Positions 1 to 47,819 of a DNA stretch of 47,819 nucleotides are shown here, one piece after another (the stretch's first letter is position 1; each line of letters opens with the position of its first letter). This DNA is from Nesterenkonia sedimenti (GTDB taxonomy: Bacteria; Actinomycetota; Actinomycetes; Actinomycetales; Micrococcaceae): positions 1-47,819 of the forward strand of contig NZ_JABAHY010000019.1 of NCBI RefSeq assembly GCF_012641515.1, written 5' to 3'. A program made the position numbers and the translations under genes. Below the pieces are notes generated by a model. That model was not told where the DNA came from and made no database searches. It saw nothing but the letters and a program-made list of their open reading frames with translations.

Positions 1-1473
1 CTCACCCCCACTCGATCCAACAGCGCCTCGTGGCGCACGACAGTTCTTGCAGAGAGTCTGGAGATTTTCACCGGTGGTTGCCCCACCGGTTTCATATGAC
101 TGTTTGTGGTCGATCTCGGCTGACCACCCAGGCTGAGTGCACCCAGAAGCCTGGCATTGCCCATCACGGATCAGGACCGCGTTGCGCTGGTGATCCCGAG
201 CAGTGCGTGATTCATAAGTCTTAGTGAGCAGGTTCTGAGCCTCGGGGTCAGTCTTGCTGACCCAAGCATCTATGTCCGCGGTGTTGGTCGAGGTCGGGGC
301 TGTCCGGGATTTGGTGACGGTGAGCACTTCACCAACTCCAATGGTGGGTTCCCCCTCAGCCGCAGAGTCACCGCTGTCGCCCTTGGCCACACCGACTGCG
401 TACCAGTCATGCTGCGCGCTGGTGTCAGCTGCGATGGCGCGAGCCTCGCTGGCGGGCAGCATCCAAGTCCGGTCCCAGCTGGTGGCGGGGGCATCAGACT
501 CACCAGTCAGTGTCTTTACCGGGATGAGGATCCCAATCTTCGCCGCACCGGCCCCAGTGGGCTCGGGGATGGAGTTCGAGGGCGGTGGGAAAGCTGAGTC
601 TGCTGCGGCGGGGGGCGTGGGGTCATTGGGAGTTTCGCCCGTGGAGGTGAGTCCAGTGGTGTCAGACCAGGGCAGGGGCTGGTGACCCTGCGAGTCGGCC
701 CCTTCGGGCGAGGCGGCTTCAGCAGGAGATGTCACGGCCCCACCCTGTAACCCATTGGTGAGTGCGCTGGTGAAGATGTCCGCCATCCGCTGGGTATGGG
801 TCCGCTCCAGCGTGGAGCCGGCCTCATCGGCCTGGCTCGGGTTTTTGCGGGGCATATTGCGGGCCTTGGAGAGGAGCATCTGCTCGATACTCGCTGCCGC
901 GGTAGTGGCAATCAGTCCGTGGATCTTGGTGGTGCCATCATCCCGATGATTGAAGGCGACATAGTGCTTCTCTTTGCCGCGCTCATAACGGTCTTCAAAA
1001 GCCTTCACATCCAGCTGAGGAACCCGCTGTTTCAGCCAGTTATCCAGCTCCGCGGAGTTCAGCTCACGAGCCTTCGTGGTCAGCTCGGAATCCAGTTTCT
1101 CCATGAGTTCCGGGCGGTGCTGGATCCCTTCAATAGCCCGGTTGACCTTCTGAACCGAGATGAGATCGGTTTCGCCCTGCCGGTAGAGAGCGTAAGTCTC
1201 AGGGAGCTTCTCGGATAGGGCTTCTACGGTGTCCATCTGGCGGCGCACCTGCTTAACAGGAAGCCCTAGAGCCCCAGCGCATTCCTAGTAGATCTCTTTG
1301 ATCAAAGCATTCCGCCGGAAAGAATGAGTCTCCTCGAGTTCCTCTGCGCGAAGTTTCTTATACGTCACCAGGTGACAAAGGGCCTGCGCCTGTTCCTGCA
1401 ATCCCCGCGCGTGGTGCTTCTGGGCAGCTTCGAGTACTGAGTGTGCCTCAGGAGTCGATAGTTTCTTGCCCAT
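1..1473 (-). pseudogene. DUF222/HNH endonuclease family protein, interrupted by an amber codon, runs off the window edge
   Basis: The frame starts at the ATG at 1473 (MGKKLSTPEA) and reads 62 codons to a TAG at 1285-1287. The same frame then stays open to base 1. The joined product looks like the actinobacterial DUF222 (13E12-repeat) plus HNH family: a helical N-terminal part, a variable Pro/Ala/Ser-rich middle, and a C-terminal HNH module with Cys pairs around CQASGCTQPGW, EIDHKQSYETGG and LCKNC. The reading resumes directly after the TAG with family-like sequence (ECAGALGLPVKQVRRQ), so a point mutation to stop is the simplest explanation. Members are usually multicopy in actinobacteria and of unclear function. 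The C-terminus is cut by the window. A downstream restart near 1240 could make an N-truncated protein, so loss of function is inferred. Confidence 0.75.
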
Positions 1474-2039
1474 GTTCCAAGTGTAATAGAACAGACATTC
1501 GAATTCAATACCTTGAGGAAGAAAACTGCGAAATTTTACTGGGGTGAAGCGACTTGAGAGGAGTAGGGGAGGAAGCTTTCAGAGTGACTCGACAACCGCC
1601 GTCATCGCTGCTCGGAACTGACGAAATGGGTCTGCGTCATAGGGGGGTCACTGTCGGTGAGCGCCAGCTCCCGGGTGGGGCGGTGGCAGAAGGGTGCGGC
1701 GCTGGCCGTCGCTGGATGCTGGGATGGGTGGGCCCGTGCCAGGACCGAGTCACGGGGAGAAGTCTCAGTGACTCAGAGTCAGTATCCCGCGGGTGAGGAA
1801 AAGGGGGACACAAGGGGAAAGCGCTGTAGGCAAGCGGTAGCTCCCGGGCGAGGGGAACAGTGGCGGAAGGCTGCGGTGCCGCTTGTCGTTGGATGCTCGA
1901 GATGGGTAATCCGTGCCCGAGGGCAAGCGAAACGAGCAGGCAGATCCCCTTCAGTGCGACTGACTACCCCCTCGTCAATGCTGCAGCCTCCCGCAGGACT
2001 AAGCGATACGGGGGCCCGCAGAAAGGACTCGGCCGCAAC
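1474..2039. other. 566-bp stretch without a convincing gene
   Basis: The stretch lies between the HNH pseudogene start and the purD-purC stop. Short open frames occur on the plus strand but none has recognisable protein features, and they overlap repeated DNA. No tRNA or clear terminator was seen. The only structure noted is an imperfect direct repeat, listed separately. Confidence 0.6.
1666..1922. repeat. Imperfect direct repeat, two units of about 80 bp
   Basis: Units at 1666-1745 and 1839-1922 both begin AGCTCCCGGG and share GTGGC(A/G)GAAGG, GCTGGATGCT/GTTGGATGCT, GATGGGT and CCGTGCC in the same order, with small indels. They are diverged, so the duplication is old or both derive from a dispersed repeat family. 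Function unknown. Confidence 0.55.
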
Positions 2040-4226
2040 TTACAGGCTGAGGTCAGTGCCCGTCAGCTTCCGGTACGCCTCCATATAACGGTCCCGGGTG
2101 GCGGCAACAATATGATCCGGAAGTGGCGGGGGAGTAACTCCAGAATCGCGGTTCCAACCGGACTCATTGGTCAGCCAATCCCGCACGAACTGCTTATCGA
2201 AACTCGGCTGGGCCTTCCCCGGCTCCCACTGGTCAGCAGGCCAGAAGCGGGAGGAATCCGGTGTCAGCACCTCATCGGCCAGCACCAAATCCCCCTCCGG
2301 GCTCAGGCCGAATTCGAACTTCGTATCGGCCAGCACAATCCCGGCCTCACGGGCCTTCTGCTCGGCCACCTCATAAATGCGCATGCTCGTGCACCGGACC
2401 CGTTCAGCCAGACCCGCGCCGATCTTATCCTCGAGCTGGGCATAGGTGATGTTCACATCATGCTCGCCGTACTCAGCCTTAGACGACGGCGTGAAGATCG
2501 GCTCCGGCAGCCGCGAACCGTCCGCAAGCCCCTCCGGCAGCGGAATTCCGGTGACACTGCCCGTGCTGCCGTACTCGGTCAGCCCTGAGCCGGTGAGGTA
2601 CCCGCGGACAATCGCCTCGGCCTGCACCATCTCCAGCCGGCGCACAATAAGTCCCCGGCCAGCAACCTCCTGCGGCACATCCGTGGAGACCACATGGTTA
2701 CCGATCCCCTCGGCAGCCAACTGCTCGAACCACCACAGACTCAGCTGGGTCAGGATCGTGCCCTTGCCCGGAATTCCGGGGGAGAGCACGTGGTCATAGG
2801 CGCTGACCCGGTCGGTGGCCACCATCAGCAGAACATCTTCGCCATCCCAAGCAGAACCCGGCGCCGGCTCATAAAGCTCGCGGACCTTCCCCGAGGCCAC
2901 ATGACTCCAACCGGGCAACTGTGCGGTCACCTTGATCTCCCCGCGCAGGGCCTTAGCCGCGATATCGCTACGATGCTGAGCCCCCGGCCAGCTGATCTCG
3001 GCGACACCGGCATAGGCGCGGTCCACTGCAGCCTGCAGGCTGTCGCCGGTGCCCACCACGGCGAGCACGCGGCCGCCGGCAGTGAGGTAGTCGCCGTCGT
3101 CGTTGGTTTTAGTCCCGGCGTGCAGAACCGCAACATCATCCAACGACGACGCCTTCTTCAGTCCGCTGATCACATCCCCCTTGCGTGGGGAGTCGGGGTA
3201 GTTCTCCGCGGCGATCACCACATCGGCGGCATATCCGCGGGTCCACTCAAGCTGACGGTCGGGTCCGAGGTTGCCGGTGGCAGCATCCAGCAGCAGCCCG
3301 CCCAGCGGGGTGGCCAGCCGCTCCAGTACGGCCTGGGTCTCGGGATCGCCGAAGCGGACGTTGAACTCCACCACGCGCACCCCGCGGGAGGTCACGGCAA
3401 GCCCGCAGTAGAGCACACCGGTGAAAGGGGTGCCGCGGCGGGCCATCTCCTGCACGGTCGGTCGGGCGACCCGGTCCATTACAACCTCGGTGAAGTTCCG
3501 GGTGAGCCCATCGGGGCCGGTCTCGGTGTAGTCCTCCAGCCAGTCCAGGGGGGTGTAGGCGCCCATGCCGCCGGTGTTGGGGCCGGCGTCGCCGTCGTGA
3601 ATTCGTTTGAAGTCTTGAGCGGGGGACAGCGGTACCAGGTTCTCCCCGTCGCTGATCACGAACAGTGAGACCTCGGGGCCGTCCAGGAACTCCTCGATGA
3701 CCACACTGCCGCCGGACTGGCAGGCCACAGCATGGGCGATGGCAGCCTCGCGGTCCTCGGTGACCACAACGCCCTTGCCCGCGGCCAGACCATCGTCCTT
3801 GACCACATAGGGCGGGCCGAAATGGCTCAACGCGGTGATCGCCTCAGCGGGGGTTGTGGTATGTACTGACTCAGCGGTGGGCACGCCCGCGGCGGTCATG
3901 ATCTCCTTGGCGAATGCCTTGGAAGCCTCCAACTGCGCAGCGGCCTGAGAAGGTCCGAAGACCGGGATCCCGGCAGCCCGGACGGCATCGGAGACACCGG
4001 CGGCCAGAGGCGCCTCAGGGCCGACGACGACGAGGTCATAACCACCCTCGGAGGCCAGAGCGGCCACCGTATCGGGGTCGGAGGCGTCGACGGCGAAGCA
4101 TTCGGCATCGGCGGCGATCCCAGCGTTGCCGGGCGCGGCATGGACCGTGCTGACGGCGGCATCGCGGTTGAGTGCGCGGATGATGGCGTGCTCACGGCCC
4201 CCAGGCCCCACAACGAGGATCTTCAT
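2040..4226 (-). CDS. purD-purC: Fused phosphoribosylamine-glycine ligase / SAICAR synthetase (PurD-PurC)
   Basis: Residues 1-433 are PurD (GAR synthetase, step 2 of de novo purine synthesis): N-terminal MKILVVGPGGREHAI, an ATP-grasp core, and FNVRFGDPETQ for metal binding. Residues 434-728 are PurC (SAICAR synthetase): SGKVRELYE, DRVSAYD, FTPSSKAEYGEHD and LADTKFEFG. There is no stop or frameshift between them. I chose the ATG at 4226 because MKILVVG is the canonical PurD N-terminus; an in-frame ATG at 4283 would add 19 residues and overlap the divergent asparaginase gene. PurD and PurC act at separate, non-consecutive steps of one cytosolic pathway and are usually separate proteins, so the fusion is notable. 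Only 29 bp separate it from the divergent asparaginase gene. Confidence 0.95.
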   Translation of the reverse strand: MKILVVGPGGREHAIIRALNRDAAVSTVHAAPGNAGIAADAECFAVDASDPDTVAALASEGGYDLVVVGPEAPLAAGVSDAVRAAGIPVFGPSQAAAQLEASKAFAKEIMTAAGVPTAESVHTTTPAEAITALSHFGPPYVVKDDGLAAGKGVVVTEDREAAIAHAVACQSGGSVVIEEFLDGPEVSLFVISDGENLVPLSPAQDFKRIHDGDAGPNTGGMGAYTPLDWLEDYTETGPDGLTRNFTEVVMDRVARPTVQEMARRGTPFTGVLYCGLAVTSRGVRVVEFNVRFGDPETQAVLERLATPLGGLLLDAATGNLGPDRQLEWTRGYAADVVIAAENYPDSPRKGDVISGLKKASSLDDVAVLHAGTKTNDDGDYLTAGGRVLAVVGTGDSLQAAVDRAYAGVAEISWPGAQHRSDIAAKALRGEIKVTAQLPGWSHVASGKVRELYEPAPGSAWDGEDVLLMVATDRVSAYDHVLSPGIPGKGTILTQLSLWWFEQLAAEGIGNHVVSTDVPQEVAGRGLIVRRLEMVQAEAIVRGYLTGSGLTEYGSTGSVTGIPLPEGLADGSRLPEPIFTPSSKAEYGEHDVNITYAQLEDKIGAGLAERVRCTSMRIYEVAEQKAREAGIVLADTKFEFGLSPEGDLVLADEVLTPDSSRFWPADQWEPGKAQPSFDKQFVRDWLTNESGWNRDSGVTPPPLPDHIVAATRDRYMEAYRKLTGTDLSL

Positions 4227-4255
4227 AGTCCCCAAGCCTATCGGTAGATAAGCTG

Positions 4256-5275
4256 ATGCCCATGGCGAATTCTCAGACCGCAACAGTGGAGGGCGCAGCG
4301 GAGCTGGCCGTAGTTACCCGGGCCGGATTGGTGGAGTCCCGGCATATCGGTTCGGCAGTGCTGCTGGATCCCCAGGGTGAAGTGCTGGCCTCCCTGGGTG
4401 AACCCGAGGCAATCACCTTCCCGCGGTCAGCGCTGAAACCCCTGCAGGCGGTGGCCTCACTGCGCGCTGGGGCGCTGATCAGCCCGGAGTCGGTGGCCCT
4501 GGCCTGCGGTTCCCACCTCGGTACCCCGCGGCACCAGGAGCTGGCGGCCACCACCCTGGCCAAGGAGCGGCTCGACGAGACCTACCTCAAATGTCCGGCG
4601 GCCTACCCCGGTCGCAGCAAGGACCTCGAGGAGCACCTGCGGGCGGAGAAGCCCAAGACCCCGCTGGCCTTCAACTGCTCCGGTAAGCATGCCGCGTTCC
4701 TGGCCGCCGCACGCACCCAGGGCTCCCGGCTGGCCACCTATACCGACTCCAACCACCCGGTTCAGCAGGTGGTCAACGAGGTCTACGCCGAATACTGCGA
4801 GGAGACCCCCACCGCCACCGGCGTGGACGGCTGTGGCGCCCCGGCGGCCGCGATGAGCCTGACCGGACTGGCCCGGGGGATCGGCAAACTGGCCTCCGCC
4901 CTGACCCGCCGCGACGCGGAGGTGCATGCATTCACCGTCGCCCAGGCCATGCTGGACTACCCCTGGGCGGTCCGCGGGCCGGGGGAGACTGACACTGTGG
5001 TCATGGAACAGCTGGGCCTGCTGAGCAAACTCGGCGCCGAGGGCATCCTGGTGGTGGCCGCCCCCGATGGCACCGCCGCCGCAGTCAAAACCCTGGACGG
5101 CTCGTCCCGGGCCAATCACCTGGTGGCACTGAGCCTGCTGGCCTCCCGCGGCAAGATCGAACTCAACGACCTCCAGCGGGTGCTGACCATCCTGGTCAAA
5201 CCGATCACCGGTGGTGCTGACGAGACACCGGCCGGGGAGCTGCGGCTGAGCGAAACCGTCACCGCCGCGCTGTAA
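4256..5275 (+). CDS. Asparaginase, thermolabile (Rhizobium-type AnsA/II) family
   Basis: The 339-aa product matches the family of actinobacterial and rhizobial asparaginases unrelated to the E. coli enzymes: VTRAGLVESRHIGSAVLLD near the N-terminus, FPRSALKPLQAVA, ALACGSHLGTPRH, FNCSGKHAAFLA and GVDGCGAPAAAMSLTGLA. It is expected to hydrolyse L-asparagine to aspartate and ammonia in the cytoplasm. No signal peptide is visible. Alternative starts are the ATGs at 4256 and 4262. The SCP-like gene begins 21 bp after its stop and is probably co-transcribed. Substrate is inferred from the family only. Confidence 0.85.
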   Translation: MPMANSQTATVEGAAELAVVTRAGLVESRHIGSAVLLDPQGEVLASLGEPEAITFPRSALKPLQAVASLRAGALISPESVALACGSHLGTPRHQELAATTLAKERLDETYLKCPAAYPGRSKDLEEHLRAEKPKTPLAFNCSGKHAAFLAAARTQGSRLATYTDSNHPVQQVVNEVYAEYCEETPTATGVDGCGAPAAAMSLTGLARGIGKLASALTRRDAEVHAFTVAQAMLDYPWAVRGPGETDTVVMEQLGLLSKLGAEGILVVAAPDGTAAAVKTLDGSSRANHLVALSLLASRGKIELNDLQRVLTILVKPITGGADETPAGELRLSETVTAAL

Positions 5276-5296
5276 GCGGTACAGGAGAGCGCCACC

Positions 5297-5653
5297 ATGG
5301 CACGACGACGTATCGCACCGGCAGCCGGAGACGCTGCGGTGAAGACCTGGTCCGCAGGGGAGGCCGACCGCAAGACCCTGGCCACGGCAGTGCGCTACCT
5401 CCTGGAAGAACTGGCCGAACGCGCACCCGGAAACTCCGTAGAAGTCCGGGTCCCGCCCTTCGGGGTCACCCAATGCGTGGCTGGGCCCACCCATACGCGC
5501 GGGACCCCGCCGAATGTGGTCGAACTGACCGCCGAGACCTGGCTGGAGCTGGCCACCGGGGCCACAACCTGGCAGACAGCCCACGATGACGGACGGATCA
5601 CCGCATCAGGAATCCGTGCGGATCTCTCCGATCACCTCCCCCTCATCAAATGA
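5297..5653 (+). CDS. SCP-like protein (bacterial SCP ortholog, SCP_3 type)
   Basis: The 118-aa product begins MARRRIAPAAG and carries EVRVPPFGVTQCV, TRGTPPNVVE, ETWLELATG and ASGIRADL. These are the hallmarks of the short actinobacterial sterol-carrier-like family often found beside purine genes. The fold suggests binding of a hydrophobic ligand, but no ligand or partner is known to me. An AGGAGAG Shine-Dalgarno sequence precedes the ATG. It follows the asparaginase gene closely and ends 62 bp before fdhA. Confidence 0.85.
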   Translation: MARRRIAPAAGDAAVKTWSAGEADRKTLATAVRYLLEELAERAPGNSVEVRVPPFGVTQCVAGPTHTRGTPPNVVELTAETWLELATGATTWQTAHDDGRITASGIRADLSDHLPLIK

Positions 5654-5664
5654 CCGATAAAACG

Positions 5665-5676
5665 GCCTGATCAGGC
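5665..5676. promoter_or_regulatory. 12-bp palindrome upstream of fdhA
   Basis: GCCTGATCAGGC is a perfect palindrome 39 bp upstream of the fdhA ATG, in the only non-coding gap before the formate dehydrogenase genes. It could be an operator. A palindrome with the same CTGATCAG core lies upstream of focA at 16400-16411. The core also occurs inside genes in this window, so the assignment is weak. Confidence 0.3.
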
Positions 5677-5715
5677 GGCTCAACCCCCTCCACTTGAGCG
5701 CCTGCAACTGTTACT

Positions 5716-8700
5716 ATGCCTTTTATGGCACGGATCACGCCTCTTGAATGGCCGGTCCTCCGGCAGCTGCGTTCCCGGGACTCCACCGGCCGCGGCGCTG
5801 CCGTCACGTCGAAGAAGACCCGTGCGACCAAACCCCGAACTGACGACGCCGACAAAGTGGTGCAGAGCATCTGCCCCTACTGCGCGGTGGGATGTGGTCA
5901 GAAGGTCTACGCCAAAGATGACCGCGTGATCCATATTGAGGGCGATCCCGATTCCCCCATCTCCCGGGGGCGGCTCTGCCCCAAAGGCGCAGCCAGCGAG
6001 CAGCTGGTCAACTCCGCCGGCCGCCAGACCAAGATCCTCTACCGGGCACCACACTCCCGTGAGTGGGAGGCACTGGATAAGGACCGGGCCCTGGATATGA
6101 TCGCCGACCGATTCCTCGAGGCCCGGCGTCGCTACTGGCAGGATGAAGACGAGCACGGCAATCCGCTCAACCGCACCCTCGGGGTGGCCAGTCTGGGCGG
6201 GGCCACTATCGATAATGAAGAGAACTACCTCATCAAGAAACTCTTCACCGCCGCCGGGGCCGTTCAGATCGAGAACCAAGCGCGTATTTGACACTCCTCC
6301 ACGGTTCCCGGTCTGGGAACCTCATTTGGGCGTGGGGGCGCCACACAACCCCAGCAGGATCTGGCCAATGCCGACTGCATCGTCATCCAGGGCTCCAATA
6401 TGGCCGAATGCCATCCGGTGGGCTTCCAATGGGTGACTGAAGCCAAAAAGCGCGGTGCCCGGATCATCCACGTCGACCCCCGGTTCACCCGCACCAGCGC
6501 AGTGGCGGATAAACATATCGCCCTGCGTGCCGGAAGTGACATCGTCCTGCTGGGTGCCCTGGTCAACTATGTGCTGAGCAATGACCTCTACTTCAAGGAG
6601 TACGTCCGGCACTACACCAATGCGGCCACTATCGTCTCCGAGGACTACCGCGACGCCGAGGATCTCGACGGCCTCTTCTCCGGCTATAACCCGGAGGACG
6701 CTTCCTATGATCCGACCTCATGGTCCTATCACTCCCGCAGCGGTCAGGAGAAGGTCGAGGAGCCGGGCACTGAGGCTGAGGGCGAGTACGCCGAACCGGA
6801 GGAGTATGGTGCAGGCGGTCCTTCCTTGAAGCACGCCGATCTGGCCCATGATGACACCCTGGAAGACCCAAACTGTGTCTTCCAGCTGCTCAAGCGCCAC
6901 TACGCCCGCTACACCCCGGAGATGGTGGAAGAGGCCTGCGGTATCTCCGCCGAAGACTTCGCCTATCTGGCGGAGTCGATGACCCAGAATTCCGGGCGGG
7001 ACCGCACCACCGCCTTCTGCTATGCGGTGGGCTGGACCCAGCATGCCCAGGGCGCACAGTTCATCCGCACCGCGGCCATACTGCAGCTGCTGCTGGGCAA
7101 TATGGGGCGCCCCGGTGGAGGAATCATCGCCCTGCGCGGGCACGCCACCATCCAGGGCTGCACCGATATCCCGACCCTGTTCAACCTGCTCCCCGGGTAT
7201 CTGCCGATGCCCGAGGCCGGTGAGCACAACACCCTGCAGGACTACACCGGGGCCATCGGCTCACGGCTGCAGAAGGGGTTCTGGGCCAATGCCGATGCCT
7301 ATACCGTCAGCCTGCTCAAGGCCTGGTTCGGCGATGCCGCCCAGGAGGATAACGACTACGCCTTCGGGTACCTCCCCCGCCTCACCGGAGCCCATGGCAC
7401 CTACCAAACCCTGGAGCGGATGCTCCGCGATGAGGTCGATGGGTACTTCCTGGTCGGCCAGAACCCCGCGGTGGGATCGGCCAATGGCAAGATGCAGCGG
7501 CTGGCCATGTCCCATCTGAAGTGGCTGGTAGTCCGCGACTTCAGCCTCATCGAATCCGCCACCTGGTGGAAGGACGGCCCGGAGATCGAAAGTGGTGAGC
7601 TGCGCACAGAGGATATCGAGACCGAGGTCTTCTTCATGCCCGCGGCCAACCACACGGAGAAGGCCGGCTCCTTCACCCAGACCCAGCGGCTGGTCCAATG
7701 GCGCCACCAGGCAGTGAACCCGCCCGATGACGCCCAGAGCGAGTTGGAGTTCTTCCACGAGTTGGGCAAACGGATCCGGGCCCGCCTGGCCGATTCCGAT
7801 GACCCCCGCGACCGCCCACTGCAGGCCCTCACCTGGGACTATCCCACAGATGAACATGGCGAGCCCGATGCCGAAGCAGTGCTGAAGGAGATCAACGGCT
7901 CCTATGTCTCCGGGCCGGATCAGGGCAAACCGCTTTCGGCCTTCACCCAGATGCGCGCCGATGGTTCCACTGCCGGTGGCTGCTGGATCTACACCGGGAT
8001 CTTCGCCGATGGCGTCAACCAGGCAGCCCGGCGTAAACCCGGTCAGGAGCAGGATGAGACGGCTGCCGAATGGGCCTGGGCCTGGCCGGCCAACCGCCGG
8101 ATTCTCTACAACCGTGCCTCGGCAGACCCCGAGGGCAAGCCCTGGAGCGACCGTAAGAAGTACATCTGGTGGGATGAGAAGGAAGAACGCTGGATCGGTA
8201 AGGACGTCCCGGACTTCCCGGTAAAACTGGCGCCGGGCACCAAATCTGATCCGGAGGCAGGCGGCCCTGAGGCGCTGGCCGGTGATGACCCGTTCATCAT
8301 GCAGGCCGATGGCAAAGGTTGGCTCTTCGCCCCCAGCGGCATGGTGGATGGGCCCATGCCGACCCACTATGAGCCTCCAGAGTCCCCCATCGACAACCCC
8401 CTCTATGGTCAGCAGAGTAATCCAGCCCGAATCGTCTTCCCTCGAGAAGACAATTTCCTGGCCCCGTCGTCGAACCAGCCAGGCTCCGATGTGTACCCCT
8501 ATATCTTCACCACCTACCGGCTGACCGAGCACCACACTGCCGGTGGCATGAGCAGGTTCCTGCCCTATCTCTCGGAGCTTCAGCCGGAGATGTTCTGCGA
8601 GGTCTCACCGGAGTTCGCCGAACTGGTCGGTTTGGAGAACTACGGCTGGGCCACCATCATCTCCCCGCGCTCAGCCATTGAGGCTAAGGTCCTGGTCACC

Positions 8701-9024
8701 GATAGGGTCCGGCCGCTGACCGTCGGTGGCCGGCGAATCCACCAGGTCGGTCTGCCCTACCACTGGGGAACCGGAACCGATGCTGTGGTGGAGGGCGATG
8801 CCGCCAATGACCTCTTGGGCATCACCCTGGATCCGAACGTGCAGATTCAGGGCTCCAAGGCGGCTCAATGCGCGGTGGAACCCGGAAGGCGCCCCCATGG
8901 CAAACAGCTGCTGGAGCTCGTCGAGCAGTACCGTCGCAGGGCCGGTATCACCGTGGAGACAGGCAATAGACGACTCACTGTGCCCTATGGTGAGTCAGAG
9001 GCCAACACCGAAGAGGAGGGCTGA
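5716..9024 (+). CDS. fdhA: Formate dehydrogenase alpha subunit, selenocysteine-containing (UGA at 6289-6291)
   Basis: The 1102-aa molybdopterin enzyme oxidises formate to CO2. The N-terminal [4Fe-4S] ligands lie in CPYCAVGCG and RGRLCPKG. Codon 192 is TGA within NQARI-U-HSSTVPGLGTSFGRGG, exactly where FdhF/FdnG-type enzymes carry selenocysteine, and the frame continues without another stop for 911 codons. Downstream are Mo-pterin motifs such as VIQGSNMAECHPVGFQW, HVDPRFTRTSA and FLVGQNPAVGSANGK. No twin-arginine signal is visible, so the catalytic subunit probably stays in the cytoplasm. The start is uncertain: ATGs at 5716 and 5725 both lack a clear Shine-Dalgarno. A conventional gene caller would split it into two ORFs. 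The stop overlaps the fdhB start (ATGA type). Confidence 0.95.
6289..6321 (+). promoter_or_regulatory. SECIS element directing UGA recoding in fdhA
   Basis: The UGA is followed by 11 nt and then a perfect 7-bp hairpin: GGTTCCC (6303-6309), loop GGTCT (6310-6314), GGGAACC (6315-6321). The E. coli fdhF element, as I recall it, also has 11 nt between UGA and a GGTTGCAGGTCTGCACC-like apical hairpin. The spacing and the GGTCT loop read by SelB are therefore conserved. The bulged U of the E. coli stem can pair with A here. Confidence 0.88.
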
Positions 9025-10025
9025 TGGTTTCGCTCACCGAAGACCCCCGCCGAAGTTCCGAGGCCCATGGGCATCGCGCCCAGGCCCGGAAGTCATTCTT
9101 CACCGATACCTCGATCTGCATTGGGTGCAAGGCCTGCGAGGTGGCCTGTAAGGAGTGGAATCGCAATCCCCAGGACGGCGATCTCGAACTGCTGGAATCC
9201 TCCTATGACAACACCGGTGCCCTGGGTGCCAATACCTGGCGCCATGTGGCCTTTGTGGAACAGGACCAGGAGCGGATCGAAACCGCACGTGAGTCCGGCC
9301 GGCAATTAGTCGACCTCGGGATGCCGAGTGTGGGCCCGCCGCCGTCGTCATCGGCAAATGGCAATGGCACCGATACCAAGCTTCCGGACACCAATGAATT
9401 CCGTTGGCTGATGTCCTCCGATGTCTGCAAGCACTGCACCCATGCCGGCTGTCTGGATGTCTGCCCGACCGGCGCCCTGTACCGCACGGAGTTCGGCACG
9501 GTGAAAGTGCAGGAGGATATCTGCAACGGCTGCGGAACCTGCGTGGGCGGCTGCCCCTTCGGGGTCATCGAACGCCGCGATGAAGGCATCATCCGGGCCA
9601 AGACTGAGCGCAACCAGTCCAAATACGCACAGGAGATCCCCAATGAGGGAACGGCGAATAAATGCACCTTCTGCCATGACCGGCTGGTAGACGGCCAGAC
9701 ACCGGCCTGCGCCCAGACCTGTCCCACCACCTCGATCAAATTCGGTGAACATACCGATATGGTCAGCCAGGCCCGTGAACGCGTAGCCCAGCTGCACCAA
9801 CAGGGGATGACCGAGGCACGTCTCTACGGTGCGAACCCCAATGACGGTGTCGGCGGAACCGGTTCGGTCTTCCTCCTCTTGGATGAGCCAGAGGTCTATG
9901 GTCTGCCGCCGGATCCCCGGGTGCCCACCAAGGACCTACCGCGGATGTACAAACAGACAGCGATGGCGGCCGTCGGCATGTTGGCCGCCGTGGGCGCCTC
10001 CTTTGTCCTAGGGGGCCGCCGGTGA
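9024..10025 (+). CDS. fdhB: Formate dehydrogenase beta subunit, four-cluster ferredoxin protein
   Basis: The 333-aa electron-transfer subunit has four Cys clusters: CIGCKACEVACKEW near residue 33, CKHCTHAGCLDVCPTG, CNGCGTCVGGCPFG, and a split set CTFCHDRLVDGQTPACAQTCP. These should hold four [4Fe-4S] centres carrying electrons from FdhA to the membrane. The C-terminus (TAMAAVGMLAAVGASFVLGG) looks like a single membrane anchor, as in FdnH-type subunits. The ATG overlaps the fdhA stop and its own stop overlaps the GTG of the next gene, indicating translational coupling. Confidence 0.93.
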   Translation: MVSLTEDPRRSSEAHGHRAQARKSFFTDTSICIGCKACEVACKEWNRNPQDGDLELLESSYDNTGALGANTWRHVAFVEQDQERIETARESGRQLVDLGMPSVGPPPSSSANGNGTDTKLPDTNEFRWLMSSDVCKHCTHAGCLDVCPTGALYRTEFGTVKVQEDICNGCGTCVGGCPFGVIERRDEGIIRAKTERNQSKYAQEIPNEGTANKCTFCHDRLVDGQTPACAQTCPTTSIKFGEHTDMVSQARERVAQLHQQGMTEARLYGANPNDGVGGTGSVFLLLDEPEVYGLPPDPRVPTKDLPRMYKQTAMAAVGMLAAVGASFVLGGRR

Positions 10026-11089
10026 CGACCTCGCGTCATGACAGCCACCGTCCCCCCGAGACGCCGCGGGGTGGCAAGAAGGGGCGTAAGGCTGATGATG
10101 GTGCCCGGGAAATTCCGGTGGTGGAGAAACCCGAGTTCTCCTCCTACTACGGGCGGCCGGTGGTCAAAGCCCCGCCCTGGGGAGACGAGATCGGGGCCTA
10201 TCTCTTCCTCGGCGGACTCGCCGGGGGATCCGCACTGCTTTCGGTGGGTGGGCAGCTCACTGGCAAACCGACCCTGCAGCGCAATGCGCGGCTGACCGCT
10301 CTGGGTGCCGTAGGTCTGGGCACCGCAGCACTGATCCACGATCTGGGCCGGCCCGAACGCTTTCTCTATATGCTGCGGACCTTCAAGCCCACCTCTCCGA
10401 TGAGTATGGGCACTTGGCTGTTGAGCTCCTTCAGCACTGCCGCCGGGGTCACCGCCACTGTGGAGATCGACCGGCTCACCGGTTACCGCCTGCCCCTGGG
10501 GCCAGGCCGAAAACTCCTGCATGGCCTCGAGGGGCCAGCCGAGCTCGGAACGAGCCTTCTGGGTGCCCCGCTGGCAAGTTATACCGGGGCGCTGCTGGCT
10601 GATACCGCTGTGCCGACATGGAATGCCGGTCGGGACGAGCTGCCCTATCTCTTCGCCTCCTCGGCCTCTCTGGCCGCCTCCGGGGCGGCCCTGGTCACCA
10701 CCCCGACCCACCAGACTCAACCGGCCCGAGTCCTCTCGGCAGTCGGCGCCATCGGTGAGCTGGCCTCGATGAAGATCATGAAGAAGCGGATGCACCCCGC
10801 TGAAGCCTCCCCCCTCGAAGAGGGAACTCCGGGCAAGATGCTCGAATGGGCCGAACGGCTCACCATCGCAGGCGCCGCGGGATCCGTGCTCCTCGGCGGC
10901 CGGCGCACCGCAGCGGTGGCCAGTGGTCTGATGATGCTGGCCGGCTCCGCACTGACCCGAGTGGGGATCCTGCGTGCCGGTATCGCCTCAGCCAAGGACC
11001 CCCGGCATACTGTGGAGCCGCAGAAGGCGCGGCTGCAAAAACGCCGAGCCAAAGGCGTGGTGGACGACTCCATCACCACAGTCGGCTGA
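10022..11089 (+). CDS. NrfD/PsrC-type membrane subunit of formate dehydrogenase
   Basis: The 355-aa product starts at the GTG at 10022, overlapping the fdhB stop. After a charged N-terminus it shows PPWGDEIGAYLFLGGLAGGSA, the typical NrfD/PsrC entry into the first helix. Several hydrophobic helices follow, with HDLGRPERFLYMLR, FKPTSPMSMGTW and a charged C-terminal tail. NrfD proteins pass electrons to quinone without haem. The complex is therefore likely a membrane-bound FdhAB-NrfD enzyme feeding formate electrons into the menaquinone pool. Third gene of the fdh operon. Confidence 0.88.
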   Translation: MTTSRHDSHRPPETPRGGKKGRKADDGAREIPVVEKPEFSSYYGRPVVKAPPWGDEIGAYLFLGGLAGGSALLSVGGQLTGKPTLQRNARLTALGAVGLGTAALIHDLGRPERFLYMLRTFKPTSPMSMGTWLLSSFSTAAGVTATVEIDRLTGYRLPLGPGRKLLHGLEGPAELGTSLLGAPLASYTGALLADTAVPTWNAGRDELPYLFASSASLAASGAALVTTPTHQTQPARVLSAVGAIGELASMKIMKKRMHPAEASPLEEGTPGKMLEWAERLTIAGAAGSVLLGGRRTAAVASGLMMLAGSALTRVGILRAGIASAKDPRHTVEPQKARLQKRRAKGVVDDSITTVG

Positions 11090-11128
11090 ACGAACGGTCC
11101 AGTTCGGGGCTGCAGCGCAGTCTCCGGC

Positions 11129-12151
11129 TCAGCGGATCTCGATCACTGCCCCGCCTGCTTCGGGAGCCTCAGTGGTGTGACCGATCACCGGATACCCGGG
11201 GATCTCGCCGACCACGAGCAGTCCACCGGAGGTTTGGGCATCAGCCAGGGTCAGCAGATCCTCCTCGGTGATACCGGCACCGGCGCTGAGGTGATCGCGC
11301 ACCCAGTCCAGGTTCCGCCGGGTTCCCCCGGAGACATAACCATCCCGCAGCGCCTCGGCCGCACCGGAGACCAGGGGAACTGCAGCGGCATCGAGCTGAG
11401 CGCCCACCCCCGAACCGCGGCACATTTTGTACAGATGCCCCAAGAGGCCGAAGCCGGTGACGTCGGTGGCTGCCCGGATACCTGCCGTCACAGCAGCTTC
11501 GGCGGCCTCCCGGTTCAGTGTGGTCATCGTCGCCACAGCCTCCTCGAAGACCTCCCCGGTTGCCTTATGCCGGTTGTTCAACAGGCCCAGGCCAATCGGT
11601 TTGGTCAGGGTCAGGGGCAGCCCCGGTTCGGCAGCGTCATTGCGCAGAAGGTTCTTGGAGGCTGCAGTCCCAGTGACTGAGAGCCCATATTTCGGTTCGG
11701 GGTCATCGACTGTGTGGCCCCCGATCAGTGGGCAACCGGCCTGCTCAGCCACGGCCAGGCCTCCGCGGAGCACCTCGGCTAGCAGCTCCATCGGCAGGGT
11801 GTCCCGCGGCCAGCCGACCAGGTTGATCGCCACCGTGGGGGTCCCGCCCATGGCGTAGATATCGGAGAAAGCATTGGCCGCGGCAATCCGGCCCCAGTCA
11901 TAGGCATCATCGACAACTGGGGTGAAGAAATCGGCGGTGGACAAAATGGCGGTCTCATCATTGAATCGCACGGCCGCGGCGTCGTCGCCGTTATTCAGAC
12001 CCACCAGGACCTGGTCATTCTGCGGGCTGGGCAGTGACCCCAGAACCTCCTCGAGTTCACCCGGTGGAATCTTGCAGGCACACCCCCCGCCATGGGCGTA
12101 GCCGGTCAGACGCGGTGCGGTGGTCTCTGCGGCAGTGGAGGTAAGACTCAT
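11129..12151 (-). CDS. selD: Selenophosphate synthetase
   Basis: SelD makes selenophosphate from selenide and ATP, the selenium donor for SelA. The product shows the glycine-rich N-terminal motif HGGGCACKIPP with Cys (TGT) at the catalytic position that is Sec in some homologues, then NNGDDAAAVRF, STADFFTPVVDDAYDWGRIAAANAFSDIYAMGG and TDVTGFGLLGHL. The ATG at 12151 gives 340 aa, close to the usual length; an in-frame ATG at 12223 would add 24 residues with no family features. It is divergent from the tRNA-Sec/selA/selB unit and convergent with the fdh operon. Confidence 0.95.
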   Translation of the reverse strand: MSLTSTAAETTAPRLTGYAHGGGCACKIPPGELEEVLGSLPSPQNDQVLVGLNNGDDAAAVRFNDETAILSTADFFTPVVDDAYDWGRIAAANAFSDIYAMGGTPTVAINLVGWPRDTLPMELLAEVLRGGLAVAEQAGCPLIGGHTVDDPEPKYGLSVTGTAASKNLLRNDAAEPGLPLTLTKPIGLGLLNNRHKATGEVFEEAVATMTTLNREAAEAAVTAGIRAATDVTGFGLLGHLYKMCRGSGVGAQLDAAAVPLVSGAAEALRDGYVSGGTRRNLDWVRDHLSAGAGITEEDLLTLADAQTSGGLLVVGEIPGYPVIGHTTEAPEAGGAVIEIR

Positions 12152-12236
12152 GGCTCGAGTATAGGAGACCTCGGTCACATCGTCACGGGGGTTCCGGTAA
12201 CTGGTTTCGCTGTGCTGTGTCACTGACGCAGCCGGT

Positions 12237-12263
12237 TTGACCTGGGCGCTTCCGTGGTACTTT
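12237..12263 (+). promoter_or_regulatory. Possible promoter of tRNA-Sec
   Basis: TTGACC at 12237-12242 and TACTTT at 12258-12263 resemble -35 and -10 boxes, with a rather short 15-bp spacer. A start about 7 nt downstream would fall at the first base of the mature tRNA. Assigned by pattern only. Confidence 0.35.
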
Positions 12264-12270
12264 GAGCCGT

Positions 12271-12365
12271 GGAGGTGTATGAGTCCTGGTGGGCTCCGCG
12301 GTCTTCAAAACCGTTGAGACCGAGTACCTCGGTCTGGCGGGTTCGATTCCCGTCCACCTCCGCCA
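12271..12365 (+). tRNA. selC: tRNA-Sec, anticodon UCA, CCA encoded
   Basis: The 95-nt gene begins GGAGGTG and ends with CACCTCC-G-CCA, giving a long acceptor stem. The anticodon loop CTTCAAA (12303-12309) shows TCA at 12305-12307, flanked by the pairing segments GCGGT and ACCGT. A long extra arm (GAGACCGAG TAC CTCGGTCT) and a T arm with GGTTCGATTCC follow. Length, extra arm and UCA anticodon together identify selenocysteine tRNA. It sits between divergent selD and co-oriented selA. Confidence 0.96.
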
Positions 12366-12401
12366 AACTCCGTTTGCCACCCCCTGATGAGGAGGTCAGA
12401 C

Positions 12402-13751
12402 GTGGTCGGAGAGGATCCCCGACGGCGAATCCCAGGAACCGACACGCTCCTGGAGAATCCGCGCCTGCGTGAGGCCGCACAGGAGCTCGGCCGGCATGTT
12501 CTGCAGCGGATCATTCATCAGGCCCAGGACCGTGCGCGCCAGGGGGGACTGGCCCCTGAGCAGGTGGAATCGGAGGTCCTGGATAACCTCAAGGCTTTCC
12601 GGCCCTCCTCTATGCGTGCGGTCATCAACGCCACGGGAGTGGTGATTCACACTAATCTCGGCCGCGCCCCATTATCAGCGGCAGCCCGTGATGCTGTGAC
12701 CGAGGCCGCCGGATACGTCGATGTCGAGATGGACCTCGTCACCGGCCGGCGGTCCAAACGGGGAACGGCCGCCCGGCGTGCCCTCTTGGAGGCGTGCCCA
12801 ACGGCCGAGGACTCACTGATCGTCAATAACGGGGCCGCAGCACTGGCCCTGGCCACAGCGGCACTGGTGGGCAGCGGAACGGTGATCATCAGCCGAGGTG
12901 AGCTGGTCGAAATCGGAGCTGGGTTCCGGCTGCCGGAGCTCATTGAGTCCACCGGGGCCCAACTGCTGGAAGTCGGCACCACCAACCGCACTCATCTGGA
13001 AGACTATGCCGCAGCAGTTGAGAAAATCCCCGATGGCGCCAAGGCCTGCGTTCTGAAGGTTCACCCCAGTAACTACCGTATTGCCGGATTCACCTCCGCG
13101 GTGCCGACTGCGCAGCTGGCCGCGCTCAGCCGGGAACATGGGCTGCCGCTGGTGGTCGATGTCGGCAGTGGGCTGCTGGCCCCGGAGCCTATCCTGCCGG
13201 AGGAACCGGATCTGGGCAGCGCCCTCTCCGATGGGGCTGATCTGGTCATCGCCAGCGGGGATAAACTCCTCGGCGGCCCCCAGGCGGGTCTGCTGTTGGG
13301 CAGCACTGAGGTCATCTCCCAACTGGCCAAACACCCCCTGGCTAGGGCTATGCGCACCGATAAGCTCACCCTGGCCGCCATGGAAGCCACCCTGACCTCT
13401 GGCGCGACACCGGTGCAGAGGGCAGTTCACGCCGATGCAGATCAGCTGCGCCAGCGGACCCAGAAATTTGCCGAAGCCCTGGGCGTTGAATTGGTGCCCC
13501 ATGAGGGCCGGGTCGGCGGCGGCGGGGGCGCTGAAGTGCCGCTGCCCGGCTGGGCAGTTCAACTGCCCGAACCCGCCGCGGCTGCGCTGCGGACCCAGGA
13601 TCAGCCTATCGTCACCCGGACCACAGGTTCCTGGTGTCTGCTGGATCTGCGCTGCGTTCCAGAGGCAGAGGATGCCACCGTACTGGAGGCAGTCCGCACG
13701 GTCCTAGAGGATCTGAAACAGAACCCCGGGCCAGCCCCAGGAGGGGCCTGA
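12402..13751 (+). CDS. selA: L-seryl-tRNA(Sec) selenium transferase
   Basis: SelA is the PLP enzyme that converts Ser-tRNA(Sec) to Sec-tRNA(Sec) using selenophosphate. I chose the GTG at 12402 because GGAGG at 12391-12395 lies 6 nt upstream; an ATG at 12387 is in frame but precedes that site. This gives 449 aa, near the usual length. Motifs: NATGVVIHTNLGRAPLS, GYVDVEMDLVTG, NNGAAALALAT, GTTNRTHLEDY, VLKVHPSNYRI and SGDKLLGGPQAGLLLG. Lys288 in the last should hold PLP. The gene starts 36 bp after tRNA-Sec and runs into selB with a 1-bp gap. Confidence 0.95.
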   Translation: MVGEDPRRRIPGTDTLLENPRLREAAQELGRHVLQRIIHQAQDRARQGGLAPEQVESEVLDNLKAFRPSSMRAVINATGVVIHTNLGRAPLSAAARDAVTEAAGYVDVEMDLVTGRRSKRGTAARRALLEACPTAEDSLIVNNGAAALALATAALVGSGTVIISRGELVEIGAGFRLPELIESTGAQLLEVGTTNRTHLEDYAAAVEKIPDGAKACVLKVHPSNYRIAGFTSAVPTAQLAALSREHGLPLVVDVGSGLLAPEPILPEEPDLGSALSDGADLVIASGDKLLGGPQAGLLLGSTEVISQLAKHPLARAMRTDKLTLAAMEATLTSGATPVQRAVHADADQLRQRTQKFAEALGVELVPHEGRVGGGGGAEVPLPGWAVQLPEPAAAALRTQDQPIVTRTTGSWCLLDLRCVPEAEDATVLEAVRTVLEDLKQNPGPAPGGA

Positions 13752-13752
13752 A

Positions 13753-15540
13753 ATGTATGTCATGGCCACAGCCGGTCATGTCGACCACGGCAAGTCCACT
13801 TTGGTGCGAGCCCTGACCGGAACCGAACCTGACCGGTGGGATGAGGAGCACCGCCGGGGACTGACCATCGACCTCGGCTTCGCCGCCACCACCCTGCCCT
13901 CTGGTCGAGTGCTGTCCTTTGTCGATGTGCCCGGCCATGAGCGGTTCCTCGGCAATATGCTCTCCGGTCTCGGCCCGGCTCCTATGGTCTGCTTTGTGGT
14001 GGCCGCTGATCAGGGGTGGCAGGCCCAATCCAGTGATCACCGCGACGCCATCGCCGCTTTGGGGATCAGCACCGGTCTGATTGTCATTACCCGCGCGGAT
14101 CTGGCCCCAGAAAGGGCACCTGAGGTCTTAGCCCAGACCCGGAGGGAACTGGCCGCCACTGGCCTGCAGAACGCACCGGCTGTGACGATTTCGGCCACTA
14201 CCGGCCAGGGCCTGGACCAATTACGTACGACGCTCGACGACGTCCTGGCCGCCGGAAACACCCCCTCGGAGGACGAACCCGTGCGGATGTGGGTGGACCG
14301 GGCCTTCAGCCTGCGTGGAGCCGGGACTGTGGTCACCGGGACCCTGGCCGCTGGCCGGCTCCAACGCGAGCAGCACCTCCATATCCTCGGTGAGGAAACC
14401 GATGACACCGTTGTGGTGCGCGGTCTGCAGGCACATGGGGCCGATGTCGACACGCTCACCCCCGCCAACCGAGCAGCGGTGAATCTGCGTGGCATCACCA
14501 CTGAACAGCTGGGACGCGGACACGTTCTGCTGACTCCCGGGGCTTGGCATCTGACAGACACCGTGGATATTCGATATGCCTCAGGGGAGGACTTTTCTCA
14601 GACCCCCAGGCATGTGACGGTTCATATCGGCACCGCAGCTGTGGCAGCCCGGTGCCGTCCCTTTGACGCCCAGCATGGGCGAATCACACTGTCTCGTCGG
14701 CTGCCCCTGGTGATCGGGGACCGGCTACTGCTGCGCAGCTCAGCCCACCGGACGGTGCTGACCGGAGCCGAGGTCCTCGATGTCGCCCCACCGGCACTGG
14801 CACGGCGCGGTGATGGGAATCGTCGCAGTGCCACGCTGGCCGGTATGTCCAGTGGTGGTGATTTTGACGAGGAAATCAGCCGGCGTAAGGCCATCACCGC
14901 CGATATGCTGCAGCGAATCGGCTATCAAATACCCGAGCAGCTTCCGGCCGGGATCCGCCGGCTGGGGGACTGGCTGGTGGACAGTGAGCAGGTCAATCAG
15001 TGGGTGGGGCAGCTGCGCAGCATCACCGAGACCCGTCTGCAGCAGGATGCGCTGTCTGCGGGACTGTCGGATGGGGCCGCCATCGACTCCCTGCAGCTTC
15101 CAGATGAGGCCCTGTTGACGCCTTTGGTCCAGGAGGCTGGCCTCCAGCAGAGTGCCGGTCGGATCACCACTGTCGGTCAGCAGCGCGGACTGGGTAAGGC
15201 CGAGGAATCAGTGGTGGTCCTGGAGCAGGAGCTGGGTGAACAGCCCTTCAACGCTCCGGAGGCATACCGGCTGCAGGAGTTGGGACTGGGTGAGCGTGAG
15301 CTTGCTGCCGCAGAGCGTCAGGGCCGGCTATTGCGGCTGTCCGGGGGAGTGATTCTCTTACCCAGTACCCCTGCCCTTGCCATGCGGGAGCTGTCCTCGC
15401 TGGATCAGCCCTTCACCACCAGTGCGGCCCGGCAGGTTCTGGGCACCACACGGCGAGTGGCTATACCCCTGCTGGAGCATTTGGACTCCCGGGGCTGGAC
15501 CCGCCGGGTCGAGGCCTCGCTGCGCGAAGTGGTGCGCTGA
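13753..15540 (+). CDS. selB: Selenocysteine-specific elongation factor
   Basis: SelB is the GTPase that brings Sec-tRNA(Sec) to UGA codons marked by a SECIS hairpin. The 595-aa product has G1 GHVDHGKST (8-16), switch II DVPGHE (58-63) and a G4-like TRAD in place of NKxD. EF-Tu-like domains 2 and 3 follow (FSLRGAGTVVTGTLAAG, HGRITLSRRLPLVIGDRL). The C-terminal third is winged-helix in character, where SECIS RNA is bound. The length is close to E. coli SelB (614 aa). It is the last gene of the selC-selA-selB unit and converges on focA with 6 bp between stops. Confidence 0.94.
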   Translation: MYVMATAGHVDHGKSTLVRALTGTEPDRWDEEHRRGLTIDLGFAATTLPSGRVLSFVDVPGHERFLGNMLSGLGPAPMVCFVVAADQGWQAQSSDHRDAIAALGISTGLIVITRADLAPERAPEVLAQTRRELAATGLQNAPAVTISATTGQGLDQLRTTLDDVLAAGNTPSEDEPVRMWVDRAFSLRGAGTVVTGTLAAGRLQREQHLHILGEETDDTVVVRGLQAHGADVDTLTPANRAAVNLRGITTEQLGRGHVLLTPGAWHLTDTVDIRYASGEDFSQTPRHVTVHIGTAAVAARCRPFDAQHGRITLSRRLPLVIGDRLLLRSSAHRTVLTGAEVLDVAPPALARRGDGNRRSATLAGMSSGGDFDEEISRRKAITADMLQRIGYQIPEQLPAGIRRLGDWLVDSEQVNQWVGQLRSITETRLQQDALSAGLSDGAAIDSLQLPDEALLTPLVQEAGLQQSAGRITTVGQQRGLGKAEESVVVLEQELGEQPFNAPEAYRLQELGLGERELAAAERQGRLLRLSGGVILLPSTPALAMRELSSLDQPFTTSAARQVLGTTRRVAIPLLEHLDSRGWTRRVEASLREVVR

Positions 15541-15546
15541 AGCCGG

Positions 15547-16338
15547 TTACTGCTTCTGCCGGTAGGCCAAATAGACCGGGAGGCCCAGGAGGACAAGGCC
15601 ACCGATCAGGTTGCCGATCAGCACCGGAATCTGGTTCCAGATCCACCAGTCGGCAATACTGACATCGGCTCCCATAAACATTCCCGCGGGAATCACGAAG
15701 AGATTGACCACCGCATGCTCCAGCCCCAGGTAGAAGAAAGCAGCGATAGGCAGCCACAGTGCCATGATCTTGCCGGTGGTACTGGTGCTGGTCATACCCA
15801 TCACCACGCCAAGGACCACCAGCCAGTTACAGAGGATCCCGCTGAGCAGGGCCAGGCCGATACCGGCTACAGCCCCCATCTGCTGATATCTGAGAGTGTT
15901 CTCCTCCGCGCTCTCTATGAACCCATTGAGCAGTAAGCCGGAGTCTATCGTCCAGAACTCGGTCAGCAGGGCGGCAAACAGGGCAGCGCAGAGCAGCCCG
16001 CCGATGACGTGTCCGGCCAGTACCCATCCGAAACTCCGTAGGAGTCCGCTGAGCTTCGCCCGTCCCTCGAGAACTGCTAAGGGAACCAGAGCGAAGTTCC
16101 CGGTCAGAAGTTCCATGCTGAGCAGCACGACCACAGTCAGCCCCAGCGGGAAGACCAGGGCGCCGACTAGGCCGATACCAGTCTCTTCTGTGGCCTGGAT
16201 GGCCATGGCAGTGGCCCCGCCGAGGATGAAGACTGCGAAGGTGGAACGCAGGAGCTGCTGGAAGGTGCTGAGCTCAGCCTTTGAGGTGCCCTGTTCCAGC
16301 ATGTCCTCGGCGACATCCGGTGGTGAAACGTATGACAT
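15547..16338 (-). CDS. Formate/nitrite transporter family channel (FocA-like)
   Basis: The 263-aa membrane protein starts MSYVSPPDVAEDM, as FNT proteins do, and has about six hydrophobic segments. Characteristic stretches are LLTGNFALVPLAVLEG, CNWLVVLGVVMG, GKIMALWLPIAAFFYLGLEHAVVN and FVIPAGMFMGADVS, which match the FNT pore-loop regions. FNT members move formate, nitrite or hydrosulfide. Its position beside fdhAB and the selenocysteine genes makes formate the likely substrate, but this is inference from context. Confidence 0.9.
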   Translation of the reverse strand: MSYVSPPDVAEDMLEQGTSKAELSTFQQLLRSTFAVFILGGATAMAIQATEETGIGLVGALVFPLGLTVVVLLSMELLTGNFALVPLAVLEGRAKLSGLLRSFGWVLAGHVIGGLLCAALFAALLTEFWTIDSGLLLNGFIESAEENTLRYQQMGAVAGIGLALLSGILCNWLVVLGVVMGMTSTSTTGKIMALWLPIAAFFYLGLEHAVVNLFVIPAGMFMGADVSIADWWIWNQIPVLIGNLIGGLVLLGLPVYLAYRQKQ

Positions 16339-16399
16339 GCGTGCCCGACCCTCACAAACTCGTGTAGTGCCTCAATTCAGCAATCTACCTGCCAGTCTA

Positions 16400-16411
16400 G
16401 GCTGATCAGCC
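16400..16411. promoter_or_regulatory. 12-bp palindrome upstream of focA
   Basis: GGCTGATCAGCC is a perfect palindrome 62 bp upstream of the focA start. It shares the CTGATCAG core with the palindrome before fdhA. It also lies just past the stop of the neighbouring channel gene. It could be an operator or chance. Confidence 0.25.
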
Positions 16412-16418
16412 CATGTGA

Positions 16419-17279
16419 TCAGGAGTCGCGGGGGCCTTTTGCCGATTGGATGATCTCCTTCAGCTCGGCGATCTCGGCCCGCAGAGCCTTGACCTCCTGG
16501 TGCACAGTCTCCTGATCAGTCTCCTGCTCAGTCTCCGGTTCGGCGCTGCTGGTGACCGCAGAGGGCATATCGTGCAGGGTGTTCATCGCATCCACGATCA
16601 CCGCAATGATGAGGTTCAGGGCAGTGAATGCGGCCAGAATGATGAACGGGATGAAGAAGGCCCAGGACCAGGAATGCTCATCCATGGCCGAGCGGACGAT
16701 CGTCTCCCAGGAGCTCAGGGTCGCGATCTGGAAGAGGCTGAACAGGGAGGCACCGAAATTGCCGAAGAACTCCGGCATGGTCTCCCGGAAGAAGGTCGTG
16801 GCCATCACTGCGGCCACATAGAAGATCAGGCCCAGCAGTGCACCGGTGGAGAGGATCCCCGGGATTGCCGAAAGCAGGGCCGCGACCACCTTGCGCAGCT
16901 GGGGCAGTTGGGAGATCAGCCGCAGCACACGCAGCACACGCAGGGTACGCAGAACCTCGAGTCCAGCCCCGGCTGGGACCAGGGCGACCCCGACCACCAC
17001 GAAGTCGAAGACATTCCAGGGGTCGCGGAAGAACCGCCAGCCGAAGGCCGCGAGCTTCAGTCCGATCTCGACGACGAAGATCGCCAGGCAGATGGTATCG
17101 ATGCCGATCAGCACCCCGCCGGCGGCATCCATCAGCCGAGGTGAAGTCTCCAGACCCAGGACCACCGCGTTGATCAGGATGACCGCGATGACGAACCGCT
17201 GAATGGGTGTGGACTCCACCCATTCGCCGAGTCGCCGCCGCCAGGGGGCATGATGGGGTGAGGACAGATGAGCCGACAT
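16419..17279 (-). CDS. Voltage-gated cation channel, BacNav-like, altered selectivity filter
   Basis: The 286-aa protein has a six-helix ion-transport fold. S4 is arginine-rich with R every third residue (LRTLRVLRVLRLISQLPQLR), and S3 contains FRDPWNVFDFVVV. S6 is FTALNLIIAVIVDAMNTL. The C-terminal tail (EVKALRAEIAELKEII) looks like the coiled coil that holds tetramers together. The pore loop reads TLSSWET at residues 187-193, whereas NaChBac-type sodium channels have TLESW; the Glu ring is replaced by Ser and a Glu follows the Trp. Ion selectivity is thus uncertain. I chose the ATG at 17279, which leaves 23 bp after the exporter gene's stop; an upstream ATG at 17327 would overlap that gene. 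Confidence 0.85.
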   Translation of the reverse strand: MSAHLSSPHHAPWRRRLGEWVESTPIQRFVIAVILINAVVLGLETSPRLMDAAGGVLIGIDTICLAIFVVEIGLKLAAFGWRFFRDPWNVFDFVVVGVALVPAGAGLEVLRTLRVLRVLRLISQLPQLRKVVAALLSAIPGILSTGALLGLIFYVAAVMATTFFRETMPEFFGNFGASLFSLFQIATLSSWETIVRSAMDEHSWSWAFFIPFIILAAFTALNLIIAVIVDAMNTLHDMPSAVTSSAEPETEQETDQETVHQEVKALRAEIAELKEIIQSAKGPRDS

Positions 17280-17302
17280 TGGACTTATCGTATCGGGTCG
17301 GC

Positions 17303-19225
17303 TCAGTTGCCCATGGTCGCGGACCACGCAGAATGAAGCTTGGAGAAGTAACCGCCGGCGTCGATGAGCTCCTGTGGGGAGCCATCCTCAACCACCTGAC
17401 CCTCGTCGATCACCAGCACCCGGTCGGCAATTGAGACCGTGGAGAGCCGGTGGGCGATGATCAGCGCAGTCCGGTTGCCCAGCAACCGCTCCAGTCCCTG
17501 CTGGACCAGCTGCTCACTGGGCAGGTCCAGAGAAGAGGTCGCCTCATCCAGGATCAGCACTGCGGGATCGGCCAGGAAGGCCCGGGCGAAGGAGACCAGC
17601 TGACGCTGACCCGCCGAGATCCGGCCACCGCGTTTATTCACATCGGTGTCGTAACCCTCGGGCAGGCCCATGATGAACTCATGGGCGCCCACGGCCTTGG
17701 CCGCGGCGATGATCTCATCCTCGGTAGCCTCCGGACGCGAGAGCGCAATATTCTCCCGGATCGAACCGGAGAACAGGAAGGCCTCCTGGGTCACCATCGC
17801 CACATGCCGGTGATGGTCATCCTCGGATAGTTCGCGAAGCTCCACCCCGTCGAGGGTCAGCGAACCGGAGGTGACATCGTAGAACCGGGCCAACAGCTTG
17901 ACCAGAGTGGACTTCCCAGCACCGGTACGCCCCACCACGGCCACGGTCTGACCAGCTGGGATATGCAGATCCAGCTGTTTCATGACCACCGGGCCGTCAT
18001 CGCTGTATTTGAACTCCGCATCGGTGAACTCAATATCACCGGCGCAGTCCTCGAGCCGCTGCGGGCTCTTCACCTGCCGGACCTTCGGGGTCTCCTCCAG
18101 CAGACCGGAGACCTTCTCCAGGGCAGCAGTTGCCGACTGCAGGGAGTTGTAGAACATCGCGATCATATCCAGCGGCTGGAAAACCCGCTTGGTGGCCAGC
18201 ACAATACCCAGCAGCAGCCCGGCGCCGAGGTCACCCTCCAGCACCCGGAAACCACCCCAGAGCAGTACGGCGGCCACAGCGAGGTTGCCGATGAGCATCA
18301 GCCCCGGCTGCAGCACCCCGAAGAGCCCGATGGAGCGGACCATGTCATCGCGGTAGATCTTGGCCAGTTTGCGGTACTGCCGCGACCTTGCGTCCTCGCG
18401 GCGGAAGGCCTGCACCGCGCGGATACCGGTCATGGACTCCACGAAGTGCACGATCATCCGTGCCGAGGAGATGCGGGTGCGCCGGTAGGCGACCTCAGCA
18501 TTTTTCTGATACCAGCGGCCCAGGAAGATGATCGGCACCACCGCGGCCAGCAGCACCAGTCCGGAGCGGAAATCGCTGATCCAGATGTAGATGGTGGTGA
18601 AGAGCATGAACATCAGGCCCTGCACCAGCTGGTTGACCCCGCCGTCGAGCAGTTCTCGCAGCGCCTCCAGGTCAGAGGTCTGCCGTGAGATCACCTTCCC
18701 GGAGGTGTAGTCCTCATGGAAGTCCAGACTCAGCGCCTGGGTCTTGCGGAAGACCTCATCGCGCAGTTTGTACAGCATGGCCTGGGAGGCCTCGGCAGTC
18801 ATCCGGGTGTACCAGTAGAGCAGCACACCGGCGGTGACCGCGCAGAGCAGATACAGCAGAGCAGGCACCCAGAGGCCGGCGGAGTCACCGTCCATCAGCC
18901 GGGGCAGACCCCAGTCGATGGCCAGACCACCGGCGATGAACGGCGTTGCCGCTTGAGCGCCCTGAGAGACGACGACGGCGATCGCGGTCAACAGCAGTTT
19001 GCCGCGCACTCCAGCCGAGGCCCGCCACAGCAGGGAGAGGGAGCGACGGCGGATGAACTTCCGCTCAGCCTTGGTGAAGGTGACATCCTCCTCGGCGGAG
19101 GTGCCCCGCAGATGGGCGAACTCATCCTCATCCCGCGGCGGGGTGATCTTGGAGAGGTCCAGGGCGGCAGTATCGGTGAAGTGGGCGTCGTCGACGTTTG
19201 CGGTACGGCCGTTGCGCTCGCTCAT
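17303..19225 (-). CDS. ABC exporter half-transporter, catalytic partner
   Basis: The 640-aa protein has an N-terminal six-helix exporter domain and a C-terminal ATPase. Walker A is intact (VGRTGAGKSTLVKLL), Walker B ends in the catalytic Glu (VLILDEATSSLD), and the H-loop is IIAHRLST. Its own signature motif is degenerate (ISAGQ instead of LSGGQ). In a heterodimer its Walker sites would pair with the canonical LSGGQ of the partner to form the active site. The ATG overlaps the partner's stop by 4 bp. Related pairs export lipids or drugs; no substrate is evident. Confidence 0.9.
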   Translation of the reverse strand: MSERNGRTANVDDAHFTDTAALDLSKITPPRDEDEFAHLRGTSAEEDVTFTKAERKFIRRRSLSLLWRASAGVRGKLLLTAIAVVVSQGAQAATPFIAGGLAIDWGLPRLMDGDSAGLWVPALLYLLCAVTAGVLLYWYTRMTAEASQAMLYKLRDEVFRKTQALSLDFHEDYTSGKVISRQTSDLEALRELLDGGVNQLVQGLMFMLFTTIYIWISDFRSGLVLLAAVVPIIFLGRWYQKNAEVAYRRTRISSARMIVHFVESMTGIRAVQAFRREDARSRQYRKLAKIYRDDMVRSIGLFGVLQPGLMLIGNLAVAAVLLWGGFRVLEGDLGAGLLLGIVLATKRVFQPLDMIAMFYNSLQSATAALEKVSGLLEETPKVRQVKSPQRLEDCAGDIEFTDAEFKYSDDGPVVMKQLDLHIPAGQTVAVVGRTGAGKSTLVKLLARFYDVTSGSLTLDGVELRELSEDDHHRHVAMVTQEAFLFSGSIRENIALSRPEATEDEIIAAAKAVGAHEFIMGLPEGYDTDVNKRGGRISAGQRQLVSFARAFLADPAVLILDEATSSLDLPSEQLVQQGLERLLGNRTALIIAHRLSTVSIADRVLVIDEGQVVEDGSPQELIDAGGYFSKLHSAWSATMGN

Positions 19226-21177
19226 TTGGTCACCTCCGTATTCGCGCTGACCGCCGGATCTGCGGCTTCGCCTTGATCCTCATCCGCGGGGATGGCGTCC
19301 ATGAGGTCCTGGCTCTCGGGGGGAGTGGGTTTCATAATCCTGGAGTAGATGGCGCTGCGTTCGAGCAGTTCGGTGTGGGTGCCGACATCGGCGATCCGTC
19401 CTTCATGCAGCACTGCGACCCGATCAGCCAGGGCCACCGTGGAGGGCCGGTGGGCGATGATCAGCGTGGTGGTCCCGTCCAGGACCTCGCGCAGCCGGGC
19501 GGTGACCCGCTCCTCAGTGCGCACATCCAAGGCGGAGAGCGGATCATCCAGCAGCAGGACTGAGGGTTTGGCGGCGATGGCCCGGGACAGTGCCAGACGC
19601 TGACGCTGACCGCCGGAGAGGCTCAGCCCCTCCTCACCGATCCGGGTCTCCAGGGACTCCGGCAGCTCGCGGACGAACTCCGCATCGGCAGTGTGCAGGG
19701 CCTCGTCGAGAATCTCGTCCAGCTGATCCCTGGAGGGGGCGCGATCGCGGCTGGGGTGAGCGGGATCGTCGTCGTCGCGCTGGTGTGAAGTCCCCAGCAG
19801 CACATTGGACTTCACCGTGGTGGAGAACAGGGTGGGATCCTCGAAGGCCACGGCGACCCTAGAGCGCAGATCCGGCAGGCTGTAGTCACGGACATCGACG
19901 CCGTCGATCCGCACAGTGCCTGAGGTGACGTCATAGAGCCGGGGAACCAGATTCAGCAGGGTCGAGGTTCCGCCACCGGTGGCCGAGACCAGGGCCATCG
20001 TCTCCCCGGGTTCGATCCGCAGATTGGCCCCGCGGATGAGGTCCTCGGCCGCATCGGGGTAGCGGAAGTGGACATCCTCCAACTCCACCAGGCCCTTCTC
20101 GGCCGCGGTCTTGGGTTCGGCGGGGGAGACGATATCGGGTTCGACATCCATCACATCGATATGCCGGTCGATACTGGTTTTGGCCATGAAGACCATACCG
20201 ATGAGCATGCCGATACCCTCAATGGGCTGTTTGAGCACCACGGCCATGGCGAAGAACCCGGCCAATGCACCGGCAGTGAGATCACCCTGGCCTGCGAGGT
20301 AGAGGCCAGTGAAGATACACGCGGCCAGCACACCCTCGGGCAGCAGCACCATCAGCATCTGGAACTTCGCCAGGGTCCGCATCTTCGAAACCTCGAGGTC
20401 GCGTAGGGTCGCGGCCTCCTCCTTGAAGCTGGAGCGGGCCCAGTCACCGCGGCCGAAGGCCTTCAGCACACGGATGCCGTGGACCGATTCCTCCACCTTG
20501 GTGGCGACCTCACCGGCCTGGTCCTGGGCGGAGCGGGAGTAGTGGACGAATTTGCGGCGGAAGGCCGGCCCCAGGGCGATGACCGGAACGGCCGCGCAGA
20601 GGAAGAGTGCGGCCAGGGTCGGGGACCAGCTGAACATCACACCGATGCCGACCAGAACCGTAATTGAGGAGGTCAGCAGCATCAGCGAGCCGAAGGCGAA
20701 AAACCGCCGGAGCATATTGAGATCGGCGATCGCGCGGGACTGCAGCTGACCTGCCTCCCAGGCGCCGTGGAAGGCTGCCGACTGTCCCACCAGCCGCTCG
20801 AAGAGGCTGACCCGCATATTGGTCTCAGCATCGGAGGCCGGGGGGATCACAAAGAAACGGCGCAGGAAGACGAAGATCGCTTCCAGAACACCCAGACCGA
20901 GCACGACGGCGAAGGCGGTCCAGACCACTGCAGCGGCAGCGCCTTCGGCTTCGATGTCATCGACCAGTCCGCCCAGAACCACCGGGATTGAAAGCGCAAT
21001 GATGCCAGCAGCGATGGCGGCAAGCATGCCGAAGAACCACCGCAGTTTCAGGCCTTCAAGGTAGGGGACCAGCCGTTTCAGCGCCTCGATGAGGCTGCGC
21101 TGCTGGCCGCGTTCATAACGCTGGCGTGCAGCCCGCTCCTGGGCGCCAGGAGCCCCCTTCTGCTCAGATTGTTGCAT
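19222..21177 (-). CDS. ABC exporter half-transporter with degenerate ATP site
   Basis: The 651-aa exporter subunit has six predicted helices and an ATPase domain. The Walker A reads SATGGGTSTLL: the essential Lys is Thr at residue 404, and the usual leading Gly is Ala. Walker B ends LLLDD, with Asp in place of catalytic Glu. The signature LSGGQRQRLALSRA is canonical. This is the non-catalytic half of an asymmetric heterodimer with the gene downstream. Loss of both Lys and Glu is more extreme than in well-known heterodimers such as TM287/288, where mainly the Glu is lost. It is 50 bp from the metallophosphoesterase gene upstream. Confidence 0.9.
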   Translation of the reverse strand: MQQSEQKGAPGAQERAARQRYERGQQRSLIEALKRLVPYLEGLKLRWFFGMLAAIAAGIIALSIPVVLGGLVDDIEAEGAAAAVVWTAFAVVLGLGVLEAIFVFLRRFFVIPPASDAETNMRVSLFERLVGQSAAFHGAWEAGQLQSRAIADLNMLRRFFAFGSLMLLTSSITVLVGIGVMFSWSPTLAALFLCAAVPVIALGPAFRRKFVHYSRSAQDQAGEVATKVEESVHGIRVLKAFGRGDWARSSFKEEAATLRDLEVSKMRTLAKFQMLMVLLPEGVLAACIFTGLYLAGQGDLTAGALAGFFAMAVVLKQPIEGIGMLIGMVFMAKTSIDRHIDVMDVEPDIVSPAEPKTAAEKGLVELEDVHFRYPDAAEDLIRGANLRIEPGETMALVSATGGGTSTLLNLVPRLYDVTSGTVRIDGVDVRDYSLPDLRSRVAVAFEDPTLFSTTVKSNVLLGTSHQRDDDDPAHPSRDRAPSRDQLDEILDEALHTADAEFVRELPESLETRIGEEGLSLSGGQRQRLALSRAIAAKPSVLLLDDPLSALDVRTEERVTARLREVLDGTTTLIIAHRPSTVALADRVAVLHEGRIADVGTHTELLERSAIYSRIMKPTPPESQDLMDAIPADEDQGEAADPAVSANTEVTK

Positions 21178-21227
21178 ATCGCAACTACTTTACTCGTAGG
21201 AGATGATGAGCACCAAAATACCCTAGG

Positions 21228-22166
21228 TCACTGGGGCAGGACTGTGAGCAGTGTCGCCTCCGGCGGGCAGAAAAGCCGGATAGGCGCCTTGGCCGAGGTG
21301 CCCAGACCGGCTGAGACATGCACTGTGGTGACTCCGCCGTCGGCACGGCGAATCGTATGCAGCCCTTTGGCGTGCTGGGTGGGCAGATCACAGTTGGTGA
21401 CCAATGCCCGCTCGCCGGGCAGGCAGACCTGGCCGCCGTGGGTATGGCCGGCGAAGACCAGATCAGCGCCGGCATCGGCGAAGGTCTCCAGGGTCCGGCG
21501 TACCGGGGCGTGGGTGACTCCCAGCCGGAGATCCGGGGCGGGGGTAGTCTCACCCTCGTCCTGTTCAGTGCTGGGATGGTCAGTACTGGGCCAGCCGGAG
21601 AACTCATCGAGATCCAGATGCGGGTCATCGGTTCCGGAGAACTCGATCCGCAGGCCCGCGATCTCCGCGGCCGAATGGGCATTGGTGAGATTCGCCCAGC
21701 CCGCCCGGCCGAAAGCACCGAAGAGCTCCTCAGTGGGCAGAGTCTGTGCCTCCGGGTGCAGGGTCGAGGGCCCCTTGAAGTACTTCAGGGGGTTTTTGAA
21801 CCGTGGGGCGTAGTAGTCATTTGATCCCGGAACAAAACAGCCCGGGAACTGCAGCAGTGGCTCCAGAGTCTCCAGCACCTCGGGCACCGCCTGAGCGTGG
21901 GAAAGGTTATCCCCGGTGTTGACCACCAGATCCGGCTGCAGCTGCGCCAGGGACCGAACCCACTGAGACTTCTTCTGCTGGCCCGGAACATAGTGCAGAT
22001 CCGAGATATGCAACACGCGCAGCGGCGACTTCAGCCCCGGAACCCGCACCTCGGCACGTCGCAGGGTGAACCGGTTGAGCTCCACCCGGTTGGCGTAGAC
22101 CAGGGTGCCCGCTCCCAGAGCCGTCAGCGTCCCCGCGGCGGCAGCGAGCCGATAAAGCAGCGGCAC
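21228..22166 (-). CDS. Membrane-anchored metallophosphoesterase
   Basis: The 312-aa protein has an N-terminal hydrophobic segment (residues about 3-25) and calcineurin-like motifs in order: LHISDLHYVPGQ, NTGDNLSH, PGSNDYYAP (in place of GNHD) and VFAGHTHGGQVCLPG. These bind a two-metal centre. The family acts on phosphomonoesters or diesters, often at the membrane; the substrate is unknown. The start lies 2 bp after the PBP stop, so the two genes are translationally linked, and the pairing is common in actinobacteria. Confidence 0.88.
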   Translation of the reverse strand: MPLLYRLAAAAGTLTALGAGTLVYANRVELNRFTLRRAEVRVPGLKSPLRVLHISDLHYVPGQQKKSQWVRSLAQLQPDLVVNTGDNLSHAQAVPEVLETLEPLLQFPGCFVPGSNDYYAPRFKNPLKYFKGPSTLHPEAQTLPTEELFGAFGRAGWANLTNAHSAAEIAGLRIEFSGTDDPHLDLDEFSGWPSTDHPSTEQDEGETTPAPDLRLGVTHAPVRRTLETFADAGADLVFAGHTHGGQVCLPGERALVTNCDLPTQHAKGLHTIRRADGGVTTVHVSAGLGTSAKAPIRLFCPPEATLLTVLPQ

Positions 22167-22168
22167 CG

Positions 22169-24406
22169 TCAGTCGTCATCGTCGTCGTCGCCGTTGTCAT
22201 CGCTGTCGCTGGAGCCGCCGCCGGTGCCACCCATATTGGAGAAGGCGTAGCGGCTGGTGTCGCGGCGATTGTCGAACGGCGAATCATCGGCTTCAGGGAA
22301 GTCACCGGTGTCGTAGTTGCCTGCGACCTCGCGCATGTAGTCGTACCAGAACGGGAAGGCCACCGAGGATGCGTACTGGTCGGTGGGCACGTTGCCGTTG
22401 GCCCAGAGGCTGGTGTCGTCACCGGGGCGGGCGATGTAAGCACCGGTGGAGATGCCCTCGGTGAAGCCCTGGAAGGACATCGCGGAGACCGACTCATGGG
22501 TACCGGTCTTACCGGCCATCGGGAACGGCGGATCGTCGTCGAGCTGCTCGACGTAGGCGTTAGTCTCGGCGATATTGATCATCGTGTCGTTGACCTGGGC
22601 CACGATATCGGGGTCGATGGCCTGCTCACAGTTGATGCCGGGGACCTCGTACTCGGTGCCCTGGGCGTCGGTGACCGACTCCAGAACCCGCTCCTCGCAG
22701 ACCTCACCGTCATTGGCGAATGCGGCGTAGGCGCGGTTCATCACCATCGGAGTGACCGTGGCGGTACCCATGATGAAGGAGGGGGTGTCCGGACGCAGTC
22801 CGCCGTAGTCGTCCAGGGCGTTGAAGCCCTCGATGCCCAGCCGGTTGGTGACATCGGTGATGGCGCAGAGGTCCATGTCATAGGCGGTTGCCACCGTGGC
22901 GGTGTTGATCGAGTAGTAGAGACCGAAGTCGATCGACATCTCACGTTCGGTGTCGTCGATGACGTTGTTGATCTCCCAGTGCTCTTGATCGTCCTCAGGG
23001 AGCAGGGTCACCGAGCCGCCGTCCATACAGCTGGCGTCCCACTCCTCGTAGTACTCGTACTCATCCCGCCAGGCTTCGACACGGTCATCCATATCGCCGC
23101 CCTCTTCGATCCAGGCAGCTGCCACGAAGGGTTTGATCACCGAGCCGCCGGGGAAACCGATACCGCCGCTGTGCGACTGGCCGGCGTTGAAGTTCATTGA
23201 GGTCGCGCCGCCGTCCTCAGCCTCTTCACTGGGGTCGTAGCGGGTGGACTGGGCCATGGCCAGCACATTGCCGGTGCCAGGCTCCTGGGAGTTGATCACA
23301 GCCACCGCACCAGTGCCGTCGGGCCGGTGCTCCATGGCAGTGGCCTCGGCCTGCTCCTGCAGCTCAGCGTCCAGTGTGGTCACGATGTTCAGGCCACCGC
23401 GGTGCAGCAGCCGCTCGCGGTCCTCACGGGTCTCGCCGAAGGTCTCATCGGTGAGGATCTCCTGCTCCACGTAGTCGCAGAAGTAATTGGCCCAGGAGGT
23501 GGACATGCAGCCGGAGTCAAGGCTCGGCCGTTCCTCAGCAGGGATCACACCGAGATCGGAGTTGACGGCTTCCTCGTACTCCTCCTCGGTGATGAAGCCC
23601 TGCCGGAGCATAGTGCCCAGCACCACATTGCGGCGTTCCATGGCGAGATCAGGGTTCTCGATGGGGTGGTAGGTGTTCGGGGCCTGCACCATCCCGGCCA
23701 GCACTGCCGACTGCTGGATGTCCAGTTCGGATGCCGGGACACCCCAGTAGTACTGGGCTGCGGCTTCCACGCCGTAGTTGCGTCCGCCGAGCTGGATGAT
23801 GTTGAGATATCCCTCGATGATCTCTTCTTTGGTCATCTCCTGCTCAATGGCCACGGCCAGCTTCATCTCGCGCAGCTTGTCCGCATAGGTCTTCTCCTGG
23901 GCGAAAGCACCCAGGATGGGTCCGTCACCGCGGACCACAGAAGCGTTGTTCAGCACATTGTTGACGTACTGCATGGTCAGGGTGGATGCACCCTGCTGTC
24001 TGGAGCTGGTCAGGGTGATGACCGCAGCACGGGCCACACCCTGGGCGTCGACGCCGCCGTGATCGTAGAAGCGCTCATCCTCAATGGCGATGATCGCGTC
24101 CTTCATATCCTGCGAGATCTCGTCATAGCTGACCGGCTCGCGGTTCTCGGCGAAGAAGGTGGCGATGACAGTCTCGCCGTCGTTGGCGTAAATACGCGAG
24201 GGCGTAGACATCGGCTCCTCGCTCAGCTCAGCCGGGATCTCCTCAAGGATGTCGCTGCCTGCAGATGCAGCGGCGCCGCCGGTTGCGGCCAGCGGAAAGA
24301 CCAGGCCAGCGCCCAGCAGTCCGCAGAGGGCGGCCACCCCCAGGAACGACATGATTTTGCCCACGGTGGTAGCCGTGTCAAAAAGGGGGGATTTCCGAGG
24401 AGCCAT
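22169..24406 (-). CDS. Bifunctional class A penicillin-binding protein (PonA-like)
   Basis: The 745-aa protein polymerises and cross-links peptidoglycan outside the membrane. An N-terminal membrane segment (about 17-45) is followed by the GT51 glycosyltransferase domain with AIEDERFYDHGGVD near 107-120 and RQQGASTLTMQYVNN. The transpeptidase domain has Ser422-VIK425, the YSINTA motif at 499-501 and KTG at 633-635. The C-terminus ends in a Gly/Ser/Asp-rich tail with a run of Asp. No PASTA repeats were seen. It heads a minus-strand run with the metallophosphoesterase and ABC exporter, and is divergent from the first ATP-grasp ligase. Confidence 0.94.
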   Translation of the reverse strand: MAPRKSPLFDTATTVGKIMSFLGVAALCGLLGAGLVFPLAATGGAAASAGSDILEEIPAELSEEPMSTPSRIYANDGETVIATFFAENREPVSYDEISQDMKDAIIAIEDERFYDHGGVDAQGVARAAVITLTSSRQQGASTLTMQYVNNVLNNASVVRGDGPILGAFAQEKTYADKLREMKLAVAIEQEMTKEEIIEGYLNIIQLGGRNYGVEAAAQYYWGVPASELDIQQSAVLAGMVQAPNTYHPIENPDLAMERRNVVLGTMLRQGFITEEEYEEAVNSDLGVIPAEERPSLDSGCMSTSWANYFCDYVEQEILTDETFGETREDRERLLHRGGLNIVTTLDAELQEQAEATAMEHRPDGTGAVAVINSQEPGTGNVLAMAQSTRYDPSEEAEDGGATSMNFNAGQSHSGGIGFPGGSVIKPFVAAAWIEEGGDMDDRVEAWRDEYEYYEEWDASCMDGGSVTLLPEDDQEHWEINNVIDDTEREMSIDFGLYYSINTATVATAYDMDLCAITDVTNRLGIEGFNALDDYGGLRPDTPSFIMGTATVTPMVMNRAYAAFANDGEVCEERVLESVTDAQGTEYEVPGINCEQAIDPDIVAQVNDTMINIAETNAYVEQLDDDPPFPMAGKTGTHESVSAMSFQGFTEGISTGAYIARPGDDTSLWANGNVPTDQYASSVAFPFWYDYMREVAGNYDTGDFPEADDSPFDNRRDTSRYAFSNMGGTGGGSSDSDDNGDDDDDD

Positions 24407-24479
24407 GCGATCAATGATATCGCCGCCGTCAAACCAATCTAAGCCCCATGCTCAAGTGGGGCTAGAACCCGTTAGCCTG

Positions 24480-25733
24480 ATGTTCATGAAACCAGTAGAG
24501 GCCGCCCGGCGGGCTGGATTCCAGCCGGTGATCCTGGGCACCAATATCCACGGCTACACCCACGCCCGCAGCTTCCATGAGACCTACGGTGTGAAACCGG
24601 TGATGATCGGCAAGATCAAACTGGGCTTCACCTGGGACTCGGGCATCCTCGATGTGGAGCTGCATGAAAACCTCGACGACGACGCCGAGTTCCTCCGCAT
24701 CCTCACCGAACGCGCCGAGGAGCTCACCGCCGAACGCGGGGTGCCTCTGCTGCTGGTGCCCAGCACCGACATCTATGTGGAACTTGTCACCCGGCACCGG
24801 GCGGCCCTGGAGGAGCACTTCCTGCTCAACACCCCAGAGGACTCCCTGCGACAGAAGTTCATGGACAAAGAGCGGTTTTACCAGCTGGCCTCCGAATACG
24901 GGGTGGATATCCCCGAGACCCAGGTCCATAAGGTCGGCGAACCCTTCGAGCTCGAGGTTGACCGCTTCCCGGTGATCATCAAGCCCGCCAACCCCAATGC
25001 CTGGTGGCGCAACCAGCATAAGATCGCCGGCCATCGGAAGGTCTACCGGCTCAACACCGCTGCGGAGGTCCGCGAGGTGGTCACCGCCGTGGAGGCCTCC
25101 GACTACCGCGACGGGCTGATCATCCAAGAGTTCATCCCCGGCGATGACACCAATATCTGGGATGCGGTGCTCTACCTCAACACCGAGGGCAAATGTGAGC
25201 TGGTCACCCTCGGCCGGGTCGCCCTGCAGGAGCACGAATCTCATCTGGTGGGCTCCTACACTGCGATCATCTCCCGGTTCGACGAAGCCCTGATGACCAA
25301 GTACAAGGACTTCCTCGAGGCCGTGGGCTATACCGGAGTGGCCAATGTGGACATCAAATTCGACCCCCGCGACGGCGTCTACAAGGTCATGGAGATCAAC
25401 GCGCGTCCCGGCCGCTCCAGCTACTACACCGCCCTGCTGGGACACCCCCTGATGAAATACCTCGTCGATGACCTCGTCTTCGGCAGGCGCAAGGAGCTCA
25501 CCCTCGCTAAGGGCGATGTGCTCTTCCATGTGGCCCCGCGCTACATCCTGCGCAAATACGTCACCAACCCCGAGGTCCGCGCCGAGGTCAAACGCCTCAT
25601 CAAAGCCGGTAAGGCCACGAACCCCCTGTGGTACCGCGGTGATCGCTCCCCGAAGCGGATGGCCTATCTGGCCGGCCGACACCTGCGCCAAGGGAAGAAA
25701 TACGCCGCCTCCACCTGGCGCGACGGGTTGTGA
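24480..25733 (+). CDS. ATP-grasp carboxylate-amine ligase, paralogue 1
   Basis: The 417-aa protein belongs to the predicted ATP-grasp group that includes D-aspartate ligases of peptidoglycan bridges (COG3919-like, from memory). It shows VILGTNIHGYTHARSFHE near the N-terminus, the ATP-grasp lid region with VIIKPANPNAWW, LIIQEFIPGDDTNIWD, and metal ligands in VANVDIKFDPRDG and VMEINARPGRSS. Start ATGs at 24480 or 24486 are possible; longer upstream frames overlap the divergent PBP gene. The PBP neighbour and the second paralogue suggest addition of amino acids to peptidoglycan precursors, but this is inferred. Confidence 0.82.
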   Translation: MFMKPVEAARRAGFQPVILGTNIHGYTHARSFHETYGVKPVMIGKIKLGFTWDSGILDVELHENLDDDAEFLRILTERAEELTAERGVPLLLVPSTDIYVELVTRHRAALEEHFLLNTPEDSLRQKFMDKERFYQLASEYGVDIPETQVHKVGEPFELEVDRFPVIIKPANPNAWWRNQHKIAGHRKVYRLNTAAEVREVVTAVEASDYRDGLIIQEFIPGDDTNIWDAVLYLNTEGKCELVTLGRVALQEHESHLVGSYTAIISRFDEALMTKYKDFLEAVGYTGVANVDIKFDPRDGVYKVMEINARPGRSSYYTALLGHPLMKYLVDDLVFGRRKELTLAKGDVLFHVAPRYILRKYVTNPEVRAEVKRLIKAGKATNPLWYRGDRSPKRMAYLAGRHLRQGKKYAASTWRDGL

Positions 25734-25782
25734 CATCCTCAGGGTCTCCCCGCTGCCGGGACCAGCACGGTAGGCTGATGCC

Positions 25783-25947
25783 ATGGCTGAACTGACACAG
25801 TGGGAGTACGCCACAATTCCGCTCATCATCCACAACACCAAGGGCATTCTCGACCAGTGGGGCGAGGACGGCTGGGAGCTGGTCACCGTGCTGCCCGGCC
25901 CCGACGGCAACGCCCCCGTTGCCTATCTGAAGCGCCCCAAGCAGTAA
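25783..25947 (+). CDS. DUF4177-like small protein
   Basis: A 54-aa ORF begins MAELTQWEYATIPL and continues GILDQWGEDGWELVTV, the conserved pattern of short actinobacterial DUF4177 proteins, ending YLKRPKQ. Function is unknown. It is 49 bp after the ligase gene. Its stop overlaps the Shine-Dalgarno of the RidA gene, so the two are probably coupled, a pairing seen in other actinobacteria. Confidence 0.8.
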   Translation: MAELTQWEYATIPLIIHNTKGILDQWGEDGWELVTVLPGPDGNAPVAYLKRPKQ

Positions 25948-25960
25948 GGAGCTGATCGGT

Positions 25961-26416
25961 TTGTCGCAGGTCGAAGAACGCCTCTCTGCCCTCGGGCTGA
26001 CTGTCCCCGAGGTCGTGCCGCCGGTGGCTGCCTACCAGCCCGCCGTCGTCGTCGATAATGTCGTCTACGTCTCCGGTCAGCTGCCCCTGGTCGGCGGCGA
26101 GCTGCCCGCCAAGGGCAAGGTCGGTGCCGAGGTGACCCCCGAGCAGGCCTATGAGCTGGCCCGCCAATGCGGTCTGAACCTGGTTGCCGCACTGAAGTCC
26201 GTGGTGGACCTCGACCGGGTCACCCGGATTGCGAAGGTCGGCGGCTTCGTGGCCTCCACACCCGATTTCACCGGTCAGCCGAAGGTCATCAACGGCGCCT
26301 CTGAGCTGCTCTCCGAGGCCTTCGCCGATGCCGGCACCCACGCCCGCAGCGCAGTCGGCGTTCCGGTGCTGCCGCTGGATACTCCCGTAGAAGTCGACCT
26401 GATCGCCCACCTGTGA
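25961..26416 (+). CDS. RidA/YjgF/L-PSP family protein
   Basis: The 151-aa protein starts at a TTG 9 nt after AAGGAG. It shows NVVYVSGQLPL, a long central segment, CGLNLVAALKSVVDLDRVTRIAKVGGFV and GTHARSAVGVPVLPLDTPVEVDLIA with the Arg-containing C-terminal motif. RidA proteins hydrolyse reactive enamine/imine intermediates from PLP enzymes; this longer clade is common in actinobacteria and less well characterised. It forms a pair with the DUF4177 gene. Confidence 0.88.
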   Translation: MSQVEERLSALGLTVPEVVPPVAAYQPAVVVDNVVYVSGQLPLVGGELPAKGKVGAEVTPEQAYELARQCGLNLVAALKSVVDLDRVTRIAKVGGFVASTPDFTGQPKVINGASELLSEAFADAGTHARSAVGVPVLPLDTPVEVDLIAHL

Positions 26417-26523
26417 GGTTTGACGGGCACTGGATCGGCGCTCGCATCGGTCGCTGGCCCTAGGCGGCCCGCTTCCCTCAGCTCCCTTGCCCAGCACTCC
26501 GCCAAAGCCACACAGGAATGCCC

Positions 26524-27765
26524 ATGAACAATTTTGTACCGGTAATAGTCGGGACGGATCTCAACGCCTACCACATGGCGGCCTCCTTCCATGAGGCCTA
26601 TGGGATCAAGCCCCGTGTGATCGGGAAGGTGCAGCTGGGCTTCACCAACTACTCCACGATCATCGGCGAGATCAGCTATGTGGAGAACCTCGACGACGCC
26701 GAGGTCTTCGTCCCTGCCCTGCGCGACTACGCCGCGCGGCTGATCACCGACCCCGAGATCGCCGGTAAGCGGCTGCTGCTGGTGGGCACAAGTGACCACT
26801 ACGTCCGGCTGATCATCGAGAACGCCGGGCCGTTGAGCGAGTACTACCGGTTCAACTACCCCAGCGAGGAACTCCTCAACGCCCTGCACGTCAAGGATGC
26901 CTTCTACCCCTTGGCCCAGCAGCATGGGCTGGAGATCCCCGAGACGCATATCCACGAGGTCGGCCAACCGGTGGAGGAGCTGACCGGCGCGATCAGCCGC
27001 TATCCAGTGATCCTGAAGCCCGGCAACTCGGTGGAGTACTACCGCAATAAATTCGAGGGCCAGGAGAAGGTCTACCGGCTGAACTCAGCCGAAGAGGTTT
27101 CTGGCGTCGTCGCCCGTATTGCTGATTCCGGCTACCGCGGCAGCCTCATCATCCAGGACTTCATCCCCGGTGACGATACGTTCATCTGGGATTCGGTGCT
27201 GTACCTCAACACTGAGGCCAAAGCGGAGTTCGTGAACTTCGGGCAGGTGCTGTTGCAGGAGCATGAGGCCTCCGCGATCGGTAACTACACCGCGATCCTC
27301 TCCCGGTTCAACCGTGAGGTGATGACCCAGCTCAAGGAATTCCTGGAGGCTATCGGTTATACCGGGATCGCCAATGTGGACCTCAAATACGATGCCCGCG
27401 ACGACGCCTTCAAGGTCCTGGAGGTCAACGTCCGGCAGGGCCGCTCCAGCTGGTACGCCACTGCCCAGGGCCATAACCTGGCCGGTTACCTCGTGGAGGA
27501 CCTCGTCCACGACAACCGCAGCGCCGAATGCGCCTTCGTGGATAAGGAAGTGCTGTTCACCGTGGTGCCGCAGTACATCCTGAAGCAGTACGTCACCGCC
27601 GATTCCGTGCGCGAGGATGTCGCCCGGATGATCCGCGAGAAGAAGGTCCGGAACCCGCTCTACTACCGCGGGGATAAGTCCCTGCTGCGGCGGGCCTGGT
27701 TGGCGGTGCGGGCAGCCCGTTACCGCAAGAAATACGCCAACGCGACCTGGAGCAAGGACCTCTAA
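26524..27765 (+). CDS. ATP-grasp carboxylate-amine ligase, paralogue 2
   Basis: The 413-aa protein is clearly paralogous to the ligase at 24480: VIVGTDLNAYHMAASFHEAYG, VILKPGNSVEYYRN, LIIQDFIPGDDTFIWD, GYTGIANVDLKYDARD and LEVNVRQGRSSWY. The ATP-binding core is conserved while substrate-facing parts differ (for example RQGRSS against RPGRSS), so a different substrate is plausible. AGGA precedes the ATG at 26524 with 6-nt spacing; an ATG at 26518 is also in frame. Together the two may build a two-residue peptidoglycan interpeptide bridge; this is inference. Confidence 0.82.
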   Translation: MNNFVPVIVGTDLNAYHMAASFHEAYGIKPRVIGKVQLGFTNYSTIIGEISYVENLDDAEVFVPALRDYAARLITDPEIAGKRLLLVGTSDHYVRLIIENAGPLSEYYRFNYPSEELLNALHVKDAFYPLAQQHGLEIPETHIHEVGQPVEELTGAISRYPVILKPGNSVEYYRNKFEGQEKVYRLNSAEEVSGVVARIADSGYRGSLIIQDFIPGDDTFIWDSVLYLNTEAKAEFVNFGQVLLQEHEASAIGNYTAILSRFNREVMTQLKEFLEAIGYTGIANVDLKYDARDDAFKVLEVNVRQGRSSWYATAQGHNLAGYLVEDLVHDNRSAECAFVDKEVLFTVVPQYILKQYVTADSVREDVARMIREKKVRNPLYYRGDKSLLRRAWLAVRAARYRKKYANATWSKDL

Positions 27766-27807
27766 TACCTAATGCCATCCCGCTCGCGCGGTCAGTGAAT
27801 ATGCAGC

Positions 27808-28485
27808 CTACCGAGAGCGCTGCTTGATGCGCTGGATGTCCAGGATGACCACGGCGCGGGCCTCGAGCCGCAGCCAGCCGCGCTGAACGAATTCTGCCAG
27901 GGCCTTGTTGACGGTCTCGCGGGATGCGCCGACCAGCTGGGCCAGCTCTTCCTGAGTGAGCTCGTGGGCGACCAGGATGCCATCGGGTGCCGGGCGGCCG
28001 AAGCGGTCGGCCAGATCCAGCAGTGCCTTGGCCACACGGCCGGGCACATCGGAGAAGACGAGGTCAGCCAGGGACTCATTGGTGCGTGCCAGGCGCTGGG
28101 CCAATGCCTGCAGCAGCTGCACGGAGATATCCGGGTTGGAGGCGATGACCTCTTTGAGGTTCTGGTGCTTCAGGCCGGCCAGTCGGGTCTCGGAGACTGC
28201 GGTGGCAGTGGCGGTACGCGGCGCGGGGTTGAACAGCGCCATCTCGCCGAAGATCTCACCGGGGCCGAGCACAGCCAGGAGGTTCTCCCGGCCGTCGGGG
28301 GTGGAGCGGCCGAGCTTGATCTTGCCGGAAACGATGAAGTAGAGCTGATCGCCCTGGTCGCCTTCGTGGAAGACCGATGAGCCGCGGGAGAGGTCCACTT
28401 CGGTGAGCTCATTGGTCAGTGCTGCGAAGACGTCGTCGTCGAGCGTGGCGAAGAGGGGCGCGCGGCGCAGCACATCGAGATCCAT
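27808..28485 (-). CDS. glxR: GlxR-type Crp/Fnr family cAMP-responsive regulator
   Basis: The 225-aa regulator has an N-terminal cyclic-nucleotide domain with GEIFGEMALFNPAPRTATA, in which the Glu and Arg that contact cAMP are present, a dimer helix, and a C-terminal winged helix (TQEELAQLVGASRETVNKALAEFVQRGW). There is no Fnr-type Cys cluster. In actinobacteria this global regulator controls carbon, acetate and respiratory genes through TGTGA-N6-TCACA sites; one such site lies upstream of acs. It is divergent from marP across a region with two inverted repeats. Confidence 0.93.
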   Translation of the reverse strand: MDLDVLRRAPLFATLDDDVFAALTNELTEVDLSRGSSVFHEGDQGDQLYFIVSGKIKLGRSTPDGRENLLAVLGPGEIFGEMALFNPAPRTATATAVSETRLAGLKHQNLKEVIASNPDISVQLLQALAQRLARTNESLADLVFSDVPGRVAKALLDLADRFGRPAPDGILVAHELTQEELAQLVGASRETVNKALAEFVQRGWLRLEARAVVILDIQRIKQRSR

Positions 28486-28511
28486 AGCCGGAGTCCAATC
28501 CTAGTTGTGAG

Positions 28512-28557
28512 GTAATCAACTTTTGTCTTAGAAGTTACCAGGTTGTAGCCCCTGGTA
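28512..28557. promoter_or_regulatory. Two adjacent inverted repeats between glxR and marP
   Basis: TACCAGG (28536-28542) pairs with CCTGGTA (28551-28557) around an 8-nt loop, and AACTT (28518-28522) pairs with AAGTT (28532-28536). They lie 27-72 bp upstream of the glxR start and about 60-106 bp upstream of marP. They could be operators for either gene or a leader structure in the glxR transcript. Confidence 0.4.
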
Positions 28558-28617
28558 GCTAGCGAATCATCCCGTGTTGTTCTGGGGAAGGGCTCCAGGT
28601 ATGGGATTCTGGTGTGC

Positions 28618-29790
28618 GTGACTTTTCTGGACGTGATCCTGGTGCTGGTGCTGCTGGGTTTCTTGGTTTCCGGGCTGGCACGTGGGGTTTGGGTGACCGT
28701 CGGGGGTGCTGCAGGGTTCCTGGTCGGAGCCACCGCCGCGTTCTTCGCGATCCCGCTCGTGGCGGGCTGGGTGCCGGATCCGATGTGGCGAATCGTGGCC
28801 GTCATCGGCTGTTCAATTGTGCTGGTGGTGGCCGGTCATGGGCTGGGCTCGGCTGCCGGCCATGAGATCCAGCGGATGTTCAAATCCCCGACCATCAAGT
28901 ACGTCTCAGCGCTGATCGGCGGTGTGGTCAATCTCATTGTAGCCGTCGTCGTTATTGCGGCCCTGAGTTTCTCGGTGCAGGCCATGGGCTTCCCGCAGGT
29001 CAACCAGCATATGAAGCAGTCGGCTGTGCTGCAGGGGATCAATTCGATGATCCCGGAGCCGGTGGAGGCGATGTTCGCCGATGTGCGTTCGACGGTGATG
29101 GCCTCCGATATCCCGGAGATCGCTCAGCTGCTGGTCCCGGAGAGCGATGAGGTGCCCGACAGTGAGGAGCTGACCGAGGCCGCGGAGGCGACTTCGCAGG
29201 CGGTGGCCAGGATTTCCGGGGTTGCCGAGCAGTGCGGGCAGTCCCAGTCCGGATCCGGTGTGGCGATCTCCCCGACCCGTGTGGTGACCAACGCGCATGT
29301 GGTCGCCGGTGTCTCGGAGCCCTCGGTGGAACTGCGCAGCGGTGAGATGGTCACCGGCCGGGTGGTGCATTTCGATGAGGCCAATGACCTCGCGCTGCTG
29401 GCTGTGGATGAGCTCTCCACTGCCCCGGCTCCGGTGGCGGGTCCGATGAATGTCGGCTCCCGCGGCTATGTGATGGGGTATCCCGCCGGTGGACCATTTG
29501 TGGCCGGGACCGCGCTTGTTCAGGCCAGGGATGTCTCTATGGTCAACAACATCTATGGGTCATCGCCCTCTGAGCTGGAGATCTATCAGCTCAATGCCGA
29601 TGTTCGTCAGGGCAACTCCGGTGGTCCGCTGGTGGACGCCGAGGGGAACGTGGCGGGGGTTATCTTCGCCCGCGCCATGGAGGGTAATGCGGTGGGCTTC
29701 GCGGTTACCGCCGAGGAGGCCGGCGATGTGCTGACCAACCCCGATGCCTATACCGAAACTGTCTCGACTGGGGAGTGTGTGAGTCGCTAG
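28618..29790 (+). CDS. marP: MarP-like membrane serine protease (CvpA plus trypsin domain)
   Basis: The 390-aa protein has about four N-terminal membrane helices of CvpA type followed by an extracytoplasmic chymotrypsin-fold protease. The catalytic triad is visible: His227 (TNAHVV), Asp257 (ANDLALL) and Ser334 (RQGNSGGPL). In mycobacteria MarP is needed for acid and oxidative stress survival and cleaves a peptidoglycan hydrolase. The start is GTG at 28618 or 28612. Two Cys residues (in EQCGQS and TGECVSR) may form the MarP-type disulfide. The TAG overlaps the aroQ stop in a shared CTAG. Confidence 0.9.
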
Positions 29791-30227
29791 CCCCGCAGCT
29801 GGGCGGCGAGGTGCTCGACGGCGAAGCGATAGCCAGTGATTCCGGCCCCGGCGATCACAGCGCTGGCCAGCGGAGAGACATAGGAGTGCTTCCGGAATTC
29901 CTCGCGGGCATGCACATTGGACAGGTGCACCTCGACGACGGGTAGGTCCACGGCCGCCAGGGCATCAGCGATCGCTACCGAGGTGTGCGTATAGGCGGCG
30001 GGGTTGATGACAATTCCGTCCACGGCGCCGCGGGCGGCCTGAATGGCATCCACCAGGACACCCTCGTGATTGGACTGGACGGTCTCGATCTCCAGGCCAT
30101 ACCTCGCAGCGGTCGATCGACACAGCTCGTTGACGTCCTCGAGGGTGTCGGAGCCGTAGATCTCCGGCTCGCGGGTCCCCAGCAGGTTGAGGTTCGGCCC
30201 ATGCACAATCAGCAGTCGACCATTCAT
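29787..30227 (-). CDS. aroQ: Type II 3-dehydroquinate dehydratase
   Basis: The 146-aa enzyme catalyses step 3 of the shikimate pathway. It carries the type II hallmarks: [19 protein letters not shown] with the catalytic Tyr, [50 protein letters not shown] with the catalytic His, and [12 protein letters not shown]. The length is normal for the dodecameric class. The start is ATG 30227; an in-frame ATG at 30245 adds 6 residues. It sits alone, away from other aro genes in this window. Confidence 0.95.
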
Positions 30228-30291
30228 CGTTCGCTCGCTTCCCACACTTCGCTGTGCGAACCGCGGGTCCCCGGCTCGCTCTCTTAGCCTA

Positions 30292-30499
30292 TGCGAAAGC
30301 GGTGGGTCGGAGCCTTCGACACCGGAGGATCCTCCCTGACGTGGCCCACCCGGATCACAGATCCGCGCGGGTCCCAGACGTCAGGGACCCCTGTGGCGAG
30401 GCTTTCGGCGAAGCCGAAAACTCGCGAAGGAGGAGGTGTTGAGGCGGAGGGGTACCCGCCGCTTTCACAGAACCAGGAAGGCTTAGCTGCCGTGCTTGG
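30292..30499. repeat. 208-bp direct repeat, copy 1
   Basis: It is identical to 31287-31494 except for one base noticed (C30331 against T31326). It covers the last codons (KHGS-stop) of the phosphotransferase and its 3' flank. It contains a long inverted repeat, CCCTGACGT (30334-30342) with ACGTCAGGG (30378-30386), and a hairpin TTTCGGC-GAA-GCCGAAA (30403-30419), which may act as a terminator. Confidence 0.95.
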
Positions 30500-31229
30500 T
30501 GCGTAGGCGCTGGGCGTCTCTTCGGTACATCGCAGCGTGTTCGGTGAAGTCACTGCGACCAGTTGTCACCGCACGTTGGTCGGTGAACTCGGCGAGTTCG
30601 TCCAGCCGCTCGGCTGCGACTTCCAGTACCTCGCTTATTGAGTAGTTCACCCCATAAGCCTCTATGAGCAGCTTCAGGCGAGTCTCGCGGTCGCCGTCGC
30701 GGTTTGGCTCCAGCCCGACTGCATCCTCTGCGAAAGGCGCAAGGCGGTAGGCGAGGTATGCCAAGTCCCACAGCCGGGACCCGGGTGAGGCCATATCGAA
30801 ATCGATGACCCCCGAGACCCGGCCGTTTCGCAGGATCAGGTTGTACGGGGCGAAATCGTTGTGGCAGATGACCTCCACCGGGTGGTGGGTTGCCGATCGC
30901 CATGGGCCTTTGTCGGGAATGAGGGGAGCGGTGGCCTCGTGGAACCGTCGCAGCATCGCCGCGGCATCCTTCAGCAGAGCAGGGGACCACAGCTCGGCCG
31001 GAGGCAGGTCGGCAATCACCTCCCCCGGTATGAAGGTGAGGATTTCGCGATTCTCTTCGTCCAGGCCCAATGGGCGCGGAGCCTCAGAGAAGGATACGGC
31101 ATTGAGCCGCCGGAGCAGCCGGTGCACCGCAGGAGTCCAGGGACCGGCAGTCCGCCTGACGGTATCGCCGACCCGAAGAACCGGATCCATATTGCCGCCG
31201 GTCAGGAGTTCCCGGTCTGTGTGGTCCAT
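30483..31229 (-). CDS. Aminoglycoside-phosphotransferase/choline-kinase family protein
   Basis: The 248-aa kinase-fold protein has the catalytic motif ICHNDFAPYNLIL (HxDxxxxN) and the metal-binding VIDFDMASPGSRLWDLAYL. An N-terminal nucleotide-binding lobe includes FIPGEV. The family phosphorylates aminoglycosides, choline or other small alcohols; no substrate can be assigned, so it should not be called a resistance gene. Its last four codons and stop lie in a 208-bp repeat that also forms the 3' end of acs, so its C-terminus KHGS matches that of Acs. This suggests it was inserted, or duplicated into place, at the acs terminus. Confidence 0.85.
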   Translation of the reverse strand: MDHTDRELLTGGNMDPVLRVGDTVRRTAGPWTPAVHRLLRRLNAVSFSEAPRPLGLDEENREILTFIPGEVIADLPPAELWSPALLKDAAAMLRRFHEATAPLIPDKGPWRSATHHPVEVICHNDFAPYNLILRNGRVSGVIDFDMASPGSRLWDLAYLAYRLAPFAEDAVGLEPNRDGDRETRLKLLIEAYGVNYSISEVLEVAAERLDELAEFTDQRAVTTGRSDFTEHAAMYRRDAQRLRTKHGS

Positions 31230-31286
31230 GACGCCTACGGTATCTGCCTCAGTATTAACTCAGCTGCGGGCCGGCAGAACTCAGGT

Positions 31287-31494
31287 TGCGAAAGCGGTGG
31301 GTCGGAGCCTTCGACACCGGAGGATTCTCCCTGACGTGGCCCACCCGGATCACAGATCCGCGCGGGTCCCAGACGTCAGGGACCCCTGTGGCGAGGCTTT
31401 CGGCGAAGCCGAAAACTCGCGAAGGAGGAGGTGTTGAGGCGGAGGGGTACCCGCCGCTTTCACAGAACCAGGAAGGCTTAGCTGCCGTGCTTGG
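31287..31494. repeat. 208-bp direct repeat, copy 2
   Basis: It is the counterpart of copy 1, exactly 995 bp away. It includes the final codons of acs (KHGS-stop) and its 3' flank with the same nested inverted repeats (31329-31381). Because acs genes commonly end in a basic GK/KH-type tail, this is probably the ancestral copy and copy 1 the duplicate; that polarity is inferred. Confidence 0.95.
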
Positions 31495-33466
31495 CGCGCA
31501 TATCCTGGGCGATCTTCTCCATCACGGAGGGATCAGCCAGGGTGGAGGCGTCGCCGACCTCGTCGCCGTTGGCCACGTCCTTCAGCAGACGCCGCATGAT
31601 CTTGCCCGAGCGGGTCTTCGGCAGCTCAGGCACCACCAGCACATTGCGCGGCTTGGCGATCGGACCGATCTCCTGACCGACATGGGTGCGCAGCTCCTGC
31701 TCCAGGGCCTCGACATCGGAGGTTGCCTCGGTGGCCGAACCGGTCAGGATCACGAAGGCGACCACGGCCTCACCAGTGGTGGCGTCCTTGGCGCCGACCA
31801 CCGCGGCCTCGGCCACAGCCTCGTGGGCGACCAGCGCGGATTCGATCTCCGTGGTGGAGAGCCGGTGCCCGGAGACGTTCATAACGTCATCGACGCGGCC
31901 CATGAGCCAGACGTCGCCGTCGCCGTCGTACCTTGCACCATCCCCGGCGAAGTACAGATTGCCGAACCGGGCCCAGTAGGTCTCCTTATAGCGGTCGGGA
32001 TTCTTATAGATCCCGCGCAGCATCGCAGGCCAGGGCTCCTTGATGACCAGCAGGCCGGCCTCGCCCTTGCCCAGTGCCTTGCCCTCCTCATCGACCACGC
32101 CGATCTCCACACCGGGAACCGGGGTCTGAGCCGAACCGGGCTTGGTGTGGGTAACACCGGGCAGCGGGGCGATCATATGAGCGCCGGTCTCGGTCTGCCA
32201 CCAGGTGTCTACAATCGGGGCGGGATCAGCCTTGGGTTCCTTGCCGGGACCGTTATTGGCGCCGATGACCTCGCGGAACCACAGCCAGGCCTCGGGGTTG
32301 ATGGCCTCACCCACGGTGCCCAGCACGCGCAGGCTGGAGAGATCGTACTTATCCGGGATCTCGCGGCCCCACTTCATGCAGGTCCGGATCAGGGTGGGGG
32401 CGGTGTAGAACTGGGTGACCTTGTACTTCTGCACAATCTCCCAGAGCCGGCCCTTATGCGGGGTGTCCGGGGTGCCCTCGTAGATCACCTGGCTGGCGCC
32501 ATTGGCCATCGGCCCGTAGACGATATAGCTGTGCCCGGTGACCCAGCCGACGTCGGCCGAGCACCAGTAGACATCCTGCTCAGGCTTGAGGTCGAAGCTG
32601 TCCCGGTGGGTAACCGCAGTCTGGGTGAGGTAGCCGCCGGTGGTGTGCAGAATGCCCTTGGGCTTCCCGGTGGTTCCGGAGGTGTAGAGGATGAACAGCG
32701 GGTGTTCAGAGTCATGGGGGACGTATTTGTGCTCAGCGGACTGGCCGGTCACCAGATCGTGCCACCAGATATCGCGGCCCTCTTCGAAGTCCACCGACTC
32801 GTTATTGCGCTGGACGACGACGACGTTCTCCACGGTGTGTCCGGGAGCGGCCAGTGCGGCGTCCACATTCGGCTTCAGCGGGGAGGGCTTACCGCGGCGG
32901 TAGGAGCCGTCGGCGGTGACAACCAGTTTGGCCTCGGCGTCGTCGACCCTGGAGCGCAGCGCATCGGAGCTGAATCCGCCGAAGACCACTGAGTGGATGG
33001 CCCCGATCCGGGCGCAGGCCAGCATGGTGACCACGGTCTCGGGGATCATTGGCATGTAGATGGCCACCCGGTCGCCCTTGGCCACGCCCAGGGATTCGAA
33101 CGCGTTGGCCGCACGGGAGACCTCGTCCTTGAGCTCGGCGTAGGTGATCTCGCGGGTGTCGCCGGGTTCGCCCTCGAAGTAGATGGCGACCCGCTCACCG
33201 TTGCCGGCCTCCACATGCCGGTCCACACAGTTGTAGGAGGCGTTGAGCTCCCCGCCTACGAACCACTTGGCGAAGGGCGCATCCGACCAGTCCAGAGTCT
33301 CGGAGAAGTCGGTGTCCCAGCTGAGAGTGCTGCGGGCCTGGTCTGCCCAGTAGCCCAGCCGGTCAGCCTTGGCGGCGTCGTATTTATCGGCCTTAGCGGT
33401 GGCCTGCGCCGCGAACTCCTCGCTGGGAGGAAATGTCTGAACATCGTCAGTCGGCGTGGTGGTCAT
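31478..33466 (-). CDS. acs: Acetyl-CoA synthetase (AMP-forming)
   Basis: The 662-aa enzyme activates acetate to acetyl-CoA via acetyl-AMP. Motifs: ATP-binding [29 protein letters not shown]-equivalent [22 protein letters not shown], and SGKIMRRLL with the Lys regulated by acetylation in homologues. The start is ATG 33466, preceded by AAGGAGG with 7-nt spacing. A GlxR/Crp-like site lies 84 bp upstream. Its 3' end is part of a duplicated 208-bp segment. Confidence 0.96.
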
Positions 33467-33549
33467 GTATGTACCTCCTTGGGCAGACGTGCTGTGTCTA
33501 GCCTCACAATAGCGTGATTCGGCAGCTCGGGGCGAGACGGAGGTCACAG

Positions 33550-33565
33550 TGTGAGGCAGCTCACG
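33550..33565. promoter_or_regulatory. GlxR/Crp-like operator upstream of acs
   Basis: TGTGA-GGCAGC-TCACG matches the consensus TGTGA-N6-TCACA in 9 of 10 specified positions. It lies 84 bp upstream of the acs start and 86 bp upstream of nth. Since a glxR gene is present in the window and Crp proteins control acs in other bacteria, regulation by cAMP-GlxR is likely, though the sign is unknown. Confidence 0.65.
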
Positions 33566-33650
33566 TGATGAGCGGTAGGGATTGTGTCCCGAACGGTCCA
33601 GCAGCAGAGTTCATCAGTGTCCGTAAACGGTCCCTATAGGGTGGTGGACG

Positions 33651-34430
33651 ATGGATAAGACACTCATCGGCAAGAAGCGCCGGGTTCGGAAGGTCAACCG
33701 CATCCTCGGGGAGACCTACCCCTATGCGGTGGCTGAGCTGGACTTTGAGAACCCCTTCGAGCTGTTGGTGGCCACTGTGCTTTCGGCCCAGACCACCGAT
33801 GTGCGGGTCAATCAGATCACCCCGGAGCTCTTCGCGCGGTACCCGGATGCCCATGCGATGGCCGCCGCCGATGAGGCTGAGCTTGCCGAGATGATCAGGC
33901 CCACCGGTTTCTATCAGGCGAAGACGCGCTCGCTGCTGGGGCTGGCCAACGCTCTGGTGGACGACCACAACGGTGAGGTCCCGCCCTCCATGGAGGAGCT
34001 TGTCAAACTCCCCGGAGTGGGGCGGAAGACTGCATTCGTGGTGCTCGGCAGCGCCTTCGGCAAGCCGGGGCTGACTGTGGACACTCATTTCGGCCGTCTG
34101 GCCCGCCGACTGGGCATGACCGAGGAGAAGGATCCGGTCAAAGTCGAGCATGCGGTGGCTGAGCTCTTCGAGCCCAAAGACTGGACCGACCTCTCCCAGC
34201 GGCTGGTCTACCACGGCCGCAGAATCTGCCATTCCCGGAAACCGGCCTGCGGGGCCTGCCCGGTGGCGCAGCTGTGCCCCAGTTATGGGACCGGGGAGAC
34301 TGATCCCGAGGAGGCGAAGAAACTGCTGAAGTATGAGATGGCTCCCGGGCGTGAGGAGCTGCACCAGAAGTACCTGGCCGGATACACCCGGCGTCAGCTG
34401 CGCGCAGAGGGGTACTCCCTTGGAGCTTGA
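33651..34430 (+). CDS. nth: Endonuclease III
   Basis: The 259-aa base-excision glycosylase/AP lyase removes oxidised pyrimidines. It has the helix-hairpin-helix LPGVGRKTA with the catalytic Lys, the catalytic Asp in VDTHFGRLARRLG, and the C-terminal [4Fe-4S] ligands in CHSRKPACGACPVAQLC (C-x6-C-x2-C-x5-C). The C-terminal extension of about 50 residues is usual in actinobacteria. It overlaps the downstream Nudix gene. Confidence 0.95.
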   Translation: MDKTLIGKKRRVRKVNRILGETYPYAVAELDFENPFELLVATVLSAQTTDVRVNQITPELFARYPDAHAMAAADEAELAEMIRPTGFYQAKTRSLLGLANALVDDHNGEVPPSMEELVKLPGVGRKTAFVVLGSAFGKPGLTVDTHFGRLARRLGMTEEKDPVKVEHAVAELFEPKDWTDLSQRLVYHGRRICHSRKPACGACPVAQLCPSYGTGETDPEEAKKLLKYEMAPGREELHQKYLAGYTRRQLRAEGYSLGA

Positions 34431-35187
34431 AAACAACGACGACGCCGGGGCCCAGAACCGCCTGCGGCTCGACTCCGGGTCCGTGCAGCTGCGTGAGGCG
34501 CTGCATCAGCTCGTGGAGACCGGCCACCGGTATTCCACGGAGTATGCGCAGGAGGCCGCAGCCGGTGAGTTCTGGCGGATGGACGGATTCCCGCCGAAGT
34601 TCTCCGCTGGTGAGGATATTCGGCAGGCCGCAGTGCTGGTGTTGTTCTGGAATGAGCCCGAAACCGGGGCAGTGCATGTTCTGCTGACCGAGCGCAGTGC
34701 TCATCTGAGCAAACACCCGGGACAGATCTCTTTCCCGGGTGGAGCGGTGGAAGAGTTCGACGACGACGTCGCCGCCACAGCCCTGCGTGAGGCCCAGGAG
34801 GAGGTCGGGCTTGATCCGGCTCGGGTAGAGGTGCTGGGCGCGCTGCCGCCGGCCCCGGTGCCGATCAGCGGTTTCAATGTGACCCCGGTGATCGCGGTGA
34901 CTGATGACCCAGGTGTGCTGGCCCCACAGGTCGGTGAGGTCGAGCATGTGCTCAAGGTTGCTCTGGCTGACCTCGTGGAGCCGGAGAACCGCTACACCGC
35001 GGTGGTGAAATTCCGCGGCAATCGCCTGCCCTCGCCCTCCTTCTGGCTGACCCCGGGCACCGGCGGGGTGTTCGTCTGGGGGTTCACCGCCATGCTGCTG
35101 GACCGGGTGACCCGGCGGCTGGGCTGGTCCCGGCCCTGGGACACCACCCGGGAAGTGGATCCGCATACCTTCGGCCGCGGTGACTAG
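34420..35187 (+). CDS. Nudix hydrolase, CoA pyrophosphatase-like
   Basis: The 255-aa product has a full Nudix box, GGAVEEFDDDVAATALREAQEEVGL, at about residues 105-130, preceded by LTERSAHLSKHPGQISFPGG, which is the CoA pyrophosphatase (YeaB/NudL) signature. It probably cleaves CoA or related dinucleotides. The TTG at 34420 is the best start, since it overlaps the nth stop by 11 bp and begins LELENND; longer frames run inside nth. The nth-Nudix-MarP grouping is common in actinobacteria. [Motif given to 25 residues in parts: GGAVEEFDDD then REAQEEVGL.]. Confidence 0.88.
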   Translation: MELENNDDAGAQNRLRLDSGSVQLREALHQLVETGHRYSTEYAQEAAAGEFWRMDGFPPKFSAGEDIRQAAVLVLFWNEPETGAVHVLLTERSAHLSKHPGQISFPGGAVEEFDDDVAATALREAQEEVGLDPARVEVLGALPPAPVPISGFNVTPVIAVTDDPGVLAPQVGEVEHVLKVALADLVEPENRYTAVVKFRGNRLPSPSFWLTPGTGGVFVWGFTAMLLDRVTRRLGWSRPWDTTREVDPHTFGRGD

Positions 35188-35301
35188 CGCAGCGGCTAAC
35201 GATTTCCCCAGCTCCGCCTCTTGGGGCGCGGCACGCCGGAGCCTCCACAGAACTGCTAAGGATTCGGTTGTAGCCGCCCGTCCCTGGGCACGCTGTCTGC
35301 T

Positions 35302-36405
35302 ATGGGAGACAAGCAGACGACGACGCCGGCCCGGCGCAGGGAGCGCCGTGGGGATGGCGAGCAGGACGAGTCCAGCGTCCTGTTGGTCGCCCGGGACCAG
35401 CAGTTGGCCGATGACCTTTCTCTGATCGCCGCGGTGGTAGGTGTCCGCCTTGACCTCTTTCATGACTGGGCCCAGGTTGAGCAGCCGGTGGAGGCGCTCG
35501 CGGTCATCTGTTCCGCTGAGACTCTGCCGCCCAGTGAACAGCAGGCTGAGGCTACCCTGCTGGCCGGGCACGCCACTGAAGCGGTCTGGGCCGCAGCTGC
35601 CCAGATGCCGGGCCTGACACCGGTGCCGCTGCCAGCCGGGGAGCGTTGGCTGACCGAGTATCTCTCCGCCCGGGTGCTCGACCGCGCCCAGGGCCAGGTC
35701 ATTGCTGTTGCCGGGGCAGCCGGTGGGGCCGGGGCAACCACTTTCGCCTATCTCTGCGCCGCCGAGCTGGCCGTCCGCGGTTCCAACCCCCTGCTGGTTG
35801 ACGCCGTGGCAGGGCCCAGCTCCGGGGCCGCAGATCTGGTGCGCACCGCCCGGAGCACCGGAGAACTCACCGGCGGGGATCTGGACTGGACACGCCTGTG
35901 CCGGATTGAGGGTGAGCTCTCCCCTGCTCACCTGCATACCGCCGTGCCGTTGCGCGACGGTATCGGCATGCTCACCGGCACCGGGCCGACGGCGGAGCTG
36001 ACCGGGATGCTCGGTCCCGCGGTATCCGCCGGCAGGCGAGCCTTCGACGTCGTCGTGGTGGATATTGGGCAGCGCGCGGAGATGCTGACCGCCCTGGGGG
36101 AGCAGGTCGATGAGCTGGTCATCGTCACCCGGGCCTCCCGGCGGGGCGTAGACGCCGCTGATCACTTGCTGAGCTGGGCAAAGCCCCGTACTCCCCGGAT
36201 TGTGCTCAACGGTGCCTGCGCACCCGGTTGGAGTCCTACGGATGTGGAGGAAGCCCTGGGCGTGCCGGTGGCCACCGATCTTCCCGAGCAGCGTTGGCTG
36301 CGTAAGGCCGATGATCTCGCAGATGCCTATGAGCTGCTGCGCAGCCGCCGGGGAGCGGGAATCATCGCCGGACTGCTGCAAGCGGTGGGAGCGGCCCATG
36401 GATGA
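35302..36405 (+). CDS. ssd: Ssd/CpaE-like MinD-family protein of the Tad locus
   Basis: The 367-aa protein has an N-terminal receiver-like region (SSVLLVARDQQLADDL) and a C-terminal MinD/ParA-like domain with a deviant P-loop, AGAAGGAGATTFAYL, lacking the usual lysines, as in actinobacterial Ssd proteins. VVVVDIGQR is the Walker B region. Mycobacterial Ssd influences septum formation; CpaE places Tad pili. It is the first gene of the plus-strand Tad unit and overlaps tadA by 8 bp. About 114 bp upstream holds no gene. Confidence 0.82.
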   Translation: MGDKQTTTPARRRERRGDGEQDESSVLLVARDQQLADDLSLIAAVVGVRLDLFHDWAQVEQPVEALAVICSAETLPPSEQQAEATLLAGHATEAVWAAAAQMPGLTPVPLPAGERWLTEYLSARVLDRAQGQVIAVAGAAGGAGATTFAYLCAAELAVRGSNPLLVDAVAGPSSGAADLVRTARSTGELTGGDLDWTRLCRIEGELSPAHLHTAVPLRDGIGMLTGTGPTAELTGMLGPAVSAGRRAFDVVVVDIGQRAEMLTALGEQVDELVIVTRASRRGVDAADHLLSWAKPRTPRIVLNGACAPGWSPTDVEEALGVPVATDLPEQRWLRKADDLADAYELLRSRRGAGIIAGLLQAVGAAHG

Positions 36406-37519
36406 GCTGAAACTGGAGGCTCTGCGGGAGAAGCTGACCTCCTCGGCCGAGCCGGTGACCGCGGGTCGGATCGCAGAAGTGGTGCGTGCAGAGGGCCTGG
36501 CTCTGGCCTCGGGGACCACCGCCCAGCTGGTCAAAGCACTGCGTGATGAACTGGTTGGTTTAGGTCCGCTGCAGCAGTTCGTGGACACCCCCGGGGTCAC
36601 CGACGTGGTGCTTGACGGTCACGGCCAGATCTGGACCGACGGGGAGCACGGGCTGTGTGAGACAGGGGAGCGGATCGGCAGTGAGGAGCAGGCCCGCGCA
36701 CTGGCCCGTCGGCTGGTCTCGGTGGCCGGCGGCCGTCTGGATGAAGGCCACCCCTGTGCTGACGGACGGATCGGCAACTGCCGGATCCACGCGGTGATCC
36801 CGCCTATCGCTGTAGAGGGCACCATGATCTCGGTGCGGGTCTCCCGGGGTTCCAGCGCCACCCTTGAGCAGCTGGCCGGACAGTGGGCAGCACCGGAGCA
36901 ATGGCTGGCGGTGATCCAGGCGCTGGTGGCACAGCGGCGCAACCTGCTGGTCTCTGGGGCCACCGGATCTGGGAAGACCTCCCTGCTGGCGGCCATGCTG
37001 AGTGAAGTTCCCGTCCGGGAGCGGATTGTGATTGTTGAGGACACCACCGAGCTGGCCCCTGATCACCCGCATGTGCTGCATCTGCAGGGCCGTCAGGGCA
37101 ATGTGGAAGGCGCTGGCCGGGTTCAGATGGGTCAGCTGGTCCGTGAGACGCTGCGGATGCGTCCGGACCGGCTGATCGTCGGCGAGTGCCGGGGCGCGGA
37201 GCTGCGGGATTTTCTGACTGCGATGAACACCGGGCACTCCGGGGCCGGCGGAACGGTACATGCCAACTCCCCTGCGGCGGTGCCCGCGCGGCTGGTGGCC
37301 ATGGGAGCCCTGGCGGGCCTGGCCCCGGAGACCGTGACTGTCCAGGCTGCAGCCGCCCTGGACGCCGTTATCCATGTGGAGCGCCGGTCCGGACAGCGGA
37401 TGCCAGTGGCGCTTTCGGCCCTGACCTACGACGGCGGCAGACTGCAGATGGTCCCGGCCCTCACCACTGAGGGGGAGCGGGCAGTGCGCGGACCGGGATT
37501 TGAAGGGCTGCTGGGATGA
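36398..37519 (+). CDS. tadA: TadA/CpaF secretion ATPase
   Basis: The 373-aa ATPase powers pilus assembly. It has an N-terminal CpaF region with TDVVLDGHGQIWTD, Walker A SGATGSGKTSLL near residue 190, an Asp box in IVIVEDTTEL, Walker B RPDRLIVGECRGAE, and a His box with NTGHSGAGGTVHANSP. The ATG at 36398 overlaps the ssd stop; longer upstream frames lie inside ssd. The stop overlaps tadB (ATGA). Confidence 0.93.
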   Translation: MDELKLEALREKLTSSAEPVTAGRIAEVVRAEGLALASGTTAQLVKALRDELVGLGPLQQFVDTPGVTDVVLDGHGQIWTDGEHGLCETGERIGSEEQARALARRLVSVAGGRLDEGHPCADGRIGNCRIHAVIPPIAVEGTMISVRVSRGSSATLEQLAGQWAAPEQWLAVIQALVAQRRNLLVSGATGSGKTSLLAAMLSEVPVRERIVIVEDTTELAPDHPHVLHLQGRQGNVEGAGRVQMGQLVRETLRMRPDRLIVGECRGAELRDFLTAMNTGHSGAGGTVHANSPAAVPARLVAMGALAGLAPETVTVQAAAALDAVIHVERRSGQRMPVALSALTYDGGRLQMVPALTTEGERAVRGPGFEGLLG

Positions 37520-38256
37520 GTCTCTTCCTGCTCCTACTCACAGCTGGTGCCGGTGCCGCCGCGGTGCTCATTGCTGTTCCGCCGACTGTCCGGTCTGAGC
37601 GCAGCGACGTGAGCCTCAGGCTCACGCTGAGCCGAGCACGCAGCTGGGTCGCTGCCAGGCTCCGGCCCCGCACTGCGCAGACCCGCAAACACGCCGCGGA
37701 ACTGCTGCGTCAGTTCTCCGCGCTGCTGGTTTCAGGGCGTGGAGAGGGCCAGGCCTGGGCCGATCTGCGCAACCACTGGCACCGCCGGGACCCCGAGCAC
37801 CCCTTCACCGCGATCTGCACCCAGGTTGCGGCTTCCGAGCAGGCGGGCACCGGGACTGCCCACGGCCTGCGCCGCTGCCTGGAGGCTGATAGCACGGCAA
37901 ACGACCCTGAGCTCAGCCGGCTGGTCTCCCGGCTGCTGGCAGTTACCGCGCTCTCCGAGCAGACTGGTGCGCCGCTCTCTGGACTGGTGGAACAGCTGGC
38001 TGAATCCCTGGATGATGCCGCTGAGCTGGCCGGGGCGGTGGAGACCGCCACTGCAGGCCCCAAACTCACCCAGCTGATCCTCACCCTGCTGCCGGTCGGC
38101 GGAGTCGCGCTGGGCCAGATCATGGGAGCCCAACCGCTGAGCCTGCTGCTGGGCGGCGGGCTCGGCCTGGCCTGCCTCACCGGCGGAATGCTGTGCCTGC
38201 TGGCCGGCCGGGCCTGGAGCCAACGGATGATCCAGGCGGTGAACAACCATGTCTGA
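37516..38256 (+). CDS. tadB: TadB-like platform protein (T2SSF domain)
   Basis: The 246-aa membrane protein has an N-terminal hydrophobic helix, a central helical T2SSF-like domain (LLRQFSALLVSGRGEGQAW to LAESLDDAAELAGAVETATAGP), and two C-terminal hydrophobic helices. It should form the inner-membrane platform of the pilus with TadC. The short length is usual for actinobacterial versions. It overlaps tadA by 4 bp and tadC by 8 bp. Confidence 0.85.
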   Translation: MSLFLLLLTAGAGAAAVLIAVPPTVRSERSDVSLRLTLSRARSWVAARLRPRTAQTRKHAAELLRQFSALLVSGRGEGQAWADLRNHWHRRDPEHPFTAICTQVAASEQAGTGTAHGLRRCLEADSTANDPELSRLVSRLLAVTALSEQTGAPLSGLVEQLAESLDDAAELAGAVETATAGPKLTQLILTLLPVGGVALGQIMGAQPLSLLLGGGLGLACLTGGMLCLLAGRAWSQRMIQAVNNHV

Positions 38257-38824
38257 TGCCCTGCTGGTGCTCACCGCCGCGCTCGCCGCAGCTGCCGCAG
38301 TGCTCATCCTGGTGCCCGCCGAGCATAAAACTGCCCACCTGCATAGGCGAGTTTTCGGCAGAATCCGCTCTCGTCGTCGTGAGCAGGGCGGGGAGGAGGC
38401 TGAGGCACCGATCCTGCTGGACCTCACCGCAGCGCTGCTGAGTGCCGGGGTGGGGATTGAGGCGGCCCTGGACCGGCTGGCCCGGACAGTTCCGGGGGCC
38501 CAACCACTGGCTGCAGCCCACCGGGCACTGGCTGCCGGGGCGCCCTGGGAGCAGGCCACGGAGTTAGTCACCGACCACCAGGATCTGCACAGCTTCTGCG
38601 ACCACCTCAGCTTCGCCTACGCCACCGGGGCGCCGAGCACCGGGATGCTCAAGGCCGCGGCAGCCCGCGCCCGCGCCGAGCGAAGAGCCCAGGCCGAGGC
38701 CGCCGCCGAGAAGCTCGGGGTCAAAATGATGCTTCCCCTGGGATTCTGCTTCCTGCCCGCCTTCATCCTGCTCGGGGTTGTACCGGTAGTAGCCAGCCTC
38801 ATCCCCGAAACCCTCGGCTTCTAA
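38249..38824 (+). CDS. tadC: TadC-like platform protein (T2SSF domain)
   Basis: The 191-aa protein has an N-terminal membrane helix, a T2SSF helical part (LDLTAALLSAGVGIEAALDRLA) and the typical ending EAAAEKLGVKMMLPLGFCFLPAFILLGVVPV with a C-terminal helix. It partners TadB. Its TAA overlaps the stop of the convergent DUF1801 gene. In the usual actinobacterial order a DUF4244 pilin gene would follow directly; here it does not. [Ending motif in parts: KLGVKMMLPLGFCFLP.]. Confidence 0.85.
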   Translation: MSDALLVLTAALAAAAAVLILVPAEHKTAHLHRRVFGRIRSRRREQGGEEAEAPILLDLTAALLSAGVGIEAALDRLARTVPGAQPLAAAHRALAAGAPWEQATELVTDHQDLHSFCDHLSFAYATGAPSTGMLKAAAARARAERRAQAEAAAEKLGVKMMLPLGFCFLPAFILLGVVPVVASLIPETLGF

Positions 38825-39237
38825 ATCTTCTCCCCAGGCAGTTGGGCTGCCTGCTGGAACCAGGAGCGCAGCCGAGCCTCGTCGACGTCGTCGTCCTCGT
38901 AGATGTCCAAATAGCGGACCTCGGGATGTTTGGAGGCCTTGGGCGGTTCCGGGTCCAAGGAGGTCCCGCGGAAGAACTGCAACTGCACGTAGCGGGTGTA
39001 GCAACGGAAAGCAGTGAACCACCCATCGCCTGTCATGCCGTAGAAGGGCTGGTTCCATTTCACGGCCTTATGCGCCTCCGGCACGGATTCCATGATCAGC
39101 GCGTCCAGCCGCGCCCCCAACTCCGATTTCCAGCCGGGCATCGCAGCGATGTAGTCCTGCACCGGGCCGTCGCCTTCACCCTTGGGGATCTGCGGGTTGC
39201 CACCCGATAGCAACCGCGGCCCCTGCTGCTCACTCAT
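38821..39237 (-). CDS. DUF1801 (YdhG-like) protein
   Basis: The 138-aa product carries MESVPEAHKAVKWNQPFYG, the DUF1801 signature, then GWFTAFRCYTRYVQLQFFRG and a C-terminal DEARLRSWFQQAA. The fold resembles small iron-chaperone-like proteins, but function is unsettled. The ATG at 39237 is preferred over 39246. It is not a known Tad component and sits at the junction between the tadABC genes and the inverted tadE block. Confidence 0.8.
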   Translation of the reverse strand: MSEQQGPRLLSGGNPQIPKGEGDGPVQDYIAAMPGWKSELGARLDALIMESVPEAHKAVKWNQPFYGMTGDGWFTAFRCYTRYVQLQFFRGTSLDPEPPKASKHPEVRYLDIYEDDDVDEARLRSWFQQAAQLPGEKI

Positions 39238-39255
39238 GCCCCTCATAATAAAGGG

Positions 39256-39657
39256 TCAGCTGCCGTGCAGGGCCTCCGGCGGTCCGGCGCGCGAGGTCTG
39301 CTGCGTGCTCAGCTCGGCGGGGAGCAGCTCGGAGAGTACGACGACGTCGAAACGCTTGCTCACCGTCACCCTCACCTCAGTGGGATACTCACCGCCGACC
39401 GAGCAGGACTCCAGCTCCACGCCGTTGCGGGCAGCTACCTGACCGGCCACTGTGCAGGGGTCCCCGGTGTTCAGCCCGCGGGCGGTATCGGCCCCAGCCA
39501 AGGCAGCAAGGTCCGCCGCGCGGGTGGCATGCGTTGTGGCCACCGCCACGGCGCCCAGCACAGCCACCAGGGCCAGGAGGAGGATGAGCACGGCGATGAT
39601 TCCCACGGCGACCACTGTTCCGGAGCCGCGATCCTCGGTATGAGCACCGCGGATCAC
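39256..39657 (-). CDS. TadE-like secreted/pseudopilin protein (Rv3654c type)
   Basis: The 133-aa protein starts MIRGAHTEDRGSGTVVAVG with a type IV prepilin-like site followed by a hydrophobic helix (IIAVLILLLALVAVLGAVAV), then ATRAADLAALAGAD, typical of the actinobacterial Rv3654c group. Two Cys (DPCTVAG and LESCSVGG) may form a disulfide. Its start overlaps the tadE stop. It should be secreted or membrane-anchored as a minor pilin. Confidence 0.82.
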   Translation of the reverse strand: MIRGAHTEDRGSGTVVAVGIIAVLILLLALVAVLGAVAVATTHATRAADLAALAGADTARGLNTGDPCTVAGQVAARNGVELESCSVGGEYPTEVRVTVSKRFDVVVLSELLPAELSTQQTSRAGPPEALHGS

Positions 39658-40052
39658 GGGACATCCCCCAGGCTGGCCAGGTGCTCGGTCCGGGCGTGAG
39701 CTTCAGCAGACTGCTCCGCATTGAGCTCGATCAGACCGAGCACGCTCACCTGCCGGGTGAGGACCACTCGGCTATATTCGCCCTCGGCGGAGATCGCTAC
39801 TGAGACATCATCCCCGGCGGTTTCCCGGGCGATGCTCTCAGCAGCAGCGGCAGTCTCTCCGCGGGCCAATTCCCTGGCGGCAGCACGAGCGCCGTCCTCC
39901 AGGGCAACCCGGGCCGCTGACTGGAATCCCAGCGAGAGCACCAGCAGCAGCACCAGGATGATCCCGGGGATGGCCAGCGCGAACTCAGCAGTCACTGAGC
40001 CGCGCTCGGCCTCAGCGGAACCATGGGAACCATGCCGTCTCATGAGGCGCAC
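39654..40052 (-). CDS. TadE family pseudopilin
   Basis: The 132-aa protein has the prepilin pattern ERGSVTAEFALAIPGIILVL with the conserved Glu after the cleavage site, one membrane helix, and an Ala-rich extracytoplasmic part. It matches Rv3655c-type TadE proteins. Starts at 40052 or 40043 are possible. It begins 3 bp after the DUF4244 remnant stop, as expected for a pilin-tadE operon, but the whole block is on the opposite strand to tadABC. Confidence 0.85.
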   Translation of the reverse strand: MRLMRRHGSHGSAEAERGSVTAEFALAIPGIILVLLLVLSLGFQSAARVALEDGARAAARELARGETAAAAESIARETAGDDVSVAISAEGEYSRVVLTRQVSVLGLIELNAEQSAEAHARTEHLASLGDVP

Positions 40053-40055
40053 GCC

Positions 40056-40196
40056 CTACGGGTTCAGGGCCTGCTGCACGAGCGCTTCCAACCAGCCCCG
40101 AACTGTGTCCGAGGTCAGGATGGCGGTGAGCAGTCCGGCAAAAGCTACTGCTGCCACGGTACCCCGGCTAACACGTACTGTTACGCAAAGACACAT
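40056..40196 (-). pseudogene. DUF4244 pilin-like gene, 5' end lost
   Basis: The last 36 codons (GTVAAVAFAGLL, ILTSDTVRGWLEALVQQALNP) match the C-terminal part of the actinobacterial DUF4244/Flp-like pilin. In family members the GTVAA stretch is preceded by a prepilin segment ending in an A-EYA-type motif. Here the codons before it read MCLCVTVRVSR, with no cleavage site or Glu. The sequence beyond about 40160 belongs to a different region. The gene is therefore probably truncated by insertion or rearrangement, leaving a 46-codon ORF that could not make a processed pilin. Confidence 0.7.
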
Positions 40197-40275
40197 CGCC
40201 TTTTGGGGCGCTGAAATTCAGCACGGTCAAAATATGATCCATCCGCAAGCGACCTTCACGCCAAACTTCGGTCGC

Positions 40276-43200
40276 TTATCGGCTGTAGGGAGCCAACGAT
40301 CTGTTACCAGCAACCACAAGGGAGTCGACCAGCATCTGCCAGTCCCCGAGACGACCAAGTTCCTCCGCAGCGTTACGTGTTTCCTTAAGCCAATCATTTA
40401 GCAGCCACGGCTGCCTGACCGTAACGCGCCCGGACTGGATGCACAGGTTCGCAACCCACGCAATGCCCCGTGTCACCTGCACGTTTATTGGAAGTCTCTT
40501 CAGGAGACGGACGAGCGCTTCGACACACCTAGCCTTACCCCGTCCTAAAGGAAGCCAACTCTCAACCAAGTCGAGTAGATCTTCGGCACAGACCCAGTCG
40601 ATGGCTTTTCTCGTGACTTCGTTCTGCAGTCCTGAGGCCCACGGCAGAGGGTCGGGAAGCAGAGCGGCCGCTGCCCAATCGCCCCAGTGGTGGTGAGCGT
40701 ACGGACTCACGTCATCATGGTGATAGGTGATTCCGTGACGGAGGACCGTCGGCCATATGCGCCGCGCGGCATTGGCGAGGTCTTCATTCTCGGCGCCAGC
40801 TGCAGCCAATCCGTGCAGGAAGTTCAACATGCTGCTTGCTTCAACGCTCAGGATGTCGAGTTGTGCCAATACTGGTGACGAGTCACAACCTTTCGCGTAC
40901 ACCTTTAGGAGCGCCCGTGCTGCGACAAGGGTGTGGGTGCCGCGGTCATCTGCGCCCACACCTTGTTGCGCGTGTGCCACCAGAGCCCGGCCCTGAACAT
41001 CGAGCAGAGTCGCAAGGAATGAAGCTGCTGCCGCAGTGCGGCAGTGTTGGGTAGCTTGAGCGGCTCCAAGGCCGCGGATGGCTGGGTCGAGTACTTTGAT
41101 GTACACCCTTCCACCAGGGAGGTCCTCAAGCCGCGTGACGATGTCGCCTTCGATGGGAGCCAGCTGTCGGCCGTGCCCACTTTCGTTCCACGGACCGATC
41201 TCCGCGTTGCGTGCGGTCTCGAGGAGCCAGTCCAGGGCAGTTTGGTGCATGCATGGATCGCCATTGCAGGGGGAGGACCAAATGACGTCACAGCCGCGGG
41301 CAAGGAAGAGCCGAGTTTCCTGGGGGGCATTGCCAGCTATTGCAAACCCTGCATCCACGACGTCACGCACGCTACCGGCCGCACTGTTCAGTGCTGCGGC
41401 TAGCTCGGGGGTTAGGAATGCCGGCAGCGCGTGAGCTACAGCACGGTCGGCGCCGAGATCAAAGTACTGACCGTCATCCCCCTGGTTTTCGACATCACTG
41501 AACGAGGACGCGAGTTCAAGGACGAACTGGATCGCCAAGGCCGCATAGTCGCCAAGCGCGTCCAGGTCACCTGCAGCGGCTCTCTCCACCGCCGCCCGGA
41601 TGACGTGAGCAACTGCGTCCGTGAGACCGATCGCCTCAAACTCTTCCTCGCTTTGAAGCAGCGCGTGACACGTCTCTAGGTCCGCGGCGATCTCCTCGGA
41701 TGCAAGAGGGACGCCATCGACGTCCCGTGTACCCGAGCCCCAGTATCGATTCTGGAGTCCCACGATGTTATTGACCGTCCTCTGATAAGCAGCGTTGGCT
41801 TGCTGCACGGCGAGCAGTTCGGGTGGCGGTTCAACCTCTACGAGCACACCTTCGGGCACGGACGTTCGCTTGTACTGATCTGCGTCGAGGCTGGCGGCCC
41901 AACCCCTCGTCAGACCAGGATCGAAGCGTAACAGATCACCGGTCTCGATGAGCTGCTCGCCGACCGTCTTGAGCGCCTCGATTCGCTCTGCACCGCAATG
42001 GGTAATCATGAAAAAGGCGACGTCGCGAGGTGTCCACTGGCGGCGGTTGAGGTTCTTAAGTCCTTCCGTTGACGCCGCAAGGCCGTTACGCTCTTGCGTC
42101 GCGCGTGCGAACTCAAGTGTCCACACGTCCGGTTCCGCCAGGAACGAGTCGAGTGCATCGCCGACGACGTCGATGTGACGGACCAAGACGCCATAAAGCA
42201 TGCCGGGCATAGCGAGATTCTCACAACCTTCTAGGACTAAGTCGACGACTCGACGGGCCGGAATACCGTGCTCCAGCCACATCTCGATGACGCGTTCCAT
42301 CGCCTGCAGGGCACTCGTCGCCGCGTATGGGCCCACGCTGGTACCGCGGTACCAACTCCAAACGTGCGAATCGCCGACGTATAGCCGTCGGGTACCGTCG
42401 ATGTTTAGGACACAACCCCTCTCTTCGTCCTCGTTGCCCTCGTCAGTCCCAGCGACCTGGCCGTTCTTGTCTACCTGAAGCGCGAACTGGTCGGGGCTCG
42501 TAAGCCGCGATATGGTTCGGACGCGCGCATTGGCACCGCTGTTTAAAATGTTGTTCATTACACGTACGAGAGTCGTCGGGTCCGCGTAATGACACAGCGA
42601 CCAGAAGCCACCGAAATAGAACATGGAAAAAGGTCCGCCCACGCTCGTCCACCGGCCATCATGTCGCCTGACGCCCTCGTCGTGAAATGAGTGGAGTTCG
42701 TCCTCGATGTAGTAGGACTCCATCAACGTGGCGAGCAAATTAGGGTCGCGCTGTGCTATAGCACGAGCGCTTAACGGTGAGTCAACCGCAGGTGCAAGAA
42801 AAGATGGCGCGTCTTCAGCGAGGTCGCGCAGGCATGCCTCGGCCTCGTCGTTGAGGTCTTTTCCAAGGAGCGCCAAGGTTTCGACAAAGTTCGCTCTGGT
42901 CAATTGGTAGTCCAGTTTGCGGCGCCTTCGACTGCGACGCGGGGTCGAGAAGCCGCCGAACCGAACAGCGCCTGGAATGTCGTCCTCTGGGCGCGGCTTG
43001 AGCGGGGGGCAGGCCTTCCAATACTTAAGCACACGTGCCCTCAGAGCGACGCGCAGCTCGTTCCCCTCTGCAGCGTCCGCAAAGACGAGGGCCTGTAGCC
43101 AATCCGCAAGAAGCTCGAACGAATCCTCAGAGATGTTCCAAGGTTCCTCATGATCTAAGAGGAAACGGACCACGGCGCCTGCAACGTCTGTGTCGATGAG

Positions 43201-45402
43201 CCCCCCGGCCCGGTGCCTCTGCCCCACGATTCGGACGACATCGGCGAGCTCCAGGTTTGACCCTGCGTCAGCGATCCCAGCCTTTAGACATTCGTACGCC
43301 ATCGGTGTCTCCAGAACCGCTTCGACCGGAACATCTGCCCATCGAGCTCCGTGCTTGCCGGCGAATGCCCGGAACCCCGCAATGAAATCGAGGAACCTCT
43401 GTTCCGGCCGGACCCTGGGATCCTTTAGCAGACCGTTGCACGCGAGCGTCGCAGCCGATAACGCCCACCTCGGGGCGCCAGCGGCCTCAAGGACCTGGAT
43501 TAGATCCTGAGCGCGAACAAGCAAGATGGTGGTCGCATAGCGACGCACCTCATCATGGGCAAACTCGAGCTGTTCCTGGTACGGGTTCGCAGGCGCGAGT
43601 AAGTGGTCTCGCCTTAGCTGATCGACGGCCTCAGCATCGGTGCCAGCAACGGGACGCAACTCTGGCGGAAGCTGCATTACCGTTGCCGCCGCCGCCAAAA
43701 GGGTCTGCTCACGGGCCTGCGCCGACCCGGCGCTAGGACGATTCTCGCCGCGGCCGACGTTGGCCCACACTAAATTCATGCATTCCCACTCGCTAAGTGT
43801 GCCATTGAGCCTGACTCCGGTCCGGGCAAGGAGATCGAGCACGACGGGGCGACGCAAGAGAGAGTTCTTTGGCAAATCGCGCAGAACCGGACGTATGAGC
43901 GCGAAGTTTTCGGCAACGATCTCGATATCGTCATCACCGAGCAGTTCGACCTCGAACGGGACCACGGACCGACCGAATCCCGTCCTTAGCTGCTCCGACA
44001 CGAACTCGGATGCAACATCGGAGCTGATCGCAACGACCCCCACGCCGGCAGACTTAGCAGACACTATAAGGTCGCTCAGTAGCGGGGCCGAACGTTCCAG
44101 AGCCGCGTCAGCTGCGTCTATGACCAGGACCCTAAGATGAGCAGAAAGTTCAGTCAGCAACTCCTGAACCGACAGGCCCAGAGCAGTATGCAACTCAAAG
44201 GTCGAGTGGGGAAGGTTCTTGAAATTCAAGATCACCGCCTCGAACCCGCCCCGGTGTTCAGCCTCTAGTTCCGCGACAGTCGAAATCGTCATCGCGCTCT
44301 TGCCCGTACCGGACTGGCCGTGAACCAATAGCGGCGAACCCCCATCGGCACCGGCTGCTAGCAGGGCTTCCCTAAGACGTTCACGCCGATCGGTGAAAGA
44401 CAGTTCAAGAGAACTGCCGGCAGCGTTATCCCCGATGCTTGCGCGTAACCCGTCTAGCGCCAGCTGCCGGTTACCCTCCATCACCTTCCACGCGGCACTG
44501 CTGCGAGTCCGAGCGACGTTCAACAGTCGATGGACGTCACGGCGCAGAACATCGCGATCAACCACGGCACCGACCCGGTCGTAGCGCGCCGCCTCGATCC
44601 CAAGCCTGTCCCGAAGTGCCACTCCGTTGGCCCCTGAGTTCGTCACTGGATCCAGATCAGTCGCAACCGCAGTACGATCACGTTCATCTGGTGTTTGCAC
44701 CGCGAACGTGAGCATGCGAAAACGGCGCAACAGACGCCACGTGAGGTGAGCTACCTCCGCGTCGCTGACGTCACTACCACGCGCCTTCCTGACCATGGCC
44801 TGAAACTGGGAGAACCGACTGCGCACTGGCGTGGCCCAACGGCCATCCACATTAGTGGACGCCTCGAACGCAGGCGCGTCTGCGTGTGCCCGAGCGATGT
44901 CAGACAGCATAGCGAGCTCGTCCCACTGTTTTGCGTGCCCTGCCGCTGCTACAGCTACCAGGTGCGTGTCGCTGTTGAACTTCTCCACCTCTGCCAGCAG
45001 CGAGCCGACCAACTTAACGGTCCCGTCGTCACTCTGCACAAAGTTAGGAGTCGCACGACACGCGACAGCCAGGGTCACCTCCGACGCGTCATCTCCACCG
45101 GTGACAAGCAAGTCATCAACGGGGTGTTCTGGGCCGGTTTGGAACGCGATCCGGCGGACAGGTAGCTCAGATAGCTCAGGACGGCGGGACCCAGTCAGGA
45201 TACTCGCTAAGTACACCGTTGCGACCGAATGCGCGAAGGAGACGCCCCCACCGCCAGTCGAGTATGGGCTGGAACCGGAAAGCACCTCGGTCTTCTGCCT
45301 CTTACCGTCCGACGGAACGTTGCTACTTGAGCGGGACGTCTCACCGGAGGATGCGCCCGCATCTTGACCGTCGTGGGGTCTCCCCGCAGTCTTTGGCTCC
45401 AT
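40276..45402 (-). CDS. Very large P-loop (STAND/AAA-like) NTPase of unknown function
   Basis: The 1708-aa product starts at ATG 45402, with GGAGGAG 3 nt upstream; an in-frame ATG at 45642 would add 80 residues without features. Residues 1-50 are a Ser/Gly-rich linker. Residues 52-180 may be a restriction-like fold: PVDDLLV (95-100) and LAVACRATP (111-119) lie where D and (D/E)xK would stand, but the Lys is missing. Residues 200-340 are helical. Walker A is GQSGTGKS (362-369) and Walker B VLVIDAAD (425-432), followed by VVAISSD. About 1200 helical residues follow, with LYVGDSHVWSWYRG and THTLVAARALLKV. I recall similar uncharacterised proteins in other actinobacteria. Codons look less GC-rich than in neighbours, which suggests transfer. 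Confidence 0.8.
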   Translation of the reverse strand: MEPKTAGRPHDGQDAGASSGETSRSSSNVPSDGKRQKTEVLSGSSPYSTGGGGVSFAHSVATVYLASILTGSRRPELSELPVRRIAFQTGPEHPVDDLLVTGGDDASEVTLAVACRATPNFVQSDDGTVKLVGSLLAEVEKFNSDTHLVAVAAAGHAKQWDELAMLSDIARAHADAPAFEASTNVDGRWATPVRSRFSQFQAMVRKARGSDVSDAEVAHLTWRLLRRFRMLTFAVQTPDERDRTAVATDLDPVTNSGANGVALRDRLGIEAARYDRVGAVVDRDVLRRDVHRLLNVARTRSSAAWKVMEGNRQLALDGLRASIGDNAAGSSLELSFTDRRERLREALLAAGADGGSPLLVHGQSGTGKSAMTISTVAELEAEHRGGFEAVILNFKNLPHSTFELHTALGLSVQELLTELSAHLRVLVIDAADAALERSAPLLSDLIVSAKSAGVGVVAISSDVASEFVSEQLRTGFGRSVVPFEVELLGDDDIEIVAENFALIRPVLRDLPKNSLLRRPVVLDLLARTGVRLNGTLSEWECMNLVWANVGRGENRPSAGSAQAREQTLLAAAATVMQLPPELRPVAGTDAEAVDQLRRDHLLAPANPYQEQLEFAHDEVRRYATTILLVRAQDLIQVLEAAGAPRWALSAATLACNGLLKDPRVRPEQRFLDFIAGFRAFAGKHGARWADVPVEAVLETPMAYECLKAGIADAGSNLELADVVRIVGQRHRAGGLIDTDVAGAVVRFLLDHEEPWNISEDSFELLADWLQALVFADAAEGNELRVALRARVLKYWKACPPLKPRPEDDIPGAVRFGGFSTPRRSRRRRKLDYQLTRANFVETLALLGKDLNDEAEACLRDLAEDAPSFLAPAVDSPLSARAIAQRDPNLLATLMESYYIEDELHSFHDEGVRRHDGRWTSVGGPFSMFYFGGFWSLCHYADPTTLVRVMNNILNSGANARVRTISRLTSPDQFALQVDKNGQVAGTDEGNEDEERGCVLNIDGTRRLYVGDSHVWSWYRGTSVGPYAATSALQAMERVIEMWLEHGIPARRVVDLVLEGCENLAMPGMLYGVLVRHIDVVGDALDSFLAEPDVWTLEFARATQERNGLAASTEGLKNLNRRQWTPRDVAFFMITHCGAERIEALKTVGEQLIETGDLLRFDPGLTRGWAASLDADQYKRTSVPEGVLVEVEPPPELLAVQQANAAYQRTVNNIVGLQNRYWGSGTRDVDGVPLASEEIAADLETCHALLQSEEEFEAIGLTDAVAHVIRAAVERAAAGDLDALGDYAALAIQFVLELASSFSDVENQGDDGQYFDLGADRAVAHALPAFLTPELAAALNSAAGSVRDVVDAGFAIAGNAPQETRLFLARGCDVIWSSPCNGDPCMHQTALDWLLETARNAEIGPWNESGHGRQLAPIEGDIVTRLEDLPGGRVYIKVLDPAIRGLGAAQATQHCRTAAAASFLATLLDVQGRALVAHAQQGVGADDRGTHTLVAARALLKVYAKGCDSSPVLAQLDILSVEASSMLNFLHGLAAAGAENEDLANAARRIWPTVLRHGITYHHDDVSPYAHHHWGDWAAAALLPDPLPWASGLQNEVTRKAIDWVCAEDLLDLVESWLPLGRGKARCVEALVRLLKRLPINVQVTRGIAWVANLCIQSGRVTVRQPWLLNDWLKETRNAAEELGRLGDWQMLVDSLVVAGNRSLAPYSR

Positions 45403-45803
45403 TGGCTCCTCCAAGAAAACCTCGCTTGGCCTAGCGGCCATCATCAGCACCGGGACGATAGCGATTACCCAATACTCTCGCACGATCGCGCCGTATATGT
45501 ATCGCGGAAGGTAGCCGCTTTCGATTGGCGCCATATTTACACTGCGTCTCGGTGGCGTCGCTCTCACCCTGCCTATTAAGGGTTTGAGATCATCGGCCAG
45601 AACGTGGTGGCCAGGGTCGCCTCGCGCGGCGTATGGAGGCAATGTAGTTGCTCGGACTCTGGGGGTGAGTCGCTCCTCTGTCGCCCGGGCGCTGAACCGC
45701 CCTGAGCCAATCGTCCACCCAACTGGTTAGACGCCGGCTTTTCTGCGGTTGTCGTCTTTGCACAGCATTAGTCCCCTTTCGGGGGGTGCCTCTATGGTTT
45801 TCG
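45403..45803. other. 401-bp gap between the large NTPase gene and the IS110 transposase
   Basis: It holds the Shine-Dalgarno and presumably the promoter of the NTPase gene. On the plus strand an open frame ending at TAG 45728-45730 reads VARTLGVSRSSVARALNRP, which resembles a helix-turn-helix end of a recombinase or regulator; its upstream part is not recognisable, so it may be a remnant. A short inverted repeat CCCC-TTTC-GGGG lies near 45775, possibly at the IS end. Confidence 0.4.
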
Positions 45804-47039
45804 TCAAGCTGCGAGGGCGTGGCCTGAGCTTCCGCGGGCGTTGTCTGGTTCCTGGTAGAAGGTGCCGTCTCTGAGCAGGGCGTAGAGAGTGTCTAGGCGT
45901 CGGCGGGCAAGGGCGATGACGGCCTGTTTGTGGGTCTTCCCGGCAGCGCGTTTCTTGTCGTAGTAAGCCCGTGAAGGTCCGTGGTGCAATGAGGCGAAGG
46001 CGCTGTTGAACAGGGTGGATTTCAGTCTCTTGTTCCCGCCGCGGTTGGCGAACTCCCCGCGGATACTGGTCCCGGAACGTCGGGTGGTGGGGGCGATCCC
46101 GGCGTAGGAAGCGAGGTGACCGGCAGTCTTGAAGTTCTTGCCGACGACCTCGGTGAGGATTCTGGCTGCGGTCCTGACTCCGACTCCGGGCATCGAGGTC
46201 AGGACCTGGTGAAGAGGGTGGGCCTCCACCAGGGCATCAACCTGCTCCAGTACGTTGGCCCGCTGGGAGTAGAGGTCCTTCAACTGCCCGGCGAGGATCG
46301 GCACGATCGTGGCGGCAGCCCCGGTGCCGGCAACCACCACGGTCTGGGCATCCAGGGCGTCGAAGATGGCCTCGGTGATCCTTTCAGCCAGGCGGGGGTT
46401 GTGTTTCTTGATCCGGTTGCGCACATGTCCCCGGCCAGCGGTCTTCAGTTTCTGCGGGGTCGGCCAGGTGACTAGGGCATCGAGGACCCCGTAGTGGTGC
46501 AGGTGTGATCCGAGGGCGCGTTCCAGGCCGGGGTGGATCTGGGTCAGCAGCCCACGTAGCCGGTTCCTGGCTGCGGTGGTCTGGCCCAGCAGATCGTCGT
46601 CGAACCCGCTCAGGACGGCCAGTTCGGCGATCTGTTCATCAGAGGCTGCGATCTGCCGCAGCGCAGAAGGCATTGTGCGGGAGGTTTCAGCGATGATGAA
46701 CGCGTCCCGGGCATCGGTCTTGGCTGAGCCGGCGTGTAAGTCGGCCATCCGGCGCATCGTCAGCCCTGGCAGGTAGGCCACCTCGACATTGTCGGCCTGC
46801 TGGGCTACAGCGACTGGTAGTGCGCCGATGGTGGCGGGCTGATCGACTACCAGCAGTGCTGGGCCGTGGGCTGTGGTCAGCTCCGCAAGCAGGGCACAGA
46901 GTCTGGTCTCATCGTTGGGCAGAGCCTTGTCGTAGACCTTTTCCCCGGAGCGGCTCAGGGCGGTGGCGTGGTGCTCTGTCTTGCCGACGTCCAGGCCGAT
47001 GAACAAAGCGAAACTGAGCAGGTCGAATCCGGTCATCAA
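45804..47039 (-). mobile_element. IS110-family transposase, complete CDS
   Basis: The 411-aa transposase has the N-terminal RuvC-like DEDD domain (FIGLDVGKTEHHA, VVDQPATIG, KTDARDAFIIAE) and the C-terminal Tnp_20 domain with SMPGVGVRTAARILTEV, ASYAGIAPTTRRSG and GGNKRLKSTLFNSAF, including the conserved Ser region. IS110 elements lack typical terminal inverted repeats and use a structured bridge RNA from a non-coding end. The gene seems intact. The exact ends of the element cannot be fixed from one copy. Confidence 0.93.
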
Positions 47040-47471
47040 TCACTCCCATCCGGGGCAGGTGTGTCACCAGCGGCAACAGGGCGCTGCCGCGGCCAGTCAC
47101 CGGCCCGGTGAACCCCATAGGTGGGGTGTGACGGTGGGCGGGTCATGCTCGGCATCCACGTTAGAAAACTGTGAGTCTTGATGGTGGCTGGTCTGGGACC
47201 GGCTGGCAGGGTAGGTACTGGCCGTTCCACTCCGTGGCTATGACTCATTAGAAAACTGACTTTTGGATGTCTTTGGCTTGACTTGTCTGGTCGTGAGGTG
47301 GTCGGCCGGTACCTGCCCGGCCCACCTCGGTAGCTTGATTAGAAGATTGTCCACCCGCTGGGTGTGACCCGTCACAGTGCTGTTCCGACGTGACCCTTAC
47401 CCGGACTGGTACCGGCCGGTGACGGCCGTGAGAACCATGTCCATCACGTTGGAAAGGTGCAGTTGACCGTC
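47040..47471. ncRNA. Non-coding region between divergent IS110 transposases; candidate bridge RNA(s)
   Basis: The 432 bp contain no convincing gene. In IS110-group elements a bridge RNA is encoded upstream of the transposase, and here both transposases start outward from this stretch. Inverted segments are visible, for example GTGAGGTGG with CCACCTC around 47293-47328. Three copies of a TTAGAAAACTG-like word may mark ends or loops. The RNA itself is inferred from family knowledge. Confidence 0.4.
47161..47258. repeat. TTAGAAAACTG short direct repeats
   Basis: TTAGAAAACTG occurs at 47161-47171 and 47248-47258, with a related TTAGAAGATTG at 47339-47349. The spacing is 87 and 91 bp. They may represent junctions of the two IS110 elements or conserved loop sequences. 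Confidence 0.6.
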
Positions 47472-47819
47472 ATGTCTATCGTCGCTGATTCTTATCCATT
47501 TGTCGTGGGGGTCGACACCCACGCCCGCAACCACGTCTATGCAATCCTCGCACCCGCCACCGGTGCCCTGGTTGAGACCCGATCATTTCCGACCTCCGCT
47601 GCCGGGATCACCCGGGCTATGGCCTGGGTGGCCCGCCGCACTGACGCCGACGCCGACACCCTGTGGGTGATCGAGGGTGCAGCCTCCTACGGGGCCATCC
47701 TGGCCGGGACTGTGGCCATCTACGGCTACCCGGTCGCTGAGGCTCCGCGGATGGATGCCAACACCCGCCGCGGGGTGGGCAAGTCCGATGCTATGGATGC
47801 CCACCAGATCGCCGCCGCC
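47472..47819 (+). mobile_element. Second IS110-family transposase, cut by the window end
   Basis: The frame opens at ATG 47472 (MSIVADSYPFVVGVDTHARN) and runs without a stop to the window edge, giving 116 codons. VVGVDTHARNH, LWVIEGAASYGA and GKSDAMDAHQIA match the DEDD domain of IS110-type transposases. The sequence is only distantly like the first transposase, so these are two different elements side by side in divergent orientation. The C-terminal Ser domain is outside the window. Confidence 0.9.

Follow-up and report, generated by a model that had tools for sequence, protein, structure and literature searches.

What does a gene of 1708 codons encode that lies between a broken pilin-like gene and insertion sequences in Nesterenkonia sedimenti, and how did it come to lie there? 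The gene occupies one end of a contig of 47,819 nucleotides, the whole of which was analysed and is referred to here as the window. An earlier note on this DNA had proposed a possible undescribed defence or sensor system. We consider it likely that the protein is an Avs4-like STAND immune sensor and that its gene resides close to one end of an element with a serine integrase, inserted in a pilin-like gene. The proposed order of effector, NTPase and sensor is therefore supported, but the protein is a relative of Avs4 and not a wholly new kind of system.

The gene and its genomic context

ORF calling revealed a stop-free frame on the minus strand from 40276 to 45642. With the ATG at 45402 as the start codon, which according to our reading of the sequence is preceded by the ribosome-binding site GGAGGAG (45406..45412, minus strand), the frame comprises 1708 codons (40279..45402, stop codon at 40276-40278). 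This agrees with the giant gene with intact Walker A and B motifs described before: the frame is open, and the Walker residues are invariant in all 19 aligned family members. The host genome carries a single copy. The last residues of the protein (40279-40300) are conserved, reading LAPYSR in close relatives, which suggests that the C-terminal tail has a function.

On one side, the gene is flanked by a Tad locus. The tadE gene (39654..40052, minus strand; Pfam TadE, 3.9e-7) is intact and was matched in 29 of 30 genomes of the same genus. Next to it lies the 3' remnant of a pilin-like gene (40056..40160, minus strand), so called from its position within the Tad locus and from our reading, not from a family scan. 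Comparison with five relatives showed TadB-TadC opposite to, and facing, Tad-TadE plus the pilin-like gene; in one of them (L070) TadA lies beyond the stretch compared and about 5 kb separate TadC from Tad. The pilin-like gene had been described as broken, and its two parts can now be placed: the window keeps the last third, about 33 codons (40062-40160), while the first part is found on another contig of the same genome (C45:2179-2286). There, the reading runs on into a protein of 477 residues whose PDB matches are serine recombinases, the best being YokA (E 4.5e-8). The presence of the two halves on two contigs, one of them with a serine recombinase, leads us to conclude that a serine-integrase element split the gene. 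The right end of the element lies near 40150-40160. The two element junctions have CAGTA in common, which might possibly be the crossover core, five bases long.

The STAND gene sits at the right end of the element, and IS110 copies follow next inward. Of the two IS110 elements noted earlier, one is established by a complete transposase gene (45804..47039, minus strand; Pfam DEDD_Tnp_IS110, 8e-43), whereas the second is a partial IS110-like transposase gene in an open frame cut off by the contig end (47457..47819, plus strand) and was identified by eye. The window contig ends at 47819 and C45 starts within the element, so that the middle of the element falls between the two. Ten window proteins, nine of them encoded outside the element, were scanned with Pfam and proved to be the transposase, Tad proteins and products of other ordinary genes; vWA and MoxR domains were not found among them. 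Elsewhere in the window, a selenocysteine tRNA gene (12271-12365, plus strand; ARAGORN, Rfam tRNA-Sec 81.5 bits) lies ahead of two long plus-strand frames.

Distribution of the gene family

The gene is rare. It occurs in one of 30 genomes of the same genus, that of the host, and among 58 relatives searched, own genome included, again only in the latter. Counting the host each time, matches were obtained in four of 297 genomes of the same order, in five of 296 genomes of the same class with the N-terminal domain as query, and in six of 396 genomes of an Actinomycetota sample at E 1e-3, two of the others being full length. Two candidates from the latter sample (G341, G074) and two from a Streptomyces sample (G466, G578) were dropped as weak, partial and near the threshold; G344 and G798 are fragments located close to where their contigs end. 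With the core of the Streptomyces plasmid homologue L009 as query, ten of 199 Streptomyces genomes matched, two of them weakly. A search of genome contigs yielded a close relative, at 60% identity, in Arthrobacter sp. 260. Seven of 72,556 plasmid records matched. A viral origin was rejected: none of 50,697 phage records matched, and two pattern scans of IMG/VR, which reach only sequences holding the patterns, were empty. In a tree of the core, L046, L011, L056 and L012 form long branches and deep joins are therefore unsure. A broken relative lies on a Rhodococcus gordoniae plasmid (L013, 12001-14475) among IS3 copies and a toxin-antitoxin pair.

These data bear on the idea that the gene encodes a housekeeping ATPase or is a decaying gene that merely chances to adjoin insertion sequences. 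The adjacent IS110 copies, the broken pilin-like gene and the existence of broken copies elsewhere (L013, L057) would be compatible with decay. However, the frame in the window is intact, and comparison with L055 by a simple counting method gave dN/dS values of 0.10-0.18 across four domains, with dS above 1 and thus saturated for this pair. A housekeeping ATPase is contradicted by the distribution, as a chromosomal context conserved across the genus, which had been named as the finding that would speak against a defence role, does not exist for a gene present in one of 30 genomes. Taken together, we regard housekeeping or decay as extremely improbable.

The NTPase core and the C-terminal region resemble Avs4

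Pfam detected only P-loop families below threshold in the window protein, the best being AAA_16, which scored 22.2 bits where 32.6 are required (E 2e-4). Profile searches against the PDB matched the NTPase core with Avs4 (E 2.9e-8 and 3.1e-7). The STAND NTPase domain, assigned by the former match (8dgf) and by its fold, comprises residues 301-560 (43723..44502, minus strand) with Walker A at residues 362-369 (44296..44319, minus strand) and the Walker B strand around D429 (44104..44133, minus strand). G362, G367, K368 and D429 are invariant in 19 of 19 aligned members, including the window protein. Structure prediction and fold search extended the NACHT/Avs4 fold through residue 722 and revealed a winged-helix arm behind the P-loop, as is typical of STAND NTPases. 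Residues 700-1708 (40279..43305, minus strand) comprise the end of this arm and a helical-repeat, sensor-like region which matches the Avs4 sensor over its whole length. Computation shows that in the predicted structure the NTPase core and the C-terminal part of about 1000 residues share the Avs4 fold. Structure prediction and fold search thus support the suggested layout of an effector-like N-terminus, a STAND NTPase and a long helical sensor-like part, whereas the statement that no named family matches has to be revised, because Avs4 is the closest solved relative. Nor is the lack of a partner gene unusual, as Avs4, too, is a one-gene system.

At the level of family models the picture is different. 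Neither PADLOC PDLC02169 nor NCBIfam NF041815, the models for Avs4, matched the window protein significantly; a weak local match (9.1 bits, E 0.18) did not exceed the chance matches within the host genome and within 11 of 14 control genomes. Within the aligned family, the two models recognised six and three of 19 members, respectively. PADLOC PDC-M54A outscored the Avs4 model (six of 19 members, best 1.9e-13), and the Avs1b model matched one member. Applied to 396 actinobacterial genomes at 1e-6, the PADLOC Avs4 model gave a single, partial match. The family of the window protein is further characterized by the conserved signature WxWYRGTxVGP (residues 1015-1025; 42328..42360, minus strand). 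Avs4 carries WxxYRGT at the same place in the order of elements, and although this stretch scores only 1.3 bits between the window protein and Avs4, which is not significant alone, we take the two to correspond because the Avs4-model match of another member (L046, 1.2e-8) spans it. The window protein looks Avs4-like but was not filed as Avs4, because the family models miss it and it may lack a working nuclease. Among the matches listed in a search of the open-access literature, no description of its family was found.

The N-terminal domain is an altered nuclease-like domain

Structure prediction and fold search revealed an alpha-beta-beta-beta-alpha-beta core in residues 43-300 (44503..45276, minus strand). 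The fold comparison, made with the domain folded as part of a longer chain, matched it with the nucleases LmuA, Hachiman and Cap4. Profile and single-sequence searches against the PDB and Pfam retrieved no solved nuclease or family, and the assignment to the PD-(D/E)XK fold was accordingly made from the fold comparison. The guess of a degenerate nuclease in residues 50-200 was well founded, in that a nuclease-type fold is present without the usual catalytic pair. Both aspartates of V95-D96-D97 (45112..45120, minus strand) are kept in 18 of 18 aligned N-terminal domains, but the catalytic Q-x-K is gone: the window protein has A114-C115-R116 in its place (45055..45063, minus strand), and 17 of the 18 domains show A or G at the Q position together with R at the lysine position. 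A Q-V-K motif plus the helix glutamate persists in L056, and a separate N-terminal piece at L057 retains E...DD...QIK. The helix glutamate is alanine in eight of 18, among them the window protein (A57). A glycine loop, GGGG, is conserved (GGAG in L056). In eight pairs analysed by the same counting method, with dS saturated for the window pair, dN/dS of the domain was close to that of the NTPase (0.12-0.25 versus 0.13-0.28), from which we conclude that it is kept by purifying selection. The same domain also occurs on other proteins: in Rhodococcus sp. YL-1 on a different P-loop protein (L014, 11908-13599; 53% identical, directly followed by an IS256 transposase gene) and in Streptomyces laculatispora fused to a protein whose annotation is PQQ-like beta-propeller (L015, 6945-8951).

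The loss of Q-x-K speaks against cleavage of DNA in the ordinary way; conservation of the DD, the arginine and the glycine loop speaks against a mere relic. Two explanations have to be weighed. Either the domain is a true pseudo-nuclease that serves in oligomerisation, nucleic-acid binding or the recruitment of another effector and does not cleave, or it is a working nuclease with a non-canonical site that cleaves DNA upon activation as in known Avs proteins. The former, to which we assign nearly an even chance, is in line with the loss of Q, of K and, in the clade of the window protein, of the helix glutamate, all of which are kept in two distant relatives, and with the fact that the N-terminal slot also takes unrelated domains; on the other hand, the remaining residues resemble an active site, and an unsystematic look beside the genes with this domain revealed no recurrent separate effector gene. 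The latter is possible, at clearly less than even chance. Here, D96 and D97 would bind metal, R116 would replace the lysine and the GGGG loop would hold phosphate, in agreement with the conservation of these elements and with purifying selection, but a metal ligand is lost where Q has become A or G, and the helix glutamate is missing as well in the window protein and seven others.

Exchange of effectors and defence-gene neighbourhoods

In relatives, the N-terminal domain is exchanged for a protease or, it seems, for a separate PNP-family enzyme. Over 4254 bases, the DNA of the plasmid homologue L009 is 90.9% identical to that of L029, and the shared stretch starts at the border between N-terminal domain and NTPase; no match was found in the 1.5 kb upstream. 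In L009, a trypsin domain fills the N-terminal slot and a Trypco2 gene lies immediately before. The same combination is present in L035, about 3 kb from CRISPR I-E genes, and the two trypsin forms fall at separate, supported places in the core tree. L034, of which L036 is a near copy, lacks the N-terminal domain and has a PNP-family gene directly upstream; this form, too, lies elsewhere in the tree than L009. In the L034 locus (1541-11905), a PNP-family gene precedes a STAND gene twice. One STAND protein belongs to the family of the window protein and the other to nSTAND_NTPase5; both have a similar start, NAVQ.GN.T.N.

Enrichment beside defence genes, anticipated for a defence protein, is suggested in relatives but was not seen in the window, which was scanned with Pfam. 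PADLOC was applied to 20 neighbour proteins from 13 loci, and matches to defence proteins were obtained at nine, a proportion that refers to neighbours picked by eye without a random-gene control. They comprise Avs2 (L002, 2.8e-88), Cas1e/5e/6e (L035), a Type I methylase (L010), a type IIG enzyme (L012), HEC-04 (L029, 6.8e-56), a PN-superfamily effector (L034), the SIR2 protein PDC-S65 (L056, 1.7e-141), a kinase (L057, 7.7e-49) and KwaB (L055, 7.5e-13), some of which, such as kinase and methylase, are general enzyme types. L009 gave partial OLD-like matches, L032 TnsB only, and L030 and L033 no PADLOC match. At L002 (2063-7765), the Avs2-like gene lies about 2 kb from the Arthrobacter homologue and is preceded by a gene for a radical SAM protein.

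Proposed function

We infer a role in phage defence, with recognition of the portal and an effector chemistry as follows. According to one report, the proteins recognised by Avs1-4 are terminase, portal or some other protein of the phage (PMC12931631); another reports that fused effectors in AVAST become active through oligomerisation (PMC12799240). By analogy, we expect the C-terminal part to bind a phage protein that is conserved, most probably the portal, which is the ligand of Avs4. Together with ATP, this would cause the protein to oligomerise and bring the N-terminal domains together. These would then act by a non-canonical cut or, as the catalytic pair is gone, grip nucleic acid or recruit a separate effector, and thereby stop infection. 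The portal as trigger is extrapolated from a single solved complex, with an Avs4 protein about 12% identical to that of the window, and likeness of fold does not identify a ligand.

Alternatively, the protein could be a STAND regulator responding to a cellular instead of a phage trigger and serving, for example, to maintain a plasmid or element, or acting in conflicts of mobile elements with each other. The family does reside on elements and plasmids, and STAND proteins include transcription regulators (PMC7159879). Furthermore, four of 19 members (L010, L032, L033, L046) carry an additional winged-helix/HTH-like stretch before the N-terminal domain, for which Pfam matches stayed below threshold in the two scanned (L032, L046), and NCBIfam HTH_metalloreg matches three of 19. 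We nevertheless consider a cellular trigger unlikely in view of the whole-length sensor match to Avs4, the effector types, which are used in defence, and the defence neighbours in relatives.

Returning to the immune sensor, we tentatively propose, at slightly under even chance, that in actinobacteria a branch of Avs4-like receptors senses the portal by a conserved sensor and couples it to outputs that can be exchanged: an altered or pseudo-nuclease with a DD...(A/G)-x-R..P site, trypsin with Trypco2, or a separate PNP-family enzyme. If true, this would tie Trypco-type conflict systems to a sensor that directly recognises structural proteins of phages, and could make them testable with a defined phage trigger; it would also provide a receptor output independent of canonical DNA cleavage. 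One receptor body is found combined with a nuclease of non-canonical type, with a protease or, apparently, with an enzyme that processes nucleosides, and the swap between two genes that are still 91% identical in DNA amounts to a natural experiment on receptor-effector modularity. An Avs4-like family is added which the Avs4 models used capture only in part.

Comparison with known systems

In bacteria, Avs proteins correspond to the NLR immune receptors. The window protein is only remotely similar to NLRP3, NLRP9, NLRC4 and NOD2 (10-15% identity), and N-terminal domain and C-terminal repeats differ. Its closest counterpart is Avs4 (AVAST type 4; PDB 8dgf, bound to the portal of phage PhiV-1), from which it differs by an N-terminal domain of the LmuA/Hachiman/Cap4 type that has lost Q-x-K and that relatives replace by trypsin or lack. 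Compared with the nuclease domains of LmuA (Lamassu), Hachiman (8zue) and Cap4 themselves, sequence similarity is not detectable and A-x-R takes the place of Q-x-K. With their N-terminal trypsin domain and Trypco2 gene just upstream, L009 and L035 resemble the trypsin-carrying Avs1/Hachiman and Trypco2 conflict systems (PMC12799240, PMC7159879). In the systems as reported in these two sources, the protease is coupled to an MBL nuclease in trypsin-carrying Avs1/Hachiman systems (PMC12799240) and to vWA-MoxR-VMAP ternary systems (PMC7159879), whereas here it sits on an Avs4-like sensor.
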